A DNA stretch of 64,000 bases from Candidatus Thiodiazotropha sp. LNASS1 (lineage in GTDB: Bacteria; Pseudomonadota; Gammaproteobacteria; Chromatiales; Chromatiaceae), in contig NZ_OZ156465.1 of assembly GCF_964212655.1 (NCBI RefSeq), positions 248,001-312,000 of the forward strand, given 5' to 3'. Numbering within the stretch: position 1 is the first letter of the stretch; each line of letters begins with the position of its first letter. The translations under genes were made by a program, and so were the position numbers. The notes beneath the pieces were generated by a model. That model saw only the letters and a program-made list of their open reading frames with translations, made no database searches and had not been told where the DNA came from. Shown here in pieces: positions 1-64,000 of the stretch.

Positions 1-2
1 TG

Positions 3-2093
3 GCTTCTCGATGTAAATCAAGAATCAGACAGAATCAACACGCGCCCTGGTGTCAAGGATTAATATTTGTCACTGGTGGTTTAGGCCAGGACATAGAAAT
101 ATCTAATGGCGACTATGACCTTGCCGTTTACAGCAAAGAGCACATAATAGATGCACTCACCAATTCTGAATTCATTACCGCCCGATACAAGCATAAACTT
201 GAACGATACCAACGAGAGCTGGCGGTTAATGCAATTTGTGACTTTAAGCTGCTCAAAGAAAAAGACCAGCGTGTATCAAACTATATCAAAATCAGAAAAT
301 TATTTACCAAGAAGGATTTTGAGGTATGGCTGGTTAAGCCTGAAGGCCATACGTTTGATTACCAGTATTGGATGAAATTTGTTGATATCACTTCTGTCCA
401 AAGTGACTATGCGGAGAAACTTCGCGCTCAGTTAAAAAAAGAATACTACCTTCTGAGTGAGCTATCTGATATTCCTTTAGTGCCAGCGGTTCTTACCTAC
501 CATGATGACGGTGAGTCCATAGCATTGGTACACCAGGAAATACTTGGGCAACCATTGTCAACTAGCCCCGACCGGAACAGGGTAGAAGTGTTTATGTCGG
601 TATTGGAAGCGCTAGTAAACATGAAATCTAAAGGAGTCTTGCACAGAGCTCTTTCGCTGGAGTCCATTTACGTTAATGACGGCAGAGTTCAATTAGCAAA
701 TGTAGGATATGCTTACAGCCCCGATATAAACACTCTAGCGAATGCCTCCCAGCTAGAAGTGCCGTGGCTACCTCTGGAGTACCTGGAGAAAGGTATCTAT
801 ACGGGGAAATCACTAAGCTATCAATTTGCACTAACCTTCATGCCGCTTATAGCTGAGAACCCACCATCTTCTGCTTCAACCTTGGACTTTCAAACAGAGT
901 CATTCACACCAAAGCTCAAAAAGGAGTTTGCGGGGATACAAGGATTGTCCGATTGGGTAAATGCAGCGTCCAACCATGACATGGACAGCAGACCGGAATT
1001 AGAAGAGTTACTGTCCTGTTTCGATGAGGACAGCCTGCCGCTCGTTGAAACCTCGGAAATTAAGGCAGGCTCAACTATTGCTAACAAGTACAGGCTGGAA
1101 GAATGTATTGGGCGTGGTGGTACATCGTCTATATGGCGGGCAAGGCATTTAATTGGTGACTATGATTGCTGCTTAAAGATTCTTGACTCTTTTGATGGCG
1201 CGGACGAATTAGCAAAGAAGGAATTTGAAATACTCCGTGTCCTCTACCATCCCAATATCGTGCGAATATTCGATCTCGATATTGTTCCAGGGAACGATAA
1301 TTATTTCCTCACTTGTGAATACCTTGATGGCTCGACACTTGATCAGTTGGAAAACCCGACCACGGAAGCGTTACTAACATATTTTGAGCAAATTCTTTCC
1401 GCGCTCCAATATCTGCACCGGATGGGTAGGATGCACAAGGATGTTAAACCAGAAAATATAATGGTCGTGGCGGAAAAAGCCTACCTTATCGATTTCAATA
1501 TTTCTTTGGCAGATTGCAAACTCTTAGGAACTACGCGATTTAAAGACCCGCTGGTGAAAATCAATGGTTGGCACTCAAGCGCTGATCTATATTCTTTGGT
1601 ACTAACTTTCTCTGAAATGATTGCTGGTGTTCATCCTTTTGTTGATAATGACGAAATACCCTGCCTCGAAGCAAACCCAGGGCTTTCTGGAAGGATTAAT
1701 GGCCTCCCAGATGCCTTGAGAGTAAAGTTTGAACAAACTTTGCGTCATGAGGTAAATTGGAGCACCATTGACGATTATCTCGCATGGTTCAAGCTTACTA
1801 GGCAGGTTAACGTAGACATTCCTCAGAAGATTATTAATCGCTGGGAAATTAAAAAGGGATATATGAGCAAAGTGTTAACAACCATGCTCGGCGATATGCA
1901 ACCCCGCTCCCGTGAAGTAGTAAAAAGAAATACCCTGAAGGCCTACGGAATAGTAGGGAATAAATCAAACAAGGGGTCAGTCAATGCCGCAATCAGCATG
2001 TTGAAATCCGGTGGGATTATTGAAGAGCACGGAAAAAAAATCCGCCTGACAAGTAACTTCTTATCCGATTGGGAAATTGTAAAAGGGAAATAA
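3..2093 (+). CDS. Tandem pseudokinase-kinase protein, 5' end cut by window edge
   Basis: The frame is open from the left edge, so the gene is partial; the first in-frame ATG (372) is probably internal. Visible codons 1-120 weakly resemble the end of a NERD-type nuclease-related domain (inference). Codons about 130-330 form a first kinase-like lobe whose catalytic loop reads HRALSLESIY, with Ala in place of the catalytic Asp and no DFG, so it is probably a pseudokinase. Codons about 360-560 form a second kinase domain with a glycine loop (GRGGTSS), a Lys in LKIL, a catalytic loop HKDVKPEN and an IDFN metal site, which looks active as a Ser/Thr kinase. The last ~90 residues look like a winged helix. 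It converges with the methyltransferase gene, with 4 bases between stops. Base composition is A+T-rich compared with the core genes to the right. Substrate unknown. Confidence 0.8.
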   Translation, partial: ASRCKSRIRQNQHAPWCQGLIFVTGGLGQDIEISNGDYDLAVYSKEHIIDALTNSEFITARYKHKLERYQRELAVNAICDFKLLKEKDQRVSNYIKIRKLFTKKDFEVWLVKPEGHTFDYQYWMKFVDITSVQSDYAEKLRAQLKKEYYLLSELSDIPLVPAVLTYHDDGESIALVHQEILGQPLSTSPDRNRVEVFMSVLEALVNMKSKGVLHRALSLESIYVNDGRVQLANVGYAYSPDINTLANASQLEVPWLPLEYLEKGIYTGKSLSYQFALTFMPLIAENPPSSASTLDFQTESFTPKLKKEFAGIQGLSDWVNAASNHDMDSRPELEELLSCFDEDSLPLVETSEIKAGSTIANKYRLEECIGRGGTSSIWRARHLIGDYDCCLKILDSFDGADELAKKEFEILRVLYHPNIVRIFDLDIVPGNDNYFLTCEYLDGSTLDQLENPTTEALLTYFEQILSALQYLHRMGRMHKDVKPENIMVVAEKAYLIDFNISLADCKLLGTTRFKDPLVKINGWHSSADLYSLVLTFSEMIAGVHPFVDNDEIPCLEANPGLSGRINGLPDALRVKFEQTLRHEVNWSTIDDYLAWFKLTRQVNVDIPQKIINRWEIKKGYMSKVLTTMLGDMQPRSREVVKRNTLKAYGIVGNKSNKGSVNAAISMLKSGGIIEEHGKKIRLTSNFLSDWEIVKGK

Positions 2094-2097
2094 CCCT

Positions 2098-3972
2098 CTA
2101 CGCAAATTGATTCTTATTTGGTAATGGCGGTGGCTCAAACCTACCTCCATAATCAAAGAAATCCACGTCCTGATCACGCATTTTAATTTTTATGCGCTCT
2201 ACGAGTAAAGGAACATCTTTGCTCCAATCATCATACCGCATGATGCTGACCTTACCGGAAGTCATATGTGCTTTTACAAGGTGGAATTTCTCTAAGTCCC
2301 CATAGAGTTGAGTAGCGCAGCCAATGTAAATTCTGAGTTCTGGTGGTAATTCTCCAAGAAATTCCTTGCGGAAGGTATAGCTATGGCCCTCCGATAATTC
2401 ACCAGAATTTATTTGCTTATACGCTTTGTTGCACGCCTCTTCTATCAGTTCAGGATTCCCTACTGCAAATAGCGCTTCCCTCGACTGTTCTATCGCATCG
2501 CTGTAACTACTGTAGAAATACTTGATATCCCGTTTCAGGCTATCAGGCATCTTTGTCTGAGGTTTTCGTTTACCAAACAAACCTAGTGCAAAATATACCA
2601 GAAGATCATCCTTGCGCTTTTGTTGTGCCTCTTCAAATAGCTCACTACCAAAATGAGTAATAAGCGCCTGGTGTGCTTTGTTGTGAGATCCAGCGACTCT
2701 ACGAATTTGCTCAGAAAATTCAAATTCATTATTCGCAGGAATTCTGCCAAGCTCCAGGGAGGTTTCCCAAAAATCAGTAAACAGCTCCAGGTGTTTATCG
2801 ATAATATCCTTCCGTAAAGCTGGCTCTCTCGATCTGATTCGCCTCTGTGTCTTTTGTTGCCAGTCACGCCTTACATGCTGCCTCTCTAACAGGAACAGCT
2901 GTTCTTCCATCTTGTCTTTGAAAACGACAAATATTCCCTGGCCGACAGCCACAGCATTCTCTTCCAATGTGGTTTCTACATAGGATCGGATTTCTGACTG
3001 AGAATAGTATTTCTGAAAGGTTTTTCTGCTGGTGATTACCCCATCCTTATAGGGTGTAAATTGCCGGATAACGCTTTCCCCGGCAATCATTACTGATACG
3101 ATGAGAAGCTTATCGGTGTACTCCCAGGCCCTTCTCAGAGTTTCGTTTCTTTCCTCTCTTTCCTCAATGACATTGAGTACAAAGCCAAGATTGACAATGT
3201 CACTATTTATCAGCTCCCCATCCGGGAAATGCACCGGGTCCCATCCTGAAATATCTATTCCATGTGCTTCGAGTTCCCGTAGGTCATCGCCTTTTCCACA
3301 GCCGTAATCGAGCACGGTAAACTCACCATTAAGGTAATTGTGTCGAGCAAGAACCTGCATAGGTGCTGAGAGCTGATTTCGATCAATCGCAGTCCTATGG
3401 CGCTCTACTTCAATTCCTTTGGATATTGGTACAACATCGGTAGTATCTCTATCTGCCTTTGGGTGTAGTCTACCTTCTTCATCAAGGTAATATCCCTTGT
3501 TGGAAATAAGTCTTTCCCAGTTTTTCCTGAATCCGATATTGCGCGTATTTTCATACAGGCCAATCTTTTCTCCCTCTGCGGTTATCTCCTTGAAAACTGG
3601 TGAGAGTGGAAAGTCTTCTTTTACGAATGTTTCCTTTCGGTGCAGGATGGGCGGGTTATCGGATTTATCGTAGGAGGCTTTACGCATAGATAGCTTCGAT
3701 AAATCTACCGTGTAACTATGTTTCAACGCGGGGTAACTATAGCTCTCAAAATCGGGATAACTTAGGAATGCAACTTTAAAATCACGTTTGTAGAGTTTTA
3801 GAATATTCCAGTCGGTAGATGGGATTTTTAGGGCAGAAGCAATTTTTCCCAGAACGTTCGATAGCTCTTCAGGCAACGCGGTACTTGCGCTTTGATGGAT
3901 ATAAACAGAATCGGGAAGATGCTTTCCTATATCTATATTTTTGATATGATTTTTATATTGCTCGAATTCCAC
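2098..3972 (-). CDS. Putative DNA-phosphorothioation-associated methyltransferase
   Basis: The 624-residue protein carries an S-adenosylmethionine-binding motif I (LDYGCGKGDD, residues 221-230) followed by GIDISGWDP, typical of class I methyltransferases. The N-terminal block before it (KHLPDSVYIHQS, then WNILKLYKRDFKVAFLSYPDF) and the overall length fit the family often found beside dnd phosphorothioation and restriction genes; I recognise this from memory, not from a search. The target base or residue is unknown. The start is a GTG. It is divergent from the DUF2779 gene and convergent with the kinase gene. No dndA-E or dpt gene is visible in the window, so if the family call is right this copy acts without a neighbouring Dnd system or with one beyond the left edge. 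Confidence 0.7.
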   Translation of the reverse strand: MEFEQYKNHIKNIDIGKHLPDSVYIHQSASTALPEELSNVLGKIASALKIPSTDWNILKLYKRDFKVAFLSYPDFESYSYPALKHSYTVDLSKLSMRKASYDKSDNPPILHRKETFVKEDFPLSPVFKEITAEGEKIGLYENTRNIGFRKNWERLISNKGYYLDEEGRLHPKADRDTTDVVPISKGIEVERHRTAIDRNQLSAPMQVLARHNYLNGEFTVLDYGCGKGDDLRELEAHGIDISGWDPVHFPDGELINSDIVNLGFVLNVIEEREERNETLRRAWEYTDKLLIVSVMIAGESVIRQFTPYKDGVITSRKTFQKYYSQSEIRSYVETTLEENAVAVGQGIFVVFKDKMEEQLFLLERQHVRRDWQQKTQRRIRSREPALRKDIIDKHLELFTDFWETSLELGRIPANNEFEFSEQIRRVAGSHNKAHQALITHFGSELFEEAQQKRKDDLLVYFALGLFGKRKPQTKMPDSLKRDIKYFYSSYSDAIEQSREALFAVGNPELIEEACNKAYKQINSGELSEGHSYTFRKEFLGELPPELRIYIGCATQLYGDLEKFHLVKAHMTSGKVSIMRYDDWSKDVPLLVERIKIKMRDQDVDFFDYGGRFEPPPLPNKNQFA

Positions 3973-4111
3973 AGTGAATCACCGGCCATTTGCTGAGGCA
4001 GTTTATTCGCAATACATCGCTAGAGATTGCTCGCTAATTGGTTCAATGCATATTATATACGCACAAATAAGGAGCATTTTTACACTTTTTCGCTTAAAGT
4101 TTGCAAGCAGC

Positions 4112-5536
4112 ATGGATACCATACAGCTCACAAAAACAAATTTCATACTATATTTACATTGTCCTAGGTCACTTTGGCTATTAAAGCATGACCCAGGGAA
4201 CTATCCCCAGGGTGAATTCTCTACTTTCATGCAGAAGCTCTTGCGTGAGGGCTATGAGGTTGAACGATACGTCAAACAGTTCTTTGATAGCGCTGGTGAT
4301 CGGAATGTCAGTTTTCAGGCGGAGTTTAGGACAGATGACGGTCTATATGCGCGTGTAGACGCACTGGAAAGCATGGGTAATGGGGCGACTGCACTCTATG
4401 AGATCAAGTCTTCTACCAGCGTCAAAACTGACGCCAAGCATAACCACATAAAAGACGCCTGTTTCCAGAAGATCTGCGCGGAACGTGCCGGGCAGCATAT
4501 CGACCGCGTGTTTTTGGTTCATTTAAATGGTGACTATGTTCGAAACGGTGCAATCGAGCCCGGCGCGATGCTTGTCTTCGCCGATATAACGGAGGCAGTC
4601 GAAGAGGTTGTGCCTTCAACGAGTAAAGAGATCGACGCCGCGTTGGCGTTTCTGGCGAGCGAACAGAATATGAGCGGCTGTTCCTGTGTTGAGAAAACAC
4701 GCGCCAATCATTGCGATGCCTTTGCGATTTTCAACCCTGAAGTTCCGACGCCATCGATCTATAGTCTGCCGAGGTTGCGCGCAAACAAGATCGACGATCT
4801 TCGTTCGATGAATGTGCTTGGGCTGGACGATGTTCCTGACGATTTCCCTTTGTCCGAAAACCAGCGCATTGTCGTTGACTCTTTTCAGGAGGGTGAGCCT
4901 AAGGTTTCGGTACAGCCTATCAGACAATTTCTTTCCGAGCTGATTTTTCCGCTCTACTTCTTCGACTACGAAACTTTTTCTTCCGCCGTGCCGCTGCTTG
5001 ACCGCACCAGCCCGCATAAGCATTTTCCTGTTCAGTATTCGCTGCACATTTTGGATGCCGACGGTTTGCTCCACCACAAGGAGTATCTTGAGCGTGAGGC
5101 CCGTTTGCCAGATCGTTTGCTCGACAGGATGAAGGAGGATATCGGGCCTGAGGGTAGCTTGGTTTCTTGGCACGCATCATTTGAGAAAACCCAAAGTAGG
5201 CAAATGGCTGCGTTATTTCCGGACGAGGCGGATTTCCTTAACGACCTGAATGATCGAATGGTGGATCTGGAAGATCTGTTTAAGACGGCCTATGTAGACG
5301 CCAGATTTGATGGTTCCACATCCATCAAGAAGGTGTTGCAGGTGGTGTGCCCCCATCTCGACTACAGCGACCTGGATGTTCAGGATGGCGCGTCGGCGAT
5401 GGAGTCCTGGAAACGGATGCTCGATGCAGCGCCTGAAGAGGTGGATGGTATTGCTCAATCGCTGTTGCGTTATTGCGAGCGGGATACCTTTGCCATGGTC
5501 GAAATTTATCACTTTTTGATGGAATTAATCAGCTAG
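4112..5536 (+). CDS. DUF2779 protein: PD-(D/E)XK-like plus DEDD exonuclease-like domains
   Basis: The N-terminal half resembles Cas4/RecB-type nucleases: LTKTNFILYLHCPRSLWL near the start, ARVDAL with D83, YEIKSS at 96-101 (the E-x-K core), and Cys17 plus Cys190, Cys192 and Cys201, which could hold a 4Fe-4S cluster. The C-terminal half looks like a DEDD 3'-5' exonuclease: FFDYET (D285, E287), an Asp/Glu-rich segment DLEDLF near 386, and YCERDT (D458). This pairing is typical of the DUF2779 family. The ATG at 4112 places the conserved opening at the N-terminus; the frame also opens at a GTG at 3974, but that extension looks non-conserved. No good ribosome site is seen. A role in nucleic-acid defence or repair is inferred. 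Confidence 0.75.
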   Translation: MDTIQLTKTNFILYLHCPRSLWLLKHDPGNYPQGEFSTFMQKLLREGYEVERYVKQFFDSAGDRNVSFQAEFRTDDGLYARVDALESMGNGATALYEIKSSTSVKTDAKHNHIKDACFQKICAERAGQHIDRVFLVHLNGDYVRNGAIEPGAMLVFADITEAVEEVVPSTSKEIDAALAFLASEQNMSGCSCVEKTRANHCDAFAIFNPEVPTPSIYSLPRLRANKIDDLRSMNVLGLDDVPDDFPLSENQRIVVDSFQEGEPKVSVQPIRQFLSELIFPLYFFDYETFSSAVPLLDRTSPHKHFPVQYSLHILDADGLLHHKEYLEREARLPDRLLDRMKEDIGPEGSLVSWHASFEKTQSRQMAALFPDEADFLNDLNDRMVDLEDLFKTAYVDARFDGSTSIKKVLQVVCPHLDYSDLDVQDGASAMESWKRMLDAAPEEVDGIAQSLLRYCERDTFAMVEIYHFLMELIS

Positions 5537-5889
5537 CGGGCGTTGGTCACCCATATTTAGGCAATCAATAACTCGTGAATTCAATTAGCCGGGAAATACT
5601 TACAATCCTGGCGTATTTCAGCAAAAAGTAGTGTCTTTGTCTTAGCCGTTGGGGAGGTTACGTTAAAGGAGTTCAGATTACTCCCATTTGTATCTCAGAT
5701 GCATCCCAAGGCTTCTACTAGGGGGTGAGGCGGGAAATAAAAGTCCCTATTTTGCGTTCCACCCACGTTCCACTCTTACGACAATCAGGGACAACGAGAG
5801 ACAACAAGATGGAATCTCAAATACAAAAAAAGCACTGTAAAAACAGTGTCTTTCGTTGTCTATGGTAGTTTCTGATTGTTCTTTGAATT
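5537..5889. other. Island boundary without a gene; candidate integrase-type repeats
   Basis: No convincing coding sequence lies in this 353-base stretch between the DUF2779 gene and the tRNA-Leu 3' end. It holds two related motif sets in opposite orientation: ACAATCAG followed by ACAACGAGAGAC on the plus strand (5781-5802), and their near-complement on the other strand (5848-5880), where ten extra bases separate the two blocks. Such arm-like repeats next to a tRNA 3' end are reminiscent of integrase recognition sequences. No integrase gene is in the window. Confidence 0.4.
5824..5848 (-). terminator. Rho-independent terminator of tRNA-Leu
   Basis: Read on the minus strand, downstream of the tRNA 3' end, the sequence forms a 6-bp stem CACTGT/ACAGTG with a short loop followed by a run of seven T, the classical intrinsic terminator layout. 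Confidence 0.65.
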
Positions 5890-5976
5890 TGGTGCCGAGG
5901 AGAGGACTTGAACCTCCACGGGGTTGCCCCCACTAGCACCTGAAGCTAGCGTGTCTACCAATTTCACCACCTCGGC
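5890..5976 (-). tRNA. tRNA-Leu (anticodon CAG)
   Basis: The 87-base minus-strand sequence begins GCCGAGGTGG and ends CTCGGCACCA, so the acceptor stem pairs and the CCA tail is encoded. It contains GGTTCAAGTCC for the T arm, an anticodon arm GCTAGCTTCAGGTGCTAG that presents CAG, and the long variable arm of class II tRNAs. It closely parallels enterobacterial tRNA-Leu1. Its 3' end faces the accessory segment on the left, the orientation expected if the island integrated into the tRNA. Confidence 0.95.
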
Positions 5977-6160
5977 TAGGATGTGGTTTGCCGGTGGCCG
6001 GCGTAGAGACCGCGCACTCTACAACCAGTTTCTTTTTCTGTCAATCCTCTTGGTAGATCTGGTTGGCTGGCCAATCTCAACTGTGGTAGTTTGCTGTGAT
6101 GCGCGCCATCGGATAAGTGATATCGGATCCGAATGGCGCTTACTTAAGCCAAGAGCCGCC

Positions 6161-6237
6161 GTCATCCCGGCACAGGCCGGGATCCAGAATGCTTGATGGT
6201 GACGGTATTGCTGGATTCCGGCCTGCGCCGGAATGAC
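6161..6237. repeat. Inverted pair of REP-like palindromes
   Basis: Two 27-base copies face each other: GTCATCCCGGCACAGGCC... at 6161-6187 and, in reverse, ...GGCCTGCGCCGGAATGAC at 6211-6237. Each copy is itself a hairpin (CCCGGC/GCCGGG-like), and 23 bases separate them. This resembles dispersed GTCATTCCGGCGCAGGCCGGAATCCAG-type elements arranged as a BIME-like pair. The rest of the 315-base gap between the tRNA and the peptidase gene shows nothing else. Confidence 0.7.
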
Positions 6238-6291
6238 GAAAGTAGTGAAATTTGTCCTCAAGTAACTGCCATTCATATCGGACCCTAGTGC

Positions 6292-7143
6292 ATGGTTACC
6301 ATGATTTTTATGCTATTAGATGCTTTAAACAAGAGACACCTTCTTTTTCTACTGGCCATATTCCTATTGCCGTCCACAGTCCTCTCGGTGACCCTGGAAG
6401 GTGAGAGGGTCCAGGGGGGGATGCTGATCGGTAAAACAGAGCCGGGTAATCAGATCAGATTCAACGATAAACCGATTCGTGTCTCCCCTGAAGGGTTTTT
6501 TTTAATTGGTTTTGGCAGGGATGACAGCCTGCGGCATACCCTGGAAGTGAACAGGGCGGGTAAGAGCGTTGAAAAAAGGCAGATTGAAATTGCCGAAAGA
6601 GCCTATCGGATTCAGAAAATAGACGGTCTCCCCCCGAGTAAGGTCACACCCCCGAAAAGAGATTGGGCGCGTATCAAGAAGGAGGCGGCACTGGTGAAAC
6701 AGGCTCGCAAGCGCGACGATGACCGCAGTGACTTCACTAATGGATTCATCTGGCCGGCGAAAGGGATTATCTCCGGTGTCTACGGCAGTCAACGGATCCT
6801 CAATGGTACTCCCAAACGGCCACACTTCGGCATCGACATAGCTGCGCCAGTGGGAACGCTGGTGGTGGCGCCGGCGGATGGTGTGGTGACCCTGGCCTAT
6901 CCTGATATGTTCTATTCCGGAGGAACCTTGATCGTCGATCATGGTCATCAACTATCGTCCTCCTTTCTGCATCTGCACAAGATCCTGGTCAAGGAGGGTG
7001 ATCGGGTAAAACAGGGTGATCCGATCGCCGAGATCGGCGCCACCGGCCGGGTAACCGGTGCGCATCTCGACTGGCGTATGAATCTTCGCCAGGCCCGCAT
7101 CGATCCGCAGCTCCTGGTCCCCCCCATGCCGACGGATGAATAG
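6292..7143 (+). CDS. Periplasmic M23-family peptidase
   Basis: The protein has 283 residues with an N-terminal hydrophobic signal (about 16-32), a beta-rich N-terminal region and a C-terminal LytM/M23 domain. The first zinc motif is present as PHFGID (H178, D182). The usual HxH second motif reads HLDW (H258, D260), so the second His is replaced by Asp; another H-L-H sits at 227-229. Such proteins cleave or regulate cleavage of peptidoglycan cross-bridges, but the substitution leaves catalysis uncertain. Three closely spaced ATGs (6292, 6301, 6310) could start it. It lies about 100 bases before tolC in the same direction. Confidence 0.85.
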   Translation: MVTMIFMLLDALNKRHLLFLLAIFLLPSTVLSVTLEGERVQGGMLIGKTEPGNQIRFNDKPIRVSPEGFFLIGFGRDDSLRHTLEVNRAGKSVEKRQIEIAERAYRIQKIDGLPPSKVTPPKRDWARIKKEAALVKQARKRDDDRSDFTNGFIWPAKGIISGVYGSQRILNGTPKRPHFGIDIAAPVGTLVVAPADGVVTLAYPDMFYSGGTLIVDHGHQLSSSFLHLHKILVKEGDRVKQGDPIAEIGATGRVTGAHLDWRMNLRQARIDPQLLVPPMPTDE

Positions 7144-7245
7144 CCGTGGGGCCGGTTGATTATTGTTACAGGCCAGGCAGGCGATCTATGGTAAAGTCAC
7201 CCGGTATTTTTATAGTTTGACTGCCGTTCAGGCGATGGAATAACA

Positions 7246-8568
7246 ATGAAATCGATAAAACGATTGATCCTGCTTCTAGTGACACTTATTCCCACGTTAT
7301 CAGTTCAGGCAGAGGATTTGATGACGGTCTATCAACAGGCGTTGCAAAATGATCCTCAATTACAGGTTGCCAAGGAACAGTTGAGCGCAGCTCGTGAATC
7401 CAAGAGTCTCGCCCGTTCCCAGCTGTTGCCAACCATTGGATTGGGCGCTACCTACGATGTGGTGCGCAGAGATCTCAAAACCCTGCAGGGAACTCCCTTC
7501 GATGATCAAAGCACCAGTCATGACAAGGCACTTGGCTTGAACCTGACCCAGCCGATCTATCGCCGGGACCGGTTACTGCAGCTGGAGCAGGCGGACAGTA
7601 CCATCGCCCAGGCCGAGGCCGAGTATGCGGCGGCGGAGATCGATCTGATGGTGCGCAGTACCACCACCTATTTCAATATTCTCTCTGCCGAGGACGATCT
7701 TCGGGTCGCCAAGGCGGAACGCGAGGCCACTGGCCGTCAGCTCGAACAGGCACAGCAGCGTTTCGACGTCGGCCTGATCGCGATCACCGACGTGCATGAG
7801 GCCCAGGCGGCATTCGATGCGGCCAGGGCATCGGAGATTGCCGCCGAGAACAGCCTCGACAATGCCTGGGAAGCGCTGTTCGAAATCATCGGTTCGCAAC
7901 CGAAGCATGACCTGGCAAAACTGGGGCAGGGGCTGGCGCTCAATCCACCTGTACCCAATGATCTTCAGGAGTGGTCGGATACCGCCCAGCAGCAGAATTA
8001 CAGCATCATCGCAGCCCGCGCCGGTCTCGAGAGTCTCAAACAGGAGATCGACGTCAGCCGGTCAGGCCACTATCCGACCCTGGATCTGGTAGGTGGCTAT
8101 GCGATGAACCGCAGCGATTCAGATACCGCCACCGAATCCGATACGGGTACCATCGGACTCTCCCTGGAGGTGCCGATCTACACGGGTGGAGCGGTCAGTG
8201 CGCAAACCCGCCAGGCCCAGGCGAACTTTCGCGCCAGTCAGCAGGGTCTGGATCAAACCCGCCGCGCGGTAAACCGACAGGTGAGGGATGCCTATCGTGG
8301 CGTACTCTCCACCATCAGTCAGGTCGAGGCCTTGAAAGCGGCGACCGTATCTGCCCAAAGCGCGCTGGAGTCGACCCAGGCGGGTTACGAGGTGGGAACC
8401 CGGACCATCGTCGATGTGCTCAATGTGCAGCGTAACCTCTTCTCTTCGCAACGCGACTATCTCAATTCCCGTTACAGCTACATCATCAACGGGCTCAACC
8501 TGAAATCCGCTGCCGGCAACTTGAGCGAATCGGACCTGGAGCGGGTCAATGGTTGGTTGGAGCGCTAG
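7246..8568 (+). CDS. tolC: TolC-family outer membrane efflux protein
   Basis: The 440-residue protein starts with a signal peptide ending near VQAED and carries the two outer-membrane efflux repeats typical of TolC: the N-terminal [15 protein letters not shown] opening, alternating long coiled-coil helices, and the [19 protein letters not shown] segment near the C-terminus. It would form the trimeric outer-membrane channel for type I secretion and RND or MFS efflux. It is followed after 29 bases by aroC, with an 18-bp perfect palindrome overlapping its TAG stop. Confidence 0.92.
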
Positions 8569-8585
8569 GGCCTGTTAACAGGCCC
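8568..8585. repeat. 18-bp perfect palindrome at the tolC stop codon
   Basis: GGGCCTGTTAACAGGCCC is fully self-complementary and starts on the last base of the tolC TAG stop. Its left half belongs to a motif (TAGGGCCTGTTAACA) that also overlaps stop codons at 21323 (+) and 28278 (-), with weaker versions at 9693 and 35852. It may form a small stem in the tolC-aroC transcript; there is no T run for termination. Confidence 0.8.
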
Positions 8586-8597
8586 CCAGGGGATAAC

Positions 8598-9695
8598 ATG
8601 TCAGGCAATACCATCGGCAAACTCTTCAGTGTGACCTCCTTTGGCGAGTCCCACGGTCCAGCCATCGGTTGTATCGTAGATGGCTGTCCTCCGGGGCTGG
8701 AACTCGCCGCCGGGGATCTGCAGCACGATCTGGATCGCCGCAAACCCGGCACCTCGCGCCATACCACCCAGCGGCGGGAGGCGGACGAAGTGGAGATTCT
8801 TTCCGGCGTCTTTGAGGGTAAAACCACCGGTACCCCCATCGGCCTGATTATCCGCAACACCGATCAACGTTCAAAGGACTACTCCGAAATCATGGACCGC
8901 TTTCGGCCGGGACATGCCGACTACACCTACAATCAGAAATACGGATTTCGGGATTACCGGGGCGGGGGTCGCTCCTCGGCACGTGAAACCGCGATGCGCG
9001 TCGCCGCAGGCGGGATCGCAAAAAAGTATCTGCGCGAGCGCTACGGCATTCAGATTCGCGGCTACCTGGCTCAGCTGGGTCCGATCAGGGCTGAAAAACT
9101 CGATTGGGATCAGGTGGAGAAAAACCCCTTTTTCTGTCCCGATGCAGACAAGGTGGCGGAGCTGGAGTCATTCATGGATGCCCTGCGTAAAGAGGGAAAC
9201 TCCATCGGTGCCCGCATCAACGTGGCAGCCAGCGGCATGCCCGCCGGCTTGGGTGAGCCCATCTTCGACCGTCTGGATGCCGAGCTTGCCCACGCACTGA
9301 TGAGTATCAATGCGGTAAAAGGCGTCGAACTGGGGGCCGGCTTCCACTGCGTCGAGCAGAAGGGCACCGAGCATCGGGATGAGATGACCCCCGACGGTTT
9401 CCTTACCAATCATGCCGGGGGTGTATTGGGAGGCATATCCAGCGGTCAGGATCTCTTGGCCTCGATAGCCTTGAAGCCGACATCGAGTCTGCGTTTGCCT
9501 GGTAAGACGGTCAATCGTGACGGTGATCCTGTCGAGGTTGTCACCGAAGGACGTCATGATCCCTGTGTCGGGATTCGGGCCACACCGATCGCCGAGGCAA
9601 TGGTGGCAATAGTGGTAATGGATCATGTGCTGCGCCATCGTGGACAGAATATGGACGTAGATTCCGGTCTGACGGATCTTGGTTCAAACGACTAG
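8598..9695 (+). CDS. aroC: Chorismate synthase
   Basis: This enzyme converts 5-enolpyruvylshikimate-3-phosphate to chorismate, the last common step of aromatic biosynthesis, using reduced FMN. The 365-residue product opens [10 protein letters not shown] with SFGESHG, and contains the signature segments GRSSARET ([20 protein letters not shown]-like) and [16 protein letters not shown]. The ATG at 8598 follows an AGGGG ribosome site and gives the family's usual N-terminus; an ATG 45 bases upstream overlaps tolC and is less likely. The next gene starts 11 bases downstream. Confidence 0.97.
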
Positions 9696-9706
9696 GGCCT
9701 AACCCG

Positions 9707-10846
9707 ATGCGGATGCCCTACTGGCGTCTTTCCAGCTTCTATTTTTTTTACTTCGCATCCCTCGGTGCCCTGATCCCTTTCTGGGGACTCTACCTGCAAG
9801 CACGGAGTTTCACCCCGGTAGAGATCGGCGAGCTGATGGCGGTGATCATGGTCACTAAACTGATCGCACCCAATATCTGGGGCTGGATCGGTGACCATAC
9901 CGGCCACCGTATGCCCATTGTACGCCTGGCATCGCTGCTCTCGTTATGCTGTTTTCTGGGGGTCTTCATCGCAGACGGTTTCTGGCCGTTCGCCTTGGTG
10001 ATGATGCTGTTCAGTTTTTTCTGGAATGCGTCGCTGCCGCAATTCGAGGCAGTCACCATGAGTTACCTGCGGGAGCGTATTCAACGCTACAGTCTGATCC
10101 GCTTATGGGGTTCGATCGGCTTTATCCTGACCGTTGTCGCATTGGGGATCATGCTCGACCAGTGGGGCGTTGAGGTGATTCCCTATTTTGTATTGCTTCT
10201 CTTTTTCGGCATCTTAATCGATAGCCTGCTGGTTCCGGAGAAAGAGGCGGTAATGCCGGAACATGATCAGGGATCGATCTTACATGTGTTGCGGCGGAGT
10301 GATGTGATCGCGTTTCTTGTGGTCTGTTTTCTTATGCAGGCCAGCCATAGCGCCTACTACGCCTTCTACTCCATCTATATGGAAGAGGCAGGCTATTCCA
10401 GCAGTGTCATCGGGCAGCTGTGGGCGCTTGGTGTGATCGCCGAGGTGGGACTGTTTCTGGTGATGCACCGGCTGTTGCATCAATGGGGTGCGCGCAAGGT
10501 GCTGATCATCAGCCTTGTGATTGCGGTGGTGCGTTGGATCCTGGTTGGATCAGCACCTGATAATCTTTTCCTGGTGCTGCTGGCCCAGGTCATGCATGCG
10601 GCCACTTTTGGAACCTTTCATGCCGCAGCCATTCATTTGGTACATCACTATTTCATCGGTCGCCATCAGGGTAGGGGCCAGGCGCTCTACAGCAGTATCA
10701 GTTTTGGTGCGGGCGGGGCCTTCGGCAGTCTCCTCAGCGGTTATCTTTGGAGTGGCATTGGACCCGCCGCTACCTTTTGGATTGCAGCAGCTTATGCACT
10801 ATTGGCGGTTGTCATAGCCTGGCGCTGGGTCGATAGGGACAAGTAG
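9707..10846 (+). CDS. MFS transporter, HcaT/MFS_1-like
   Basis: The 379-residue, strongly hydrophobic protein has about 12 predicted membrane segments. Its opening (YWRLSSFYFFYFASLGALIP) and the loop IWGWIGDHTGHRMPIVR resemble the MFS_1-like/HcaT group, often annotated as phenylpropionate or nucleoside transporters. The true substrate cannot be told from sequence. It follows aroC closely and may be co-transcribed. There is no clear terminator after it. Confidence 0.85.
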   Translation: MRMPYWRLSSFYFFYFASLGALIPFWGLYLQARSFTPVEIGELMAVIMVTKLIAPNIWGWIGDHTGHRMPIVRLASLLSLCCFLGVFIADGFWPFALVMMLFSFFWNASLPQFEAVTMSYLRERIQRYSLIRLWGSIGFILTVVALGIMLDQWGVEVIPYFVLLLFFGILIDSLLVPEKEAVMPEHDQGSILHVLRRSDVIAFLVVCFLMQASHSAYYAFYSIYMEEAGYSSSVIGQLWALGVIAEVGLFLVMHRLLHQWGARKVLIISLVIAVVRWILVGSAPDNLFLVLLAQVMHAATFGTFHAAAIHLVHHYFIGRHQGRGQALYSSISFGAGGAFGSLLSGYLWSGIGPAATFWIAAAYALLAVVIAWRWVDRDK

Positions 10847-10916
10847 GCGTGCGCTGCTGAGGCGCGCCTGCGACAGGCCTGGCATTCAACAAATCGTACC
10901 CTGTCCTCAAAATGAC

Positions 10917-10945
10917 TTGACAGCAATTGTGATGGGCAGTAAGTT
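10917..10945 (+). promoter_or_regulatory. Candidate sigma-70 promoter for ndk
   Basis: A perfect -35 hexamer TTGACA (10917-10922) is followed after 17 bases by a poor -10 match TAAGTT. Position, about 75 bases before ndk, is plausible, but the -10 is weak. Confidence 0.3.
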
Positions 10946-11020
10946 GCGCGCATGCTGCACCGCAGCATTGAAATCTAACCTTTGAATCCATTCACTAACG
11001 ACTGACTCGGGAGCTCCATC

Positions 11021-11449
11021 ATGGCCATCGAACAGACCCTATCCATTATCAAGCCGGATGCAGTAGCAAAAAACGTGATCGGGAAGATCTATAGCCGATT
11101 CGAATCCGCCGGTTTGAGGATCGTGGCCTCACGGATGTTCCAGTTGAGCCGGGAACAGGCGGGGGAATTCTATGCGGTACACAAAGGGCGTCCCTTCTAC
11201 AAAGATCTGATCGATTTCATGACGTCAGGCCCTGTGATGGTACAGGTGCTGGAAGGCGATAACGCCATCTCCCGCAACCGTGAGATCATGGGCGCCACCA
11301 ATCCGCAAGAGGCGGCTGCAGGTACTATCCGTGCCGATTTTGCAGAAACGGTGGATGAGAACGCAGTGCATGGATCCGACGGCCCGGATACGGCCAGGGT
11401 TGAGATCAGCTTCTTTTTTCCCGAAGGCGTCTGTGCAAGAACCCGTTGA
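11021..11449 (+). CDS. ndk: Nucleoside diphosphate kinase
   Basis: Ndk transfers the gamma-phosphate between nucleoside triphosphates and diphosphates through a phosphohistidine. The 142-residue length is standard; the opening [12 protein letters not shown]-like segment ([10 protein letters not shown]), the active-site NAVHGSD with H117, and the C-terminal EISFFF are all present. The start ATG follows GGGAGCTCC. A hairpin lies between it and the convergent LysR gene. Confidence 0.97.
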
Positions 11450-11541
11450 TCCTGTTTGTGGCTTGGCTGCCGCCAATCGACAAACCCGGGCGGTGTTCGC
11501 CAGTTACCTTTCAGCATTGATACATCGTATACACATGCTTA

Positions 11542-11574
11542 CCGGCAACCTCTGAAGAAATCGGGGGTTGCCGG
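11542..11574. terminator. Hairpin between convergent ndk and LysR genes
   Basis: CCGGCAACC (11542-11550) and GGTTGCCGG (11566-11574) form a perfect 9-bp stem around a 15-base loop. The location between two convergent genes fits a bidirectional terminator, but there is no strong T run on either side. Confidence 0.5.
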
Positions 11575-11576
11575 GG

Positions 11577-12452
11577 CTATTTACTGCCGGAAAACAGTAA
11601 CAGCTCCCGCATCGCACGTGCAGCATTGGATAGGGTACGTTTATGATGCGTGACGATACCAAGCGAACGGCTTAACTTCAGCTTGGGTACCTGTAACTGA
11701 ACCAGGTGATCATCCACCAGGATCTCAGGCAGGAGACTCCAGCCCAGACCTATGGTGGCCATCATTTTCAGGGTTTCGAGGTAATCCGTGGAAAGCGTGC
11801 AATTGACATGCAGGTGGTGCTGGCCGATGCGTTGCTCAATCAGGCTTCGGGTATAAGTGCCGCGGGATGGCAGAACCGCAGGGTAATCCAATAATTCGCG
11901 CAGACTCACTGCACGCTGTTTTGCCAGGGGATGGTCCAGTCCGACCACAACAGCCATTGGGTCATGCCAAATTATCCTGCTCTGCAGGGCGTCAACAGGA
12001 TTCAACGGGAGGGTAACGACAGCGAGCTCCAACTCCCCCTGTTCCACCGATTGACACGCCTTTTCTGATTCCATGAAGCGGATATCCAGATCGACTTGTG
12101 GGTTAGTGTCACTGTAGCTGCGCAGTACGGCTGGCAGTCGATGCAGGCCGATGTGGTGGCTCGTGGCCATTGCCAGGCTTCCGGCAACCCGGCCGGTGAG
12201 ATTGGCAAGTTCCCGGCGCATATCGCTCAACTGGTCAATGATATGCTCCGCTCTCGGGAGTAGATGCCGCCCGGCTTCGGTAAGAAAGATCTGGCGTCCC
12301 ATGCGATCGAACAACCGGGTATCGAGTTCACTCTCCAGTGTGGCTATGCGCTTACTGATAGCGGGTTGGGTGAGAAAAAGATGTTCCGCCGCCAGGGAGA
12401 ATGAACCGTCATGAGCCACCTGAACAAAGGCGCGAAGGGTATTTAATTCCAT
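11577..12452 (-). CDS. LysR-family transcriptional regulator
   Basis: The 291-residue protein has an N-terminal winged helix-turn-helix (residues 1-60: LRAFVQVAHDGSFSLAAEHL, then LTQPAISKRIATLE) and a periplasmic-binding-protein-like effector domain. It is divergent from leuC with 112 bases between start codons, the usual arrangement for a regulator acting on its neighbour. Regulation of leuCDB is therefore inferred. Its AGAGGAA ribosome site lies inside a small inverted repeat, ATTC-N7-GAAT, that could serve autoregulation. Confidence 0.92.
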   Translation of the reverse strand: MELNTLRAFVQVAHDGSFSLAAEHLFLTQPAISKRIATLESELDTRLFDRMGRQIFLTEAGRHLLPRAEHIIDQLSDMRRELANLTGRVAGSLAMATSHHIGLHRLPAVLRSYSDTNPQVDLDIRFMESEKACQSVEQGELELAVVTLPLNPVDALQSRIIWHDPMAVVVGLDHPLAKQRAVSLRELLDYPAVLPSRGTYTRSLIEQRIGQHHLHVNCTLSTDYLETLKMMATIGLGWSLLPEILVDDHLVQLQVPKLKLSRSLGIVTHHKRTLSNAARAMRELLLFSGSK

Positions 12453-12564
12453 ATCTATTCCTCTAAAGAATGGAAAAAATGAAAATTATGAATTTGTATT
12501 ATGTAGCATACTCCCCTATGTTTTTCACTAGCATTTTTGAACGATCCTTATGAGGTTACGAGAG
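12453..12564. promoter_or_regulatory. Divergent LysR/leuC control region
   Basis: This A+T-rich 112-base spacer must hold both promoters. It contains ATTC-N7-GAAT (12457-12471), a LysR-type dyad with T-N11-A spacing that also covers the LysR gene's ribosome site. Operator assignment is inference. Confidence 0.4.
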
Positions 12565-13986
12565 ATGAGCGCCAAGACCCTATACGACAAATTGTGGGAT
12601 TCTCATGTGGTGCGTACGGAAGAGGACGGTACATCACTGATCTATATCGATAGGCATCTGGTGCATGAAGTAACATCACCTCAGGCATTCGAAGGTCTGC
12701 GTCTGGCCGGACGCAAGCCATGGCGGGTCGAGGCCAATCTCGCGACGCCTGACCATAATGTACCAACCACGCCTCGACAAGGTGGCGTTGAATCCATTCA
12801 GGATCCGATATCGCGGACTCAGGTCGAGACCCTGGACACGAATTGTGAAGATTTCGGTATTACTGAATTCAAGATGCTCGATACACGGCAGGGTATTGTT
12901 CATGTAGTCGGCCCTGAGCAGGGAGCAACCCTGCCGGGTATGACTGTAGTGTGTGGCGACTCCCATACCTCCACCCATGGCGCAATAGGCGCATTGGCGC
13001 ATGGCATAGGGACCTCCGAGGTAGAGCATGTACTGGCCACACAATGCCTGATCCAGAAGAAATCGAAGGCCATGCGGATCCTGGTTGAGGGTAAAACGGC
13101 ACCTGGCGTGACAGCAAAGGATATTGTGCTTGCCATCATTGGCCGGATCGGTACCGCAGGGGGTACAGGTTATGCAGTCGAATTTGCCGGCTCGGCGATT
13201 GAAGATCTCTCCATCGAGGGCCGTCTCACTCTCTGTAACATGGCTATCGAGGCGGGTGCGCGAGCCGGCTTTGTGGCCGTTGACGATAAAACCATCGACT
13301 ATGTCAAAGGGCGTCCCTACGCCCCCAGCGGCGAGACATGGGAAAAAGCAGTTGCCTATTGGCGGACCTTGCACAGTGACGAGGGTGCGGAATTCCATCG
13401 TGTGGTGACCCTGGATGCGGCTGTCATCAAACCCCAGGTTACCTGGGGCACATCTCCTGAGATGGTGGTGGCGGTGGATCAGGTGGTACCGGACCCGGCC
13501 AATGAGTCCGACAGTGTCAAGGCGGAAGGAATGCAACGCGCCCTTGACTACATGGGCCTGGAAGCGGGTACGCCGATCACCAAGATCGCTTTGGACAAGG
13601 TCTTTATCGGCTCATGCACCAATTCAAGGATAGAGGATCTGCGTGCAGCGGCGGCAATTGCAAAGGGTCGTAAGGTGGCGGACAACGTCAAGCTTGCGCT
13701 GGTGGTGCCTGGATCCGGCCTGGTGAAGGCCCAGGCCGAGCAAGAGGGGCTTGATCAGATCTTTATCGATGCCGGTTTTGAGTGGCGTGAACCCGGCTGT
13801 TCCATGTGTCTTGCCATGAATGCAGACCGTCTGTTGTCCGGAGAGCGTTGCGCCTCCACTTCGAATCGAAATTTCGAGGGTAGGCAGGGGCAGGGGGGGC
13901 GTACCCATCTGGTGAGTCCCGCAATGGCCGCCGCCGCCGCGGTAGTGGGTCGTTTCGTTGACCTTGACGATCTTAACATCAGATAA
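12565..13986 (+). CDS. leuC: 3-isopropylmalate dehydratase, large subunit
   Basis: LeuC with LeuD isomerises 2-isopropylmalate to 3-isopropylmalate in leucine biosynthesis. The product (473 residues) is an aconitase-type protein: [12 protein letters not shown] binds substrate, and the 4Fe-4S ligands are in FIGSCTNSR and in GCSMCLAMN. The ATG at 12565 gives the standard opening [11 protein letters not shown] and sits about ten bases after GAGG. leuD follows after a 28-base gap. leuA is not in the window. Confidence 0.97.
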
Positions 13987-14014
13987 AACGGGTTTGGATT
14001 AAGCGGAGACAGTA

Positions 14015-14653
14015 ATGGATAAATTCAATACATTTACAGGTATCGTCTGCCCTCTGGATAGATCCAATGTGGATACAGACGTCATTATTCCGAAGCAGTT
14101 TCTCAAGTCGATCAAGCGTTCCGGCTTTGGCCCCAATCTGTTCGATGAGTGGCGTTATCTGGATCATGGCGAGCCGGGCATGGATAACAGTAAACGAACT
14201 GTCAATCCCGATTTCGTATTAAACGATCCTCGCTATCAAGCTGCACAGATCCTTCTGGCACGGGAAAATTTCGGTTGTGGCTCATCCCGTGAACATGCGC
14301 CCTGGGCCCTGGAGGACTACGGATTCAAGGTGATATTGGCCCCGAGCTTTGCCGATATTTTCTTCAATAATAGCTTTAAGAATGGATTGCTTCCTATTGT
14401 ATTAAAAGCAAAAATAATTGATGACCTGTTTCGGCAATCAAGCGATGAAGAGGCCCTGGAGATGACAGTGAACCTGTTGGATCAACTGCTCACGACAGAC
14501 CATGGGCAAATCCCATTCGAAGTGGATGCTTTTCGCAAGCACTGTCTGCTGAATGGCTTGGATGATATTGGTCTGACGCTGCAGCATGTTGACGATATCA
14601 AGGCCTATGAGAAGCGTAGACGGGTAGAGGCCCCTTGGTTGTTTACTGATTAA
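14015..14653 (+). CDS. leuD: 3-isopropylmalate dehydratase, small subunit
   Basis: This is the swivel-domain partner of LeuC. The 212-residue length is normal, and the sequence has [14 protein letters not shown] near the start and the conserved [15 protein letters not shown] in the middle. A GGAGA ribosome site precedes the ATG. It is the second gene of leuC-leuD-leuB. Confidence 0.97.
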
Positions 14654-14766
14654 GCGCCCGCGTGTAATTGGTACGCTGATCGTATTGGAATCACAAATAA
14701 CAGATAACTTATTGAATTTATATTAATATCGCTGCCGAACTCTGCTCGGTCGCAAGGTACAAAGTG

Positions 14767-15843
14767 ATGAGTAAAAATATATTGGTTTTGCCGGGTGACG
14801 GCATTGGACCTGAAATAGTTTCAGAGGCTGTCAAGGTATTGGCGGTACTGCGGGATGATTTCGGTTTGGACGTCGATCTCGATGAGGCATTGGTTGGTGG
14901 CGCTGCGATCGACGCAACAGGCGGGCCGTTGCCTGATGCCACGCTTGATTTGGCTCGAGAGGTGGATGCCATTCTGCTGGGCGCGGTTGGTGGACCTAAA
15001 TGGGAGGCATTGGATATCTCAATTCGTCCGGAAAAGGGGTTATTGGGGTTGCGATCGGAGCTGAATCTGTTTGCCAATTTACGTCCCGCTATCCTCTATC
15101 CTCAGCTGGCCGCGGCTTCTAGCCTCAAGGCGGATATCGTTGCCGGTCTCAACATCATGATAGTGCGCGAGCTCACCGGTGGCATCTACTTCGGTCAGCC
15201 AAGAGGGGTTCGTGAACTTGACAGTGGTGAACGCCAGGGCTTTAACACACTTGTCTACAGCGAATCGGAGATTGAGCGTATCGCTGGAGTCGCCTTTGAT
15301 ATTGCCAGAAAGCGCGGCAGCAGGCTCTGTTCAGTCGATAAGGCCAACGTACTCGAATCCACTGAGCTCTGGCGGGAGGTCGTGACGCGAGTTGGCGAGG
15401 CGTATGCGGATGTGGAACTGAGTCACATGTATGTCGATAACGCTGCGATGCAACTGGTGAAATGGCCAAAACAGTTCGATGTGATGGTGACGACCAATAT
15501 GTTTGGGGATATTCTATCGGATTGTGCAGCAATGCTGACCGGCTCCATTGGCATGCTGCCGTCGGCTTCTCTGGATGAGCGGGGTAAAGGGATGTATGAA
15601 CCGATTCACGGTTCGGCGCCGGATATTGCGGGTCAGGGTACGGCCAATCCCCTGGCAACGATTCTCTCCGTGGCTATGATGTTGCGCTACAGTCTTGATG
15701 AGCCGGTGATGGCCGATCGGATTGAACATGCAGTGGACAGGGTTCTGGATGACGGACTGCGCACAGCGGATATCATGTCGGATGGGATGACTGAAGTGAG
15801 CTGTGAATCGATGGGCGACGCCGTGGTATCGGCATTGAGTTAA
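14767..15843 (+). CDS. leuB: 3-isopropylmalate dehydrogenase
   Basis: LeuB oxidatively decarboxylates 3-isopropylmalate with NAD+. The 358-residue protein shows [10 protein letters not shown] at the N-terminus, [10 protein letters not shown], and the metal/cofactor segment [10 protein letters not shown] followed by [12 protein letters not shown] directly before the ATG could also start translation, adding one residue; the ATG at 14767 is preferred. asd follows after 63 bases containing a short hairpin. Confidence 0.97.
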
Positions 15844-15853
15844 ACTAGAGGCT

Positions 15854-15869
15854 CTGCGGCTTGCCGCAG
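15854..15869 (+). terminator. Short hairpin between leuB and asd
   Basis: CTGCGG-CTTG-CCGCAG forms a 6-bp stem with a CUUG tetraloop, eleven bases after the leuB stop. A run of eight T follows only after a further 15 bases, so it is at best an attenuating or processing structure rather than a strong terminator. Confidence 0.35.
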
Positions 15870-15906
15870 CGGGCTACTGAATTACTTTTTTTTGGTTATA
15901 TTAGAG

Positions 15907-17022
15907 ATGAAACGAGTCGGATTTGTTGGTTGGCGCGGGATGGTAGGTTCCGTATTAATGGGGCGCATGCGGGAAGAGAATGACTTCGCCGCCATTGAAG
16001 AGCCGGTATTCTTCACGACATCGCAAGTCGGCCAGCTGGGCCCGGATATCGGTAGAGAACGGGCACCGCTGAGAGATGCCACTGATATCGATGCCTTGAT
16101 GGAGATGGATGCCATTCTCACCTGTCAGGGCGGAAGCTACACAAACAAGGTCTATGACAGCTTGCGCTCGGCGGGTTGGCAAGGGTATTGGATCGATGCA
16201 GCATCCAGCCTGCGCATGAAGGACCATTCGCTGATCGTCCTGGATCCGGTGAATGACGGGGTTATTCGCGACGGCCTGGCTAACGGTACAAAAGATTTTA
16301 TCGGCGGCAACTGTACCGTGAGTTTGATGTTGATGGCGCTGGGCGGTCTGTTTCAGCGGGATCTCGTGGAGTGGGTGACATCCATGACCTATCAGGCTGC
16401 CTCGGGCGCGGGTGCGCGCAACATGCGTGAATTGATCGGTCAGATGGGTGCAGTCGAGGCGTCGGTAAGGGATTATCTGGCTGATCCCGCTTCTGCTATC
16501 CTCGATATCGATCGGCAGGTGGCTGAGACGCTCCGTAGCGAGAGTTTCCCGACAGAGAATTTTGGAGCAGCCTTGGCGGGAAGTCTCATTCCGTGGATCG
16601 ATGTGGCCCTGGAAAACGGTCAGAGCAAGGAGGAGTGGAAGGGATTCGTTGAAACCAACAAGATACTCGGTCGTGGCGACAAACCGGTTCCCATCGACGG
16701 TACCTGCGTAAGAATCGGCTCTATGCGCTGTCATAGTCAGGCATTGACCATAAAGTTACGTAGTGACGTGCCGATAGACGAAGTGGAGTCGATATTGGCC
16801 AGCGCCAATGATTGGGTAAAGGTTATCCCGAATGCGCGGGATATTACGATACAGGAATTGAATCCTGCCCAGGTTACAGGAACCTTGTCCGTCCCGGTGG
16901 GACGGCTGAGAAAGATGAATCTGGGTGAACAGTATCTGAATGCCTTTACGGTGGGTGACCAACTGCTTTGGGGTGCAGCTGAACCGTTGCGGCGTATGTT
17001 GAAAATTCTGCTGGAGGCTTGA
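15907..17022 (+). CDS. asd: Aspartate-semialdehyde dehydrogenase
   Basis: Asd reduces aspartyl phosphate to aspartate semialdehyde for lysine, threonine, methionine and diaminopimelate synthesis. The 371-residue product is of the gammaproteobacterial type: [14 protein letters not shown] binds [13 protein letters not shown] holds the active-site Cys, and [13 protein letters not shown] is conserved. The ATG at 15907 gives the standard start; a GTG-type start 15 bases earlier is less likely. A strong terminator follows the gene. Confidence 0.97.
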
Positions 17023-17055
17023 AGCACCGACAGAATGACTGCGCTGATGGTGTGT

Positions 17056-17094
17056 AACCCCGTCGTAGAGTCAGCCGGCTGACGACGGGGTTTT
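17056..17094 (+). terminator. Rho-independent terminator after asd
   Basis: AACCCCGTCGT (17056-17066) pairs with ACGACGGGGTT (17082-17092), and T residues follow. A second palindrome, GTCAGC-CG-GCTGAC, sits in the loop. Together they mark the end of the leuCDB-asd unit. The remainder of the 408-base gap to fimV is A+T-rich promoter-like sequence with no gene. Confidence 0.8.
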
Positions 17095-17430
17095 CTATTT
17101 CAGGCCAAGGAGTGGAGGGATCGATTCAGCGTCGTTTTACAGCAGATGGAAATGACAGAGGGTTATCAGGAGTAGAGGGGTATTTATTCAGCGTGAAAAA
17201 CTCGACCTGTTTCTCACTTTGGGTAGTCGCCGGCTAGCACTGGCAAAGTATCGCAAAAAATAGTGTGAAGATCATCGAAGTTTTGGTAAAAAGATCATTT
17301 ATCAGCTATAGTTAGCGACTAATTATTAAGTTTATTCTAAACCTATCGGGACTGTTCAGGGGACCATTTTGAACACTATATTTCGGAATGAGTTTGACCG
17401 GTGGGTTATGTTTTCTGGCAAGGAGGAAGC

Positions 17431-20148
17431 ATGATTCGTAAGCTGTCTCTGGCAGTGGCTGTCGCAACAGCCCTATCACCCGTTGGTGCTTTGGCTCTCG
17501 GATTGGGTGAAATTCATCCCCAGTCTGCTCTCAACCAAGCCTTCAAAGCCGATATCGATCTGCTTTCAGTATCCCAGGAAGAGTTGCAGGATGTTCGTGT
17601 TTCGCTTGCCTCCCGCGAGGCCTTCGAGAAAGCAGGCATGGAGAGGCCCTATCTGTTGACTGGCCTGAAGTTCGCTCCGATGCTGACCCCCGCCGGCAAA
17701 CCGGTGATCTCCATCTCGAGCTCTGATGCCATTCGAGAGCCCTTCCTGAATTTCTTGATTGAGGTGAATTGGCCGAAAGGCAGACTGGTACGTGAGTATA
17801 CGGTACTGCTTGATCCGCCGGTTACCCTGAAACGTGCTCCACAGCCCGTTACATCTCCCACAACCACAATGGCACCTACAACCCAGGTCAGTAGGTCTCG
17901 GCCGGCAATGGTAACCTCCTCGACGAGCAGCGAGGTTGGTGCCAGGGAATACGGTCCTGTACAGCCCAATGACAATCTCTGGAATATTGCCAAGGGCATG
18001 CAGCGGTCCGATGAGTCCGTGGAACAGGTGATGATGGCACTGCAGCGCCATAATCCATCTGCATTCATCAATAACAACGTCAATAACCTCAAGGTCGGTA
18101 AAATACTGCGATTGCCCGAGGATTCGGGCGTGACCTCAATATCCAAGCAGGAGGCGCGTGACGAGTTCCTTGCACAGACCAGGACCTGGCAGGCAGGGCG
18201 TACTGGTGACGCACGCAGACCCGCGGTTTCCAAAAAGCCCGTCAAAACCGAGGACAAGGAAGAGGATCGTCTGCGTCTGATTTCAGCCAAACCTGGTGAG
18301 GGCGAAGCTGCCGAACGGGAAGGCATGGCTGAATCCGAAAGTGAGATCAATCGCTTGCAAGACGAGATCATGCTTGTTCGAGAATCCAATGAAGGTGTCG
18401 TGCAAGAGAACAATGCACTGCGCGACAGGGTGCAGGAGCTGGAGAAGCAGATTAATGATATCCAGCGGTTACTCACACTGAAGAGTGATCAGTTGGCGGA
18501 GATACAGTCTGCACAAGATATCGCTGCTGAGAAAATGGAGGAGATGGAGGCGGTCGAGGCTGCTCCGGCAGAAGTGCCCGAGCCAGAGATGGAGCCAGAG
18601 GTGGCGGAGGATGTTGCCGCAACCGAACCCGAAATGGAACCGACAACCGTTGAGGCTGAGAAGCCTGTTGTACCTGTTCCTCCAGGTACCGTGATCGAAG
18701 AGGTCGATATCGAGGCGCGGATTGATGAAGCCCTCCAGCAGGAAGCACCTGTAGCGGAAACTACCCCGCCCGCTGTAGAGCCGGAGCCGGCCCCAACTCC
18801 AGCGCCTACGGCTCAACCGGAACCGGCGAAACCGCCTGTTTCCGTGTCACCGCCGAAGAAAGTGAGCTATTTCGATGGTATCAAGGAAAACAGCACCCTG
18901 TTGGGGATAGTCGGTGGTGTTGCGGTATTGCTGATTGGCCTGTTGTGGATGATCATGCGTCGTCGGAAAGAGGCTGAAGCAGAATTCGCCGAGAGCATTC
19001 TGGTGTCGCCTGACAGTGGTGTCGTGACCACGGGCAAGGAAGATTCCAGTTCACTTACCGCGCCGACTGATGAAACCTCATTCATGAGTGATTTCTCTCC
19101 CAGTGATATCGATGCGCTGCAGGATGAGACTGGTGAAGTCGATCCTCTCTCCGAGGCAGATGTCTATATCGCCTATGGCCGTTATCAACAGGCTGAAGAG
19201 CTGATCAAGCAGGCGATAGAGAAGAATCCGGAACGTGAGGAGCTCAAGCACAAACTTGCTGAAATCTACTTTTCTGCGAAAAAGCATCAGGATTTCAACT
19301 CCCTTGCCCAAGAACTCCACGATGCGGGATTGGAGGATAAAGAGCCGGAAACCTGGTCAAAAATCGCTGCAATGGGTAAAGAACTGGATCCGTCATACGC
19401 GCTTTTCGCAGGGGCTGCCGGCATGGCCGCGGGCGGTGTCGCTGCGGCTGATGAGGCATTGGATGACCTTGGCTTGGATCTCGGCTCCGAGCCGGCAATC
19501 GAAGCCGAAGAGATGGCCGAGACCCCTGAAGCTCAGGATTCTTCTGACATAGAAATCGATTCAATGGATCTGAGTGGTCTTGAAAATCTTGATGAAATGG
19601 ATTCCGAAAGTCTCGAAGGCAATCTGTCGCTGGACTCGGAATTTCTAAACAAGATGGAGTCTGGCGAGAGCCCGGTGGAAGAGGAAGAGGCGCTGGATAT
19701 CGATCTCAGTGATCTGGATATGGACTCTGAACAGAGCAGTGCCGCTGAAGAGCCTCAGCCCTTCGATCTTTCCGACGTTGAAGGAGATTCGGAGATTGTT
19801 GCTGATTTGGGTGCATCGGATGCATCCGATGCCATAGAACTCGAAGATTCCGAATCATTGGATAACCTGGATCTGGAGAGTATCGAAAAGGAACTGGAAG
19901 GGCTCTCGTCTGATCTCGATAGCGAAGACTCAGAAGCTGTGGATGAGTTGAGTCTGTTGCAAAGTCATAGTGAAAACCTGGATCTCGACTCCACGGATGA
20001 GATTACGACCAAGTTGGATTTGGCCCGGGCGTATATCGACATGGGTGATATTGAAGGCGCCAAGAGCATCCTTGACGAGGTCTCCAGCGAAGGCAGTGAA
20101 TCACAACAGAAAGAGGCCCAGGAGTTACTCAACGGTCTCGGCGCTTAA
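17431..20148 (+). CDS. fimV: FimV-like inner-membrane LysM/TPR protein
   Basis: The 905-residue protein has a signal peptide (1-22), a conserved N-terminal FimV domain (LGEIHPQSALNQAF and onward), a LysM-like peptidoglycan-binding segment near residue 172 (PNDNLWNIAKGM), a coiled coil (about 300-360), a Pro/Glu-rich stretch, one membrane segment near 490-512, then a long acidic cytoplasmic tail. A TPR unit follows the membrane segment, and the FimV C-terminal motif (TKLDLARAYIDMGD) closes it. In relatives FimV organises polar assemblies, type IV pili and adenylate cyclase activity. The ATG at 17431 follows AAGGAGG and begins the signal peptide. Confidence 0.93.
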   Translation: MIRKLSLAVAVATALSPVGALALGLGEIHPQSALNQAFKADIDLLSVSQEELQDVRVSLASREAFEKAGMERPYLLTGLKFAPMLTPAGKPVISISSSDAIREPFLNFLIEVNWPKGRLVREYTVLLDPPVTLKRAPQPVTSPTTTMAPTTQVSRSRPAMVTSSTSSEVGAREYGPVQPNDNLWNIAKGMQRSDESVEQVMMALQRHNPSAFINNNVNNLKVGKILRLPEDSGVTSISKQEARDEFLAQTRTWQAGRTGDARRPAVSKKPVKTEDKEEDRLRLISAKPGEGEAAEREGMAESESEINRLQDEIMLVRESNEGVVQENNALRDRVQELEKQINDIQRLLTLKSDQLAEIQSAQDIAAEKMEEMEAVEAAPAEVPEPEMEPEVAEDVAATEPEMEPTTVEAEKPVVPVPPGTVIEEVDIEARIDEALQQEAPVAETTPPAVEPEPAPTPAPTAQPEPAKPPVSVSPPKKVSYFDGIKENSTLLGIVGGVAVLLIGLLWMIMRRRKEAEAEFAESILVSPDSGVVTTGKEDSSSLTAPTDETSFMSDFSPSDIDALQDETGEVDPLSEADVYIAYGRYQQAEELIKQAIEKNPEREELKHKLAEIYFSAKKHQDFNSLAQELHDAGLEDKEPETWSKIAAMGKELDPSYALFAGAAGMAAGGVAAADEALDDLGLDLGSEPAIEAEEMAETPEAQDSSDIEIDSMDLSGLENLDEMDSESLEGNLSLDSEFLNKMESGESPVEEEEALDIDLSDLDMDSEQSSAAEEPQPFDLSDVEGDSEIVADLGASDASDAIELEDSESLDNLDLESIEKELEGLSSDLDSEDSEAVDELSLLQSHSENLDLDSTDEITTKLDLARAYIDMGDIEGAKSILDEVSSEGSESQQKEAQELLNGLGA

Positions 20149-20172
20149 GTCAGAGATTTTCAAATCTCATAA

Positions 20173-20200
20173 GGGGCGCACTTCCGGTGCGCCCTTTTTT
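20173..20200 (+). terminator. Rho-independent terminator after fimV
   Basis: GGGGCGCAC-TTCC-GGTGCGCCC is followed directly by six T, 25 bases after the fimV stop. Confidence 0.92.
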
Positions 20201-20247
20201 ATTGCTCTTACCCTAGATCAAAAAGCTAAGTTAAAGAGAAAGAACTA

Positions 20248-20446
20248 GCCGCTAATGCACGCCAGTCACCGCCAATAAACGCGAATTGTTTAAAATCAGT
20301 CAGTGATTTGTAATCCAAATGCTATGAACTTTGAAATCCTATGAAGGTTTCTTACATCGGAAATTAGATGGAATTATTTATGCGATCACCACTAACAATG
20401 TCCTGTTATTTGCGATAGTTTGCGGTGATTGGCGTTCATTCGCGGC
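20248..20446. repeat. MITE-like element with 26-27-bp terminal inverted repeats
   Basis: GCCGCTAATGCACGCCAGTC... at 20248-20274 matches the reverse complement of 20421-20446 with about three differences over 26 bases. The ~145-base interior is A+T-rich and non-coding. It fills most of the 394-base gap between fimV and truA. Size and structure fit a miniature inverted-repeat element; no target duplication is obvious. Confidence 0.55.
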
Positions 20447-20542
20447 ATGATCAAGGTTTTTTATTTAAAATAATTTGATTGGTTGTTTACTCATTAAAGC
20501 AACTTTATGTGGCGAAGAGCCTTATTTAAATCAGGGTATGTG

Positions 20543-21325
20543 ATGAAGATAGCGCTGGGTGTGGAATACGATGGCAGTGCATTTCACGGCTGGCAGTACC
20601 AGGGAGATGTTCGGAGTGTACAGGAGTTGTTACAACAGGCACTCTCCAGGGTGGCTGATCATGAGGTGACAGTTCACTGTGCCGGCCGGACAGACAGTGG
20701 TGTGCATGCCACGGGGCAAGTGGTCCATTTTGAGACAGATGCCGAAAGATCCGATCGCTCCTGGGTGTTGGGAAGCAATGCCAATCTGCCGTTGGATATC
20801 AGCATCGGTTGGGCCAAACAGGTCCCGGCAGCGTTTCACGCACGCTTTTCCGCTGTTGCCAGGCGTTACCGTTACCTGATCCTGAATCGGCGCTTTCGTT
20901 CTGCCCAGTGGCGTGATCGGGCGGTTTGGATTCACCGTCCCCTGGATGAGTCGCGCATGCAGCGGGCGGCACAGGCACTGGTCGGTACCCACGACTTCTC
21001 TTCATACCGGGCGATGGGGTGTCAAGCCAAACATCCGGTCAGGACAGTTCACCGACTGCAGGTCGAACGGCTTGGCGAGTTTATCTCAATCGAGGTTTAT
21101 GCCAATGCCTTTTTACATCATATGGTGCGCAATATCGCCGGTGTTTTGATTGCTATCGGAAAAGGCGAGCAGGATGAGTCGTGGACTCAGGATGTATTGG
21201 AGTTGCGTGATCGTACGCTGGGTGGGGTCACAGCACCGCCACAAGGGCTCTATCTGACGAAGGTCGACTATCCGCAGGCATTTGCGATCCCTGAACCGCC
21301 CGGATCTGGTTTTTGCCTGTATTAG
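20543..21325 (+). CDS. truA: tRNA pseudouridine(38-40) synthase
   Basis: TruA converts uridines 38-40 of tRNA anticodon stems to pseudouridine. The 260-residue product begins MKIALGVEYDGSAFHGWQ, contains the catalytic Asp in CAGRTDSGVHA, and ends with the usual APPQGLYL segment. The ATG at 20543 is preferred over one 36 bases upstream because it matches the conserved opening. Its position between fimV and trpF is conserved in Pseudomonas-like genomes. The stop codon overlaps the repeat motif TAGGGCCTGTTAACA. Confidence 0.96.
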   Translation: MKIALGVEYDGSAFHGWQYQGDVRSVQELLQQALSRVADHEVTVHCAGRTDSGVHATGQVVHFETDAERSDRSWVLGSNANLPLDISIGWAKQVPAAFHARFSAVARRYRYLILNRRFRSAQWRDRAVWIHRPLDESRMQRAAQALVGTHDFSSYRAMGCQAKHPVRTVHRLQVERLGEFISIEVYANAFLHHMVRNIAGVLIAIGKGEQDESWTQDVLELRDRTLGGVTAPPQGLYLTKVDYPQAFAIPEPPGSGFCLY

Positions 21326-21382
21326 GGCCTGTTAACACTACACTAGCCTCAGGGTGATGCATCATGTATCTTTCAGCAGTTT

Positions 21383-22006
21383 ATGAGAACACGTATCAAA
21401 ATTTGCGGCATTACCAGGGTTGAAGACGCTGCCGATGCTGTTCGGTTGGGCGCTGATGCCATAGGATTGGTATTCTACCCTGCCAGCCCGCGTGCCGTTT
21501 CACTACAGCAGGCCAAGACCATTGTGGAAAGCCTGCCACCCTTCGTCACGGTAGTTGGTCTGTTTGTCGATCAGGATCGGGATACGATTGAAAGATATAT
21601 ACATGAAGTTCAAATCGATTTGTTGCAATTTCATGGTGACGAGTCGGCGCATGAGTGCAGTCGATATGCCAGGCCGTGGATCAAAGCGATCCGTATGCGC
21701 GAGGGGATTGATCTAGCCGAGATTGCGCGGACTTACGGCAGAGCGGCAGGGCTGTTGCTGGACAGCTACAAGGCGGGTGTTCCCGGAGGAACCGGCGAGT
21801 GTTTCGATTGGGGTCAAATACCTGCAGCCCTGGCTTCGAGGATAATCCTTGCAGGTGGTCTCGATCCGCAAAATGTGGCTCAGGCCATTAAGCAGGTGCA
21901 TCCCTATGCGGTGGATGTGAGCGGTGGTGTCGAACGCTCAAAGGGTATTAAAGACGCGGCGAAAATTGAGGCATTTATTGCGGGAGTTAAGCGTGGAGAC
22001 AACTGA
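21383..22006 (+). CDS. trpF: Phosphoribosylanthranilate isomerase
   Basis: TrpF isomerises phosphoribosylanthranilate to CdRP in tryptophan synthesis. The 207-residue TIM-barrel protein has KICGITR near the start (catalytic Cys), [17 protein letters not shown] and the C-terminal VDVSGGVE phosphate loop. Its end overlaps the trpB start by 14 bases, indicating translational coupling. Confidence 0.97.
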
Positions 22007-23207
22007 GAAAATCATTGGGTCCCTACCTGATCAAAAGGGGCATTTTGGTCCATATGGTGGGCTCTTTGTCTCGGAAACCCTGATGGCGCCGCTTGAAGAG
22101 TTACGTCAAGCCTACCATCGTTTTATGAATGACCCGGAGTTTCTCGAGGAGCTGGATCAGGATCTTGCTCACTATGTCGGCCGTCCGTCCCCCATCTATC
22201 ATGCCAAGCGCTGGAGTGAAAAGTTGGGTGGCGCTCAGATCTACCTGAAGCGAGAAGACCTTAACCATACCGGTGCCCACAAGGTCAATAACACGGTGGG
22301 ACAGGCGTTGCTTGCCAGGCATATGGGTAAGGCCCGGATCATCGCGGAGACGGGTGCGGGTCAACATGGTGTGGCCAGTGCCACAGTGGCGGCCAGGCTT
22401 GGTTTGGAGTGCGTTGTCTATATGGGGGCTGTAGATATTGCTCGACAGGAGGCGAACGTCTATCGCATGCGCCTGCTGGGTGCAGAGGTGAGGGCGGTTG
22501 AATCGGGTTCCAGAACCCTCAAGGACGCGCTCAATGAGGCCATGCGAGATTGGGTGACCAATGTGGATAACACCTTTTATATCATCGGTACGGTTGCCGG
22601 GCCACACCCCTATCCGACGATGGTACGCGATTTCCAGGCGGTTATCGGCAGAGAGGCACGCACCCAGATGGAACGCCAGGCAGGTCGGCAGCCGGATGCG
22701 CTGGTCGCTTGTGTCGGTGGAGGATCAAATGCGATCGGGCTTTTCTACCCCTATCTGGATGACAAGGAGATCGCCATCTATGGCGTCGAGGCCGCCGGAA
22801 ACGGTTTGGAAACAGGTCAGCACGCTGCACCGCTCTGTGCCGGACAACCTGGTGTGTTGCATGGCAATCGCACCTACCTGATGGAGGACAATGATGGACA
22901 GATTATAGAAACCCATTCCATATCCGCCGGTCTTGATTATCCGGGAGTTGGTCCGGAGCATGCGTGGCTGAAGGATAGCGGCCGCGCCAACTATGTCGCT
23001 GTGACCGACGACCAGGCCCTTGCGGCATTTCATGATCTGACCAGGATCGAAGGCATCATTCCTGCACTCGAGTCGAGCCACGCCCTTGCCTATGCGGCAA
23101 AGCTTGCCACTACCATGAGTCCGGACCAGATTATCCTGGTCAACCTCTCGGGCAGGGGTGACAAGGATATGCATACTGTAGCGGCGCGAGAGGGTATCCA
23201 GTTATGA
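21993..23207 (+). CDS. trpB: Tryptophan synthase beta subunit
   Basis: TrpB condenses indole and serine using pyridoxal phosphate. The 404-residue product contains the PLP lysine motif [17 protein letters not shown] and the cofactor phosphate loop GGGSNAIG. The GTG at 21993 is chosen because it follows GGAG and gives the conserved N-terminus; an upstream ATG would read far into trpF. Its TGA stop overlaps the trpA ATG. Confidence 0.97.
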
Positions 23208-24013
23208 GCCAGATCGGTAAGAAGTTTGCGCAGCTCAAGGCGGAGGGCAGGAAAGCGCTGATTCCTTTCATCACCGCCGGGGATCCGATCCCGGAGATAA
23301 CTGTTGACCTGATGCACGATCTGGTATCCGCTGGTGCGGACCTGATCGAGTTGGGGGTACCATTTTCCGACCCGATGGCTGATGGTCCGGTGATCCAGAG
23401 GGCCAGTGAACGCGCATTGGAATACCATGTCAGTCTGCGTGATGTATTGGAGATGGTTGCCCAGTTCAGGCAGCTCGATGCTGAAACACCGGTGATATTG
23501 ATGGGCTATCTCAATCCCATTGAAAAAATGGGATATGAGCAATTCGCCACACAGGCGGCAGGGGCCGGTGTGGATGGTATACTGGTGGTCGATATTCCGC
23601 CTGAGGAGGGTGGGGATCTGCAGCAGCTATTGCAGGCAAAATCGATCGATCAGATCTATCTCGTGGCGCCTACCAGTACGCCTGAACGTATTCAACGGAT
23701 CTGTGACTTGGCTGGAGGCTTCGTCTACTATGTCTCCGTGAAAGGGGTAACAGGCGCCAGTCATTTGGATCTGCAGTCCCTGGATGAGAAACTGGCTGAG
23801 ATTCGTGCCGCAAGCGATCTGCCGGTGGGGGTCGGATTCGGCATCAAGGATGCGCAAACCGCTGCAGCCGTTTCTGCGCTCGCTGATGCCGTAGTGGTCG
23901 GCAGTGCACTGGTTTCACGTGTGGAAGCCCTGGCGGACGAACCGGAGAAGATCGGTGCATCTTTGCGGGAAGTCCTCTCATCCATGAGATTGGCAATGGA
24001 CCAGGCAAACTGA
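23204..24013 (+). CDS. trpA: Tryptophan synthase alpha subunit
   Basis: TrpA releases indole from indole-3-glycerol phosphate and passes it to TrpB. The 269-residue barrel shows the catalytic Glu in [22 protein letters not shown], and [14 protein letters not shown] overlap with trpB shows coupled translation. accD follows after 73 bases, a trpF-trpB-trpA-accD order found in many proteobacteria. Confidence 0.97.
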
Positions 24014-24086
24014 TTACGCTGAGATATATACCAACTGGATCTATGGATCCAGTGGCAATGACGAGATAACAAGGGTCGTACATTTT

Positions 24087-24947
24087 ATGAGTTGGTTTGA
24101 AAAACTGATGCCTAGCCGCATCCGTACGGATGCCGGACACAAACGTGCGGTACCGGAGGGACTATGGGCCAAATGTCCGGGGTGCAGCGCTATTCTTTAC
24201 CGGGCTGAGATGGAACGGAATCTCGACGTCTGTCCTAAATGCAACCATCACAACAGGATTGGCGCCAGGCGTCGTCTTGAGACCTTTCTCGATCCGGAAC
24301 CCCAGGAGGAGATAGGCGCGAATCTGGAGTCGGTGGATCCCTTGAAATTCAAGGACAGCAAAAAGTACAAAGAACGTCTCAGCCAGGCACAAAAGGGTTC
24401 GGGTGAGAAAGAGGCCTTGGTGGCCATGCGTGGCCAATTGAAGGGTATAGACTTGGTTGTTGCCGCTTTCGAGTTCAGCTTTATGGGGGGCTCGATGGGT
24501 TCGGTCGTGGGTGAACGCTTCGTGCGTGCTGTCAACATGGCGTTGGAGAGGCACACACCTCTGGTCTGTTTTTCAGCCAGTGGCGGTGCGCGGATGCAGG
24601 AATCACTCTTCTCTTTGATGCAGATGGCCAAGACAAGCGCCGCACTCGAGCGGCTGCAAAAGCGCGGTCTGCCCTTTATCTCGGTGATGACCGATCCCAC
24701 CATGGGTGGTGTATCGGCCAGCCTGGCGATGCTGGGTGATATCAATGTGGCGGAACCGAATGCCTTGATCGGTTTCGCAGGCCCCCGGGTTATTGAACAG
24801 ACAGTGCGCGAAAAGCTCCCTGAAGGTTTTCAGCGCAGTGAATTTCTACTCGATCATGGCGCCATCGATATGATCATTGACCGCCGGGATATGCGAGACC
24901 GTATTGCCGACTTGCTCAGTATCTTGCTGAGTAAGCCCAGGGCCTGA
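24087..24947 (+). CDS. accD: Acetyl-CoA carboxylase, carboxyltransferase beta subunit
   Basis: AccD with AccA transfers the carboxyl group from biotin to acetyl-CoA to make malonyl-CoA. The 286-residue protein has the N-terminal zinc ribbon (CPGC...CPKC, residues about 28-52) and the crotonase-fold segments [11 protein letters not shown] and [12 protein letters not shown]. The Pseudomonas-like order accD-folC-dedD is kept. Confidence 0.97.
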
Positions 24948-25100
24948 TGGTTGTTGGCCTGAGGGTTATTGCAACAGAGCGTCAGGGGATTTCCCCCAAT
25001 TATGATTTTTCCTGAATTAAGTTATTGATTGTAAATCATAAATATAGATTTATTGTAGCCTGGTCGAAGGTTTGCGATATGGGTCGTTGGAGTCTCAACG

Positions 25101-26369
25101 GTGCGTTTTGAAACCTTGGATCAATGGCTTGACTGGCAGGCGAAGCTGCATCCGAGAGAGATCGACCTGGGTTTGCAGCGGGTTAAGACCGTTTGGCAGC
25201 GACTGCAACCGGTTGCATTCCAGGCCCAGGTGGTAACGGTAGCCGGCACCAATGGCAAAGGCTCTTGTGTAGCCATGCTTGAATCGATTTACCTCCGGGC
25301 AGGTATCCATATCGGCAGCTTCACCTCGCCGCATCTCATCCGCTACAACGAACGCATTCGCCTGAATGGTAAGCCGGTTTCCGATCAGCAGCTATGCCGT
25401 GCCTTCGAGATGATTGATCAGGCAAGGGAGCAGATAAGTCTGAGCTATTTCGAATTTGCTACGTTGGCGGCACTGATCTGTTTCGCTTCGGAGAAGCCGG
25501 ACCTGGTGATCCTGGAGGTTGGGCTTGGCGGTCGTCTCGATGCGGTGAATATCATCGACGCCGATGTTGCCCTGATCACTACCATCGATCTGGACCATAC
25601 CGATTGGCTCGGTAATGATGTTGAATCAATCGGCAGGGAGAAGGCGGGTATAATACGCGGTCATAAGCCTGTGGTTTTGGCAGATCCGGTCATGCCGCGG
25701 TCGGTACTCGATCACGCAGATCAATTAGAAGCGGATATCTACCAGTTTGGTAAGGATTTCAAGCATCAGACATGCGATAGCGGGTGGCTTTGGTCGGGTC
25801 CGAACGGTGTGGAGTTGGAACTCCCGGAACCGGGTTTGACAGGTAGCAAGCAGCTTCTGAATGCCAGTGCGGTTGTGATGGTGTGTCATCTGCTGCAGGA
25901 CCGTTTTCCTCTGCATGGGAATTTCATAGCCGAGGGATTGCGTGATGTCAGGCTGGCGGGGCGATTGCATTTCATACCGGCTACACCCGCATTACTATTG
26001 GATGTCGCCCATAACAGGCAATCATTGGAAGCCTTGCGCGATGCCTTGGATAAGTTGAATTGGCAGGGGCGTATCCATGCGTTGTTCGGGATGTTGCAGG
26101 ACAAGAATGCGGCCGATGCGGTCCAATTGATAGGGCCGCATCTGGTGAGTTGGCACCTGCTTGACTTGAATGGCTGGCGCGGTCGCACGGCAGATCAGCT
26201 TGCCGACAACCTGAGGCAGGAGGGGGTGAAACAATCGATCAGCTGTCATCATACCTTTTCCGAGGCTTACCAGGCCTGTGGGAATCGGGCGGAACCGCAG
26301 GATTTGATTCTGATCTTCGGGTCCTTCCTGATTGTGGGAGAGGCTATGCACAATTTGAATTTGTCATGA
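25101..26369 (+). CDS. folC: Folylpolyglutamate/dihydrofolate synthase
   Basis: FolC adds glutamate to dihydropteroate and folates. The 422-residue Mur-ligase-type protein has the P-loop VAGTNGKGSCVA, the segment SPHLIRYNERIRLNG, and ITTIDLDHTDWLG. The GTG start is supported by TTGGAG eight bases before it and by loss of similarity upstream. Confidence 0.95.
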   Translation: MRFETLDQWLDWQAKLHPREIDLGLQRVKTVWQRLQPVAFQAQVVTVAGTNGKGSCVAMLESIYLRAGIHIGSFTSPHLIRYNERIRLNGKPVSDQQLCRAFEMIDQAREQISLSYFEFATLAALICFASEKPDLVILEVGLGGRLDAVNIIDADVALITTIDLDHTDWLGNDVESIGREKAGIIRGHKPVVLADPVMPRSVLDHADQLEADIYQFGKDFKHQTCDSGWLWSGPNGVELELPEPGLTGSKQLLNASAVVMVCHLLQDRFPLHGNFIAEGLRDVRLAGRLHFIPATPALLLDVAHNRQSLEALRDALDKLNWQGRIHALFGMLQDKNAADAVQLIGPHLVSWHLLDLNGWRGRTADQLADNLRQEGVKQSISCHHTFSEAYQACGNRAEPQDLILIFGSFLIVGEAMHNLNLS

Positions 26370-26471
26370 GGGTTATCCGGAGTTGAGCTGATATACTTGC
26401 CTGAACAGGCAAGGACTGAATTATTGGAGCATGTTCGACTTGTCACTGAATCGTAAGCTGGAATAGTGAAT

Positions 26472-27050
26472 ATGGGATTGGAGGAGAGACTCAAACAGCG
26501 ATTACTGGGAGGCGCGGTGCTAGTTGCATTGGTCGTGATATTCGTGCCGATGCTTATTGAAGAGCCTGTTGAAAGGCGTACCGACTCAGATTACACCATT
26601 CCGGTCAAACCGGCGCTCAATAAATCCAAACCGGAAAAGAGGATTCAGCAGCCAAAGGCGGCTGAACCACAGCCGGTGCCTGCAATAACGAAGCCCGAAC
26701 CACAGAAGATTTCCAAACCGGAGCCGACTGTCACCAAGGAAGCTAAGCCGCCTGTATCGAAGCCGGTCAAAGCAACCGGGGATACATCAAATAGACCATC
26801 ACCGACTGCATGGATGATCCAGGTTGCCAGTCTTACGAATGAGAAAAATGCTGAAAATCTGGTCAAACGCCTACGTAAGGCAGATCTGCCGGCGCAGATG
26901 GAAAAGGTCAGGTTGAACGGTAAGCTCCACTACCGTATTCGCGTCGGGCCGGAGGTGGATCACAGACTGGCTGAAAAAATGCTTGCTAAGATAAAAACAG
27001 CATTCAAACTTAACCCAAAGCTGATGCGATATCCGAAAAGTAAGGAATAA
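26472..27050 (+). CDS. dedD: SPOR-domain cell division protein, DedD-like
   Basis: The 192-residue protein has one N-terminal membrane segment (about 12-30), a Pro/Lys-rich periplasmic linker, and a C-terminal SPOR domain (from WMIQVASL to the end) that binds denuded glycan at the septum. The ATG at 26472 is eight bases after GGAA; a GTG six bases earlier is too close to it. Position after folC is the conserved one for dedD; the expected cvpA-purF pair does not follow. Confidence 0.9.
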   Translation: MGLEERLKQRLLGGAVLVALVVIFVPMLIEEPVERRTDSDYTIPVKPALNKSKPEKRIQQPKAAEPQPVPAITKPEPQKISKPEPTVTKEAKPPVSKPVKATGDTSNRPSPTAWMIQVASLTNEKNAENLVKRLRKADLPAQMEKVRLNGKLHYRIRVGPEVDHRLAEKMLAKIKTAFKLNPKLMRYPKSKE

Positions 27051-27070
27051 ACGGGTATACGGGGAGATCG

Positions 27071-28024
27071 ATGAACATCGCAACACAGGCTCAAAGCTAT
27101 TTCAACGACTGGATGTCGGAAAAGACAGCCCCCAAATGGCTGGAGAAGCTGCTCACCAAGCAACTGCCGGTGGCTGTGGCGCTGATACTGGTTTTACTGA
27201 TCAGTTGGCGAGCCGCGGATCTCACATGGAGCCTGATACCTGCACCCGAGATTCAACAGAAGATGCAACCACAAGGCGTTAAATCCACGTCGAACACCCA
27301 GCGGAAGACGACCTCCAATCAGCTCGACAGTGTGGCTGAACTACACTTGTTTGGTGTTGCAGGAGCTGCCAAAACAGTAAAGAAAATCGATACCAAGGCA
27401 CCGGAAACCCGACTCAATTTGACACTGCATGGGGTATTTGTGGCTGATGAAGCTGAAAAGGGTGAGGCCATCATCGGAACATCGGGCAACGTGCAAAAAT
27501 ACTATAAAGTCGGCAATGCAGTCATGTCGGGAGTTACATTACAGGCAGTCTTCGAAGATCGGGTGGTGTTGTTGAGGAATGGGCAGTCGGAAGTGTTACG
27601 ATTTCCCAAGGTATCGAAGCCAAGAACCACAACAAGTACCCGGGGTAGCACTAGGGCCAAAAGCCGCTCATCACAAACGGGATTCGGGCCGGGAGCGGCA
27701 ACCAACAGCACAAGTAAAAATCTGAAGAAGTATAGTGATCTGTTGCGCAATGAGCCGTTGAAGATTTTTGAGTTTGTTCGTTTCGTGCCTGTGAAATCCA
27801 GGGAAGGCATGAAGGGATATCGAATTTTGCCGCAAAAGAATCGTGAACTCTATAACCAGCTGGGAGTGCGACCCTCGGATCTGGTGACCTCGGTGAACGG
27901 CATTACCTTGTCCAATGACAAGGAGGCGATGAAACTGATTGAAAAACTGAAGGGTGTGAAGAACATTCAGGTGGAAATCGTGCGCAACGGAAAGCCGCAA
28001 ACACTCAATTTCGATCTAAACTGA
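27071..28024 (+). CDS. gspC: Type II secretion system protein C
   Basis: GspC links the inner-membrane platform to the secretin. The 317-residue product has one membrane segment (about 36-55), the homology region with LHGVFVADEAEKGEAIIG, and a C-terminal PDZ domain (from about 230: KGYRILPQKNRELYNQLGVRPSDLVTSVNG in part). GGGGAG precedes the ATG. No other gsp gene is nearby; the gene stands alone where cvpA-purF would be expected. Confidence 0.85.
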   Translation: MNIATQAQSYFNDWMSEKTAPKWLEKLLTKQLPVAVALILVLLISWRAADLTWSLIPAPEIQQKMQPQGVKSTSNTQRKTTSNQLDSVAELHLFGVAGAAKTVKKIDTKAPETRLNLTLHGVFVADEAEKGEAIIGTSGNVQKYYKVGNAVMSGVTLQAVFEDRVVLLRNGQSEVLRFPKVSKPRTTTSTRGSTRAKSRSSQTGFGPGAATNSTSKNLKKYSDLLRNEPLKIFEFVRFVPVKSREGMKGYRILPQKNRELYNQLGVRPSDLVTSVNGITLSNDKEAMKLIEKLKGVKNIQVEIVRNGKPQTLNFDLN

Positions 28025-28098
28025 ATCCACTTTAAACCTGTATTTCACCGGCTGGATTGCGCCAGGAATCCATTGCTTCACTAGCCCCCCACGGAATA

Positions 28099-28152
28099 CG
28101 CCCCGAAGGAAGTGCCCTTGGGGTGCGCCCCGAAGGAAGTGCCCTTGGGGTA
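28099..28152. repeat. Two tandem 27-bp palindromic units
   Basis: The unit CGCCCCGAAGGAAGTGCCCT... occurs twice with a 27-base period (28099-28125, 28126-28152), and each unit contains the arms CCCC-GAAGG and CC-TT-GGGG that can fold back. They lie between gspC and the convergent DUF971 gene. The rest of this 251-base gap shows no gene. Confidence 0.75.
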
Positions 28153-28275
28153 CGCCTGAAAAGCGCCACTCGGTGTTGCTCGTCGCTCATTTTGAATCAC
28201 CAAACCGCTCTTCTCGCAGCTTGATCGGCGTCTGTTTAGTTACCACAGCACCGATCGGGTTGGTGTTGACAGGCC

Positions 28276-28914
28276 CTACAGATCGGGTGTTGCGGGTGGT
28301 GTCGGACGATTGGGTATCAATGCAACCTCGTCGCCATCTTCAAGGCGGCTGAAAAACTCGGCAAACTGCTTGTTGATCGTAGGTCTCAAAAGCGATTCAT
28401 CGAAGACTTGAGCGACCTGATGCCGACGGTTTCTGAGTAATTTCAGTAGCTCAGAAATGGTTGTCACTGAAGGCGGCAATACCAGTTCTTCACTCTCTCT
28501 ACCCGTTTTATTAGCCAACCAAGAGAAATAGTAGAGCTTGATCTTGCGTTCTCCCTGACCGTTTTCCTGGCGTGTGTAGCCTATGGTTTCTAACGTTTTG
28601 AGATAGTTGTTCCAGTTTTTCTCTTGCTTGACACCCAACTGATAGAGCGTTTCCCAAGAGTAGATCCCGGTATCGTGTCCGTCATCGAAAATTAGGCGAA
28701 TCGCATACTGACCCTGAGGCTCGATTTTTGTAATGTTGACCGACTCCTTTCCTATGACGGGTGCGTCACTTGCTTTGACCTCCGCCGCTGTGGAGAAGAC
28801 ACGCAGATACTCGCAGGGCAGCTCAAAACTCATTCCATCGGAAAAGCGCAGGACCAGGAGGCGGGATTTTTGGTGCAAATTGATCTCAATGGGGGTTGGG
28901 CTCTCACTCGACAT
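28276..28914 (-). CDS. DUF971 domain fused to a MoaD/ThiS-like domain
   Basis: Residues about 8-110 resemble DUF971 (the GBBH-like N-terminal domain): LLVLRFSDGMSFELPCEYLR, then RLIFDDGHDTGIYSWETLY, as in proteins linked to iron-sulfur and molybdenum cofactor biology. Residues about 123-201 look like a MoaD/ThiS beta-grasp domain (KLYYFSWLANKTGRES ... LEDGDEVALIP), but the tail ends NRPTPPATPDL and lacks the diglycine needed for sulfur transfer. The function is therefore unclear. The stop codon overlaps the TAGGGCCTGT-type repeat. Confidence 0.75.
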   Translation of the reverse strand: MSSESPTPIEINLHQKSRLLVLRFSDGMSFELPCEYLRVFSTAAEVKASDAPVIGKESVNITKIEPQGQYAIRLIFDDGHDTGIYSWETLYQLGVKQEKNWNNYLKTLETIGYTRQENGQGERKIKLYYFSWLANKTGRESEELVLPPSVTTISELLKLLRNRRHQVAQVFDESLLRPTINKQFAEFFSRLEDGDEVALIPNRPTPPATPDL

Positions 28915-29003
28915 AATTCATGCAGGCCAACAAGGTTAGATAAGGGGCAAGGATGATGTCACACAAAGGCTTCCCGCTTCAACCTGGAATCTTTGATGGC
29001 TTA

Positions 29004-29852
29004 TCAGCGTCTGCCGCTCCCCCCGACCCTGAGAAGGGTGCGATCCATGGCGCGACTGCTGAGCAGTCGCCGTAGTAGTGCGAACAGATGGGTAGGAAAG
29101 GTGACGTGATAGCGCGGTTTGGGCCTGCTGCTTTCCAGGGCATGGATGACCTTTTTCAGCACCGCTTCCGCCGGTAGGGTAAAGGGAGCGGCAGGTCCTT
29201 GTTTTTCGAGACGATTTATCAAGGACTGGTAGTACTGCCGATGGACTGAATGGAGGCTGTCGATATGTTTTTGAAACATCCTGTGGGCATTTTCCCGAAA
29301 TTTGCTTTCGATCGGTCCCGGTTCGATCAGTGAGACGTGAATACCGCTTCCCACAAGCTCCAAGCGCAGCGTGTCGCTCAATCCCTCCAGGGCATATTTA
29401 CTGGACACGTAGGCCCCACGATAGGGCAGAGTGATAAAACCCAGAATGGAACTGTTCTGAATGATTCGCCCCGCTCCCTGTCTGCGCATTGTGGGTATGA
29501 TCCGGCAGGTCAGCTCATGCCAGCCGAACAGATTGGTTTCAAATTGTCGCCGCAACGCCTCGCGGCTCAGATCCTCAACCGCTCCGGGCTGACCGTATGC
29601 GCCATTGTTGAAGAGGCCATAGAGACGTCCGTCGGTTCTTTTTAACACCTGATCCACGGCCTGATCGATGGAACTGCTGTCATCGAGATCGAGCTGGAGT
29701 GATTCGAATCCCTGTCGCTGCAAATCCGCCACATCCTGCTCTTTGCGGGCACTGGCAAAGACACGAAAACCGCGGTTTTTCAGTCCAGCTGCGACGCAAT
29801 GTCCGATACCACTGGAACAGCCTGTTATGAGTACACTTTTTTCATTTGACAT
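29004..29852 (-). CDS. Short-chain dehydrogenase/reductase
   Basis: The 282-residue protein has the classical SDR cofactor motif TGCSSGIG near the start, NNGAYG, and the catalytic Ser-Tyr-Lys set (NSSILG, then YVSSKYALEGL). This fits an NAD(P)-dependent oxidoreductase of the SDR family; the substrate is unknown. The ATG at 29852 gives the standard N-terminus; an upstream ATG would add 22 poorly conserved residues. The 255 bases before motA contain no gene. Confidence 0.9.
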   Translation of the reverse strand: MSNEKSVLITGCSSGIGHCVAAGLKNRGFRVFASARKEQDVADLQRQGFESLQLDLDDSSSIDQAVDQVLKRTDGRLYGLFNNGAYGQPGAVEDLSREALRRQFETNLFGWHELTCRIIPTMRRQGAGRIIQNSSILGFITLPYRGAYVSSKYALEGLSDTLRLELVGSGIHVSLIEPGPIESKFRENAHRMFQKHIDSLHSVHRQYYQSLINRLEKQGPAAPFTLPAEAVLKKVIHALESSRPKPRYHVTFPTHLFALLRRLLSSRAMDRTLLRVGGSGRR

Positions 29853-30107
29853 ATGGGCGGTAATGTAAAATTTTTTGTAACAATTCTGCTCATGATAGCG
29901 TGGTTTGCAGCAATCCAATGCTGATTCAAACGACTTACGGAGTGAACGCCTAAGGGCCTTGAGGAATTAAAGTTTGCCAATTTCCTACCGCTAAAACAAA
30001 CAGATTGGAATCTTAGCGCAACGCCTGTGATCGACCCGGGACGGGTTGCTCTCAGCCAGCTTTTCAAAGATGCATAAATAAGCAACGGGGATTCGGAGAA
30101 CTAATAA

Positions 30108-30866
30108 GTGGATATTGCTACTCTGGTCGGCCTATTGGGTGGTTTCGGCATCATTATCGGGGCTATTGCTTCAGGTGGCGATGTGATGCTGTTTGTGAAT
30201 ATTCCCTCACTATTGATTGTTGGAGGGGGAACGTTCATGGTGACATTGATGCAGGTCTCCCTGGGTGACTTTCTCGGCTCCTTCAGTATCGGTATGAAGG
30301 CATTTTTCTACAAGACCGACGACCCTAAGAAACTCATCGAAGAGGCGGTTGAGCTGGCTGACATTGCACGGAAAAACGGATTACTGGCCTTGGAGGGGCA
30401 GGAGATCGGCAATCCTTTCCTCCAGCAAGGTATCGGTCTCTGTGTGGATGGACATGATCCGGCTTTGGTCAATAAGTTGTTGACCAAGGATATCGATCTG
30501 ACGATTCAGCGCCACGAGGTCGGCCAGACTATGTTCAAGAATATGGCAACCATGGCGCCGGCCATGGGAATGATCGGTACCCTGGTCGGTTTGGTGCAGA
30601 TGCTGGCGAACATGTCGGATCCGGCCAGTATCGGGCCCGCCATGGCAGTCGCCTTGCTGACAACACTCTATGGTGCCGTTATCGCGAATGCCTTCGCACA
30701 ACCCATTTCTGACAAACTTGCCCGGGCCAGTGCGATGGAGAAGACCAACAAGTCGCTGATCATGGAGACAATCTCTGGCATCCAGGAAGGCATGAATCCA
30801 CGGGTGCTGGAACAGCTTTTGAGCACCTATCTCCCAACCGGTAAGCGTCCGGTTCAGGAAACCTGA
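30108..30866 (+). CDS. pomA: Flagellar stator protein MotA/PomA
   Basis: This is the four-helix stator subunit that couples ion flow to flagellar rotation. The 252-residue length, the N-terminal DIATLVGLLGGFGIIIGAI and the conserved MATMAPAMGMIGTLVGLVQML fit the short PomA-type (sodium-associated) branch. A GTG start follows GGAGA. pomB begins four bases after the stop. Confidence 0.93.
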   Translation: MDIATLVGLLGGFGIIIGAIASGGDVMLFVNIPSLLIVGGGTFMVTLMQVSLGDFLGSFSIGMKAFFYKTDDPKKLIEEAVELADIARKNGLLALEGQEIGNPFLQQGIGLCVDGHDPALVNKLLTKDIDLTIQRHEVGQTMFKNMATMAPAMGMIGTLVGLVQMLANMSDPASIGPAMAVALLTTLYGAVIANAFAQPISDKLARASAMEKTNKSLIMETISGIQEGMNPRVLEQLLSTYLPTGKRPVQET

Positions 30867-30870
30867 CCAA

Positions 30871-31755
30871 ATGGCGGACGAATGCCCGAAATGCCCTGAC
30901 GGACTTCCTCCGTGGTTGGCGACCTTCGCCGATCTGATGTCATTGCTGATGTGTTTCTTCGTTTTGCTGCTCTCCTTCGCGGAGATCGATGCCGCACGTT
31001 TCAAGAAAATGGCCGAATCGATGAAGGATGCCTTTGGTGTCCAGCGTGAAATCCCGGTAATGGACGTCGTCAAGGGTACCAGCGTGGTCATGCAGGAATT
31101 CAGCCCGGGAAAGCCGGAACCGACGCCGATAGAAGAGCTCCGCCAGCAGACTACGGATGTGGAACAGGATTTTCTGCAGAGTGAGGATCAACGTAGCGAG
31201 GCTGAGGACCAACAGGATCTCGATATCGACATGGCAAAGGCCGCGATGCAGGCTCAGATTGAGGAAGAGGTCAAGGAGCAGGCAGAAGAGCTGCAGGAGA
31301 TGCTGGACGGCGAAATTTCGGAAGGATTGCTGGATGTGGAGACGGAGGATACAAAAATTATCATTCGCATCCAGGAAAAGGGTTCATTTCCATCGGGTCG
31401 GGCGACTCTCAACCCCGATTTCTTCGAAGTGATCTCAAAAATAACCGATGTTATAGCCAACACGCCTGGTAAGATCATTGTTGCCGGTCATACTGACAAC
31501 ATCCCGATTTCCACCCGGCGCTTTCGCTCGAATTGGGAGCTCTCGTCTGCCCGGGCGGTGACTGTGGTGCACGCCATGCTGAGTAATGCGGCCATTGATG
31601 AAGGTCGCTTTCTGATCCAGGGGTATGCCGATTCACAACCACTGGTTGTCAATGATACGAGTGAAAACAGGGCGACAAACAGACGTGTCGAGCTTGTGAT
31701 TCAGCGTGGTGAGGATGAGGATAGCGGTGAGGTGATCAAGGCCAGTGAACAATAG
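30871..31755 (+). CDS. pomB: Flagellar stator protein MotB/PomB
   Basis: The 294-residue partner of MotA has one membrane segment with the ion-binding Asp (D21 in LATFADLMSLLMCFFVLLLS), an acidic coiled linker, and a C-terminal OmpA-like peptidoglycan-binding domain (AGHTDNIPI ... NWELSSARA). The CPKCPDG start resembles PomB. It is followed after 26 bases by a PilZ protein, suggesting second-messenger control of motility. Confidence 0.93.
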   Translation: MADECPKCPDGLPPWLATFADLMSLLMCFFVLLLSFAEIDAARFKKMAESMKDAFGVQREIPVMDVVKGTSVVMQEFSPGKPEPTPIEELRQQTTDVEQDFLQSEDQRSEAEDQQDLDIDMAKAAMQAQIEEEVKEQAEELQEMLDGEISEGLLDVETEDTKIIIRIQEKGSFPSGRATLNPDFFEVISKITDVIANTPGKIIVAGHTDNIPISTRRFRSNWELSSARAVTVVHAMLSNAAIDEGRFLIQGYADSQPLVVNDTSENRATNRRVELVIQRGEDEDSGEVIKASEQ

Positions 31756-31781
31756 TGTAAGCTGGAGAGGAGTGCTGATAG

Positions 31782-32399
31782 ATGACGAAGAATGAGAAGG
31801 CAATGACACAGGATGAACGCAGAGAGTTCTTCCGCATCGATGATTCGATACAGGTCAGCTATCGTGTGATCACCCTGAATGAGTTACCTGAAAGCATCGA
31901 TGACAAAATGCAGGGGACAGACAGATTCACCGTAATGACCCGGCTACAGACCATCAGCCAGCACCTGTCCGCACCCCTGCACCGTATCGAGCAGCGGGAT
32001 CCTGATATAGCCGACTATCTCAAGGCGTTGGATGACAAGATCAATTTACTGGGACAAAGTTTCCTCGCACAGGAAAATGAGTTGCTGAATCGACCCTCCC
32101 ATTCGGTTAACCTGAGTGCCGGTGGCATTGCCATGGATATCACCGAGAAGTTGGAAGTGGGTGACCTGGTTGAGATAAAGCTGCTGCTGTTGCCCTCATT
32201 TACCGGTGTGGTGGCCTACGGCGAGGTGGTTGGCATCGAAGAGGCAATCGGTGGAGATGCGGCCTATCCCTTCCACACCAGGATAAATTTCACGCTCATC
32301 CGCAATAGTGATCAGGATGCCTTGATCCGCCACATCACAAGGCGCCAGGGTGAGATGCTGCGTCAACGTAGAGAACAGTTGGATCAGCAGAACGACTGA
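31782..32399 (+). CDS. PilZ-domain c-di-GMP-binding protein
   Basis: The 205-residue protein carries both PilZ signature elements: RREFFR near residue 13 (RxxxR) and NLSAGGIAMD near 110 (N-x-S-x-x-G). A helical insert lies between them. A strong GAGAGGAG precedes the ATG. Its position right after pomAB suggests it couples c-di-GMP to the stator, by analogy with flagellar brake proteins; this is inference. The next 247 bases hold no gene. Confidence 0.88.
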   Translation: MTKNEKAMTQDERREFFRIDDSIQVSYRVITLNELPESIDDKMQGTDRFTVMTRLQTISQHLSAPLHRIEQRDPDIADYLKALDDKINLLGQSFLAQENELLNRPSHSVNLSAGGIAMDITEKLEVGDLVEIKLLLLPSFTGVVAYGEVVGIEEAIGGDAAYPFHTRINFTLIRNSDQDALIRHITRRQGEMLRQRREQLDQQND

Positions 32400-32646
32400 T
32401 TCGCCGTTGCTGGCTGTGTATTGAGCATGACTTTGGGCGCTTTTCTGCCGCCCGTATCCACTCTCCGGCGTAAAACCGCAAAACAATCACTCGTGTGTGA
32501 GCTCGAGCAGAGACCGGTCCGACGGTATTGTCAGGTGGAATTTGGTCTTGAAATGTCGTTTATCACCCCCAATATGGTAGGATTCCCCGATTCAGCGGCG
32601 CTGATACCATCGATACCGCCGCAACCGAACGATTGAGGAACCTGTG

Positions 32647-32934
32647 ATGCCCATCTATGAATATCGTTGTGAGGCTTGTGATCATCAGCTGGAAGTCATC
32701 CAGAAAATGAGTGACCAAGCGCTTTCCGAATGTCCGGAATGTAAGTGTGATAGCCTCAAGAAGGTTATCTCTGCAGCCGCTTTCCATCTCAAGGGAAGCG
32801 GTTGGTATGAAACCGATTTCAAGAACGGGAGTAAGAAAAACGTCCATGATGGCGAAGGCAGTGAGAAGAAAGCTGCCAAGAGTGAAACCAAGCCGGCGGC
32901 CAGTTGCAGTGGCGGTTCCTGCGGGTGCCATTAA
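32647..32934 (+). CDS. FmdB-family zinc-ribbon protein
   Basis: The 95-residue protein opens MPIYEYRCEACDHQLEV and carries CxxC pairs (CEAC and CPEC) of the FmdB putative regulatory zinc ribbon, then GSGWYETDF and a Cys-rich end (SCSGGSCGCH). GAGGAA precedes the ATG; a GTG adjacent to it would add one residue. It is commonly found before DUF502 and aspS, as here; the role is unknown. Confidence 0.92.
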   Translation: MPIYEYRCEACDHQLEVIQKMSDQALSECPECKCDSLKKVISAAAFHLKGSGWYETDFKNGSKKNVHDGEGSEKKAAKSETKPAASCSGGSCGCH

Positions 32935-32953
32935 GCACCCGGTGGATAGTTAA

Positions 32954-33580
32954 ATGAGCTTCCTTCGCCGCTATCTGGTGGCCGGACTGTTGGTGTGGTT
33001 GCCCCTTGGGGCCACCTTTCTTGTCATCAATTTACTGGTCAGCTGGATGGACACCAGTCTATTACTGCTGCCTGAGGCCTATCGCCCCGATAATCTGTTA
33101 GGTTTCCATATTCCGGGACTGGGGGTTCTGCTCTCCCTGCTGATTCTGCTCCTTACCGGATTGGTGGCCGCCAATCTATTCGGGCGAAAAGTGGTAAGCA
33201 TGTGGGAGGGGCTGCTGGCCCGGATTCCATTGGTCAGATCGGTCTACTCCGCTGTCAAACAGATGGTCGAGACCATGTTTGCCGACAAAGGCAAATCGTT
33301 TCGTAAAGTGGTTTTGGTCGAGTTTCCCCGGCGTGGGCTCTGGACTCTGGCTTTTTTGACCAGCGAAGAGGGTGGGGCGGTGCAGCAGGCGACCGGCCGG
33401 GATGTGGTCAACGTCTATGTACCCACCACGCCAAACCCGACAGGCGGCTATTTTGTGCTGGTACCGAAAGAAGATATACGGGAATTGGATATGAGTGTCG
33501 ATGAGGGATTGAAGATGCTCCTCTCCATGGGTGCAGTCAATCCGGGTGATGGGCTTGCAGAGTCTGAGGTCAAGCCGTAA
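32954..33580 (+). CDS. DUF502 membrane protein
   Basis: The 208-residue protein has two N-terminal membrane segments (about 8-30 and 55-78) and the family segments RIPLVRSVYSAVKQMVET and VFVPTTPNPTGGY-like (VYVPTTPNPTGG). The family is widespread but uncharacterised. FmdB-DUF502-aspS-nudB is a conserved run. Confidence 0.92.
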   Translation: MSFLRRYLVAGLLVWLPLGATFLVINLLVSWMDTSLLLLPEAYRPDNLLGFHIPGLGVLLSLLILLLTGLVAANLFGRKVVSMWEGLLARIPLVRSVYSAVKQMVETMFADKGKSFRKVVLVEFPRRGLWTLAFLTSEEGGAVQQATGRDVVNVYVPTTPNPTGGYFVLVPKEDIRELDMSVDEGLKMLLSMGAVNPGDGLAESEVKP

Positions 33581-33639
33581 CATTCCCGCCTTTTAGCCGG
33601 TTGCCGGATTAATATCGCGGATTCTCACAGGAATATTCC

Positions 33640-35427
33640 ATGCGCAGTCACTATTGTGGACAGATCAACAGCTCTCATATCGACCAGGAAGTAGAACTTT
33701 GTGGTTGGGTACACCGAAGACGGGATCACGGTGGGGTCATATTTATCGATCTGCGGGATCGGGAAGGTCTTGTTCAGGTGGTCTACGATCCCGACCTGCC
33801 GGATGTTTTCAGTGTCGCCGAGCATGTGCGCAATGAATATGTGCTGCGCATCAAAGGACGTGTCAGGGCCAGGCCTGAAGGTACGGTCAATCCCGATCTG
33901 CCCACCGGCGAAATCGAGATCCTGGGGTTGGAGCTGGAAGTGCTGAATGGTGCCGAAACGCCGCCGTTCCAGCTCGATGAACATGAAAACGCCTCGGAAG
34001 AGATACGTCTGCGCTACCGTTACATCGATCTGCGTCGTCCCGAGATGCTGGAGAAGATCCGCACCAGGGCTCGGGTTACCCAGGTGTTGCGTCGCTTCCT
34101 GGATGATAGCGGATTTCTGGACATCGAAACACCGATGCTTACCAAAGCGACACCCGAAGGCGCACGTGATTATCTGGTCCCCAGCCGTACCCACCCCGGT
34201 TCCTTTTTTGCATTGCCTCAGTCACCGCAACTCTTCAAGCAGCTGCTGATGATGTCGGGAATGGATCGCTACTATCAGATCGTGCGCTGTTTTCGCGATG
34301 AGGATTTGCGTGCCGACCGGCAGCCGGAGTTTACCCAGCTCGATATAGAGACCTCTTTTCTAGATGAGGATGAAATCATCCAGCTCAATGAAGAGATGAT
34401 TCGTCAACTCTATAAAGAGATACTGGATGTGGATCTGCCGAATCCCTTTCCGCGCATGAGTTATGACGAGTCGATGGAGCGCTATGGATCGGATCGTCCC
34501 GACCTTCGTGTGCCCCTTGAGTTGGTGGATCTGCGGGATCTGATGAAAGAGGTCGAATTCAAGGTCTTTTCCGGTCCTGCGAAGGATCCCAAGGGCCGTG
34601 TGGCGGCCTTGAAGGTGCCCGGGGGCAGTTCCCTTAGCCGTAAAAAGATCGATGAATACACCAAGTTCGTGGCGATCTACGGCGCCAAGGGGCTGGCCTA
34701 TATCAAGGTCAATGAGATCGCCAAGGGTGTCGAGGGGTTGCAGTCGCCAATTCTCAAGTTCCTCCCGGATGAAGTCGCCCAAGCGATACTGCAACGTACC
34801 GCTGCCGAAGACGGTGACCTGATATTCTTTGGTGCCGACAAGCGTCATGTGGTGAACGAATCCTTGGGAGCCCTGCGGGTCAAGTTGGGGCATGACCTGG
34901 AACTGTTACAGGGTGAGTGGCAGCCACTCTGGGTGGTCGATTTCCCGATGTTCGAATGGGACGAGCAGCACGACCGCTGGACACCCTTGCACCACCCGTT
35001 TACCTCACCCAAGCTGGATCAGCTCGATGTGCTCGAGAGCAATCCCGGGGCCTGTAAATCTCGGGCCTACGACATGGTCATGAACGGTGTTGAGCTGGGT
35101 GGTGGTTCCATTCGTATCCACCAGCAGGAAGTACAGCAGAAGATCTTTGAGCTGTTGGAGATCAGCGAAGATGAGGCCGAAGAGAAGTTCGGCTTTCTGT
35201 TGACCGCCCTGCAATACGGCTGTCCACCCCACGGTGGTCTGGCCTTCGGTCTCGATCGTCTGGTCATGTTGCTGACCGACTCCGCCTCGATCAGGGAAGT
35301 GATGGCCTTCCCGAAGACCCAGACAGCGGCATGCCTGCTCACTGCCGCACCTTCGGAAGTGGGCGCCGATCAGTTGCGGGAACTCTCGATCCGGGTTAGA
35401 AAACCGGTTAGTGAAGAAAGCAAATAA
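33640..35427 (+). CDS. aspS: Aspartyl-tRNA synthetase
   Basis: AspS charges tRNA-Asp (and in many bacteria tRNA-Asn). The 595-residue bacterial-type protein has the N-terminal anticodon-binding OB fold ([15 protein letters not shown]), class II motif 2 ([18 protein letters not shown]) and motif 3 ([13 protein letters not shown]), with the GAD insertion between. Whether it is discriminating cannot be told here. nudB starts inside its last codons. Confidence 0.97.
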
Positions 35428-35854
35428 ACGCCCCGAATCGGTCCTGGTTGTGGTCTATACCACAGCGGGTGACATATTGATGCTGCGTCGAACCCGCCCC
35501 GGGGATTTCTGGCAGTCAGTGACCGGTAGCCTGGAGTGGGGAGAATCCGCCGCCCAGGCTGCGCGTCGGGAACTCTATGAGGAGACCGGGATTATGGCCG
35601 GCGGGGCCTTGTTCGATCTTGCCTGTCAGGAGATCTTTCCCATCCTTCCCGCCTGGCGCTCACGCTATGCGGCAAACACCCACACCAATACCGAGCACTG
35701 GTTTGCGGTGATGTTGCCTTTCAGGCGGCAACCCAGGCTTCACCAGCAGGAACATGCTGAATATCGCTGGGTCTCCTATGCACAAGCCCTTCGCTTGGCG
35801 TCATCATGGACCAATCGGAAAGCGATTCGACATCTTTTCGGCGAAATCGCTTAA
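35411..35854 (+). CDS. nudB: Dihydroneopterin triphosphate diphosphatase
   Basis: The 147-residue Nudix hydrolase contains a full Nudix box ([20 protein letters not shown] plus TGI). The conserved place after aspS and the opening [12 protein letters not shown] fit NudB, which removes pyrophosphate from dihydroneopterin triphosphate in folate synthesis. The GTG start overlaps aspS by 17 bases. The gene's TAA is followed by GGCCTATCAACAC, a weak copy of the stop-codon repeat. Confidence 0.9.
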
Positions 35855-35914
35855 GGCCTATCAACACTCTTCCCGCTGCCGGCTCTGGTATGCGGGGTGC
35901 AGTACCCCTCATGA

Positions 35915-36247
35915 CTACTGTTTCGCAAGCCATGCTGCGATTGCGCGCATCTCCTTTTCGCTGACGGCTGTCATGATGCCCTTCATAATATTCGATTGGC
36001 TGTTGCTGCGGCTGCCGTTCTTCATGTCACGCAATTGATTGTAGAGGTAACCTTCATTCTGTCCAGCGATCTTCGGATAGTATGGGTCCACAGGTGAGCG
36101 GCCATCAACACCGTGGCATCCCGCACATGCCTTGGCGAGGTAGAGGTTGGCACTGTCTATGTCATTGGTTTCGGCATATGCGCTGGATATCGGAATAGTT
36201 GCAATGAGACCGCAAAGATATAACGCAGTATAACTCGATTTATTCAT
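35915..36247 (-). CDS. Monoheme class I cytochrome c
   Basis: The 110-residue precursor has a signal peptide (1-25), one heme site CAGCH (41-45) and a C-terminal Met ligand region (KGIM or following). The segment YPKIAGQ...MKNGSRSN recalls cytochromes c4/c5-type. It acts as a small periplasmic electron carrier. The ATG at 36247 follows GGGAGG. Its closest visible relative is the gene at 37198, which shares the same core, so the two are paralogs. Confidence 0.92.
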   Translation of the reverse strand: MNKSSYTALYLCGLIATIPISSAYAETNDIDSANLYLAKACAGCHGVDGRSPVDPYYPKIAGQNEGYLYNQLRDMKNGSRSNSQSNIMKGIMTAVSEKEMRAIAAWLAKQ

Positions 36248-36290
36248 CTTTATGACCTCCCGGCCTGGAATATTGTATGAAGGTATTCGT

Positions 36291-36662
36291 TCATTCGAAT
36301 TCAGTTTCATCATTCTGAAACATCCTTGCCACTTCAAAGCGCAAACGCTTCTCGATGCCGATCCCCTGCCAGCCGTCAACACTGTTCAATGCCGCCAACG
36401 CCAGTGGTAACCCTTCATTATTACGGATCAGCAGGGTTTCGGTGGAGCCGTCCGATATTTGACTGATGATTTGTCTTCCATAGATATCCTGGTAGTCGAT
36501 CGTTCCTTCCGAGTCCCAAAGATCGCTTTGCTCATTGTCCAGGGTCACCACTGCGAGTGGTCGTCCATCCATTGACCTGATAAATTGATGGATCTCATCG
36601 ATGGTGCGTTGTCTGGATTCCTCTATAGGATCTTCGCTAAACTTCAGTGAGTATTCGGACAT
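36291..36662 (-). CDS. Hypothetical protein, 123 residues
   Basis: I do not recognise this acidic, soluble protein. It has no signal peptide, membrane segment or Cys. An AAGGAT precedes its ATG. It sits between the two sister cytochromes and is divergent from another unknown gene 38 bases away. The strand and spacing allow co-transcription with the cytochrome at 35915. Confidence 0.7.
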   Translation of the reverse strand: MSEYSLKFSEDPIEESRQRTIDEIHQFIRSMDGRPLAVVTLDNEQSDLWDSEGTIDYQDIYGRQIISQISDGSTETLLIRNNEGLPLALAALNSVDGWQGIGIEKRLRFEVARMFQNDETEFE

Positions 36663-36700
36663 AGGCTATCCTTGGTTATCACAGCAAATATATTATTGTC

Positions 36701-37159
36701 ATGGCGCAACAAACACCCAAGGTTAAAAAAAGAGCGGGAAAGGTTATTCACAGTGCGGTTTCGCAGCATGCCCTTGAAAAGGCGAAAGAGATACGAACCC
36801 GTTACGGTGACGAAATCGATTATCGGACGGTGCTCAACATGCTCGAAGATAGAAAATCGGTTCGCTATCCTGTGAAGATCAGGTTTGTATCGGAAGGTAT
36901 CGAACCCGGCATGTTCGCAAAAACAGAGCCTGTTTCTGATAATCCTGAGGATGGCTACACCATCTTGTTGCACAGTTATTACAAAAATCGACACGACGAT
37001 ATACCCGCGCTCATTCTCTATCAATTGGTGCTGGTTAACTATGGCGATCTTGCCACTGCAAACGATGCAGAAATATTCGGTGCCACCGTGCTTGGTATGG
37101 ATCGCGATGCCTATTACAAACAGATCGCCTCTCTGGTTGATGCGGCCTGGGGTTGCTGA
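36701..37159 (+). CDS. Hypothetical protein, 152 residues
   Basis: An unrecognised soluble protein with a basic N-terminus (KVKKRAGKVIH) and a mixed alpha/beta body. It has no signal peptide or heme site. It is the only plus-strand gene between nudB and yjbQ and lies within a cytochrome cluster, so a role connected with that cluster is possible but unsupported by motifs. Confidence 0.65.
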   Translation: MAQQTPKVKKRAGKVIHSAVSQHALEKAKEIRTRYGDEIDYRTVLNMLEDRKSVRYPVKIRFVSEGIEPGMFAKTEPVSDNPEDGYTILLHSYYKNRHDDIPALILYQLVLVNYGDLATANDAEIFGATVLGMDRDAYYKQIASLVDAAWGC

Positions 37160-37197
37160 CCACATCGATCTGCCCCCTTTGAATTCAGCAAACAAGG

Positions 37198-37524
37198 TTA
37201 TTCGGGAAGCTTCGCGAGCCATTCTGCCAGTACAGACATCTCCTCATCACTGATCAGGTGCATTACATTTTTCATGGCCATTGAGTGGGCATTCGATCGC
37301 GATCCGTTTTTTATATCTTTCATCTGTGTCAAAAGATACTGTTGTGGTTGCCCGGCTAATTTAGGATATTCATCCATCACCGGCTCTTTGCCGTTTACGC
37401 CGTGGCATGCGATACAAGTACGTTCATGGTAGAGAGCAGGCGCATCCAATGCCTGTGCCGCAAAAGGCGTCAGGGCGATGGCGAGGATGCCGATGTAAGT
37501 GATCAATCTGTTATGAATTGTCAT
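37198..37524 (-). CDS. Monoheme class I cytochrome c
   Basis: The 108-residue precursor has a signal peptide ending near FAAQA, heme site CIACH (37-41), and the core YPKLAGQ...KNGSRSN shared with the cytochrome at 35915. The ATG at 37524 starts the signal peptide. It may be the last gene of the minus-strand run that begins at 41995, and could carry electrons to or from the tetraheme subunit. Confidence 0.9.
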   Translation of the reverse strand: MTIHNRLITYIGILAIALTPFAAQALDAPALYHERTCIACHGVNGKEPVMDEYPKLAGQPQQYLLTQMKDIKNGSRSNAHSMAMKNVMHLISDEEMSVLAEWLAKLPE

Positions 37525-37588
37525 AATGTCATTACCCAAGAAGAAACTGCGCATGTGTCAGTGACCGATTGTGGATGAGACCCCTCCG

Positions 37589-38338
37589 CTAAAGCTTGCA
37601 CGCTTTGTGTATCGCAACAGTACCGCCCAGCAGGGGTTTGCCGATAACGTCTGAAAAACCTAATTCAGAGAGCAGGCGAGAGAGCTCGTCCGTGGAGTAG
37701 AAAAGACGGATGGCATCAATAAAATAGTCACAGCAGTTTCTCGCTTCCGGTCCGACTCTGATGGCCCAGGAAATCGTTTTTAGACATCCCCGCAAATAGA
37801 GGCAATAAGCCTCTTCAATTATTTTGTTGGCTGGCCTCAGCATGTCGAAATGATAGAAGTGTCCCCCGGGTTTAAGCACCCGATTGATCTCTGAGAAAAC
37901 ATCGATGACACGCAAATGACGTGTTGCATATTGTAAAGTCACCACGTCGAAATGGTTGTCGGGAAATGGCAACCGATGCACATCGCAGATATGTCCTTTA
38001 ATATCGAAACCCTGTTGTGCGGCACGATCGCTGCCGACTTTCTGCATGGCATCACTGCGATCGACTGCGTAGATATCAAGGTTCGGCTCTTTTTTCAGCA
38101 GGTCGATACCGATCACATTGGTTCCGGCGCACACATCGAGCACCCGTTGGCCAGGTGAAACGTCAATTGTGGCGATGAATCTGCGACGCAGACCATTCAG
38201 GGTTCCGAGACTGGCAAAGTCGTTGGCTTTGTCATAGACCGCTGCGACATCTGAAAACACCGCATCGATCTGGCTTTCCCAGATCGATTCGAATGCCTGT
38301 CGCCGGACATTTTCTCTGTTCTGGAAACTGGTTGTCAC
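37589..38338 (-). CDS. UbiE/MenG-like class I methyltransferase
   Basis: The 249-residue protein has an AdoMet motif I (VLDVCAGTNVIGIDLL, about 65-80), the acidic motif AVDRSD, and the UbiE-like segments LPFPDNHFDVVTLQYATRHL and INRVLKPGG. The substrate is uncertain; a quinone or other small lipid is plausible because it lies just after an NrfD-type quinone-interacting cluster. It is not the general UbiE by length and sequence, but that needs comparison. Confidence 0.85.
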   Translation of the reverse strand: MTTSFQNRENVRRQAFESIWESQIDAVFSDVAAVYDKANDFASLGTLNGLRRRFIATIDVSPGQRVLDVCAGTNVIGIDLLKKEPNLDIYAVDRSDAMQKVGSDRAAQQGFDIKGHICDVHRLPFPDNHFDVVTLQYATRHLRVIDVFSEINRVLKPGGHFYHFDMLRPANKIIEEAYCLYLRGCLKTISWAIRVGPEARNCCDYFIDAIRLFYSTDELSRLLSELGFSDVIGKPLLGGTVAIHKACKL

Positions 38339-38450
38339 TGTTCTCTTCTCCGTTGATCAGCATTACTCTCGCTGTGAATGAACGAGCATAAGTTCTTACA
38401 TCCCTTATCACGCCCTGTGCTGTATATGGATATTGGTGATGCAGTCATTT

Positions 38451-39260
38451 TTAATGAGGTTCTTCACTTTGGATTGGGCCATGGTGCATCCTTTCGTGAT
38501 CCGCATTCGTCATCCCCTTTGGCAGGTTTGGCGCCGGTTCCGGCCGCAATTGAGCAAAGCCGGAATTTCTCCCTGCCTGTTCAACATCATGCGGGTTGTG
38601 ACATTCAGTACAGACCCACCAGCGTTTTTTGCCGCCCTTGTCCCACATGCCGATTCGCTTACCGTGGATTCCGTCGCGCCAGGCACGATAGACCTGACCG
38701 TGACACTTGCCGCAGAGTTTTTGCGGCTGATTGAAGCTGATCGAATAGCCAAAATTGTCGATCAGCTTGGTGCGGTCGACCAAGTGGTGACAATCAAGAC
38801 ACCAGACGCCTCCTTTGCCATGCTTGAGGTTCATGGCGTCAGGAATAATGTCCAGATGCATCTTCAACGGGCGGGGATCCTTGTTGTACGGGATCGGAAC
38901 ATATTCACCGTTGTGGCAGGCCATACTGCATATCGTCAGCAGTTTGTTCCTGTCAATTTGCGGTTCACGGGGTTTCACCACAGCCTCTTCATGAAAGTAA
39001 TCCGCTTCTATATCCATGTGACCCATAGGGATAGTGCCTTCGAAAGGGTCTCCCCACCACAACACGCCACCTGTAGCGGGGGAGCATTTCACATTCATCA
39101 TCCCAGGTGCTGTTTCATGTGAAATGACCTGTGACATGCCGTCCCGGCTTTCGAAGCACTCGTTGCCATCCTGAGCCTCAGTGCCGATTGCGGACTTGAT
39201 CGACATAACCGCCAGCAAGCAGAGACCCAAAATAAACAGATGGTTTCGATAGCTCGTCAT
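38451..39260 (-). CDS. Tetraheme cytochrome c
   Basis: The 269-residue precursor has a signal peptide (1-27) and four heme sites: C111-C115-H116 (CSMACH, an unusual CX3CH), CLDCH (154-158), CGKCH (183-187) and CTECH (217-221). It would be periplasmic or membrane-anchored by the signal. GGAG lies eight bases before the ATG at 39260. It follows the NrfD gene by 49 bases and is the probable heme subunit of that complex, in a position like DsrJ or NrfB, though heme number and length differ from both. Confidence 0.88.
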   Translation of the reverse strand: MTSYRNHLFILGLCLLAVMSIKSAIGTEAQDGNECFESRDGMSQVISHETAPGMMNVKCSPATGGVLWWGDPFEGTIPMGHMDIEADYFHEEAVVKPREPQIDRNKLLTICSMACHNGEYVPIPYNKDPRPLKMHLDIIPDAMNLKHGKGGVWCLDCHHLVDRTKLIDNFGYSISFNQPQKLCGKCHGQVYRAWRDGIHGKRIGMWDKGGKKRWWVCTECHNPHDVEQAGRNSGFAQLRPEPAPNLPKGMTNADHERMHHGPIQSEEPH

Positions 39261-39309
39261 CGTTTTTTCTCCAAATCGATATGGTCCGCACAATCCATGA
39301 GTCACAAGG

Positions 39310-40566
39310 TCAAGTTGTTGCTTCGGTCTGTTCGCCTGTAATAGGTTGCTCGCTTACCGGTGTTTGGTATCGGACTTCTCCCAGCATTACCGCGACCGCA
39401 CCTTTAAGCATGAAGGTAAGCATGAAAAAACCGATTGCCCACACACCGCCGACAACCATGAGTTCAATATGGCTCGGTGTATATTCTGCGAACTCGCCAA
39501 TGGGTGTCGGGATCACGCCTGGCAGCATCAAGCCCATACCTTTTTCGATCCAGATGCCGATAAAGGCAGCGAAACAGATGATGGGCAGGAGAGTCAGGTT
39601 TTTTCTGATCCTGGGTATCAGCAACAGCACGAATGAGCCCACCATCAGGGATAGTGCAGTCCAGAAATAGGGCACCAGGCTGTTCAGGCCATTGTGCCCA
39701 AACATCAGATATTGCAGACCCAGGGAGTGCTCGGTGGCGGGATAGAGTTCAGTGACTATCTCCGACATTGTCAGAAACAGTGCTATGCCGAGACACCAGA
39801 CGACAATCTGGGAAAGGAGGTGGAAGGCCTCATCGGCAATCTTCATGGGTGTGAAACGGCGCACCAGAAGGAATACGATGATGATCAGCGAAGGGCCCGC
39901 GGCAAACGCCGTGGTGATGAACTTGATCGGCATCATCGAGTGGAACCACATCGGACGCGCCGGCATGGTGTTGATCAGGAATGCGGTAACCGTATGGATA
40001 CTCAATGCCCAGACAATGGCGATATAGACGATCGGCAGATAGAAGGCCTTGTTGACCTCAGTGCCGGCATATTTTTTGTACAGGTAGTAGAAACCGCCGA
40101 TGATATTGAGCAGCAGGTAACCGCTGAGCACGATAACATCCCATGTCAGCATGGCATGGGGCCAGTTGAAAATGCCAATCACCGGGAAGATATGCCACAG
40201 GCGGTCCGGTCTACCCATATGCGCAACGACGAAAAGCAGACACATCACCACCGCAGCAATGGCGAGCATTTCGCCAAGTATCACAATGCGGTGCAACTCT
40301 TTGTGTTTATAGACATAGGCCGGAAATACTACGGTTACCGCAGCTGCCGCCACACCGACCATGAACACGAAATTGGCCAGGTAGAAACCCCAGCTGACCT
40401 GATCGTTGAGGTTGGTGACGATCATGCCATTGGCGATCTGGACATACTCCCCGTATCCCCAGAGCATGATGAAAAAGGCCAGGAAAAGCATCCAGGACCA
40501 GAACAGGATGCCCCCGGTGAAGCCTGCCCGCAGGAAATCGACCACGAATTGAAAAAAGCGCATCAT
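39310..40566 (-). CDS. NrfD/PsrC-type integral membrane subunit
   Basis: The 418-residue protein has about ten predicted membrane helices and belongs to the larger NrfD group (PsrC, DsrP, ActC). Such proteins exchange electrons between quinone and a periplasmic ferredoxin subunit. The gene starts 11 bases after the FeS gene's stop, preceded by GGGGAG. Two adjacent ATGs are possible. With its FeS and cytochrome neighbours it forms a presumed membrane complex. Confidence 0.88.
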   Translation of the reverse strand: MMRFFQFVVDFLRAGFTGGILFWSWMLFLAFFIMLWGYGEYVQIANGMIVTNLNDQVSWGFYLANFVFMVGVAAAAVTVVFPAYVYKHKELHRIVILGEMLAIAAVVMCLLFVVAHMGRPDRLWHIFPVIGIFNWPHAMLTWDVIVLSGYLLLNIIGGFYYLYKKYAGTEVNKAFYLPIVYIAIVWALSIHTVTAFLINTMPARPMWFHSMMPIKFITTAFAAGPSLIIIVFLLVRRFTPMKIADEAFHLLSQIVVWCLGIALFLTMSEIVTELYPATEHSLGLQYLMFGHNGLNSLVPYFWTALSLMVGSFVLLLIPRIRKNLTLLPIICFAAFIGIWIEKGMGLMLPGVIPTPIGEFAEYTPSHIELMVVGGVWAIGFFMLTFMLKGAVAVMLGEVRYQTPVSEQPITGEQTEATT

Positions 40567-40577
40567 GAGATCTCCCC

Positions 40578-41606
40578 TTAATCCATGAAATAGAAAAACT
40601 TGGGATAGGTATTGAGGTCGGCCCGCAGGCGGAACACTTTCTTGTTTGCCAGGACTTTGCGGATTTCACTGTTCGGATCCAAAAGATTGCCGAACTTGCG
40701 GGCGCCGACAGGACATACCTCGACACAAGCGGTCCAGCGGCCTTTGCGGGTACGCTGGATACAGAAGCTGCATTTCTCGACAACACCTTTCATACGCGGG
40801 CGATTGCCAAGATAGTGGGTATTGGGATTCATCTCTTCCTTCGGCAGATTGGGTTCGCCCCAATTGAAGCGCCGGGCCCAATAGGGACAGGCGCCGATGC
40901 ACATGCGACAGCCGATACACCAGTTGTAATCGATAACCACGATGCCGTCGGGATCACGATAGGTGGTACGTACCGGACAGACCTTGACACAGGGAGGTTT
41001 CTCACACTGCATGCATTGCATGGGAAAGTAGAAGGCGTCCTTTTCCGGCACCTGTTCCGGTTCATAATAGTGCTGGCCTTCCAGCACCACTCCCGCGGGT
41101 TTGTAGGCGTTGCCGCCGACCTGAACGCCGTATGCATCCGGGTAACCGTGTTGATCCCTGCCTGCCTCGGTAAAATTTCCCTTTTCCATGCGTAACACGC
41201 GAATCCACTCGATCTGCTGTTCGTCGCCACGGGATTGGTTGTTCTCCGCCACGCAGGCCTTGACACATCGACGGCAACCGATGCATTTCTGTATATTGAG
41301 CGCATATCCAAACAAAACACCCTCCATTGAGGGTGCATCGTCGACGATGACTTTTTTACCGTATTCCTCTGAATAACGGGTTTCGAGGCGATCGATAGCC
41401 TCCTTTTTTTCCTCATCTGTCATCAGCCGATAGTTTTTCTGGAAATGTTCCGCCCATGTGACATTCGCTTTCGCCGGTTTGGGATCGGACAGCAGCATCG
41501 CCGCGCCGGATAGTGATGCCACCGTGTAGTTGCCCGCACTGCGCAGAAAATCACGGCGGGTGGTGGGTTTGCTATCGTTTTCTTTGCTCTCTTCTTGTTT
41601 GGGCAT
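40578..41606 (-). CDS. Tat-exported ferredoxin-like subunit with four 4Fe-4S sites
   Basis: The 342-residue protein begins with a twin-arginine signal (TTRRDFL, 15-21) and carries sixteen Cys in four clusters: C108/111/114/118, C198/201/206/210, C230/233/236/240 and C279/282/294/298, the DmsB/NrfC/DsrO pattern. Length exceeds typical NrfC or DsrO because of an N-terminal extension (about 45-95) that includes LMTDEEK. It would carry electrons between the NrfD subunit and the cytochrome. The small Tat gene lies 53 bases upstream. Confidence 0.9.
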   Translation of the reverse strand: MPKQEESKENDSKPTTRRDFLRSAGNYTVASLSGAAMLLSDPKPAKANVTWAEHFQKNYRLMTDEEKKEAIDRLETRYSEEYGKKVIVDDAPSMEGVLFGYALNIQKCIGCRRCVKACVAENNQSRGDEQQIEWIRVLRMEKGNFTEAGRDQHGYPDAYGVQVGGNAYKPAGVVLEGQHYYEPEQVPEKDAFYFPMQCMQCEKPPCVKVCPVRTTYRDPDGIVVIDYNWCIGCRMCIGACPYWARRFNWGEPNLPKEEMNPNTHYLGNRPRMKGVVEKCSFCIQRTRKGRWTACVEVCPVGARKFGNLLDPNSEIRKVLANKKVFRLRADLNTYPKFFYFMD

Positions 41607-41659
41607 GGTTGTCCTCAGATCGAGTGGCTATCGTATAGACTGGAACAATCTCTTGATGA

Positions 41660-41995
41660 TCAGGATTCTTTGTTATAGGTATCGACGAGTGACTGCACCA
41701 TTGTGTCCTTTTCCTCGTCGGTCATAACCACATATTCCCGTTGCAGGAGTTCATTTTCACCCTTAACGGCGTCTTGGTTATATTGCTGTCGCAAGTCGGG
41801 CTGAGGCATGGAATCAACGACAGTCTTGGCCAGTCCAGCGGTGCCGGCGACACTCACCGTGCTGATGGCTGCCTGCTTGAAAAAACGTCTGCGGGTAGTA
41901 TCCGGCTCATCTGAACTGTCCAACCGGGTGTGCTGTTGATTATCAGTTACTCCGAACAGCCATTTTTGCAGCGGCATGATCCATCTTTTAAGCAT
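41660..41995 (-). CDS. Small Tat-signal protein of the FeS/NrfD cluster
   Basis: The 111-residue protein has a twin-arginine motif (TTRRRFF, 33-39) followed by a hydrophobic stretch, then a short polar tail. It has no Cys, heme or cluster motif. Its C-terminal YVVMTDEEK (88-96) matches the ferredoxin subunit's YRLMTDEEK (59-67), so it looks like a stand-alone relative of that subunit's N-terminal region. It is the first gene of the run. Function unknown. Confidence 0.75.
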   Translation of the reverse strand: MLKRWIMPLQKWLFGVTDNQQHTRLDSSDEPDTTRRRFFKQAAISTVSVAGTAGLAKTVVDSMPQPDLRQQYNQDAVKGENELLQREYVVMTDEEKDTMVQSLVDTYNKES

Positions 41996-42036
41996 CTGAA
42001 TTACCTCTTGGCCTGTTTCAAGACTGTCAATACATT

Positions 42037-42055
42037 CCGCTATACCGATTAGCGG
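42037..42055. promoter_or_regulatory. Inverted repeat upstream of the FeS/NrfD run
   Basis: CCGCTA-N7-TAGCGG lies 42 bases upstream of the first gene's start on the minus strand. It could be an operator; no known regulator consensus is matched. Confidence 0.3.
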
Positions 42056-42557
42056 TAAAGTTTTGTCGTTAAAAAAAAAGCGGAATACTGCAGTCGCGTT
42101 AATTTTTTTACAGCGGTTTTATGCCGGACGTGCAAGCCGATCTCAACAGAAGCAGCAATCCCTGTGCCATTATGCGAGTTGATTCGATATCCTATTGTTT
42201 ATTTTGATAAAAATATTATCGATAGTTATTCTCAATACGTGCCGGCTAATGGCTGAACCTGACAAAATGTCTGGTTGATTGATGCGCTTGTTGATAACCG
42301 TTTGTTATCAAAAGAAAAAAAATATGCCAATTTGGCGTACCGAAAAATGTGATGAGCGGGTGACTGTTGCTGCAAGAATACAGATCGACGCCAAGCCTTG
42401 TATGCTTAAACCACCTGAGCAGCTTGTAAACAGCCTCTATTCACGGAGAGCTGATTGCGCGGTAGAAATCGGGCATCGGGCTTTTATCTGACAAAATTGG
42501 TAGCAGGAACATTGGATGGGATATTTAATCTCAGCGAACAGCGGGTGAGAAACGGCT
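42056..42557. other. Non-coding A+T-rich gap between divergent transcription units
   Basis: About 500 bases without a convincing gene separate the minus-strand cytochrome run and yjbQ. The A+T-rich part (about 42190-42330) probably holds promoters. A 70-codon open frame at 42279 lacks a ribosome site and any recognisable content. I see no RNA gene here. Confidence 0.5.
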
Positions 42558-42965
42558 ATGGGTGAGACGATTCATTTGCAGACCGACAAACGCGAGACTT
42601 TGGTCGATATCACAGACCAGGTTGAACGAGTGCTGGCACACAGCGGTATTGAACAGGGATTGGTGAATGTCTACGCGCAAGGGGCAACGGCGGCGATCAT
42701 GATCCAGGAGAACTGGGACCAGAGTGTGCAGACCGATGTGGTCAACCTGCTGCGCAAGATGATCCCGCAGGGTGTCTGGCTGCACGACGCCCAGGACGGC
42801 AATGGGGACAGTCACCTCAAAGCGGGCCTGGTTGGGCCATCCGAGACCATCCCGATTATCGATGGCAAACTGGGTCTTTCACGCTGGCAGAATATCTTCT
42901 TCTGCGAGTTCGACGGTCCCAGGAGTGACCGTAAGGTTGTCTGTACAATCTTATCGGAATTATGA
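42558..42965 (+). CDS. yjbQ: YjbQ/UPF0047-family protein
   Basis: The 135-residue protein is of the family with secondary thiamine-phosphate synthase activity in vitro. The segments ATAAIMIQE, NGDSHLKAGLVGPS (catalytic His region) and WQNIFFCEFDGPR are characteristic. Its native role is uncertain. It stands alone between the cytochrome cluster and the lipocalin gene. Confidence 0.92.
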   Translation: MGETIHLQTDKRETLVDITDQVERVLAHSGIEQGLVNVYAQGATAAIMIQENWDQSVQTDVVNLLRKMIPQGVWLHDAQDGNGDSHLKAGLVGPSETIPIIDGKLGLSRWQNIFFCEFDGPRSDRKVVCTILSEL

Positions 42966-43119
42966 GTAACAGATGTTGACACAATTAGGATGCTGATTAT
43001 CAGTTATACCTGAGGATGAATGATATTCATGTCAGCTTGGGAGTCCTGGTTAGTGACATCCGTGTAGCAATAGACTTAGGTGTTATAGAAGCGTTGCAAA
43101 ATCATCTGTTTATCCGCAG

Positions 43120-43752
43120 TTATAGGGCACATACACATACAGTGTCAGGTATACATTGCTTTTGACCAGTCTGGAAGATGTCGGCTCGATCCTGAGTGAC
43201 AAAAATGATTTCATCAGTATCAAAGCCTAATGATTTTGAACGATCGAGAAAACGTTCAATAGTCTCTTCATCCACCCGGGGTTTCCTTGCCAGTAGCCAA
43301 AGATAATCACGGTTGTATCCACTGACAAAGGCGTATTGGTAGTCACCCTTGTCCAGTTCGAAGATTACATATGAGCTATAGAAAGGACCGAAAAACGAGA
43401 CCTGTAAATGGCCTTTTTGTTTGTCATCGACAAAGTATGCCTTGCCTTGCGCCTCTTTCCATCGTTTATTCTTGGTGGAGTATCCTCGGTTGATGACATC
43501 GATGCCGCCGTCTTTTCGTAATGCGTAGTTGGCGGTGACATTATTCAGGCCTTTTTCAAAGCGATGGTCCAGGCGTGCGATTTCATACCATGTGCCGAGA
43601 TATCGGTCGATTTCAAATCCGCTGATGGGCTGGATGCCTCGAGGTAGCTGAGTACAGCTTGCCAGTACGAGACTTACAGCCAACAGATAAACAATACGCC
43701 TTGAGATATCTGATACCGCAACACAAAACCGTTTGCGTTGATCAGCGTTCAT
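43120..43752 (-). CDS. blc: Outer-membrane lipoprotein lipocalin, Blc-like
   Basis: The 210-residue precursor has a lipobox (VLASC, Cys about 33), the lipocalin signature GTWYEIARL, and the second conserved segment YAFVSGYNRDYLWLLARKP. Blc binds lysophospholipids or fatty acids at the outer membrane. The C-terminus after about 180 is longer than E. coli Blc. It lies just downstream of trxB on the same strand. Confidence 0.9.
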   Translation of the reverse strand: MNADQRKRFCVAVSDISRRIVYLLAVSLVLASCTQLPRGIQPISGFEIDRYLGTWYEIARLDHRFEKGLNNVTANYALRKDGGIDVINRGYSTKNKRWKEAQGKAYFVDDKQKGHLQVSFFGPFYSSYVIFELDKGDYQYAFVSGYNRDYLWLLARKPRVDEETIERFLDRSKSLGFDTDEIIFVTQDRADIFQTGQKQCIPDTVCVCAL

Positions 43753-43767
43753 TTACGGACATTAATA

Positions 43768-44739
<972 letters not shown>

Positions 44740-44904
44740 TTACTCCAGCTCAGGCCTGCCCCGGCTTGTTGTGTGGCAGGCGATATTAAATAAGACTTGG
44801 CCTTGCGCGTCCTTAATCGGTGACCCGCATCCAAGACATAAATCAGGATTGCGGGAATACTACGTAATCATCCCTCCGGGGTAAAGAATCGAGAGAATAT
44901 GGTA

Positions 44905-45966
44905 ATGAAAATCGGCATACCGAAAGAGATCAAGCCCCTGGAGGGACGGGTAGGTTTGGTCCCTGAGGCCTGCGGCGAGTTGGTCAAGGCAGGGCATCTG
45001 GTGATGCTGGAGCAGGGCGCGGGCAGCGCCAGTGGTTACACGGATCAGAAATATGAGAAGGCCGGGGTGGAGATCGTGTCCGATGCAGAGACGATCTATC
45101 AGCAGGCCGAACTGGTAGTGAAGGTCAAGGAGCCATATGACAATGAGCCGGAAATGCTGCGGGAAGGGCAATTGCTGTTCTGCTTTCTCCACCTGGCAGC
45201 GGATGAGGGATTGACCCGGCGTCTCTTACATTCAGGCGTCACCGGCATCGCCTTTGAAACGGTGGCGGACCGAGGAAGGTTGCCGATTCTGGCCCCGATG
45301 AGTGATATAGCCGGTCGAATTGCAGTACAGAATGGCGTTACCCTGTTACACCATCAGCATGGGGGCAGGGGGCTGTTGCTGGGTGGCCTGCCAGCCGCGG
45401 AACGGGGTCATGTGGTGATATTGGGCGCCGGTCAGGCGGGTGGCAATGCCGCCCAACTTGCCGCTGCCGTGGGTGCCCGGGTCACGGTGTTTGATCGATT
45501 AAGGGAGAAAATGGGCGCGATGCGGGTACTTGGCAACAGTGTCACTGCACTCTATCCCTATCAGGATGCGATCAGCGAAGCGGTTGCCAGTGCCGACCTG
45601 CTGATCGGTGCGGTGCTGATTCCCGGTGCGAAAGCGCCGCATCTGATCTCACGCCAACAGATTTCGACGATGCAGGCGGGCAGTGTGGTTGTGGATATAT
45701 CAGTCGATCAGGGCGGGTGCATCGAGACTACCCGCCCGACGACCTATGAGGAGCCGACCTATCAGGTGGATGGGGTGACCCACTTTTGTGTGACGAATAT
45801 GCCGGGTGCGGTGCCCAGGAGCGCCAGCCAAGCCCTCTCCGCGGCGATGATGCCCTATCTGAAACGCCTGCTTGAGGGGTGGCAGGACGATCTGTGCCTG
45901 AAGGCTGCGGTCAACCTCTCCAAGGGGGAGCTGATCTATCCGGCCTTGCGTGACCAGTATTTATGA
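44905..45966 (+). CDS. ald: Alanine dehydrogenase
   Basis: Ald interconverts L-alanine and pyruvate plus ammonia with NAD+. The 353-residue product has KIGIPKEIKPLEGRVGL at the start, the NAD motif VILGAGQAGGNAAQLA, and VDISVDQGGCIETTRPTTY. The ATG at 44905 is nine bases after GAGAG; an ATG six bases upstream lies only three bases from it. It occupies the place between trxB and ftsK where E. coli has lrp. ftsK follows after 50 bases. Confidence 0.92.
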   Translation: MKIGIPKEIKPLEGRVGLVPEACGELVKAGHLVMLEQGAGSASGYTDQKYEKAGVEIVSDAETIYQQAELVVKVKEPYDNEPEMLREGQLLFCFLHLAADEGLTRRLLHSGVTGIAFETVADRGRLPILAPMSDIAGRIAVQNGVTLLHHQHGGRGLLLGGLPAAERGHVVILGAGQAGGNAAQLAAAVGARVTVFDRLREKMGAMRVLGNSVTALYPYQDAISEAVASADLLIGAVLIPGAKAPHLISRQQISTMQAGSVVVDISVDQGGCIETTRPTTYEEPTYQVDGVTHFCVTNMPGAVPRSASQALSAAMMPYLKRLLEGWQDDLCLKAAVNLSKGELIYPALRDQYL

Positions 45967-46016
45967 AACTACAATAATAAATAACTGTAACATTTTAATT
46001 TAAAAAGATTATTGAT

Positions 46017-48329
46017 ATGCCAGCACAGGCCAAAAGCCAACAAGCATCAGACCAGAGTGCATTTCACAGCCACGTCAGCCATGCTATGCGTGAAGGCATC
46101 ATGTGGAGCCTGTTCTGCCTCAGTGGTTATCTATTGCTCTCCCTGTTCAGTTATTCGCCGCTGGATCCCGGTTGGTCCTATACCGGGCCTACCATCTCAG
46201 TACGGAATTCCGGTGGTCCTGCCGGTGCCTGGTTTGCCGATGTCTTTCTCTACCTGTTCGGGATTTTTGCCTACCTGTTTCCCATCATGTTGAGCTGGAG
46301 TGCAGTACTCGTATTCCGTCGTCGCAATCCCGATGATTCCGTCAACCTGAATCTGGTGCTGGTGCGTTGGCTGGGATTCTTTATCACCCTGGCATCCGGC
46401 TGTGCCCTGGCCGCACTCCACACCAACCATTTGGCGGCTACTCTGCCTACAGGTACGGGCGGCGCCCTGGGTAATTTTCTTGGCGGCCACTTTGAGGCCT
46501 CTTTTAGCCGCTCCGGCAGTTCTTTGCTGATGCTGGCGCTGTTTCTCAGTGGTTTTACCCTGTTCACCGGTGTCTCCTGGTTTACCGTGATGGACTTTTT
46601 GGGTGGGATGGTGCTGGGTGTGATGCGTAAGACCCAACGCTTCTACACTCACTGGCGAGAAAACCTGGCGGCGAAGCGGGCACGCCAGGAAAGGGTTGAG
46701 CTGATCAAGAAGGAGCAGAAGAAGTCGGTCAAACGCAAGCAGCCACGCATCGAGCCGGTGATCAATGCGCCAAAAGCCAGTGAGCGGGTTGAGAAGGAGC
46801 GCCAGGTGCCCCTGTTCGAGGCCGATCCCAACAGTGAACTGCCCCCGCTGGCGTTGTTGGACCCGGCCAAGCAGACGGTGCAGTCCTATTCACCGGAAGC
46901 GCTGCAGGCAATGTCGCGTCAGGTGGAGTTGAAGTTCTCCGACTTCGATATCGAGGTTCAAGTGGTTGCAGTCCACCCCGGTCCGGTGGTCACCCTGTTT
47001 GAGCTGCAACTCGCTGCGGGCACCAAGGTCAGCAAAATCAGTAGTTTGTCTAAAGACCTTGCGCGAGCGCTATCGACCATTGCGGTACGCGTGGTGGAGG
47101 TGATCCCCGGTAAATCGGTGATCGGTCTCGAAATCCCCAATGAGTATCGTGAAATGGTCTTTCTCAGCGAAGTGCTCCAGTCTGAGACCTACGAATCGGC
47201 GAAATCCCCGTTGACCCTCGCCCTGGGCAAGGACATCGCCGGCAATCCGATGTGCGCCGATCTGGCCAAAATGCCCCATGCGCTGATCGCCGGTACCACC
47301 GGTTCCGGTAAATCGGTGGCGATCAATGCCATGATCCTCAGTCTGCTCTACAAGGCCAAGCCGGATCAGGTACGGATGATCATGGTCGATCCCAAGATGT
47401 TGGAGTTATCGGTCTATGAAGGCATACCCCATCTGTTGACCCCGGTGGTGACCGACATGCAGGAGGCGGCCAATGCCCTGCGCTGGTGTGTCGGCGAGAT
47501 GGAACGGCGCTATAAACTGATGGCCAGCCTGGGTGTGAGAAACATCGTCGGTTACAACCGCAAGGTCAAGGATGCGATCAAGAAGGGTGAACCGATCAAG
47601 GACCCGTTGTTTCAGCCCGAGCCAACCGAGATCATCGAGGCGATGGAGCATCCCACCCTGGAACCTCTCCCCTATATCGTGGTCATTATCGACGAGCTTG
47701 CCGATATGATGATGATGGCGAGAAAGAAGGTCGAGGAGTTGATCGCCAGGCTGGCACAGAAGGCGCGTGCCTCCGGTATCCATCTGATTCTGGCCACACA
47801 GCGGCCATCGGTGGATGTGATCACCGGTCTGATCAAGGCGAACATACCCACCCGTATCGCCTTCCAGGTCTCCTCCAGGGTCGACTCCCGTACCATCCTT
47901 GATCAGATGGGTGCGGAACACCTGCTGGGTCATGGCGACATGCTCTATATGGGTACCGGCAGCAATATCCCGCAGCGCATGCACGGCGCCTTTGTGGATG
48001 ACAACGAAGTGCACCGGGTGGTGAAACACCTGAAACAGGCGGGAGAGCCGGACTATCTGGAAGAGATCCTCCAGGAAGCGACTGAGTCGGTACCCGGTTT
48101 TCCGGCAGAGAACGGCGATGTGGAAGATAGCGATCCGCTGTATGACGAAGCGGTACGCATCGTCACGGAGACGCGACGGGCCTCGATCTCGGGTGTCCAG
48201 CGCAGGCTCAAGATCGGCTACAACCGGGCCGCGCGGATGATAGAGGAGATGGAGCGTACCGGTATCGTGGGAGCGGCGGAGAGCAATGGCAGCCGAACCG
48301 TACTGGCGCCACCACCGCCAAAAGACTGA
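46017..48329 (+). CDS. ftsK: DNA translocase FtsK
   Basis: FtsK moves chromosome ends to the septum and activates XerCD at dif. The 770-residue protein has four N-terminal membrane segments (about 30-190), a short linker, the RecA-like motor with Walker [13 protein letters not shown] and Walker [13 protein letters not shown], and a C-terminal gamma winged helix ([20 protein letters not shown]) that reads KOPS. The linker is much shorter than in E. coli. Confidence 0.97.
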
Positions 48330-48345
48330 TTGAGAATATAGTTGT

Positions 48346-48966
48346 ATGCAGACAAGCCTGAAACTCATTTGTACCCTGATTCTTTTGGGGGTTGTGCAAC
48401 CCTTGTGGGCATTGAACGGTCCGCAACAGCTGGAGGCCTTCCTCAAGGATCTCACAACCCTGCAGGCGGACTTCGAGCAAACACTGCAACAGGATGACCA
48501 GGCCTATACCAGCAATGGTGTCTTCTATCTGAAACGCCCCGGCCTGTTGCGTTGGGAATACACGACACCGAGTGAGCAGTTGATCGTGGCGGATGGCGAT
48601 CGCATTTGGCTTTATGATATCGAGTTGGAACAGGTCTCCCATCGCAGTCAACGGGCGGCATTGGTAGGTACACCGGCTCAATTGCTGAGTGACCAAGCCC
48701 CTATCAGTGAGCATTTCCAGGTCAATGACCTGGGCGAAGCCGATGGATTGAGTTGGGTCGAACTGCTGCCGAGAGAGAAAGAGTCCCAATTCTCCAGTTT
48801 AAGATTGGCCCTCAATGAGAATAATCTGCAGCGTATGGAGATGATCGACAACTTCGGGCAGACCACCCGCTTCGTGTTCGACAATCTCCAACGCAACCTC
48901 ACATTGGATGCCACCTTGTTCAGGTTCAAGCCACCGCCCATGATCGATCTGATCGGTGACCTATGA
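48346..48966 (+). CDS. lolA: Outer-membrane lipoprotein carrier LolA
   Basis: LolA carries lipoproteins across the periplasm from LolCDE to LolB. The 206-residue precursor has a signal peptide (to about LWA), [10 protein letters not shown], and the conserved RPGLLRWEY and D-G-D-R-I-W-L-Y-D segments. Its TGA overlaps the rarA ATG. The order ftsK-lolA-rarA is conserved across Gammaproteobacteria. Confidence 0.95.
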
Positions 48967-50291
48967 ACGATCAGGATCTCTTTGCCCGGAACGGGGGCGG
49001 AGAGAACCGCCCACTCGCAGACCGGATGCGGCCGCGTACCCTGGAACAGTTCATCGGCCAGTCCCACATTGTCTCAGAGGGCAAACCTCTGCGGCGGGCC
49101 ATCCAGGAGGACCGCCTCCATTCAATGATCTTCTGGGGTCCCCCGGGTACGGGGAAGACCACCTTGGCACGGATGATCGCACAACACTCAGGTGCACAGT
49201 TTCTCAGCCTCTCGGCAGTGTTGTCCGGTGTCAAGGAGATCCGTGCCTCAGTCGAGCAGGCGAAGCTCTATAAACAACAGACGCAACGACAGACCGTTCT
49301 TTTCATCGATGAGGTACACCGGTTCAATAAATCCCAACAGGATGCCTTTCTGCCCCATGTGGAGGATGGCACCGTGGTCTTCATCGGCGCCACCACCGAA
49401 AATCCATCATTTGAGCTCAACAATGCGCTGCTTTCCCGTGCCCGCACCTATGTGCTGAAAGCGCTGACACATGAAGAACTGAAACAGATCATCGACCTGG
49501 CGCTGAAAGATGCCGGCAATGGACTTGGCGCAAGAGAGTTTCATATCAGTGACAAGGCCCGCACCCTGCTAGCGGAAGCGGCGGATGGCGATGCCAGAAG
49601 GGCACTGAACCTGTTGGAGATAGCTGCCGACCTGACCGAGTCGGGAGAGATCGATGAAACGGTCGTGGCGGAGGTGGCCGGCGGTACGCTGCGCCGTTTC
49701 GATAAAGGCGGTGAAGCCTTCTACGATCAGATATCGGCCCTGCACAAATCGGTCAGGGGCTCTGCCCCGGATGCGGCCCTCTACTGGCTGGCAAGGATGG
49801 TCGACGGCGGTTGCGATCCCCTCTACATCGCCCGCAGGGTCGTACGCATGGCCTCGGAGGATATCGGTAATGCGGATCCGCGTGCCCTGCAGCTGGCCCT
49901 GAATGCCTGGGATACCCAGCAACGGCTCGGCAGCCCGGAAGGGGAACTGGCTATCGCGCAAGCCGTGGTCTACATGGCGTGCGCCCCCAAGAGCAATGCT
50001 GTTTATACAGCATGGAATGCCGCCCTAACCGAAGCCAAGACATCCGGCTCCCTAGAGGTTCCTCTGCATCTACGCAATGCACCCACCAAACTGATGAAAG
50101 AGCTCGAATACGGTAAGACCTACCGCTATGCCCACGATGAACCCAATGCCTACACTGCTGGTGAAAACTATATGCCGGAACATTTAGCGGGCCATCGATA
50201 CTACTATCCGGTTGATCGGGGCATGGAGATCAGGATAGCCGAAAAGCTGGAATTTCTGCGTAGATTGGATGAAGAGGCTGCAGACGATTGA
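48963..50291 (+). CDS. rarA: Replication-associated recombination protein A
   Basis: RarA (MgsA) is a clamp-loader-like AAA+ ATPase acting at stalled forks. The 442-residue product has Walker [10 protein letters not shown], the sensor segment [24 protein letters not shown], and the C-terminal tetramerisation region ending GYTYARYDE-like ([10 protein letters not shown]). ATGA overlap with lolA shows coupling. In many relatives crcB or serS follows; here the Tad locus does. Confidence 0.96.
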
Positions 50292-50430
50292 ACAACTCAG
50301 CGGCCTCTATGTTGAAGACAGAAACGCACAGTCTGGAAAGACATCCCACCACTAGAGCATCCAAAAAAAATTCCGATATTAGCGTCCGCTTTTAATAAAT
50401 TTACACAACAGAGATCCTATATATCGCCAA

Positions 50431-50454
50431 ATTATGTGAATTGGCTCACATAAT
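50431..50454. promoter_or_regulatory. Consensus CRP/Vfr-type operator
   Basis: TGTGA-ATTGGC-TCACA at 50435-50450 matches the cAMP receptor protein core exactly, and the dyad extends to 9-bp perfect arms with a 6-base spacer. It is centred about 152 bases before the first gene of the Tad region, within the 302-base gap after rarA, which holds no gene. Confidence 0.7.
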
Positions 50455-50593
50455 CTTGTGGTCATTTTCTGAAATGTACCTCTAACAGTCGATCAGGCGT
50501 TCCCATAACTGGGTATTAAACGTTAATCTTTTTCCCCGATCATTGGATGGTCATTAATGGAATGACTAAGTTGTATCAGAGGTATATAAGGAC

Positions 50594-51487
50594 ATGAAAG
50601 GAAGTTCAAAGGTTATAGTGCTGGTATCGATCTCCCTGATGCTGGCAATGCAAGGATGCGGCGGGGGCGGAGGCTCCTCAGACGATCCAGTCAATACGGG
50701 TGAATCAAACAACAACGACTCAACGGCTGACAATTCGAACAGTGGTTACACAGGATTGGATTCCCAAGCGACTGTCGATGAATCCAACGCCAAGGATCTG
50801 GCTATTGCCGCTGCATCAGGTATCGCGCAAGTTGTAGAGGAAGAGAGTGTCAGTGCCCCCTTTTCTGTTCCTGGCACAGCAGCCAGATCCTATGAACCAA
50901 CGGAAGAGATGCATCAGCAAACCACGGCAGAGGTATGCACTCAAGGTGGAGAGGCGATAGTCGAGGAAATTACCGAAGAAACTGACCACTGGGTAAACGT
51001 ATTTTCCTTGAACAATTGCAGTTACGGCGAGGGATTGCACATCTACACCTTCACTGGGAGAGTGCGGCACACCTATTCCAAACAATCGAATGCCTTTGAC
51101 TATGTCATGACAGGTACGGTGTCATCAGCCAGCAGCCAATCAACGGATATCAACTGGCGTGTGGCTTGCGACGCAAATTTCAGATGCAACATGTCTTCCG
51201 ATTTCCAAGGTTTCGACGGCCGTAGTTACCGTGTCACTGAGATTAATGTTACAGATGATGGTAACTCGGTTTATACGGCAGCAGGCAGGATCTATGATCC
51301 TATTCATGGGTATATTGATGTAACCACGGAAATCCCGTTCACGACGGGTTGCGAAAACGGACGACCTGGTTCGGGACGTTTGAATTTTACCGGTGCTGAC
51401 CAGACCTTCGGCTACATAGAGTTTGTCAGTTGTACCGAGTATGTAGTCGCAACCAGTAATGGAACAGCGAATAGTTACACCTGGTAA
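50594..51487 (+). CDS. Putative lipoprotein at the head of the Tad locus
   Basis: The 297-residue precursor has a signal with lipobox (LAMQGC, Cys about 22), then a Gly run and a Ser/Asn/Asp-rich linker, then a folded region from about 55 with four Cys. I recognise no family. The CRP-type operator lies upstream, and the next gene follows 24 bases after the stop, suggesting one transcript. Surface or envelope location is inferred from the lipobox. Confidence 0.75.
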   Translation: MKGSSKVIVLVSISLMLAMQGCGGGGGSSDDPVNTGESNNNDSTADNSNSGYTGLDSQATVDESNAKDLAIAAASGIAQVVEEESVSAPFSVPGTAARSYEPTEEMHQQTTAEVCTQGGEAIVEEITEETDHWVNVFSLNNCSYGEGLHIYTFTGRVRHTYSKQSNAFDYVMTGTVSSASSQSTDINWRVACDANFRCNMSSDFQGFDGRSYRVTEINVTDDGNSVYTAAGRIYDPIHGYIDVTTEIPFTTGCENGRPGSGRLNFTGADQTFGYIEFVSCTEYVVATSNGTANSYTW

Positions 51488-51511
51488 ACAAGGACTAAGG
51501 ACCATAACAGG

Positions 51512-52204
51512 ATGTATGCAGGTGAACGCATGCAGTTGATAGCAGGATGTGTCTTATCTGCCTGTGTATTCGCATGCGATGCTGCTGATCTCATCGAATC
51601 GACATCCAAGGGCTGGAAAGCATTCGCGAACAAGCCATTCAGTGCGGTATTGGTCGAATACAGAAGAGATAGTGCGGACGTATACAGTAAATCCAGAATC
51701 TATCTAAGTCCTATGGGGATGCGCACTGAACGCCTTTCTGTTCAGAACGGTGAACCTGATCTTATAGTGATCAAGAACCACCATACTGAACAGGTGTGGC
51801 TGATTAACCCGGTCCAACACTACTTCACTGAATTACCAATCGATAAAACTAAAGAAACGGAGCGGGTGATAGAAGGAGAGAAAAGGCCGCTGTTAGGTGT
51901 TCTGGCAAACGAGCCTTGCTATGGAATGAGGGCTGAGAAGCAATCCGTTCGAGCGGTCGGAGATTCGGAACTGAGTATCTGGCATTGCTTGGATGGTGAT
52001 GGCAAGCAACATCTGCAACACTTCAGTACGCTGCTTGGTGTAGTCATTCGTCAGGAATTTCAGGATGGGCGAATAAGCGAGCTGCAAGATATTGCATTTA
52101 TCGATGATTCAGGAAAATATTTCCAACCTTCCAGTGACATGCAGCAGATTTCAATTGGAGAATTGATTACCGGAAGGGTGACATTACCGGATTTTGTCGA
52201 ATGA
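51512..52204 (+). CDS. Exported protein of unknown function (possibly LolA-like fold)
   Basis: The 230-residue protein has an N-terminal hydrophobic segment ending near CDAADL, consistent with export. An internal ATG at 51530 would start the signal peptide more cleanly. The body has short beta-strand-like segments (SAVLVEYRRD, KSRIYLSPMGMRTERLS, QVWLINP) reminiscent of LolA/LolB-like folds, but no firm family. It lies directly upstream of the Flp pilin gene. Confidence 0.7.
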   Translation: MYAGERMQLIAGCVLSACVFACDAADLIESTSKGWKAFANKPFSAVLVEYRRDSADVYSKSRIYLSPMGMRTERLSVQNGEPDLIVIKNHHTEQVWLINPVQHYFTELPIDKTKETERVIEGEKRPLLGVLANEPCYGMRAEKQSVRAVGDSELSIWHCLDGDGKQHLQHFSTLLGVVIRQEFQDGRISELQDIAFIDDSGKYFQPSSDMQQISIGELITGRVTLPDFVE

Positions 52205-52344
52205 GGTTGGAATATGGATTGGCAGATAACTGGTGAGGATTAACTATTGAAGGAGGGTGTCCATTTATCAAGTGTCTCTATTTGCTTGGGATATATAAAT
52301 AGATCTTGAAGGAAAACATATTTTATCAATCGAACCATTCATTC

Positions 52345-52362
52345 AAGGAGCTGTTAAAGGAG
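52345..52362 (+). promoter_or_regulatory. Doubled Shine-Dalgarno before the pilin gene
   Basis: AAGGAGCT occurs twice (52345 and 52357). The second copy is eight bases before the ATG, ideal for initiation. The duplication may enhance ribosome loading on the pilin mRNA. Confidence 0.5.
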
Positions 52363-52370
52363 CTACTGAT

Positions 52371-52670
52371 ATGTCTATAAAACTTAATAAGTCAGCAAGG
52401 AAATCACACTTTGGTCAAGGTATGACCGAGTACATAATCATAGTTGCCGTCATAGCGATTGCCGCTATCGGCGCATTCGGTTATTTCGGGCAGATCGTTG
52501 AGACACAGATTGCCGGTGTTGGCCAGGAGCTTGGTGGCAATAGTGGTGCGGATGCGCGAACTGCTGCAGGTGATCTGGGTCAAGCATCGCAAGATATGGC
52601 GGCAGAGGCCAACAACAGTATGACCAACTACCATGATAATGATTCTGAAGCTGCGCCTGGGGGAGGTTAA
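52371..52670 (+). CDS. flp: Flp/Tad-type pilin
   Basis: The 99-residue precursor has a short basic leader, then G15^QGMTEY with the type IVb signature Glu5-Tyr6 after the cleavage site, followed by a hydrophobic helix (IIIVAVIAIAAIGAFGYF). The C-terminal half is Gly/Asn/Asp-rich. A TadV-type peptidase would cleave after G15; none is visible. The strong ribosome site and the stem-loop after it fit the major pilin. Confidence 0.88.
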   Translation: MSIKLNKSARKSHFGQGMTEYIIIVAVIAIAAIGAFGYFGQIVETQIAGVGQELGGNSGADARTAAGDLGQASQDMAAEANNSMTNYHDNDSEAAPGGG

Positions 52671-52712
52671 TCGGTCTATTGCTGCAGCAAAATGATCATA
52701 ATATCGTAGTAG

Positions 52713-52753
52713 TCGTCCGGTTTTTTCTATTTCTGATGGAAAAAATCGGACGA
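52713..52753 (+). terminator. 14-bp stem-loop between flp and the TadG-like gene
   Basis: TCGTCCGGTTTTTT (52713-52726) pairs with AAAAAATCGGACGA (52740-52753), allowing one G-U, around a 13-base loop. There is no T run after the stem, so it may stop RNA decay from the 3' side or act as a partial terminator, giving more pilin mRNA than downstream mRNA. Confidence 0.55.
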
Positions 52754-52769
52754 AATTAGGTGTAGTTCA

Positions 52770-54713
52770 ATGACTCACATATTTCGATCCAAGGAAACCG
52801 GTCAAGCACTGCCGCTGGGAATTGCTTTTCTTATGTCCACTATTCTGCTTGGTTTGGTTTTATTCAACACAGGCCAAACCGCATCGGAAAAATCCCGCCT
52901 TGTAAATACAGCTGATGCCGCCGCTTACAGTGGTCTTATTTGGCAGGCGCGCGCACTCAACTATCAGGCTTATACAAATAGGGCGATGGTTGCCAACCAG
53001 GTCTCAATCGGACAGATGGTGAGTCTCACCTCATGGACTCAATACGCATATATCGTTGCCCGCAATATAGATTACATCGGTACCTGGTTTCCTATCATCA
53101 GACCCTATACCCAGGCGGCAGAATCGATAACAGAGATGATTGACGGTGTAATGGTAAATATTGCTGAGGCCTTCATACCTGTTGTTGACACTGTCAATGG
53201 TATTTTGAGTCAGTCACAACATGCAATATTTTTGGCAAGTTTCGCTGCAACACCCGGTATTGTGAGAGAGGTTGTCGAGAGAAATGATGATCGTTACAAC
53301 GTCGATACAGCTTATGCGGTTATCGGTATGGGACAAAATGGAGTGAATTGGAACAGTTTTACTGAGAGATATGAAGATAACGATGGACTTTTACGCAAGG
53401 CAAACGTAGTAAATCGCTCAAAGGATGAATTTACCAGTTCTAGGAATCTTCGAACTGGTGACATGTTGCCTGGCGCACCAAATAGACTGGATCTTGGTAT
53501 TGTACGCGTTTGGGTTAAAAAAGAGGGGAGGACAAATTTTATATCCGAGGAGTCAACGTCAAGCAGTTATATATTTCAGAATAACAGTTCAGCAAGTGAT
53601 TTAGAATGGGAATGGAAAGGTAAGGATACACTCTCCTTTCACATAGAGGTATGGGACTGTGACCATCGTGGATGTGGCTGGGATCATGATGAAATTCCAT
53701 TGGGGTGGGGCTCTCGTTATGTCAATGGTGATTTTGAATGTGACGATAGCCAATACCAGAGCAGCAGTTGGTGGGGATGGTATTTCTTTAACGATGGTTG
53801 TCCCCGCTATATGCAAGAAAACAGATGGGCAGAAAGGCTTGCCAATATGGAAAAGGAAGAACTTGATGCAGAGTATGAAGGTATCAGGGCTTACTATGAC
53901 TTGCAGGACTTAAGTCGTGAAAACCGCGATCCCCGATTGACTTTGCGTATCGAAGTTGAACTGCCGCAAAATCATGTGCGAACAGCATCGAAAATAGACG
54001 GCCTAGGGTCGGATTCTGTGCCAAATGAAGAACTGAGAAATGGCATAGGTGAGGGAATGTTCGGAACGCAAGACCAGATGGCCGGTGAAGGTTTGGCTGC
54101 AATTTCCAGCGGCGAACTTTTTTTTCATCCACCTGATGACTACATACCGTCAAGAAGAAGGGGTAGATATGAAATTGCCAGTTTGTTCAGCCCATATTGG
54201 GAAGTGAGATTGACCGAAACACCTTCGTCAAATCGATTCATGGCATGGGCATTGAGAGATCCTTCACTCTTATCGGATGGTGCATCCGGTGTTGCTGCGG
54301 GCGTACAGCATTACATAGGAGAAAGAGAAGAAGGATTGCAGCGGTTGCTTGACCTTGAAGAGTCACTGCAAACGCAATTAAGCAGCACAACGGATGAGGA
54401 AAGACGCGCAGAACTAGAGAACCAGCTGGTTAATGTGGATTCACAGCTCACACAACTGCAAAATATGCATTACAGTACAGATTTGGTGGCAAACGACCTG
54501 CAGCAAGGTATTTCACAAGGTGTCAGTACGGCGGCACAAACACAGCTCGGACAGTATGAACAGATGCTTGAACAGTATGCTCAGCAACAGGGAGAGGCAT
54601 ATGTTGATCAGTTTGAAGATGAGATTGTCGACCAGGTGACTGATCAACTGCAGCAAGCACTGGAGGACGCTGTTGAAGAGGCAGCGGAAAGTGCAATCAC
54701 ATCATTCTTGTGA
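52770..54713 (+). CDS. Large TadG/TadE-like pilus assembly protein
   Basis: The 647-residue protein starts with a membrane segment (about 14-34: QALPLGIAFLMSTILLGLVL) followed by NTADAAAYSGL, the pattern of Flp-assembly TadE/G-like proteins. The middle is a large extracytoplasmic region with an unusual Trp/Asp/Cys-rich patch near 295-345. The C-terminal ~130 residues form a Gln-rich coiled coil. It probably sits at the pilus base or tip; it is longer than many TadG proteins and lacks a clear von Willebrand domain. Confidence 0.75.
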   Translation: MTHIFRSKETGQALPLGIAFLMSTILLGLVLFNTGQTASEKSRLVNTADAAAYSGLIWQARALNYQAYTNRAMVANQVSIGQMVSLTSWTQYAYIVARNIDYIGTWFPIIRPYTQAAESITEMIDGVMVNIAEAFIPVVDTVNGILSQSQHAIFLASFAATPGIVREVVERNDDRYNVDTAYAVIGMGQNGVNWNSFTERYEDNDGLLRKANVVNRSKDEFTSSRNLRTGDMLPGAPNRLDLGIVRVWVKKEGRTNFISEESTSSSYIFQNNSSASDLEWEWKGKDTLSFHIEVWDCDHRGCGWDHDEIPLGWGSRYVNGDFECDDSQYQSSSWWGWYFFNDGCPRYMQENRWAERLANMEKEELDAEYEGIRAYYDLQDLSRENRDPRLTLRIEVELPQNHVRTASKIDGLGSDSVPNEELRNGIGEGMFGTQDQMAGEGLAAISSGELFFHPPDDYIPSRRRGRYEIASLFSPYWEVRLTETPSSNRFMAWALRDPSLLSDGASGVAAGVQHYIGEREEGLQRLLDLEESLQTQLSSTTDEERRAELENQLVNVDSQLTQLQNMHYSTDLVANDLQQGISQGVSTAAQTQLGQYEQMLEQYAQQQGEAYVDQFEDEIVDQVTDQLQQALEDAVEEAAESAITSFL

Positions 54714-54764
54714 TTACCAATTCGGCTTTGGTATATGCGAGTTGATCAACAAAAGGAAACACTA

Positions 54765-55604
54765 ATGATAGCCATCAAACAGTGCCGATTATTGAAACAG
54801 AAGGGAAATGCCACTGTTGAAACGATCTTAATCGCAACAGTTACGGTGCCTCTGCTGACAGGTATTCCACTGATGGGCAAGATCGCAGATATTAATCATA
54901 CGACTGCTCAGTCAAGTCGCTATCTGGCTTGGGAACAAACGATTGCAGGGCCGCATTACAAAGATATCGAGCAATTGGAGACAGAAGTCAATAATCGATT
55001 TTTTGTTCGTCCTGATCTACAGATACGAACAGACCGTGAGGCACTTACCGATGAGGGGTTTGAGAACCCGTTTTGGAGCGGCTTTGGCTATGATGAAGAT
55101 GATGAGGAAAATCGTCTTGTGGTACTTGGCAGAGGTTTTGATGCAGCAGTCAGCAACCAACGTCCCGAGAGTATAGCGGGCACGCTTTCAGCAGGGATCA
55201 ATGAAATTGGCGATACACTTGCCAGTATTACAGGTGGTCAGTGGGATATAGAGGAGAATGGTTTATATACTGGCCGGGTATCGATTGAAGTCGCTGGTAA
55301 TACAATTTTGACATCAGGTGTTGACTGTAATGGACAGGAATCTGAAACTATAGCAGCATGTGTTACCCGTTCAAACACAATCTATGCTGATAGTTGGGAC
55401 GCCAGAGATCCTGCACAAGCTGCAAGACGTTCACGGTCATTCGTCCCGGCCGGAGCTCTGGAATCGGTAGGTGATGCGCTGGCTGGTGTGGCAACCATTG
55501 TACCCTTCTTTGCGGATATTCAAGGTCTTCATTCTGATAGCAATGGGGGGTTTGGTTATATTAACCCTCATGTGTTACCGATGGATCGCTATGCGGAAGA
55601 CTAA
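54765..55604 (+). CDS. TadE-like pseudopilin
   Basis: The 279-residue precursor has a basic leader, then G^NATVE with Glu at +5 and a hydrophobic helix (TILIATVTVPLLTGIPLMG), so it is a prepilin-type protein with a large C-terminal domain. The ATG at 54765 is six bases after AAGGAAA and matches the leader; an ATG 30 bases upstream is weaker. It overlaps the next gene. Confidence 0.72.
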   Translation: MIAIKQCRLLKQKGNATVETILIATVTVPLLTGIPLMGKIADINHTTAQSSRYLAWEQTIAGPHYKDIEQLETEVNNRFFVRPDLQIRTDREALTDEGFENPFWSGFGYDEDDEENRLVVLGRGFDAAVSNQRPESIAGTLSAGINEIGDTLASITGGQWDIEENGLYTGRVSIEVAGNTILTSGVDCNGQESETIAACVTRSNTIYADSWDARDPAQAARRSRSFVPAGALESVGDALAGVATIVPFFADIQGLHSDSNGGFGYINPHVLPMDRYAED

Positions 55605-56325
55605 AGTGGCATTTAATGTAAAACAATTCATCGATATCTGGCGTTATGCAATGTGTTCTATAGCGTTTAGCAGTACTTGCTTTGCTTATGACATTCACGA
55701 TGTTGCAGACCCGCCAGTTGCATCAGTGATATACGTGGGCGAGGTTGTTCAAAACGGAATGCCATTGCAGATGAAGCAGTTTTCTACAGAGTCTTCGGTA
55801 ACGGAAGTGTTGGCATTCTACAAGCAGCGCTGGTCAGACATATCAAGACACCAGAACAACGTGCCTGCCTATTTGGAAAAAAATGTCGGAGAATGGCGTG
55901 TATTAAGTAAGATGGAAACAGATAAAAGCGTTGTCGTGCAGGCGCGAAAATCAAACCGGGGATCTACTGAGGGTTATATATCAGTCAGTGATATTTCTCG
56001 TGCAACAAAGCCGAACCGGTGGTCAAGTGAATTTCCTCGCATCCAAGGTACCCAGCTTTTATCAAATACAGAATCGATTGACAAGGGAAGGGTTGCATAT
56101 ACGCTGGTGCTTTTCAATGACTATTCCGTGCATGTAAATAGAGACTATTATCGTGAAAACATGCATACAGATGGTTGGCAATACGCTAGAGGAAGTGAAA
56201 AGACAAAAACAACGATACTCTACTTCAGGAGAGATCAATGGCATTGTGATATTGCAGTAACTGAAGCAGATGATGGCAAGACCATAATCATCGCCAACCT
56301 GGTAGAGATGAATGAGAGTAGCTGA
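55591..56325 (+). CDS. Exported protein with two similar domains, Tad-associated
   Basis: Translation likely starts at the ATG at 55591 (overlapping the previous gene by 14 bases) or a GTG at 55606. A signal-like segment ends near CFAYD. Residues after about 45 contain two related units, each with FYKQRW- or DYYRENM-like helices, a GEW/DGW turn, and a beta pair (VVVQAR, then GYISV; TILYFRR, then CDIAV). I recognise no family. A periplasmic accessory role in the pilus is inferred from context. Confidence 0.65.
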   Translation: MRKTKVAFNVKQFIDIWRYAMCSIAFSSTCFAYDIHDVADPPVASVIYVGEVVQNGMPLQMKQFSTESSVTEVLAFYKQRWSDISRHQNNVPAYLEKNVGEWRVLSKMETDKSVVVQARKSNRGSTEGYISVSDISRATKPNRWSSEFPRIQGTQLLSNTESIDKGRVAYTLVLFNDYSVHVNRDYYRENMHTDGWQYARGSEKTKTTILYFRRDQWHCDIAVTEADDGKTIIIANLVEMNESS

Positions 56326-56509
56326 TCAAAAAAACATACTAAGCAGACAATCAGGTCACATCGCCCTGGAGTATGCCTTAGTGACATTCATACTGGTTAT
56401 GTTCTTATTTGCACCAGTCACTGATGATAATCAGTCAGTGATGGGGCTGTTTATGGATTCGATCAGAGACTATGACCGAAATAGGTCTCTGCTCTATTCA
56501 TTACCCTAA
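56312..56509 (+). CDS. Short Flp-type minor prepilin
   Basis: The 65-residue precursor has a leader, then G^HIALEY with Glu5-Tyr6, and a hydrophobic helix (ALVTFILVMFLFAPV). After the helix only about 29 residues follow. It overlaps the preceding gene by 14 bases. It is probably a minor pilin or pseudopilin; its sequence differs from the main Flp pilin. Confidence 0.7.
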   Translation: MRVADQKNILSRQSGHIALEYALVTFILVMFLFAPVTDDNQSVMGLFMDSIRDYDRNRSLLYSLP

Positions 56510-56527
56510 ATGATCGAGTAGACAACT

Positions 56528-57364
56528 ATGGATATGATGCATGCGAAAGATTCCACAGGCCAACGAAAGAAAGTCAGTATTATCAACAAGAATGTAATTA
56601 TGTTGATAATATCATTGGCGCTTGGTGTGGGCGGGGTATATCTGACAAAGGATTTTATAGAAAAAAAGGTCAACTACTACAAAAGCCAGCTGGAAAAGAC
56701 CGAGGAGATGGTTGCTCTTGTAGTGCCGAACAGAAATATACAAAGAGGAACAGTCGTTACATTGCGTGACTTTTCTGTACGTAAAATTCCCGCAAAGTAT
56801 GCGCATAAAAATGCAGTTACTGAGTCAACATTCAGTACAGCAACTGGACAAAGAGTCAGTTTTGATATCACAAAGGGGCGGCCGCTTCTGTGGGCTCATC
56901 TTGAAGGCGGATTGATACCAACCTTTTCAGGCAAACTAAAGCCCGGCAAGAGGGCGCTTGCCTTCACAGTCGATAAAATCAATTCGATATCAGGTTTTCT
57001 CCAGCCGAATGACAAAATTGATCTGTTACTCGACTACAAGGACAGGATCATTCCGATAATTCAAAATCTGCATGTGATTGCTACTGGTCCCTATACCCAT
57101 ATAGATAAAACCGGAAGGCAGTCAGATGACTCATTTCGAATCATTACAGTTGAAGTGACGCCGGAAGTGGCAGAAAAAATTACGCTTGCTAAAAGTATTG
57201 GAAAGATCACAGCACTGTTGCGTTCACCGCAAGACGATAAATTGATTAGCGATGATCCAATGACAGTTGCGCGCTTGTTAAACAAGCCAATTCCAAAACC
57301 TAAAATCAGGAAACGGATTGTCCGAAAAGAAAAAGGAATTGAGTACATTATTGGTGGTATATGA
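56528..57364 (+). CDS. cpaB: Flp pilus assembly protein CpaB/RcpC
   Basis: The 278-residue protein has an N-terminal membrane segment (about 23-40), a SAF-type domain (VPNRNIQRGTVVTLRDFSVRKIP in part) and the C-terminal RcpC domain (KLKPGKRALAFTVDKINSISGFLQPND). CpaB sits in the periplasm beside the secretin. Alternate ATGs lie six and nine bases downstream. It precedes cpaC, the usual order. Confidence 0.88.
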   Translation: MDMMHAKDSTGQRKKVSIINKNVIMLIISLALGVGGVYLTKDFIEKKVNYYKSQLEKTEEMVALVVPNRNIQRGTVVTLRDFSVRKIPAKYAHKNAVTESTFSTATGQRVSFDITKGRPLLWAHLEGGLIPTFSGKLKPGKRALAFTVDKINSISGFLQPNDKIDLLLDYKDRIIPIIQNLHVIATGPYTHIDKTGRQSDDSFRIITVEVTPEVAEKITLAKSIGKITALLRSPQDDKLISDDPMTVARLLNKPIPKPKIRKRIVRKEKGIEYIIGGI

Positions 57365-57410
57365 GCTTGATTCTTAAACAGAATAAGGCCTTTTTGAGGA
57401 CAATCAACAA

Positions 57411-58529
57411 GTGATTAGTAAAGTCTTACAAACAGTCATCACCTTATATATGGTGATGATGGCAACCAGTGTTTATGCAAAGAATGTCGATCTGTTTATT
57501 GGTGAGGTCAGGATACTCGGTAAAGTAGCTGTTGACCGTGTTGCGATTGGACAGGCGGGTATAATCAAACTAGAGATTCTTAGTACGGATGAGTTACTGG
57601 TCATTGGCGAAAAGGCAGGAAGTACCTCCTTGCGTCTGTGGAATAAGGATGGAAGTTATAGTCAGTACAATATTCGGGTAACAGAGCAAGATCCTGAAAA
57701 GCGTGTTCGGATGGATAGTATGATAAGGATCAGTGTCAAGATGGTTGAGTTCAGAAAAAGTGCGCTCTCCAAGCTTGGTATAGACTGGTCGACGGATTTA
57801 GACGGACCAACCTTTGCGACAGTCGGCGATTTTGTAACGAACTCCCTATTCAGGTCGCCAACCTCAGCAATTGATGGCACACCACTACCTCTCAATGTGA
57901 AGCCCTTCGCGTCTTACTTTGGTATAGCGACAGCGTTGACATCACGCATAAATCTACTGGCATCAGACGGTGATGCTGTCGTGTTGTCAGAGCCGGTTCT
58001 CAGCTGCGTCAATGGTGGTACTGCCAAATTTATATCCGGTGGTGAGTATCCTATCCCCGTGACCGGTACAAATGGTGGAACCAGCGTGGAATTCAAGCAG
58101 TATGGAATAAAGCTGGATATTTCACCGCGGGTAAATAATGAAAAGCAGATATATACAACCATAAAAGCAGAAGTCAGTGAGATCGACACGTCTACAACTG
58201 TGTTGGATGTGCCGGGTATTTTAAAGAATGAAACGGAGACAATAGTTAATGTTCATTCCGGTCAGACAATCGTTATATCGGGATTGTTAAAAGCTAAACA
58301 GGGCAGAGGCACCAGTAAGGTTCCAGGACTGGGTGATTTACCTGTACTTGGCGGCCTTTTCAAGAGTAATGATATTCAGCATGAAATGTCAGAAATGGTG
58401 GTCTTTCTCACACCCGAGGTTGTTGAAATTGACGATACCTATGATCAAAGGGCAAGAAACCTGTTGGGGGTTAGAAACAATGCTGTTAATCAACTAAAGA
58501 AAGAGCTTGAATTCAGCATCCTGGATTAG
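57411..58529 (+). CDS. cpaC: Tad secretin CpaC/RcpA
   Basis: The 372-residue precursor has a signal peptide (1-23), the pilus-formation N domain (VDLFIGEVRILGKVAVDRVAIG in part; ELLVIGEKAGSTSLRLW) and the secretin domain (GDAVVLSEPVLSC, GTAKFISGGEYPIPV, PGLGDLPVLGGLF). It forms the outer-membrane ring through which the Flp pilus leaves. It is shorter than many CpaC proteins. The start is GTG. Confidence 0.88.
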   Translation: MISKVLQTVITLYMVMMATSVYAKNVDLFIGEVRILGKVAVDRVAIGQAGIIKLEILSTDELLVIGEKAGSTSLRLWNKDGSYSQYNIRVTEQDPEKRVRMDSMIRISVKMVEFRKSALSKLGIDWSTDLDGPTFATVGDFVTNSLFRSPTSAIDGTPLPLNVKPFASYFGIATALTSRINLLASDGDAVVLSEPVLSCVNGGTAKFISGGEYPIPVTGTNGGTSVEFKQYGIKLDISPRVNNEKQIYTTIKAEVSEIDTSTTVLDVPGILKNETETIVNVHSGQTIVISGLLKAKQGRGTSKVPGLGDLPVLGGLFKSNDIQHEMSEMVVFLTPEVVEIDDTYDQRARNLLGVRNNAVNQLKKELEFSILD

Positions 58530-58534
58530 TCGAA

Positions 58535-60229
58535 ATGTTTGATATTCATTACCAACAAGGCCGCAAGCGCCGAACTCGCTACACTGTAAAGGGAGACAGG
58601 TGTGTAATCGGCAGCGCACGTCATAGCGATCTGGTATTCAAGCATCGACATATTGCGAAAAGACATGCAACACTATTTTCGCAAAACAACCAGATACATA
58701 TTGAGGACCTGGGAAGTATCACGGGAACCTGGGTCAATAGAGAGCGTGTTATCAACTATGGTCCTTTGACAGACAATGACGAGATTACAATCGGTGATGT
58801 CATACTGAGAGTAGAGTTTGATCCAAGCAAGGCAAGTTCTGCAATATCGCAACACCCTGTTGAAGAGAGTCCAGACGCAAGTCGGGAAACAAAAGAGCCG
58901 GTACAGGAAACTAATCCTGTCAATAGCCTGATCGATGAACAAGGAAAGGTTATTCTCTACTGGACAAGAATAATCCACGAACAGCTGATATCTGAGATGG
59001 ATCTCCGTCGCAAAGACGTGCACAGCATGTCTGATGAACAGTTAAGGGTCGAGGCAGAAACACTGATAGATCAAATCATTGGTCGCATCACATCAGATCT
59101 CCCCGCTGATATCGACATAACAAAGCTTCGTAGTAGTGTGATTAACGAGGCTGTTGGTCTTGGGCCGCTTGAGCGTTTTCTTGAAGACGATTCAATTACG
59201 GAGATCATGGTCAACAATCACCAGGAAGTTTTTGTAGAACGTGCCGGCAAATTGATCAATAGCGGTGAAAACTTCAGTAGTGACCAAGCCGTCATGTCGG
59301 TCATTGAACGCATTATTACTCCGTTGGGCAGACGTATTGATGAAGGAAGTCCAATGGTCGATGCCCGTTTAAAGGATGGCTCTCGCGTAAACGCCATCAT
59401 CCCACCATTGGCCATTAAGGGACCTAGCCTGACAATCAGAAAATTCGCTAAACATCGATTGACATTCAACGACATCATAGATTATGGATCGATCAATCAG
59501 GAAATGGTTGATTTTCTCAGGGTTTGTGTAGAGCAGCGCAAGAATATCATTGTATCCGGCGGTACCGGTTCGGGTAAGACCACCTTGCTGAATGTGTTGT
59601 CAAGCTTCATCCCGGATGGTGAGCGCATAGTCACCGTGGAAGACGCTGCCGAGCTTAAACTTTACCAACCTAATCTGGTATCACTGGAGGCAAAACCGGC
59701 AAATATAGAGGGGCGTGGTGCTGTCACCATTCGTGAATTGGTGAAGAACACGCTACGTATGCGTCCTGATCGTATTATCGTTGGTGAATGCCGGGGAGGC
59801 GAGGCCCTTGACATGCTGCAGGCAATGAATACCGGTCATGATGGTTCACTCACTACGGCACATGCCAACAGTCCAAGGGATGCACTTTCAAGGCTTGAGG
59901 TAATGGTGTTGATGGCAGGTATGGATCTGCCGGTCACGGCGATTCGTGAACAGATAGCCTCTGCGGTCAACATTATTGTTCAGCAGACACGATATGCCTG
60001 TGGTTCCAGGAAAATTTCCAAAATTACAGAGGTTACCGGTATTGAGGGTAATACGATACAGCTACAGGATATCTTCGAATTCAGGCAGCGTGGATTCAAC
60101 GAACATGGAAAAGTGTGGGGAGAGTTTGTTGCCTCTGGTTTCGTGCCCTCCTTCTATGAGTCAATAAAATCAATTGGCGTTCCGGTTGATTTATCAATCT
60201 TCGGAAACGAAAAAGACGAATTCCATTGA
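58535..60229 (+). CDS. tadA: FHA-domain fused TadA/CpaF ATPase
   Basis: Residues 1-95 are an FHA phosphothreonine-binding domain (IGSARHSDL, AKRHATL, GSITGTWVN). After a linker, residues about 195-540 are a TadA/CpaF secretion ATPase with Walker A GGTGSGKTT (about 343), IVTVEDAAEL, the Walker B region IIVGECRGGEALD (about 413) and the His-box HDGSLTTAHANS. The ATPase powers Flp pilus assembly. The FHA fusion implies control by Ser/Thr phosphorylation. Its TGA overlaps the tadB ATG by one base. Confidence 0.93.
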   Translation: MFDIHYQQGRKRRTRYTVKGDRCVIGSARHSDLVFKHRHIAKRHATLFSQNNQIHIEDLGSITGTWVNRERVINYGPLTDNDEITIGDVILRVEFDPSKASSAISQHPVEESPDASRETKEPVQETNPVNSLIDEQGKVILYWTRIIHEQLISEMDLRRKDVHSMSDEQLRVEAETLIDQIIGRITSDLPADIDITKLRSSVINEAVGLGPLERFLEDDSITEIMVNNHQEVFVERAGKLINSGENFSSDQAVMSVIERIITPLGRRIDEGSPMVDARLKDGSRVNAIIPPLAIKGPSLTIRKFAKHRLTFNDIIDYGSINQEMVDFLRVCVEQRKNIIVSGGTGSGKTTLLNVLSSFIPDGERIVTVEDAAELKLYQPNLVSLEAKPANIEGRGAVTIRELVKNTLRMRPDRIIVGECRGGEALDMLQAMNTGHDGSLTTAHANSPRDALSRLEVMVLMAGMDLPVTAIREQIASAVNIIVQQTRYACGSRKISKITEVTGIEGNTIQLQDIFEFRQRGFNEHGKVWGEFVASGFVPSFYESIKSIGVPVDLSIFGNEKDEFH

Positions 60230-61077
60230 TGGATATCAATTTTATTCTTGCGCTCGTATTTATAGCTATCAGTGCCGTAATCTGGGTACTGTTGGGATTC
60301 AGTGTGCATGGCTATGAGCGCTATCAATCGGTATTTACAGAGCAAACTGAGAGCAAACTTGAGAACCTGTTTCTGTTTGTAGATGCAAAAAAAATGTTTT
60401 TGCTGAACGTGGCATCATTGCTGGCGCTACCGGTTGTCATCTACTTTTTTACCGGATCTTTTTTCTATATCGCACTGGCGGTCCTTGTATTGCTGGTAAT
60501 GCCGAAATTATTGCTCATGCGTATGGAGGCCAAGCGCAAGGAGAAACTTATTCATGCACTACCTGATGCATTGACACAGATTGCTAGTGGTATGAGTGCC
60601 GGCCAGACTTTCCTTTCAGCTGTGGAAACCATGGTGAATGAGACCAAGGGACCTATAAGCCAGGAATTTTCACTGGTTCTAAGGGAGCAGAGGCTTGGTA
60701 TGAGCCTATCCGAAGCGATGGATAATCTTGCTGAGCGAGTACAGACCGAAGAATTTGATTTGGTTGTCACAGCAACACAAATTGCAAACGATGTGGGTGG
60801 TAACCTATCGGAAATATTCCGCCGATTGTCGGATAGCCTGAGGCGGAAGATGGAGATGGAGGGCAAGATCAAGGCGCTCACATCTCAGGGAATCTTGCAG
60901 GGCTGGGTGGTCGGTTTATTGCCATTTTTCATTATCGGCGCACTCTATTTTGTCGATCGTGAAAATATCGCACCAATATTCACCAATCTGCTTGGTTGGA
61001 TCTTTTTAGCCGTCATCATAATCCTTGAGATCATTGGTGGGTTAATGATTCGAAAAATAGTCAATATAGATATTTAA
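60229..61077 (+). CDS. tadB: Tad inner-membrane platform protein TadB
   Basis: The 282-residue protein has N-terminal membrane segments (about 5-25, 60-92), a cytoplasmic T2SSF domain (LPDALTQIASGMSAGQTFLSAVE, with the conserved Gly-rich turn) and C-terminal membrane segments. ATG at 60229 shares its A with the tadA stop. tadC starts two bases after its stop. Confidence 0.9.
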   Translation: MDINFILALVFIAISAVIWVLLGFSVHGYERYQSVFTEQTESKLENLFLFVDAKKMFLLNVASLLALPVVIYFFTGSFFYIALAVLVLLVMPKLLLMRMEAKRKEKLIHALPDALTQIASGMSAGQTFLSAVETMVNETKGPISQEFSLVLREQRLGMSLSEAMDNLAERVQTEEFDLVVTATQIANDVGGNLSEIFRRLSDSLRRKMEMEGKIKALTSQGILQGWVVGLLPFFIIGALYFVDRENIAPIFTNLLGWIFLAVIIILEIIGGLMIRKIVNIDI

Positions 61078-61079
61078 AA

Positions 61080-62000
61080 GTGGAATTTATAATCGTCAGC
61101 GTAATGTTCGGTGGGGTGGTTAGCCTGATAATCTGGAACACATATCGGGTGTTCGCCGTGGTTCCGGATCAGGATAGATCCTATCTGGACCGACCACCAT
61201 TGGGATTTCGACTGACATGGCCGCTTGTCAGTGCATTCGTACACTATTTCGGGCCGCTGATTACCCAAAATTATCGCATTGTCACATTGTTAAGGCTAAG
61301 GAAAGCAGGGATCGACTATATGTTGAGTCCTGACCAGTTCTTTGCGGGTAAAGTTATTGCGGCTGTAGTGTTTTCACTTTTCGTCTATGTGTTGCTGAGT
61401 CTGATCGGGTCCAATGCATGGTATATGATGGCGCTCGGCCTGGTCGGTGGTTTCTTCTATCCGGAATTATGGTTACGTGAAGCAACAGAGGAACGTAATA
61501 AAAGTATATTTAGAGAGTTGCCGTTCTATCTCGATATCATCATTCTGGCCGTAGAATCGGGAACCAATTTTACCGGTGGACTGCAACAGGCCATCAATAA
61601 GGCATCGGACGGTCCTCTCAGGCAAGAATTCAGTCGCGTTCTCAGGGATATTCGAGCAGGAAAACCCAGGGCGGATTCACTGCGCGACTTGGGCGATCGT
61701 GTAGACACTGAAAGCATAAGAAACGTCGTCAGTAGTATTATCCAGGCTGAAAAGACAGGTTCGAGTCTCGGGCCTGTACTCAAAGCGCAGGCCGATCAAT
61801 TGAGGTCGACCCGATTCCAGAAAGCGGAAAAACTGGCCATGGAGGCGCCGGTCAAGTTACTCGGCCCGCTGGTTATGTTTATTTTTCCCAACACCTTTTT
61901 GATCATCATCTTTGTCATCCTTAGCAGTGCGATTCAAAAGGGTGTGTTGACATGGCCTGTATTCAAGCCATTGGTATGGGCCTTTAACTGGCCAGGTTAG
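61080..62000 (+). CDS. tadC: Tad inner-membrane platform protein TadC
   Basis: The 306-residue T2SSF-type protein has membrane segments near 5-20, 95-135 and the C-terminus, and the cytoplasmic signature ELPFYLDIIILAVESGTNF. It pairs with TadB to form the platform for the ATPase. The GTG start has no strong ribosome site, so translation is probably coupled to tadB. Confidence 0.9.
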   Translation: MEFIIVSVMFGGVVSLIIWNTYRVFAVVPDQDRSYLDRPPLGFRLTWPLVSAFVHYFGPLITQNYRIVTLLRLRKAGIDYMLSPDQFFAGKVIAAVVFSLFVYVLLSLIGSNAWYMMALGLVGGFFYPELWLREATEERNKSIFRELPFYLDIIILAVESGTNFTGGLQQAINKASDGPLRQEFSRVLRDIRAGKPRADSLRDLGDRVDTESIRNVVSSIIQAEKTGSSLGPVLKAQADQLRSTRFQKAEKLAMEAPVKLLGPLVMFIFPNTFLIIIFVILSSAIQKGVLTWPVFKPLVWAFNWPG

Positions 62001-62009
62001 GAAGCTTAA

Positions 62010-62597
62010 ATGAAGTATATATTAAAAATTATTGATACTACATACACTAAACGATTGGTCAGTGGGCTATCGGTTTTTTTGTTGAGTCTTTTATTCTCAG
62101 CATGTAACAACAGTAATGATCAATTCTCACCAGGTACAAATGTCTCAATCGCGCCTACATCCTTTACCTGGACAGTAACCGAATTGCTCGATAATCAAGG
62201 TCAATGCATCTTCTATCCTGACGATTATCAAGACAATGTCATGGTGGTTACTGTCAGTGATCCAAATGATAGACCGATTGGTGAGATGAAGTTGGAGCTA
62301 TATCTCTCACCTTCCAACTCCACATCCAATCCAATACTCAGTAACCAACATGTGTTTTATCTCTATGATGACCTCAATGGCAATGGTGTTGTGGATCACC
62401 CGGAAGAGTTGGTGAGCGGTTCCGGCGATCCAATACTCTATGAAACGGAAACCGAGAAATATCATGGAACCAAGGCAATCATCGTAAGAACGAATACATC
62501 CTGTGGCGGTTACCGTGCAACACTTCATGCTTATGCCGGAGATGGCTATGGCGCTATGGAGATCAATACTCAAACCGAAGATGATGGTGAAGACTAA
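62010..62597 (+). CDS. Putative lipoprotein with a calcium-loop-like segment
   Basis: The 195-residue precursor has a lipobox (LLFSAC, Cys about 32). A segment near 125-138, DDLNGNGVVDHPEE, resembles an EF-hand/dockerin-type calcium loop. The tail is acidic. I recognise no family. It lies nine bases after tadC, so it is likely co-transcribed with the pilus genes. Confidence 0.7.
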   Translation: MKYILKIIDTTYTKRLVSGLSVFLLSLLFSACNNSNDQFSPGTNVSIAPTSFTWTVTELLDNQGQCIFYPDDYQDNVMVVTVSDPNDRPIGEMKLELYLSPSNSTSNPILSNQHVFYLYDDLNGNGVVDHPEELVSGSGDPILYETETEKYHGTKAIIVRTNTSCGGYRATLHAYAGDGYGAMEINTQTEDDGED

Positions 62598-62623
62598 CAG
62601 GTGACTGAGCAAGAGTAGGAAAC

Positions 62624-62983
62624 ATGAAACGTATCAGGCTCAAAAAACATGCTACTGAAGACGATCCTGCCAAAGGGTCTCCTGCACTCGAAGCATGGGT
62701 GGCGGATAGCTATTTGACTCGCCTGCGAGGTCTATTAGGAAAAAAGCGGCTTGACGATTCTGATGGTTTATTGCTTGAGCGCTGCGCATCAGTACATACA
62801 TTTTGGATGCGTTATCCACTGGATCTGGTCTTTATGGACAAGAAGGGTAAGGTGGTGAAGTGTCAGGAGGGTGTCAAGCCCTTTCGTACTGCATCGGCAC
62901 GTGGAGCCTACTACACACTGGAACTGAACCAGGGAGTGATCAGTAAACAGGGTATTTCCGAGAGTGATCATTTTTATTGGTAA
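62624..62983 (+). CDS. DUF192 family protein
   Basis: The 119-residue protein shows the DUF192 pattern: ADSYLTRLRGLLGKKRL, GLLLERCASVHTFWMRYPLDLVFMD in part, and VKPFR..S.RGA..TLEL. Unlike many members it lacks a signal peptide. The family's function is unknown; presence in Tad loci is seen in several proteobacteria (from memory). Confidence 0.85.
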   Translation: MKRIRLKKHATEDDPAKGSPALEAWVADSYLTRLRGLLGKKRLDDSDGLLLERCASVHTFWMRYPLDLVFMDKKGKVVKCQEGVKPFRTASARGAYYTLELNQGVISKQGISESDHFYW

Positions 62984-63008
62984 TCAGCGACTGTTTAAGA
63001 GGGCCATT

Positions 63009-63494
63009 GTGTTAAACAAAGCAGTGATTCAAATTCTATGTGCATTAGTGTTTATTACACTTGCAGCATGCAACGGAACTGCTCCCAAGCGGAAGGCATT
63101 TACAAATCTTGAGATTGCCGACAGTGCCTATGAGCAGGGCAGGTGGGTTGAAGCGGAGCAACACTATCATGCAATTACTGAGATTGCCCCCAATGATTTC
63201 TATGCCTGGTTCAGACTTGGAAACTCACGGCTCCATCAGGCCAATATCGAGGCCGCGATTCATGCCTATGAATCATCACTACAGCGTGACCCGAGGCAAC
63301 CGAAACCACATCACAATCTGGCGGAAGCCTATTTGATGAAAGCGCATCAGTCGTTACAGAGGGCACAGAGCTTGGCTGAGGAATCAAGTTATGAACGGCT
63401 GGCGATAGAGTCCAAGCTCAAAAAACTGCGGGAAATCATCTACAAACCGATCAGTGATATTCCTTCGCCGGCAAAAGGGTTGATCCGTTACTAA
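63009..63494 (+). CDS. tadD: TPR lipoprotein, TadD-like
   Basis: The 161-residue precursor, started at the GTG at 63009 (after AGAGGG), has a lipobox (ITLAAC) and two to three TPR units (ADSAYEQGRWVEAEQHYHAI, WFRLGNSRLHQANIEAAIHAY, PHHNLAEAYLMKAHQSL). TadD helps the secretin assemble. An in-frame ATG at 62964 overlaps the DUF192 gene and lacks the signal character. Confidence 0.82.
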   Translation: MLNKAVIQILCALVFITLAACNGTAPKRKAFTNLEIADSAYEQGRWVEAEQHYHAITEIAPNDFYAWFRLGNSRLHQANIEAAIHAYESSLQRDPRQPKPHHNLAEAYLMKAHQSLQRAQSLAEESSYERLAIESKLKKLREIIYKPISDIPSPAKGLIRY

Positions 63495-63539
63495 TAACAA
63501 AACAACACAAAGTTGTAGTAGTTCATTTAGGAGAGCAGG

Positions 63540-64000
63540 ATGCAGATCAAAGGGATGTTAAGCCGTTTGTTCAAAGGACAACGTGGCGCCGCCATGACGG
63601 AGTTGCTGGTGTCGCTGCCGGCACTGCTGCTGATGGGACTGGGTGGACTGCAAAGCGCACTGCTCTTCGACGCCAAGACCACTATTAACTACGCCACATT
63701 CGAAGCGGCGCGCAAGGGTGCGGTCAACCATGCCCAGAGCGACGCCATGCGCCGGGAACTGGGCCTGCGCCTGGCGCCCCTGTTCGGTGGCGACGGCAGC
63801 GCCGAGAAAGCGCTGTCGGCGATCACCCGCGCCAGCCTGGATGTGCAGGACAGCCGCTTCACCGAGATCGAGATCATCAACCCCACCATCGAGGCCTTCG
63901 ACGAGTACGGCCGCGAGATCGTCGATCCGCGCACAGGCGACGTCCACTTCGGTATCCCCAACAGCCACCTGCGCTGGCGCGAGCGTGATGTGGGGCGCAG
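63540..64000 (+). CDS. tadE: TadE-like pseudopilin, cut by the right edge
   Basis: The open frame runs to the edge. The precursor has a basic leader, then G^AAMTEL with Glu at +5 and the hydrophobic helix LLVSLPALLLMGLGGLQSALL, followed by INYATFEAARKGAVN, typical of TadE. GGAG precedes the ATG by six bases. From about 63.55 kb G+C rises sharply compared with the preceding Tad genes. Confidence 0.85.
   Translation, partial: MQIKGMLSRLFKGQRGAAMTELLVSLPALLLMGLGGLQSALLFDAKTTINYATFEAARKGAVNHAQSDAMRRELGLRLAPLFGGDGSAEKALSAITRASLDVQDSRFTEIEIINPTIEAFDEYGREIVDPRTGDVHFGIPNSHLRWRERDVGR

Follow-up and report, generated by a model that had tools for sequence, protein, structure and literature searches.

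A helicase-MORC-PLD cassette as a candidate partner of SspBCD on a mobile island of Candidatus Thiodiazotropha

At the left end of a stretch of 64,000 nucleotides from Candidatus Thiodiazotropha sp. LNASS1 (the window) lie three genes that were read as a tandem kinase, a Dnd-associated-type methyltransferase and a DUF2779 double nuclease. The original prediction grouped them as an uncharacterised defence system of their own, and the locus therefore raises the question of whether the three belong together or to something larger that continues beyond the window. The window edge in fact cuts a locus, with SspB, SspC and SspD encoded directly to its left, and the window is likely to show the 3′ end of a phosphorothioation (PT) defence locus of the Ssp type, carried by a mobile island. 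Taken as a whole, the sequence evidence is probably best explained by a PT locus whose restriction part consists of a helicase, a MORC-like ATPase and a PLD nuclease.

Gene content of the window

The kinase gene is cut by the window edge. Its reading frame (1..2093, forward strand) is open to position 2093 and holds the last 696 of 794 residues of a NERD-pseudokinase-kinase protein that ends in a C-terminal tail; the gene starts at G000:C1:247709, 292 bases left of the window. As originally described, it converges with the gene of the TIGR04096 phosphorothioation-associated methyltransferase (2098..3972, reverse strand), from which the gene of the DUF2779 protein (4112..5536, forward strand) is divergent. 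The genes are followed by a tRNA-Leu (cag) (5890..5976, reverse strand) with its 3′ end facing them, again as foreseen. They are also A+T-rich: GC content is 43.0% from SspB to the kinase, 42.8% in the methyltransferase gene and 49.7% in the DUF2779 gene, against 56.3% in the right flank. The suspected defence-like content and link to phosphorothioation proved correct. The statement that core genes of dnd, brx and pgl are absent is true inside the window, but SspB, SspC and SspD are encoded immediately beyond its edge.

The operon to the left of the window

Seven genes are arranged head to tail in the order sspB-sspC-sspD-helicase-MORC-like ATPase-PLD nuclease-NERD/pseudokinase/kinase, followed by the convergent methyltransferase gene, the divergent DUF2779 gene and the attachment repeat in the tRNA-Leu. 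The intergenic gaps from SspB to the kinase are -4, -8, 15, 7, 48 and 9 bp, the last of these being the distance between the PLD and kinase genes. SspB, SspC and SspD are responsible for single-strand DNA phosphorothioation, and the phosphorothioate expected of an SspBCD module lies at 5′-CCA-3′. All three are encoded in this one operon, SspB as a DUF4007 protein, SspC as an ATPase and SspD as a PAPS reductase, and score 307, 1443 and 342 bits respectively with the PADLOC profiles; PF13182 is matched among the operon proteins with 276 bits. No sspA was seen within the island, since all three IscS-related matches of the genome lie outside it, including an IscS of 735 bits. DndB-E and DndFGH are not recognised at the locus: matches to dnd profiles among those listed for the operon proteins, at most 25 for each, show weak domain similarity (TIGR04095 52.5 bits against a cut-off of 600, DndC 24.4 against 290).

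Like the SspBCD systems that are paired with SspE or SspFGH, the locus has SspB, SspC and SspD by profile and IscS elsewhere in the genome. It differs from them in its restriction genes. The GmrSD_N domain of SspE has no match in the window genome; in a control search it was matched in 8 genomes out of 14. A full-length SspH-like protein was not found there either: the query, an FtsK-type protein encoded next to SspBCD in Azospirillum L042 that we assume to be SspH, matched only about 110-120 residues at each of two places within a single 776-aa ORF. A cassette of an SF2 helicase, a MORC-like GHKL ATPase and a PLD/HKD nuclease stands beside SspBCD. In the window genome the helicase has intact Walker A, DEAH and motif VI sequences, the ATPase an intact GHKL N-box and glycine loops, and the PLD nuclease a single, intact HKD motif (HxKxxxxD). 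The sequence GVSIVRAKREL of the ATPase agrees with the S5 motif GhXhhpXXRhl at all but one of its 11 positions, and the closest PDB relatives of its family are MORC2, MORC4 and MORC3; its structure model has a pLDDT of 65.

Distribution of the cassette

Loci chosen solely for a full-length homologue of the ATPase had helicase and ssp genes in every case (20/20), across four phyla. A MORC-like gene is present in 14 of 16 reference loci, all 14 with the helicase and with SspC, whole or partial. Among 398 genomes of the phylum there were six matches outside the window's own genome, and the five examined all have SspB, SspC, SspD, helicase and PLD. The full set is found in four of seven viral-contig loci with a GHKL match and is absent from the other three. 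Most sampled ssp loci are without the cassette: it was seen in the fetched stretches of only one of the ten other genomes of the class with SspB and SspC. Another protein takes the place of PLD in 2 of 14 loci, which fits the expectation for an exchangeable nuclease slot; the helicase lacks a Walker A pattern match in 2 of the 14 and one PLD has an HKD mismatch. Microbulbifer YPW16 has the same eight genes in the same order, at 71, 66, 74, 44, 41, 48, 57 and 65% identity, with the methyltransferase co-directional there.

By association the cassette is a candidate partner of SspBCD. In the portions available of a 2021 survey, 2,211 of 2,678 sspBCD loci are without sspE or sspFGH and further restriction partners are asked after (PMC8092258); the cassette is a concrete candidate for what was sought. 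The same figure favours the reading in which two independent systems share the island, namely SspBCD as an epigenetic module that is solitary or regulatory, and a MORC-helicase-PLD system with no relation to it, as does the existence of MORC operons with methylases (PMC2292703). The association is nevertheless seen again in several phyla, with the genes in more than one orientation to each other, and in the operon here neighbouring genes either overlap or are separated by no more than tens of bases, which makes this reading improbable. There is about an even chance that the cassette constitutes a further restriction-partner class for SspBCD, present in four phyla or more and both plasmid-borne and chromosomal, which would account for part of the many 'orphan' sspBCD loci and in some lineages would have been upgraded by the stand-alone NERD-pseudokinase-kinase protein. 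Among the papers listed by searches of open-licence PubMed Central, no name was found for the cassette as an SspBCD partner and no link between MORC and PT; within the available text of PMC3506569, MORC appears solely in a reference.

Relation to known systems and proposed mechanism

MORC-helicase-HKD groupings beside methylases were described in 2008 (Iyer, Abhiman and Aravind 2008, PMC2292703), and PT coupling is therefore one of several possible pairings. In common with these prokaryotic restriction-modification operons, the present locus has a GHKL ATPase of the MORC type next to an SF2 helicase and a nuclease gene; the HKD domain occurs there in a few cases. It differs in that the partners named there are DNA methylases; 'PAPS' and 'phosphorothio' are absent from that text. 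DndCDEA-PbeABCD offers another parallel, as it too combines a PbeA-like helicase (here 95.6 bits with the PADLOC PbeA model) and a PLD domain with an ATPase that acts on DNA. According to the part of PMC6459918 available, it differs from the present locus, where PLD has a gene to itself, a MORC-like ATPase is found where PbeC is SMC-like, and the modification is of the Ssp and not the Dnd type.

It is proposed that SspBCD, together with the chromosomal IscS, would exchange a non-bridging phosphate oxygen for sulfur on one strand of the host DNA, and that the restriction part would be made up of the helicase, a MORC clamp driven by ATP and the PLD nuclease with its single HKD motif. The helicase would run along the DNA, the MORC ATPase might close on it and loop it, and the PLD subunit would nick or cut DNA without PT marks, that is, unmarked foreign DNA. 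The kinase protein with its own NERD nuclease-like domain may provide a second sensor or effector layer, and the DUF2779 protein would be a passenger or a back-up nuclease. A less probable alternative is a PT-sensing cassette which, like SspE, is activated by PT on the DNA of the host, whereupon it would attack DNA that enters the cell or kill the cell itself. The accessible portions of the literature report that the activities of SspE and PbeABCD require PT (PMC8092258, PMC6459918) and that PbeA carries helicase and PLD domains (PMC6459918), which compares with the helicase and PLD genes found here, whereas SspFGH and DndFGH attack DNA without PT (PMC8092258). Sequence alone cannot separate a PT-sensing from a PT-blocked cassette. 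If the cassette is a partner of SspBCD, a MORC-type ATPase of bacteria, related to chromatin proteins of eukaryotes, would be tied to phosphorothioate marks, and in some lineages the NERD-pseudokinase-kinase protein would bring protein phosphorylation into a sulfur-based restriction system.

The kinase, the methyltransferase and the DUF2779 protein

The kinase matches Pkinase with an E-value of 8e-30 for the window ORF and 1e-29 for the full-length protein. The original description as a tandem kinase is right as to two kinase-like lobes, but the first lacks the catalytic Asp (HRALSLESI) and the second has it (HKDVKPEN); the ORF was incomplete, and the N-terminal NERD nuclease-like domain (E 4e-16) lies left of the window. 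The same three-domain order occurs in PglW of BREX-2 and in some DndF proteins, as far as the available part of PMC12839542 shows. The protein differs from PglW in that it is a stand-alone protein of 794 aa that scores 127 bits against the PglW cut-off of 990. Its best-scoring NCBIfam family is the MAD6 kinase of MADS, matched over the whole protein with 294.7 bits, which is below the curated cut-off of 460. Besides the low PglW score, no PglZ of BREX type 2 or 4 is among the operon-protein matches listed. The same holds for DISARM, with DrmC at 28 bits where the cut-off is 133, and neither DrmA nor DrmB among those matches.

The kinase is rare, with one other locus, Microbulbifer, where the gene order is the same. 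Of 369 class genomes, scored for at most two candidates each, two matched the kinase model (E <= 1e-25): that of the window itself and a second genome in which the match was confined to the kinase domain. A scan of genome contigs gave Microbulbifer and one weak match, and viral contigs gave none. The plasmid search gave one weak relative within a 1,385-aa ORF of Phocaeicola, around which none of the other eight families was found. Gene spacing and the Microbulbifer neighbourhood suggest that the kinase belongs to the ssp operon.

The methyltransferase was rightly recognised as Dnd-associated, since it belongs to the known PT-associated family TIGR04096, whose cut-off of 150 bits it exceeds with 624.9. 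Several loci have a member of this family next to dnd or ssp genes, while others have one without either; the enzyme is a frequent accessory that is not bound to ssp genes. Base-methyltransferase motifs were looked for in the protein and none were seen, and its target is probably something other than a DNA base. An AlphaFold2 model (mean pLDDT 83, pTM 0.42) retrieved, with Foldseek, class I methyltransferases that act on small molecules and on tRNA; given the low TM-scores and the pTM, no substrate can be named.

The DUF2779 protein matches Pfam PF11074 (119.5 bits against 23.3). Of the two halves of the predicted double nuclease, one is DEDD/RNase H-like and the other, at the N-terminus, is a weakly matched Cas4-like PD-(D/E)xK half. 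A start at ATG 4112 fits, and one at GTG 3974 is unlikely, because nearly all plasmid homologues among the matches listed align from residues 1-6 of the ATG version. It is doubtful that the protein truly belongs to the Ssp-MORC system, as a Cas4/DEDD nuclease for the degradation of nicked DNA. In the cyanobacterium Planktothrix its gene does lie within an ssp operon, between the MORC and PLD genes, but scans of the other cassette loci did not show it, and its overlap with DUF4007 among genomes (2/22, p 0.14) is not clearly above chance. In a tree of loci of about 2.7-3.4 kb, with neighbours seen within that span, the protein joins the Planktothrix copy weakly (support 0.395), and its GC content is unlike that of the operon. 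With one supporting locus, no clear genome excess and a weak tree, a conserved component was rejected, and the DUF2779 protein is probably a passenger.

The adjacency of the three genes in the window had suggested a separate uncharacterised system, a reading that was abandoned once leftward extension revealed SspB, SspC and SspD and that now appears very improbable. The known modification system directly to the left, in substance the finding that the original prediction had named as its refutation, accounts for the methyltransferase family and, because of gene spacing and one conserved neighbourhood, for the kinase. The methyltransferase also occurs with dnd or ssp genes where the kinase is absent, and one of 29 plasmid records with DUF2779 appears among the SspD matches listed (60 of 85). 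The three genes occur together nowhere else in the searched data, and neither the kinase nor DUF2779 was seen in the fetched stretches of 11 other DUF4007 genomes.

The mobile island

That the tRNA gene marks an island, as had been supposed, is confirmed. The island is 138.7 kb long and is inserted in the 3′ end of the tRNA-Leu, with the ssp locus at its right end. It is bounded by a 27-bp attachment repeat, the right-hand copy of which lies at 5886..5912 (no strand) and the left copy at G000:C1:115154-115180, with 26 of 27 bases matching by eye. The sister genome G350 has the empty site, where both flanks meet at the repeat.

An Ssp operon at the edge of the window

The locus at the left edge of the window is probably an Ssp-type phosphorothioation (PT) defence locus carried on a mobile island, in which a cassette of SF2 helicase, MORC-like GHKL ATPase and PLD nuclease genes would serve as the restriction part. 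The source genome is a single contig of 4.75 Mb, of which the window occupies positions 248001-312000, and the genes of the locus were identified with PADLOC, Pfam and NCBIfam in L005, the stretch from 238001 to 257000. Seven genes lie here on the same strand, encoding SspB (L005 18-938, PADLOC 307 bits), SspC (935-4414, 1443 bits), SspD (4407-5276, 342 bits), the helicase (5292-6911), the GHKL ATPase (6919-8727, with an ATG start chosen over the listed TTG), the PLD protein (8776-9699) and a kinase (9709-12093). The successive gaps from SspB to the kinase are -4, -8, 15, 7, 48 and 9 bp, and the gene of a TIGR04096 methyltransferase converges with that of the kinase, with 4 bp between their ends. 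The original prediction had grouped the kinase, the methyltransferase and a DUF2779 protein into a system of their own. The three ORFs do have the domains named (624.9 bits for TIGR04096, where the cut-off is 150, and 119.5 against 23.3 for DUF2779); the grouping does not hold, since the tightly spaced SspB-to-kinase operon, which includes the already known SspBCD modification module, adjoins on the left with the methyltransferase 4 bp away and in substance accounts for the kinase and the methyltransferase family, a finding of the kind that the original prediction had named as its refutation. As such the trio is ordinary.

The cassette and its association with Ssp genes

The helicase of the cassette contains Walker A, DEAH and motif VI sequences, the ATPase ELIDNS, DNGAGM and GMGKFGMG, and the PLD protein HGKVYLVD followed by GSAN. 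In the PDB, the nearest matches to the GHKL family are nine chains of MORC2, MORC3 and MORC4 (best E 4e-10, GHKL domain only), ahead of SMCHD1 and PMS1.

Profiles were built from 16 reference loci, comprising the own locus, that of Microbulbifer and 14 plasmid stretches picked by GHKL or methyltransferase matches; a Massilia stretch (L041, a methyltransferase match) was left out. The GHKL gene is found in 14 of the 16, mostly by selection, and the same 14 loci contain, not by selection, the helicase and a whole or partial SspC, together with PLD in 12 and SspB in 11, some stretches being cut. On plasmids the GHKL protein is matched by 53 records and covered over at least 80% of its length in 14; helicase and SspC are present in all 11 of these that were examined, SspD lies within about 5 kb in two of the other three, and the third (Nocardiopsis, 24% identity) has no SspD among the matches listed (60 of 85). 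Seven of 398 phylum genomes match the GHKL protein at E <= 1e-30. Five of the six other than our own were examined, the sixth being a partial match only, and all five contain SspB, SspC, SspD, helicase and PLD; three also encode the methyltransferase, making them, with Microbulbifer, additional cassette loci bearing this gene, and none of the five has the kinase or DUF2779. Among seven viral-contig loci the full set occurs in four, exactly those matched over the whole ATPase, while of the remaining three one shows SspBCD but no helicase or PLD, and two show neither. The cassette thus accompanies Ssp, as helicase and ssp genes occur together in 20/20 loci chosen by full-length ATPase match (11 plasmid, five phylum, four viral). 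The majority of sampled Ssp loci nevertheless lack it: DUF4007, the SspB domain, matches 13 of 369 class genomes, 12 above the cut-off, and of the 11 besides our own ten have SspB and SspC in the stretches examined (one with weak SspD only) and the eleventh a DUF4007 fragment only, yet just one of the ten, G185, carries the cassette there.

In the Agrobacterium and Aminobacter loci a different protein occupies the PLD position (L103:9001-10104 and L123:15747-16841), which by resemblance we take to be a PD-(D/E)xK-type nuclease. This nuclease-like replacement may mark an exchangeable nuclease slot beside the helicase. The helicases of these two loci gave no match to the Walker A pattern, nor did the PLD protein of a further locus, L122, to HKD.

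The locus of Microbulbifer sp. YPW16 has all eight genes from SspB to the methyltransferase in the same order (71, 66, 74, 44, 41, 48, 57 and 65% identity, respectively); DUF2779 was not found in its 22-kb stretch. G185 contains SspB to PLD at 80-95% identity to our own, with neither kinase nor methyltransferase in its stretch. Its helicase (L113/L114) is 95% identical to our own against 80% for SspB and SspD, a contrast hinting at cassette exchange.

The portions of the literature covered here report that 2,211 of 2,678 sspBCD loci lack sspFGH or sspE (PMC8092258), that dnd loci encode a fusion of HKD nuclease and SF2 helicase as well as DndF fusions with NERD and kinase domains (Dnd reappraisal), and that MORC proteins occur alongside SF2 helicases and, in a small number of cases, with HKD domains (2008, PMC2292703). 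The Ssp-MORC-PLD pairing is not named in those portions of the SspFGH (PMC8092258), Dnd, BREX (PMC12839542), MORC (PMC2292703) and Pbe (PMC6459918) literature, nor in those of PMC12421847, PMC12707154, PMC12904381, PMC11931770 and PMC3506569. As far as our searches reach, the pairing of SspBCD with this cassette and a stand-alone NERD kinase has not been described, and the novelty lies in this PT-based locus, not in the trio.

The methyltransferase, kinase and DUF2779 genes

The N- and C-terminal parts of the methyltransferase (window 2098-3972) match the same stretch of the profile, an internal duplication; neither a DPPY-like nor a PC motif was found in the protein. For the TIGR04096 methyltransferase (METHYLTRANSFERASE), five stretches were taken from 36 plasmid records, and the neighbours found among them are dndB-E, SspBCD with an FtsK-type gene, and SspBCD with the cassette; the Massilia stretch, cut by the record end, has no ssp or dnd gene in its table. 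TIGR04096 matches 18 of the 369 class genomes at E <= 0.001 and seven above the cut-off. DUF4007 is above its cut-off in five of these seven (four of six with our own genome removed, p 6e-6), and the spacing between the two genes ranges between about 1 kb (G121) and about 25 kb (G249). Viral contigs speak against a strict link: of the 12 loci there that match the methyltransferase by profile, many of them partial, two (L145, L146) carry ssp genes in the stretch, in a scan for ssp genes.

The kinase gene is cut by the window edge; the intact protein has 794 aa and starts 292 bases further left, with a NERD domain (E 4e-16) followed by a lobe without and a lobe with the catalytic Asp. It occurs with ssp genes in two loci, our own and that of Microbulbifer, and one other class genome (n=369) matches at E <= 1e-25, by the kinase domain alone.

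DUF2779 is present in 24 of the 369 class genomes, 23 above the cut-off, and outside our own overlaps with DUF4007 in two of 22 (p 0.14), on different contigs in one and with a DUF4007 fragment in the other. Of 29 plasmid records with DUF2779, only that of Planktothrix is among the SspD matches listed (60 of 85); here the gene (L101:15917-17380) lies inside the ssp operon between MORC and PLD, and the tree does not group it with our own with support (0.395).

An island in tRNA-Leu

The locus forms the right end of a 138.7-kb island (115154-253885), which includes window positions 1-5885. A 27-bp repeat of the tRNA-Leu 3' end has its second copy at 115154-115180, and the sister genome G350 joins the sequences up to 115180 and from 253886 on one contig, with a 27-bp overlap and about 94-96% identity, which delimits the island; G350 shows an empty tRNA-Leu site. 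Conjugative-transfer-like genes, judged by reading the ORFs, lie further left in the island (L006), and a single tyrosine-recombinase domain was found in the island, at 195117-195626. Near the left end lies a giant ORF (L046:5484-20000) of 4,839 codons or more, which runs off the end of the stretch and by eye contains repeat-like parts. Beside the tRNA, at window 6100-6290, a repeat reads VIPAQAGIQ on both strands, with more copies in G350. A second A+T-rich stretch lies at window 50001-63000 (GC 0.42-0.48 versus 53.5% at 6-36 kb).
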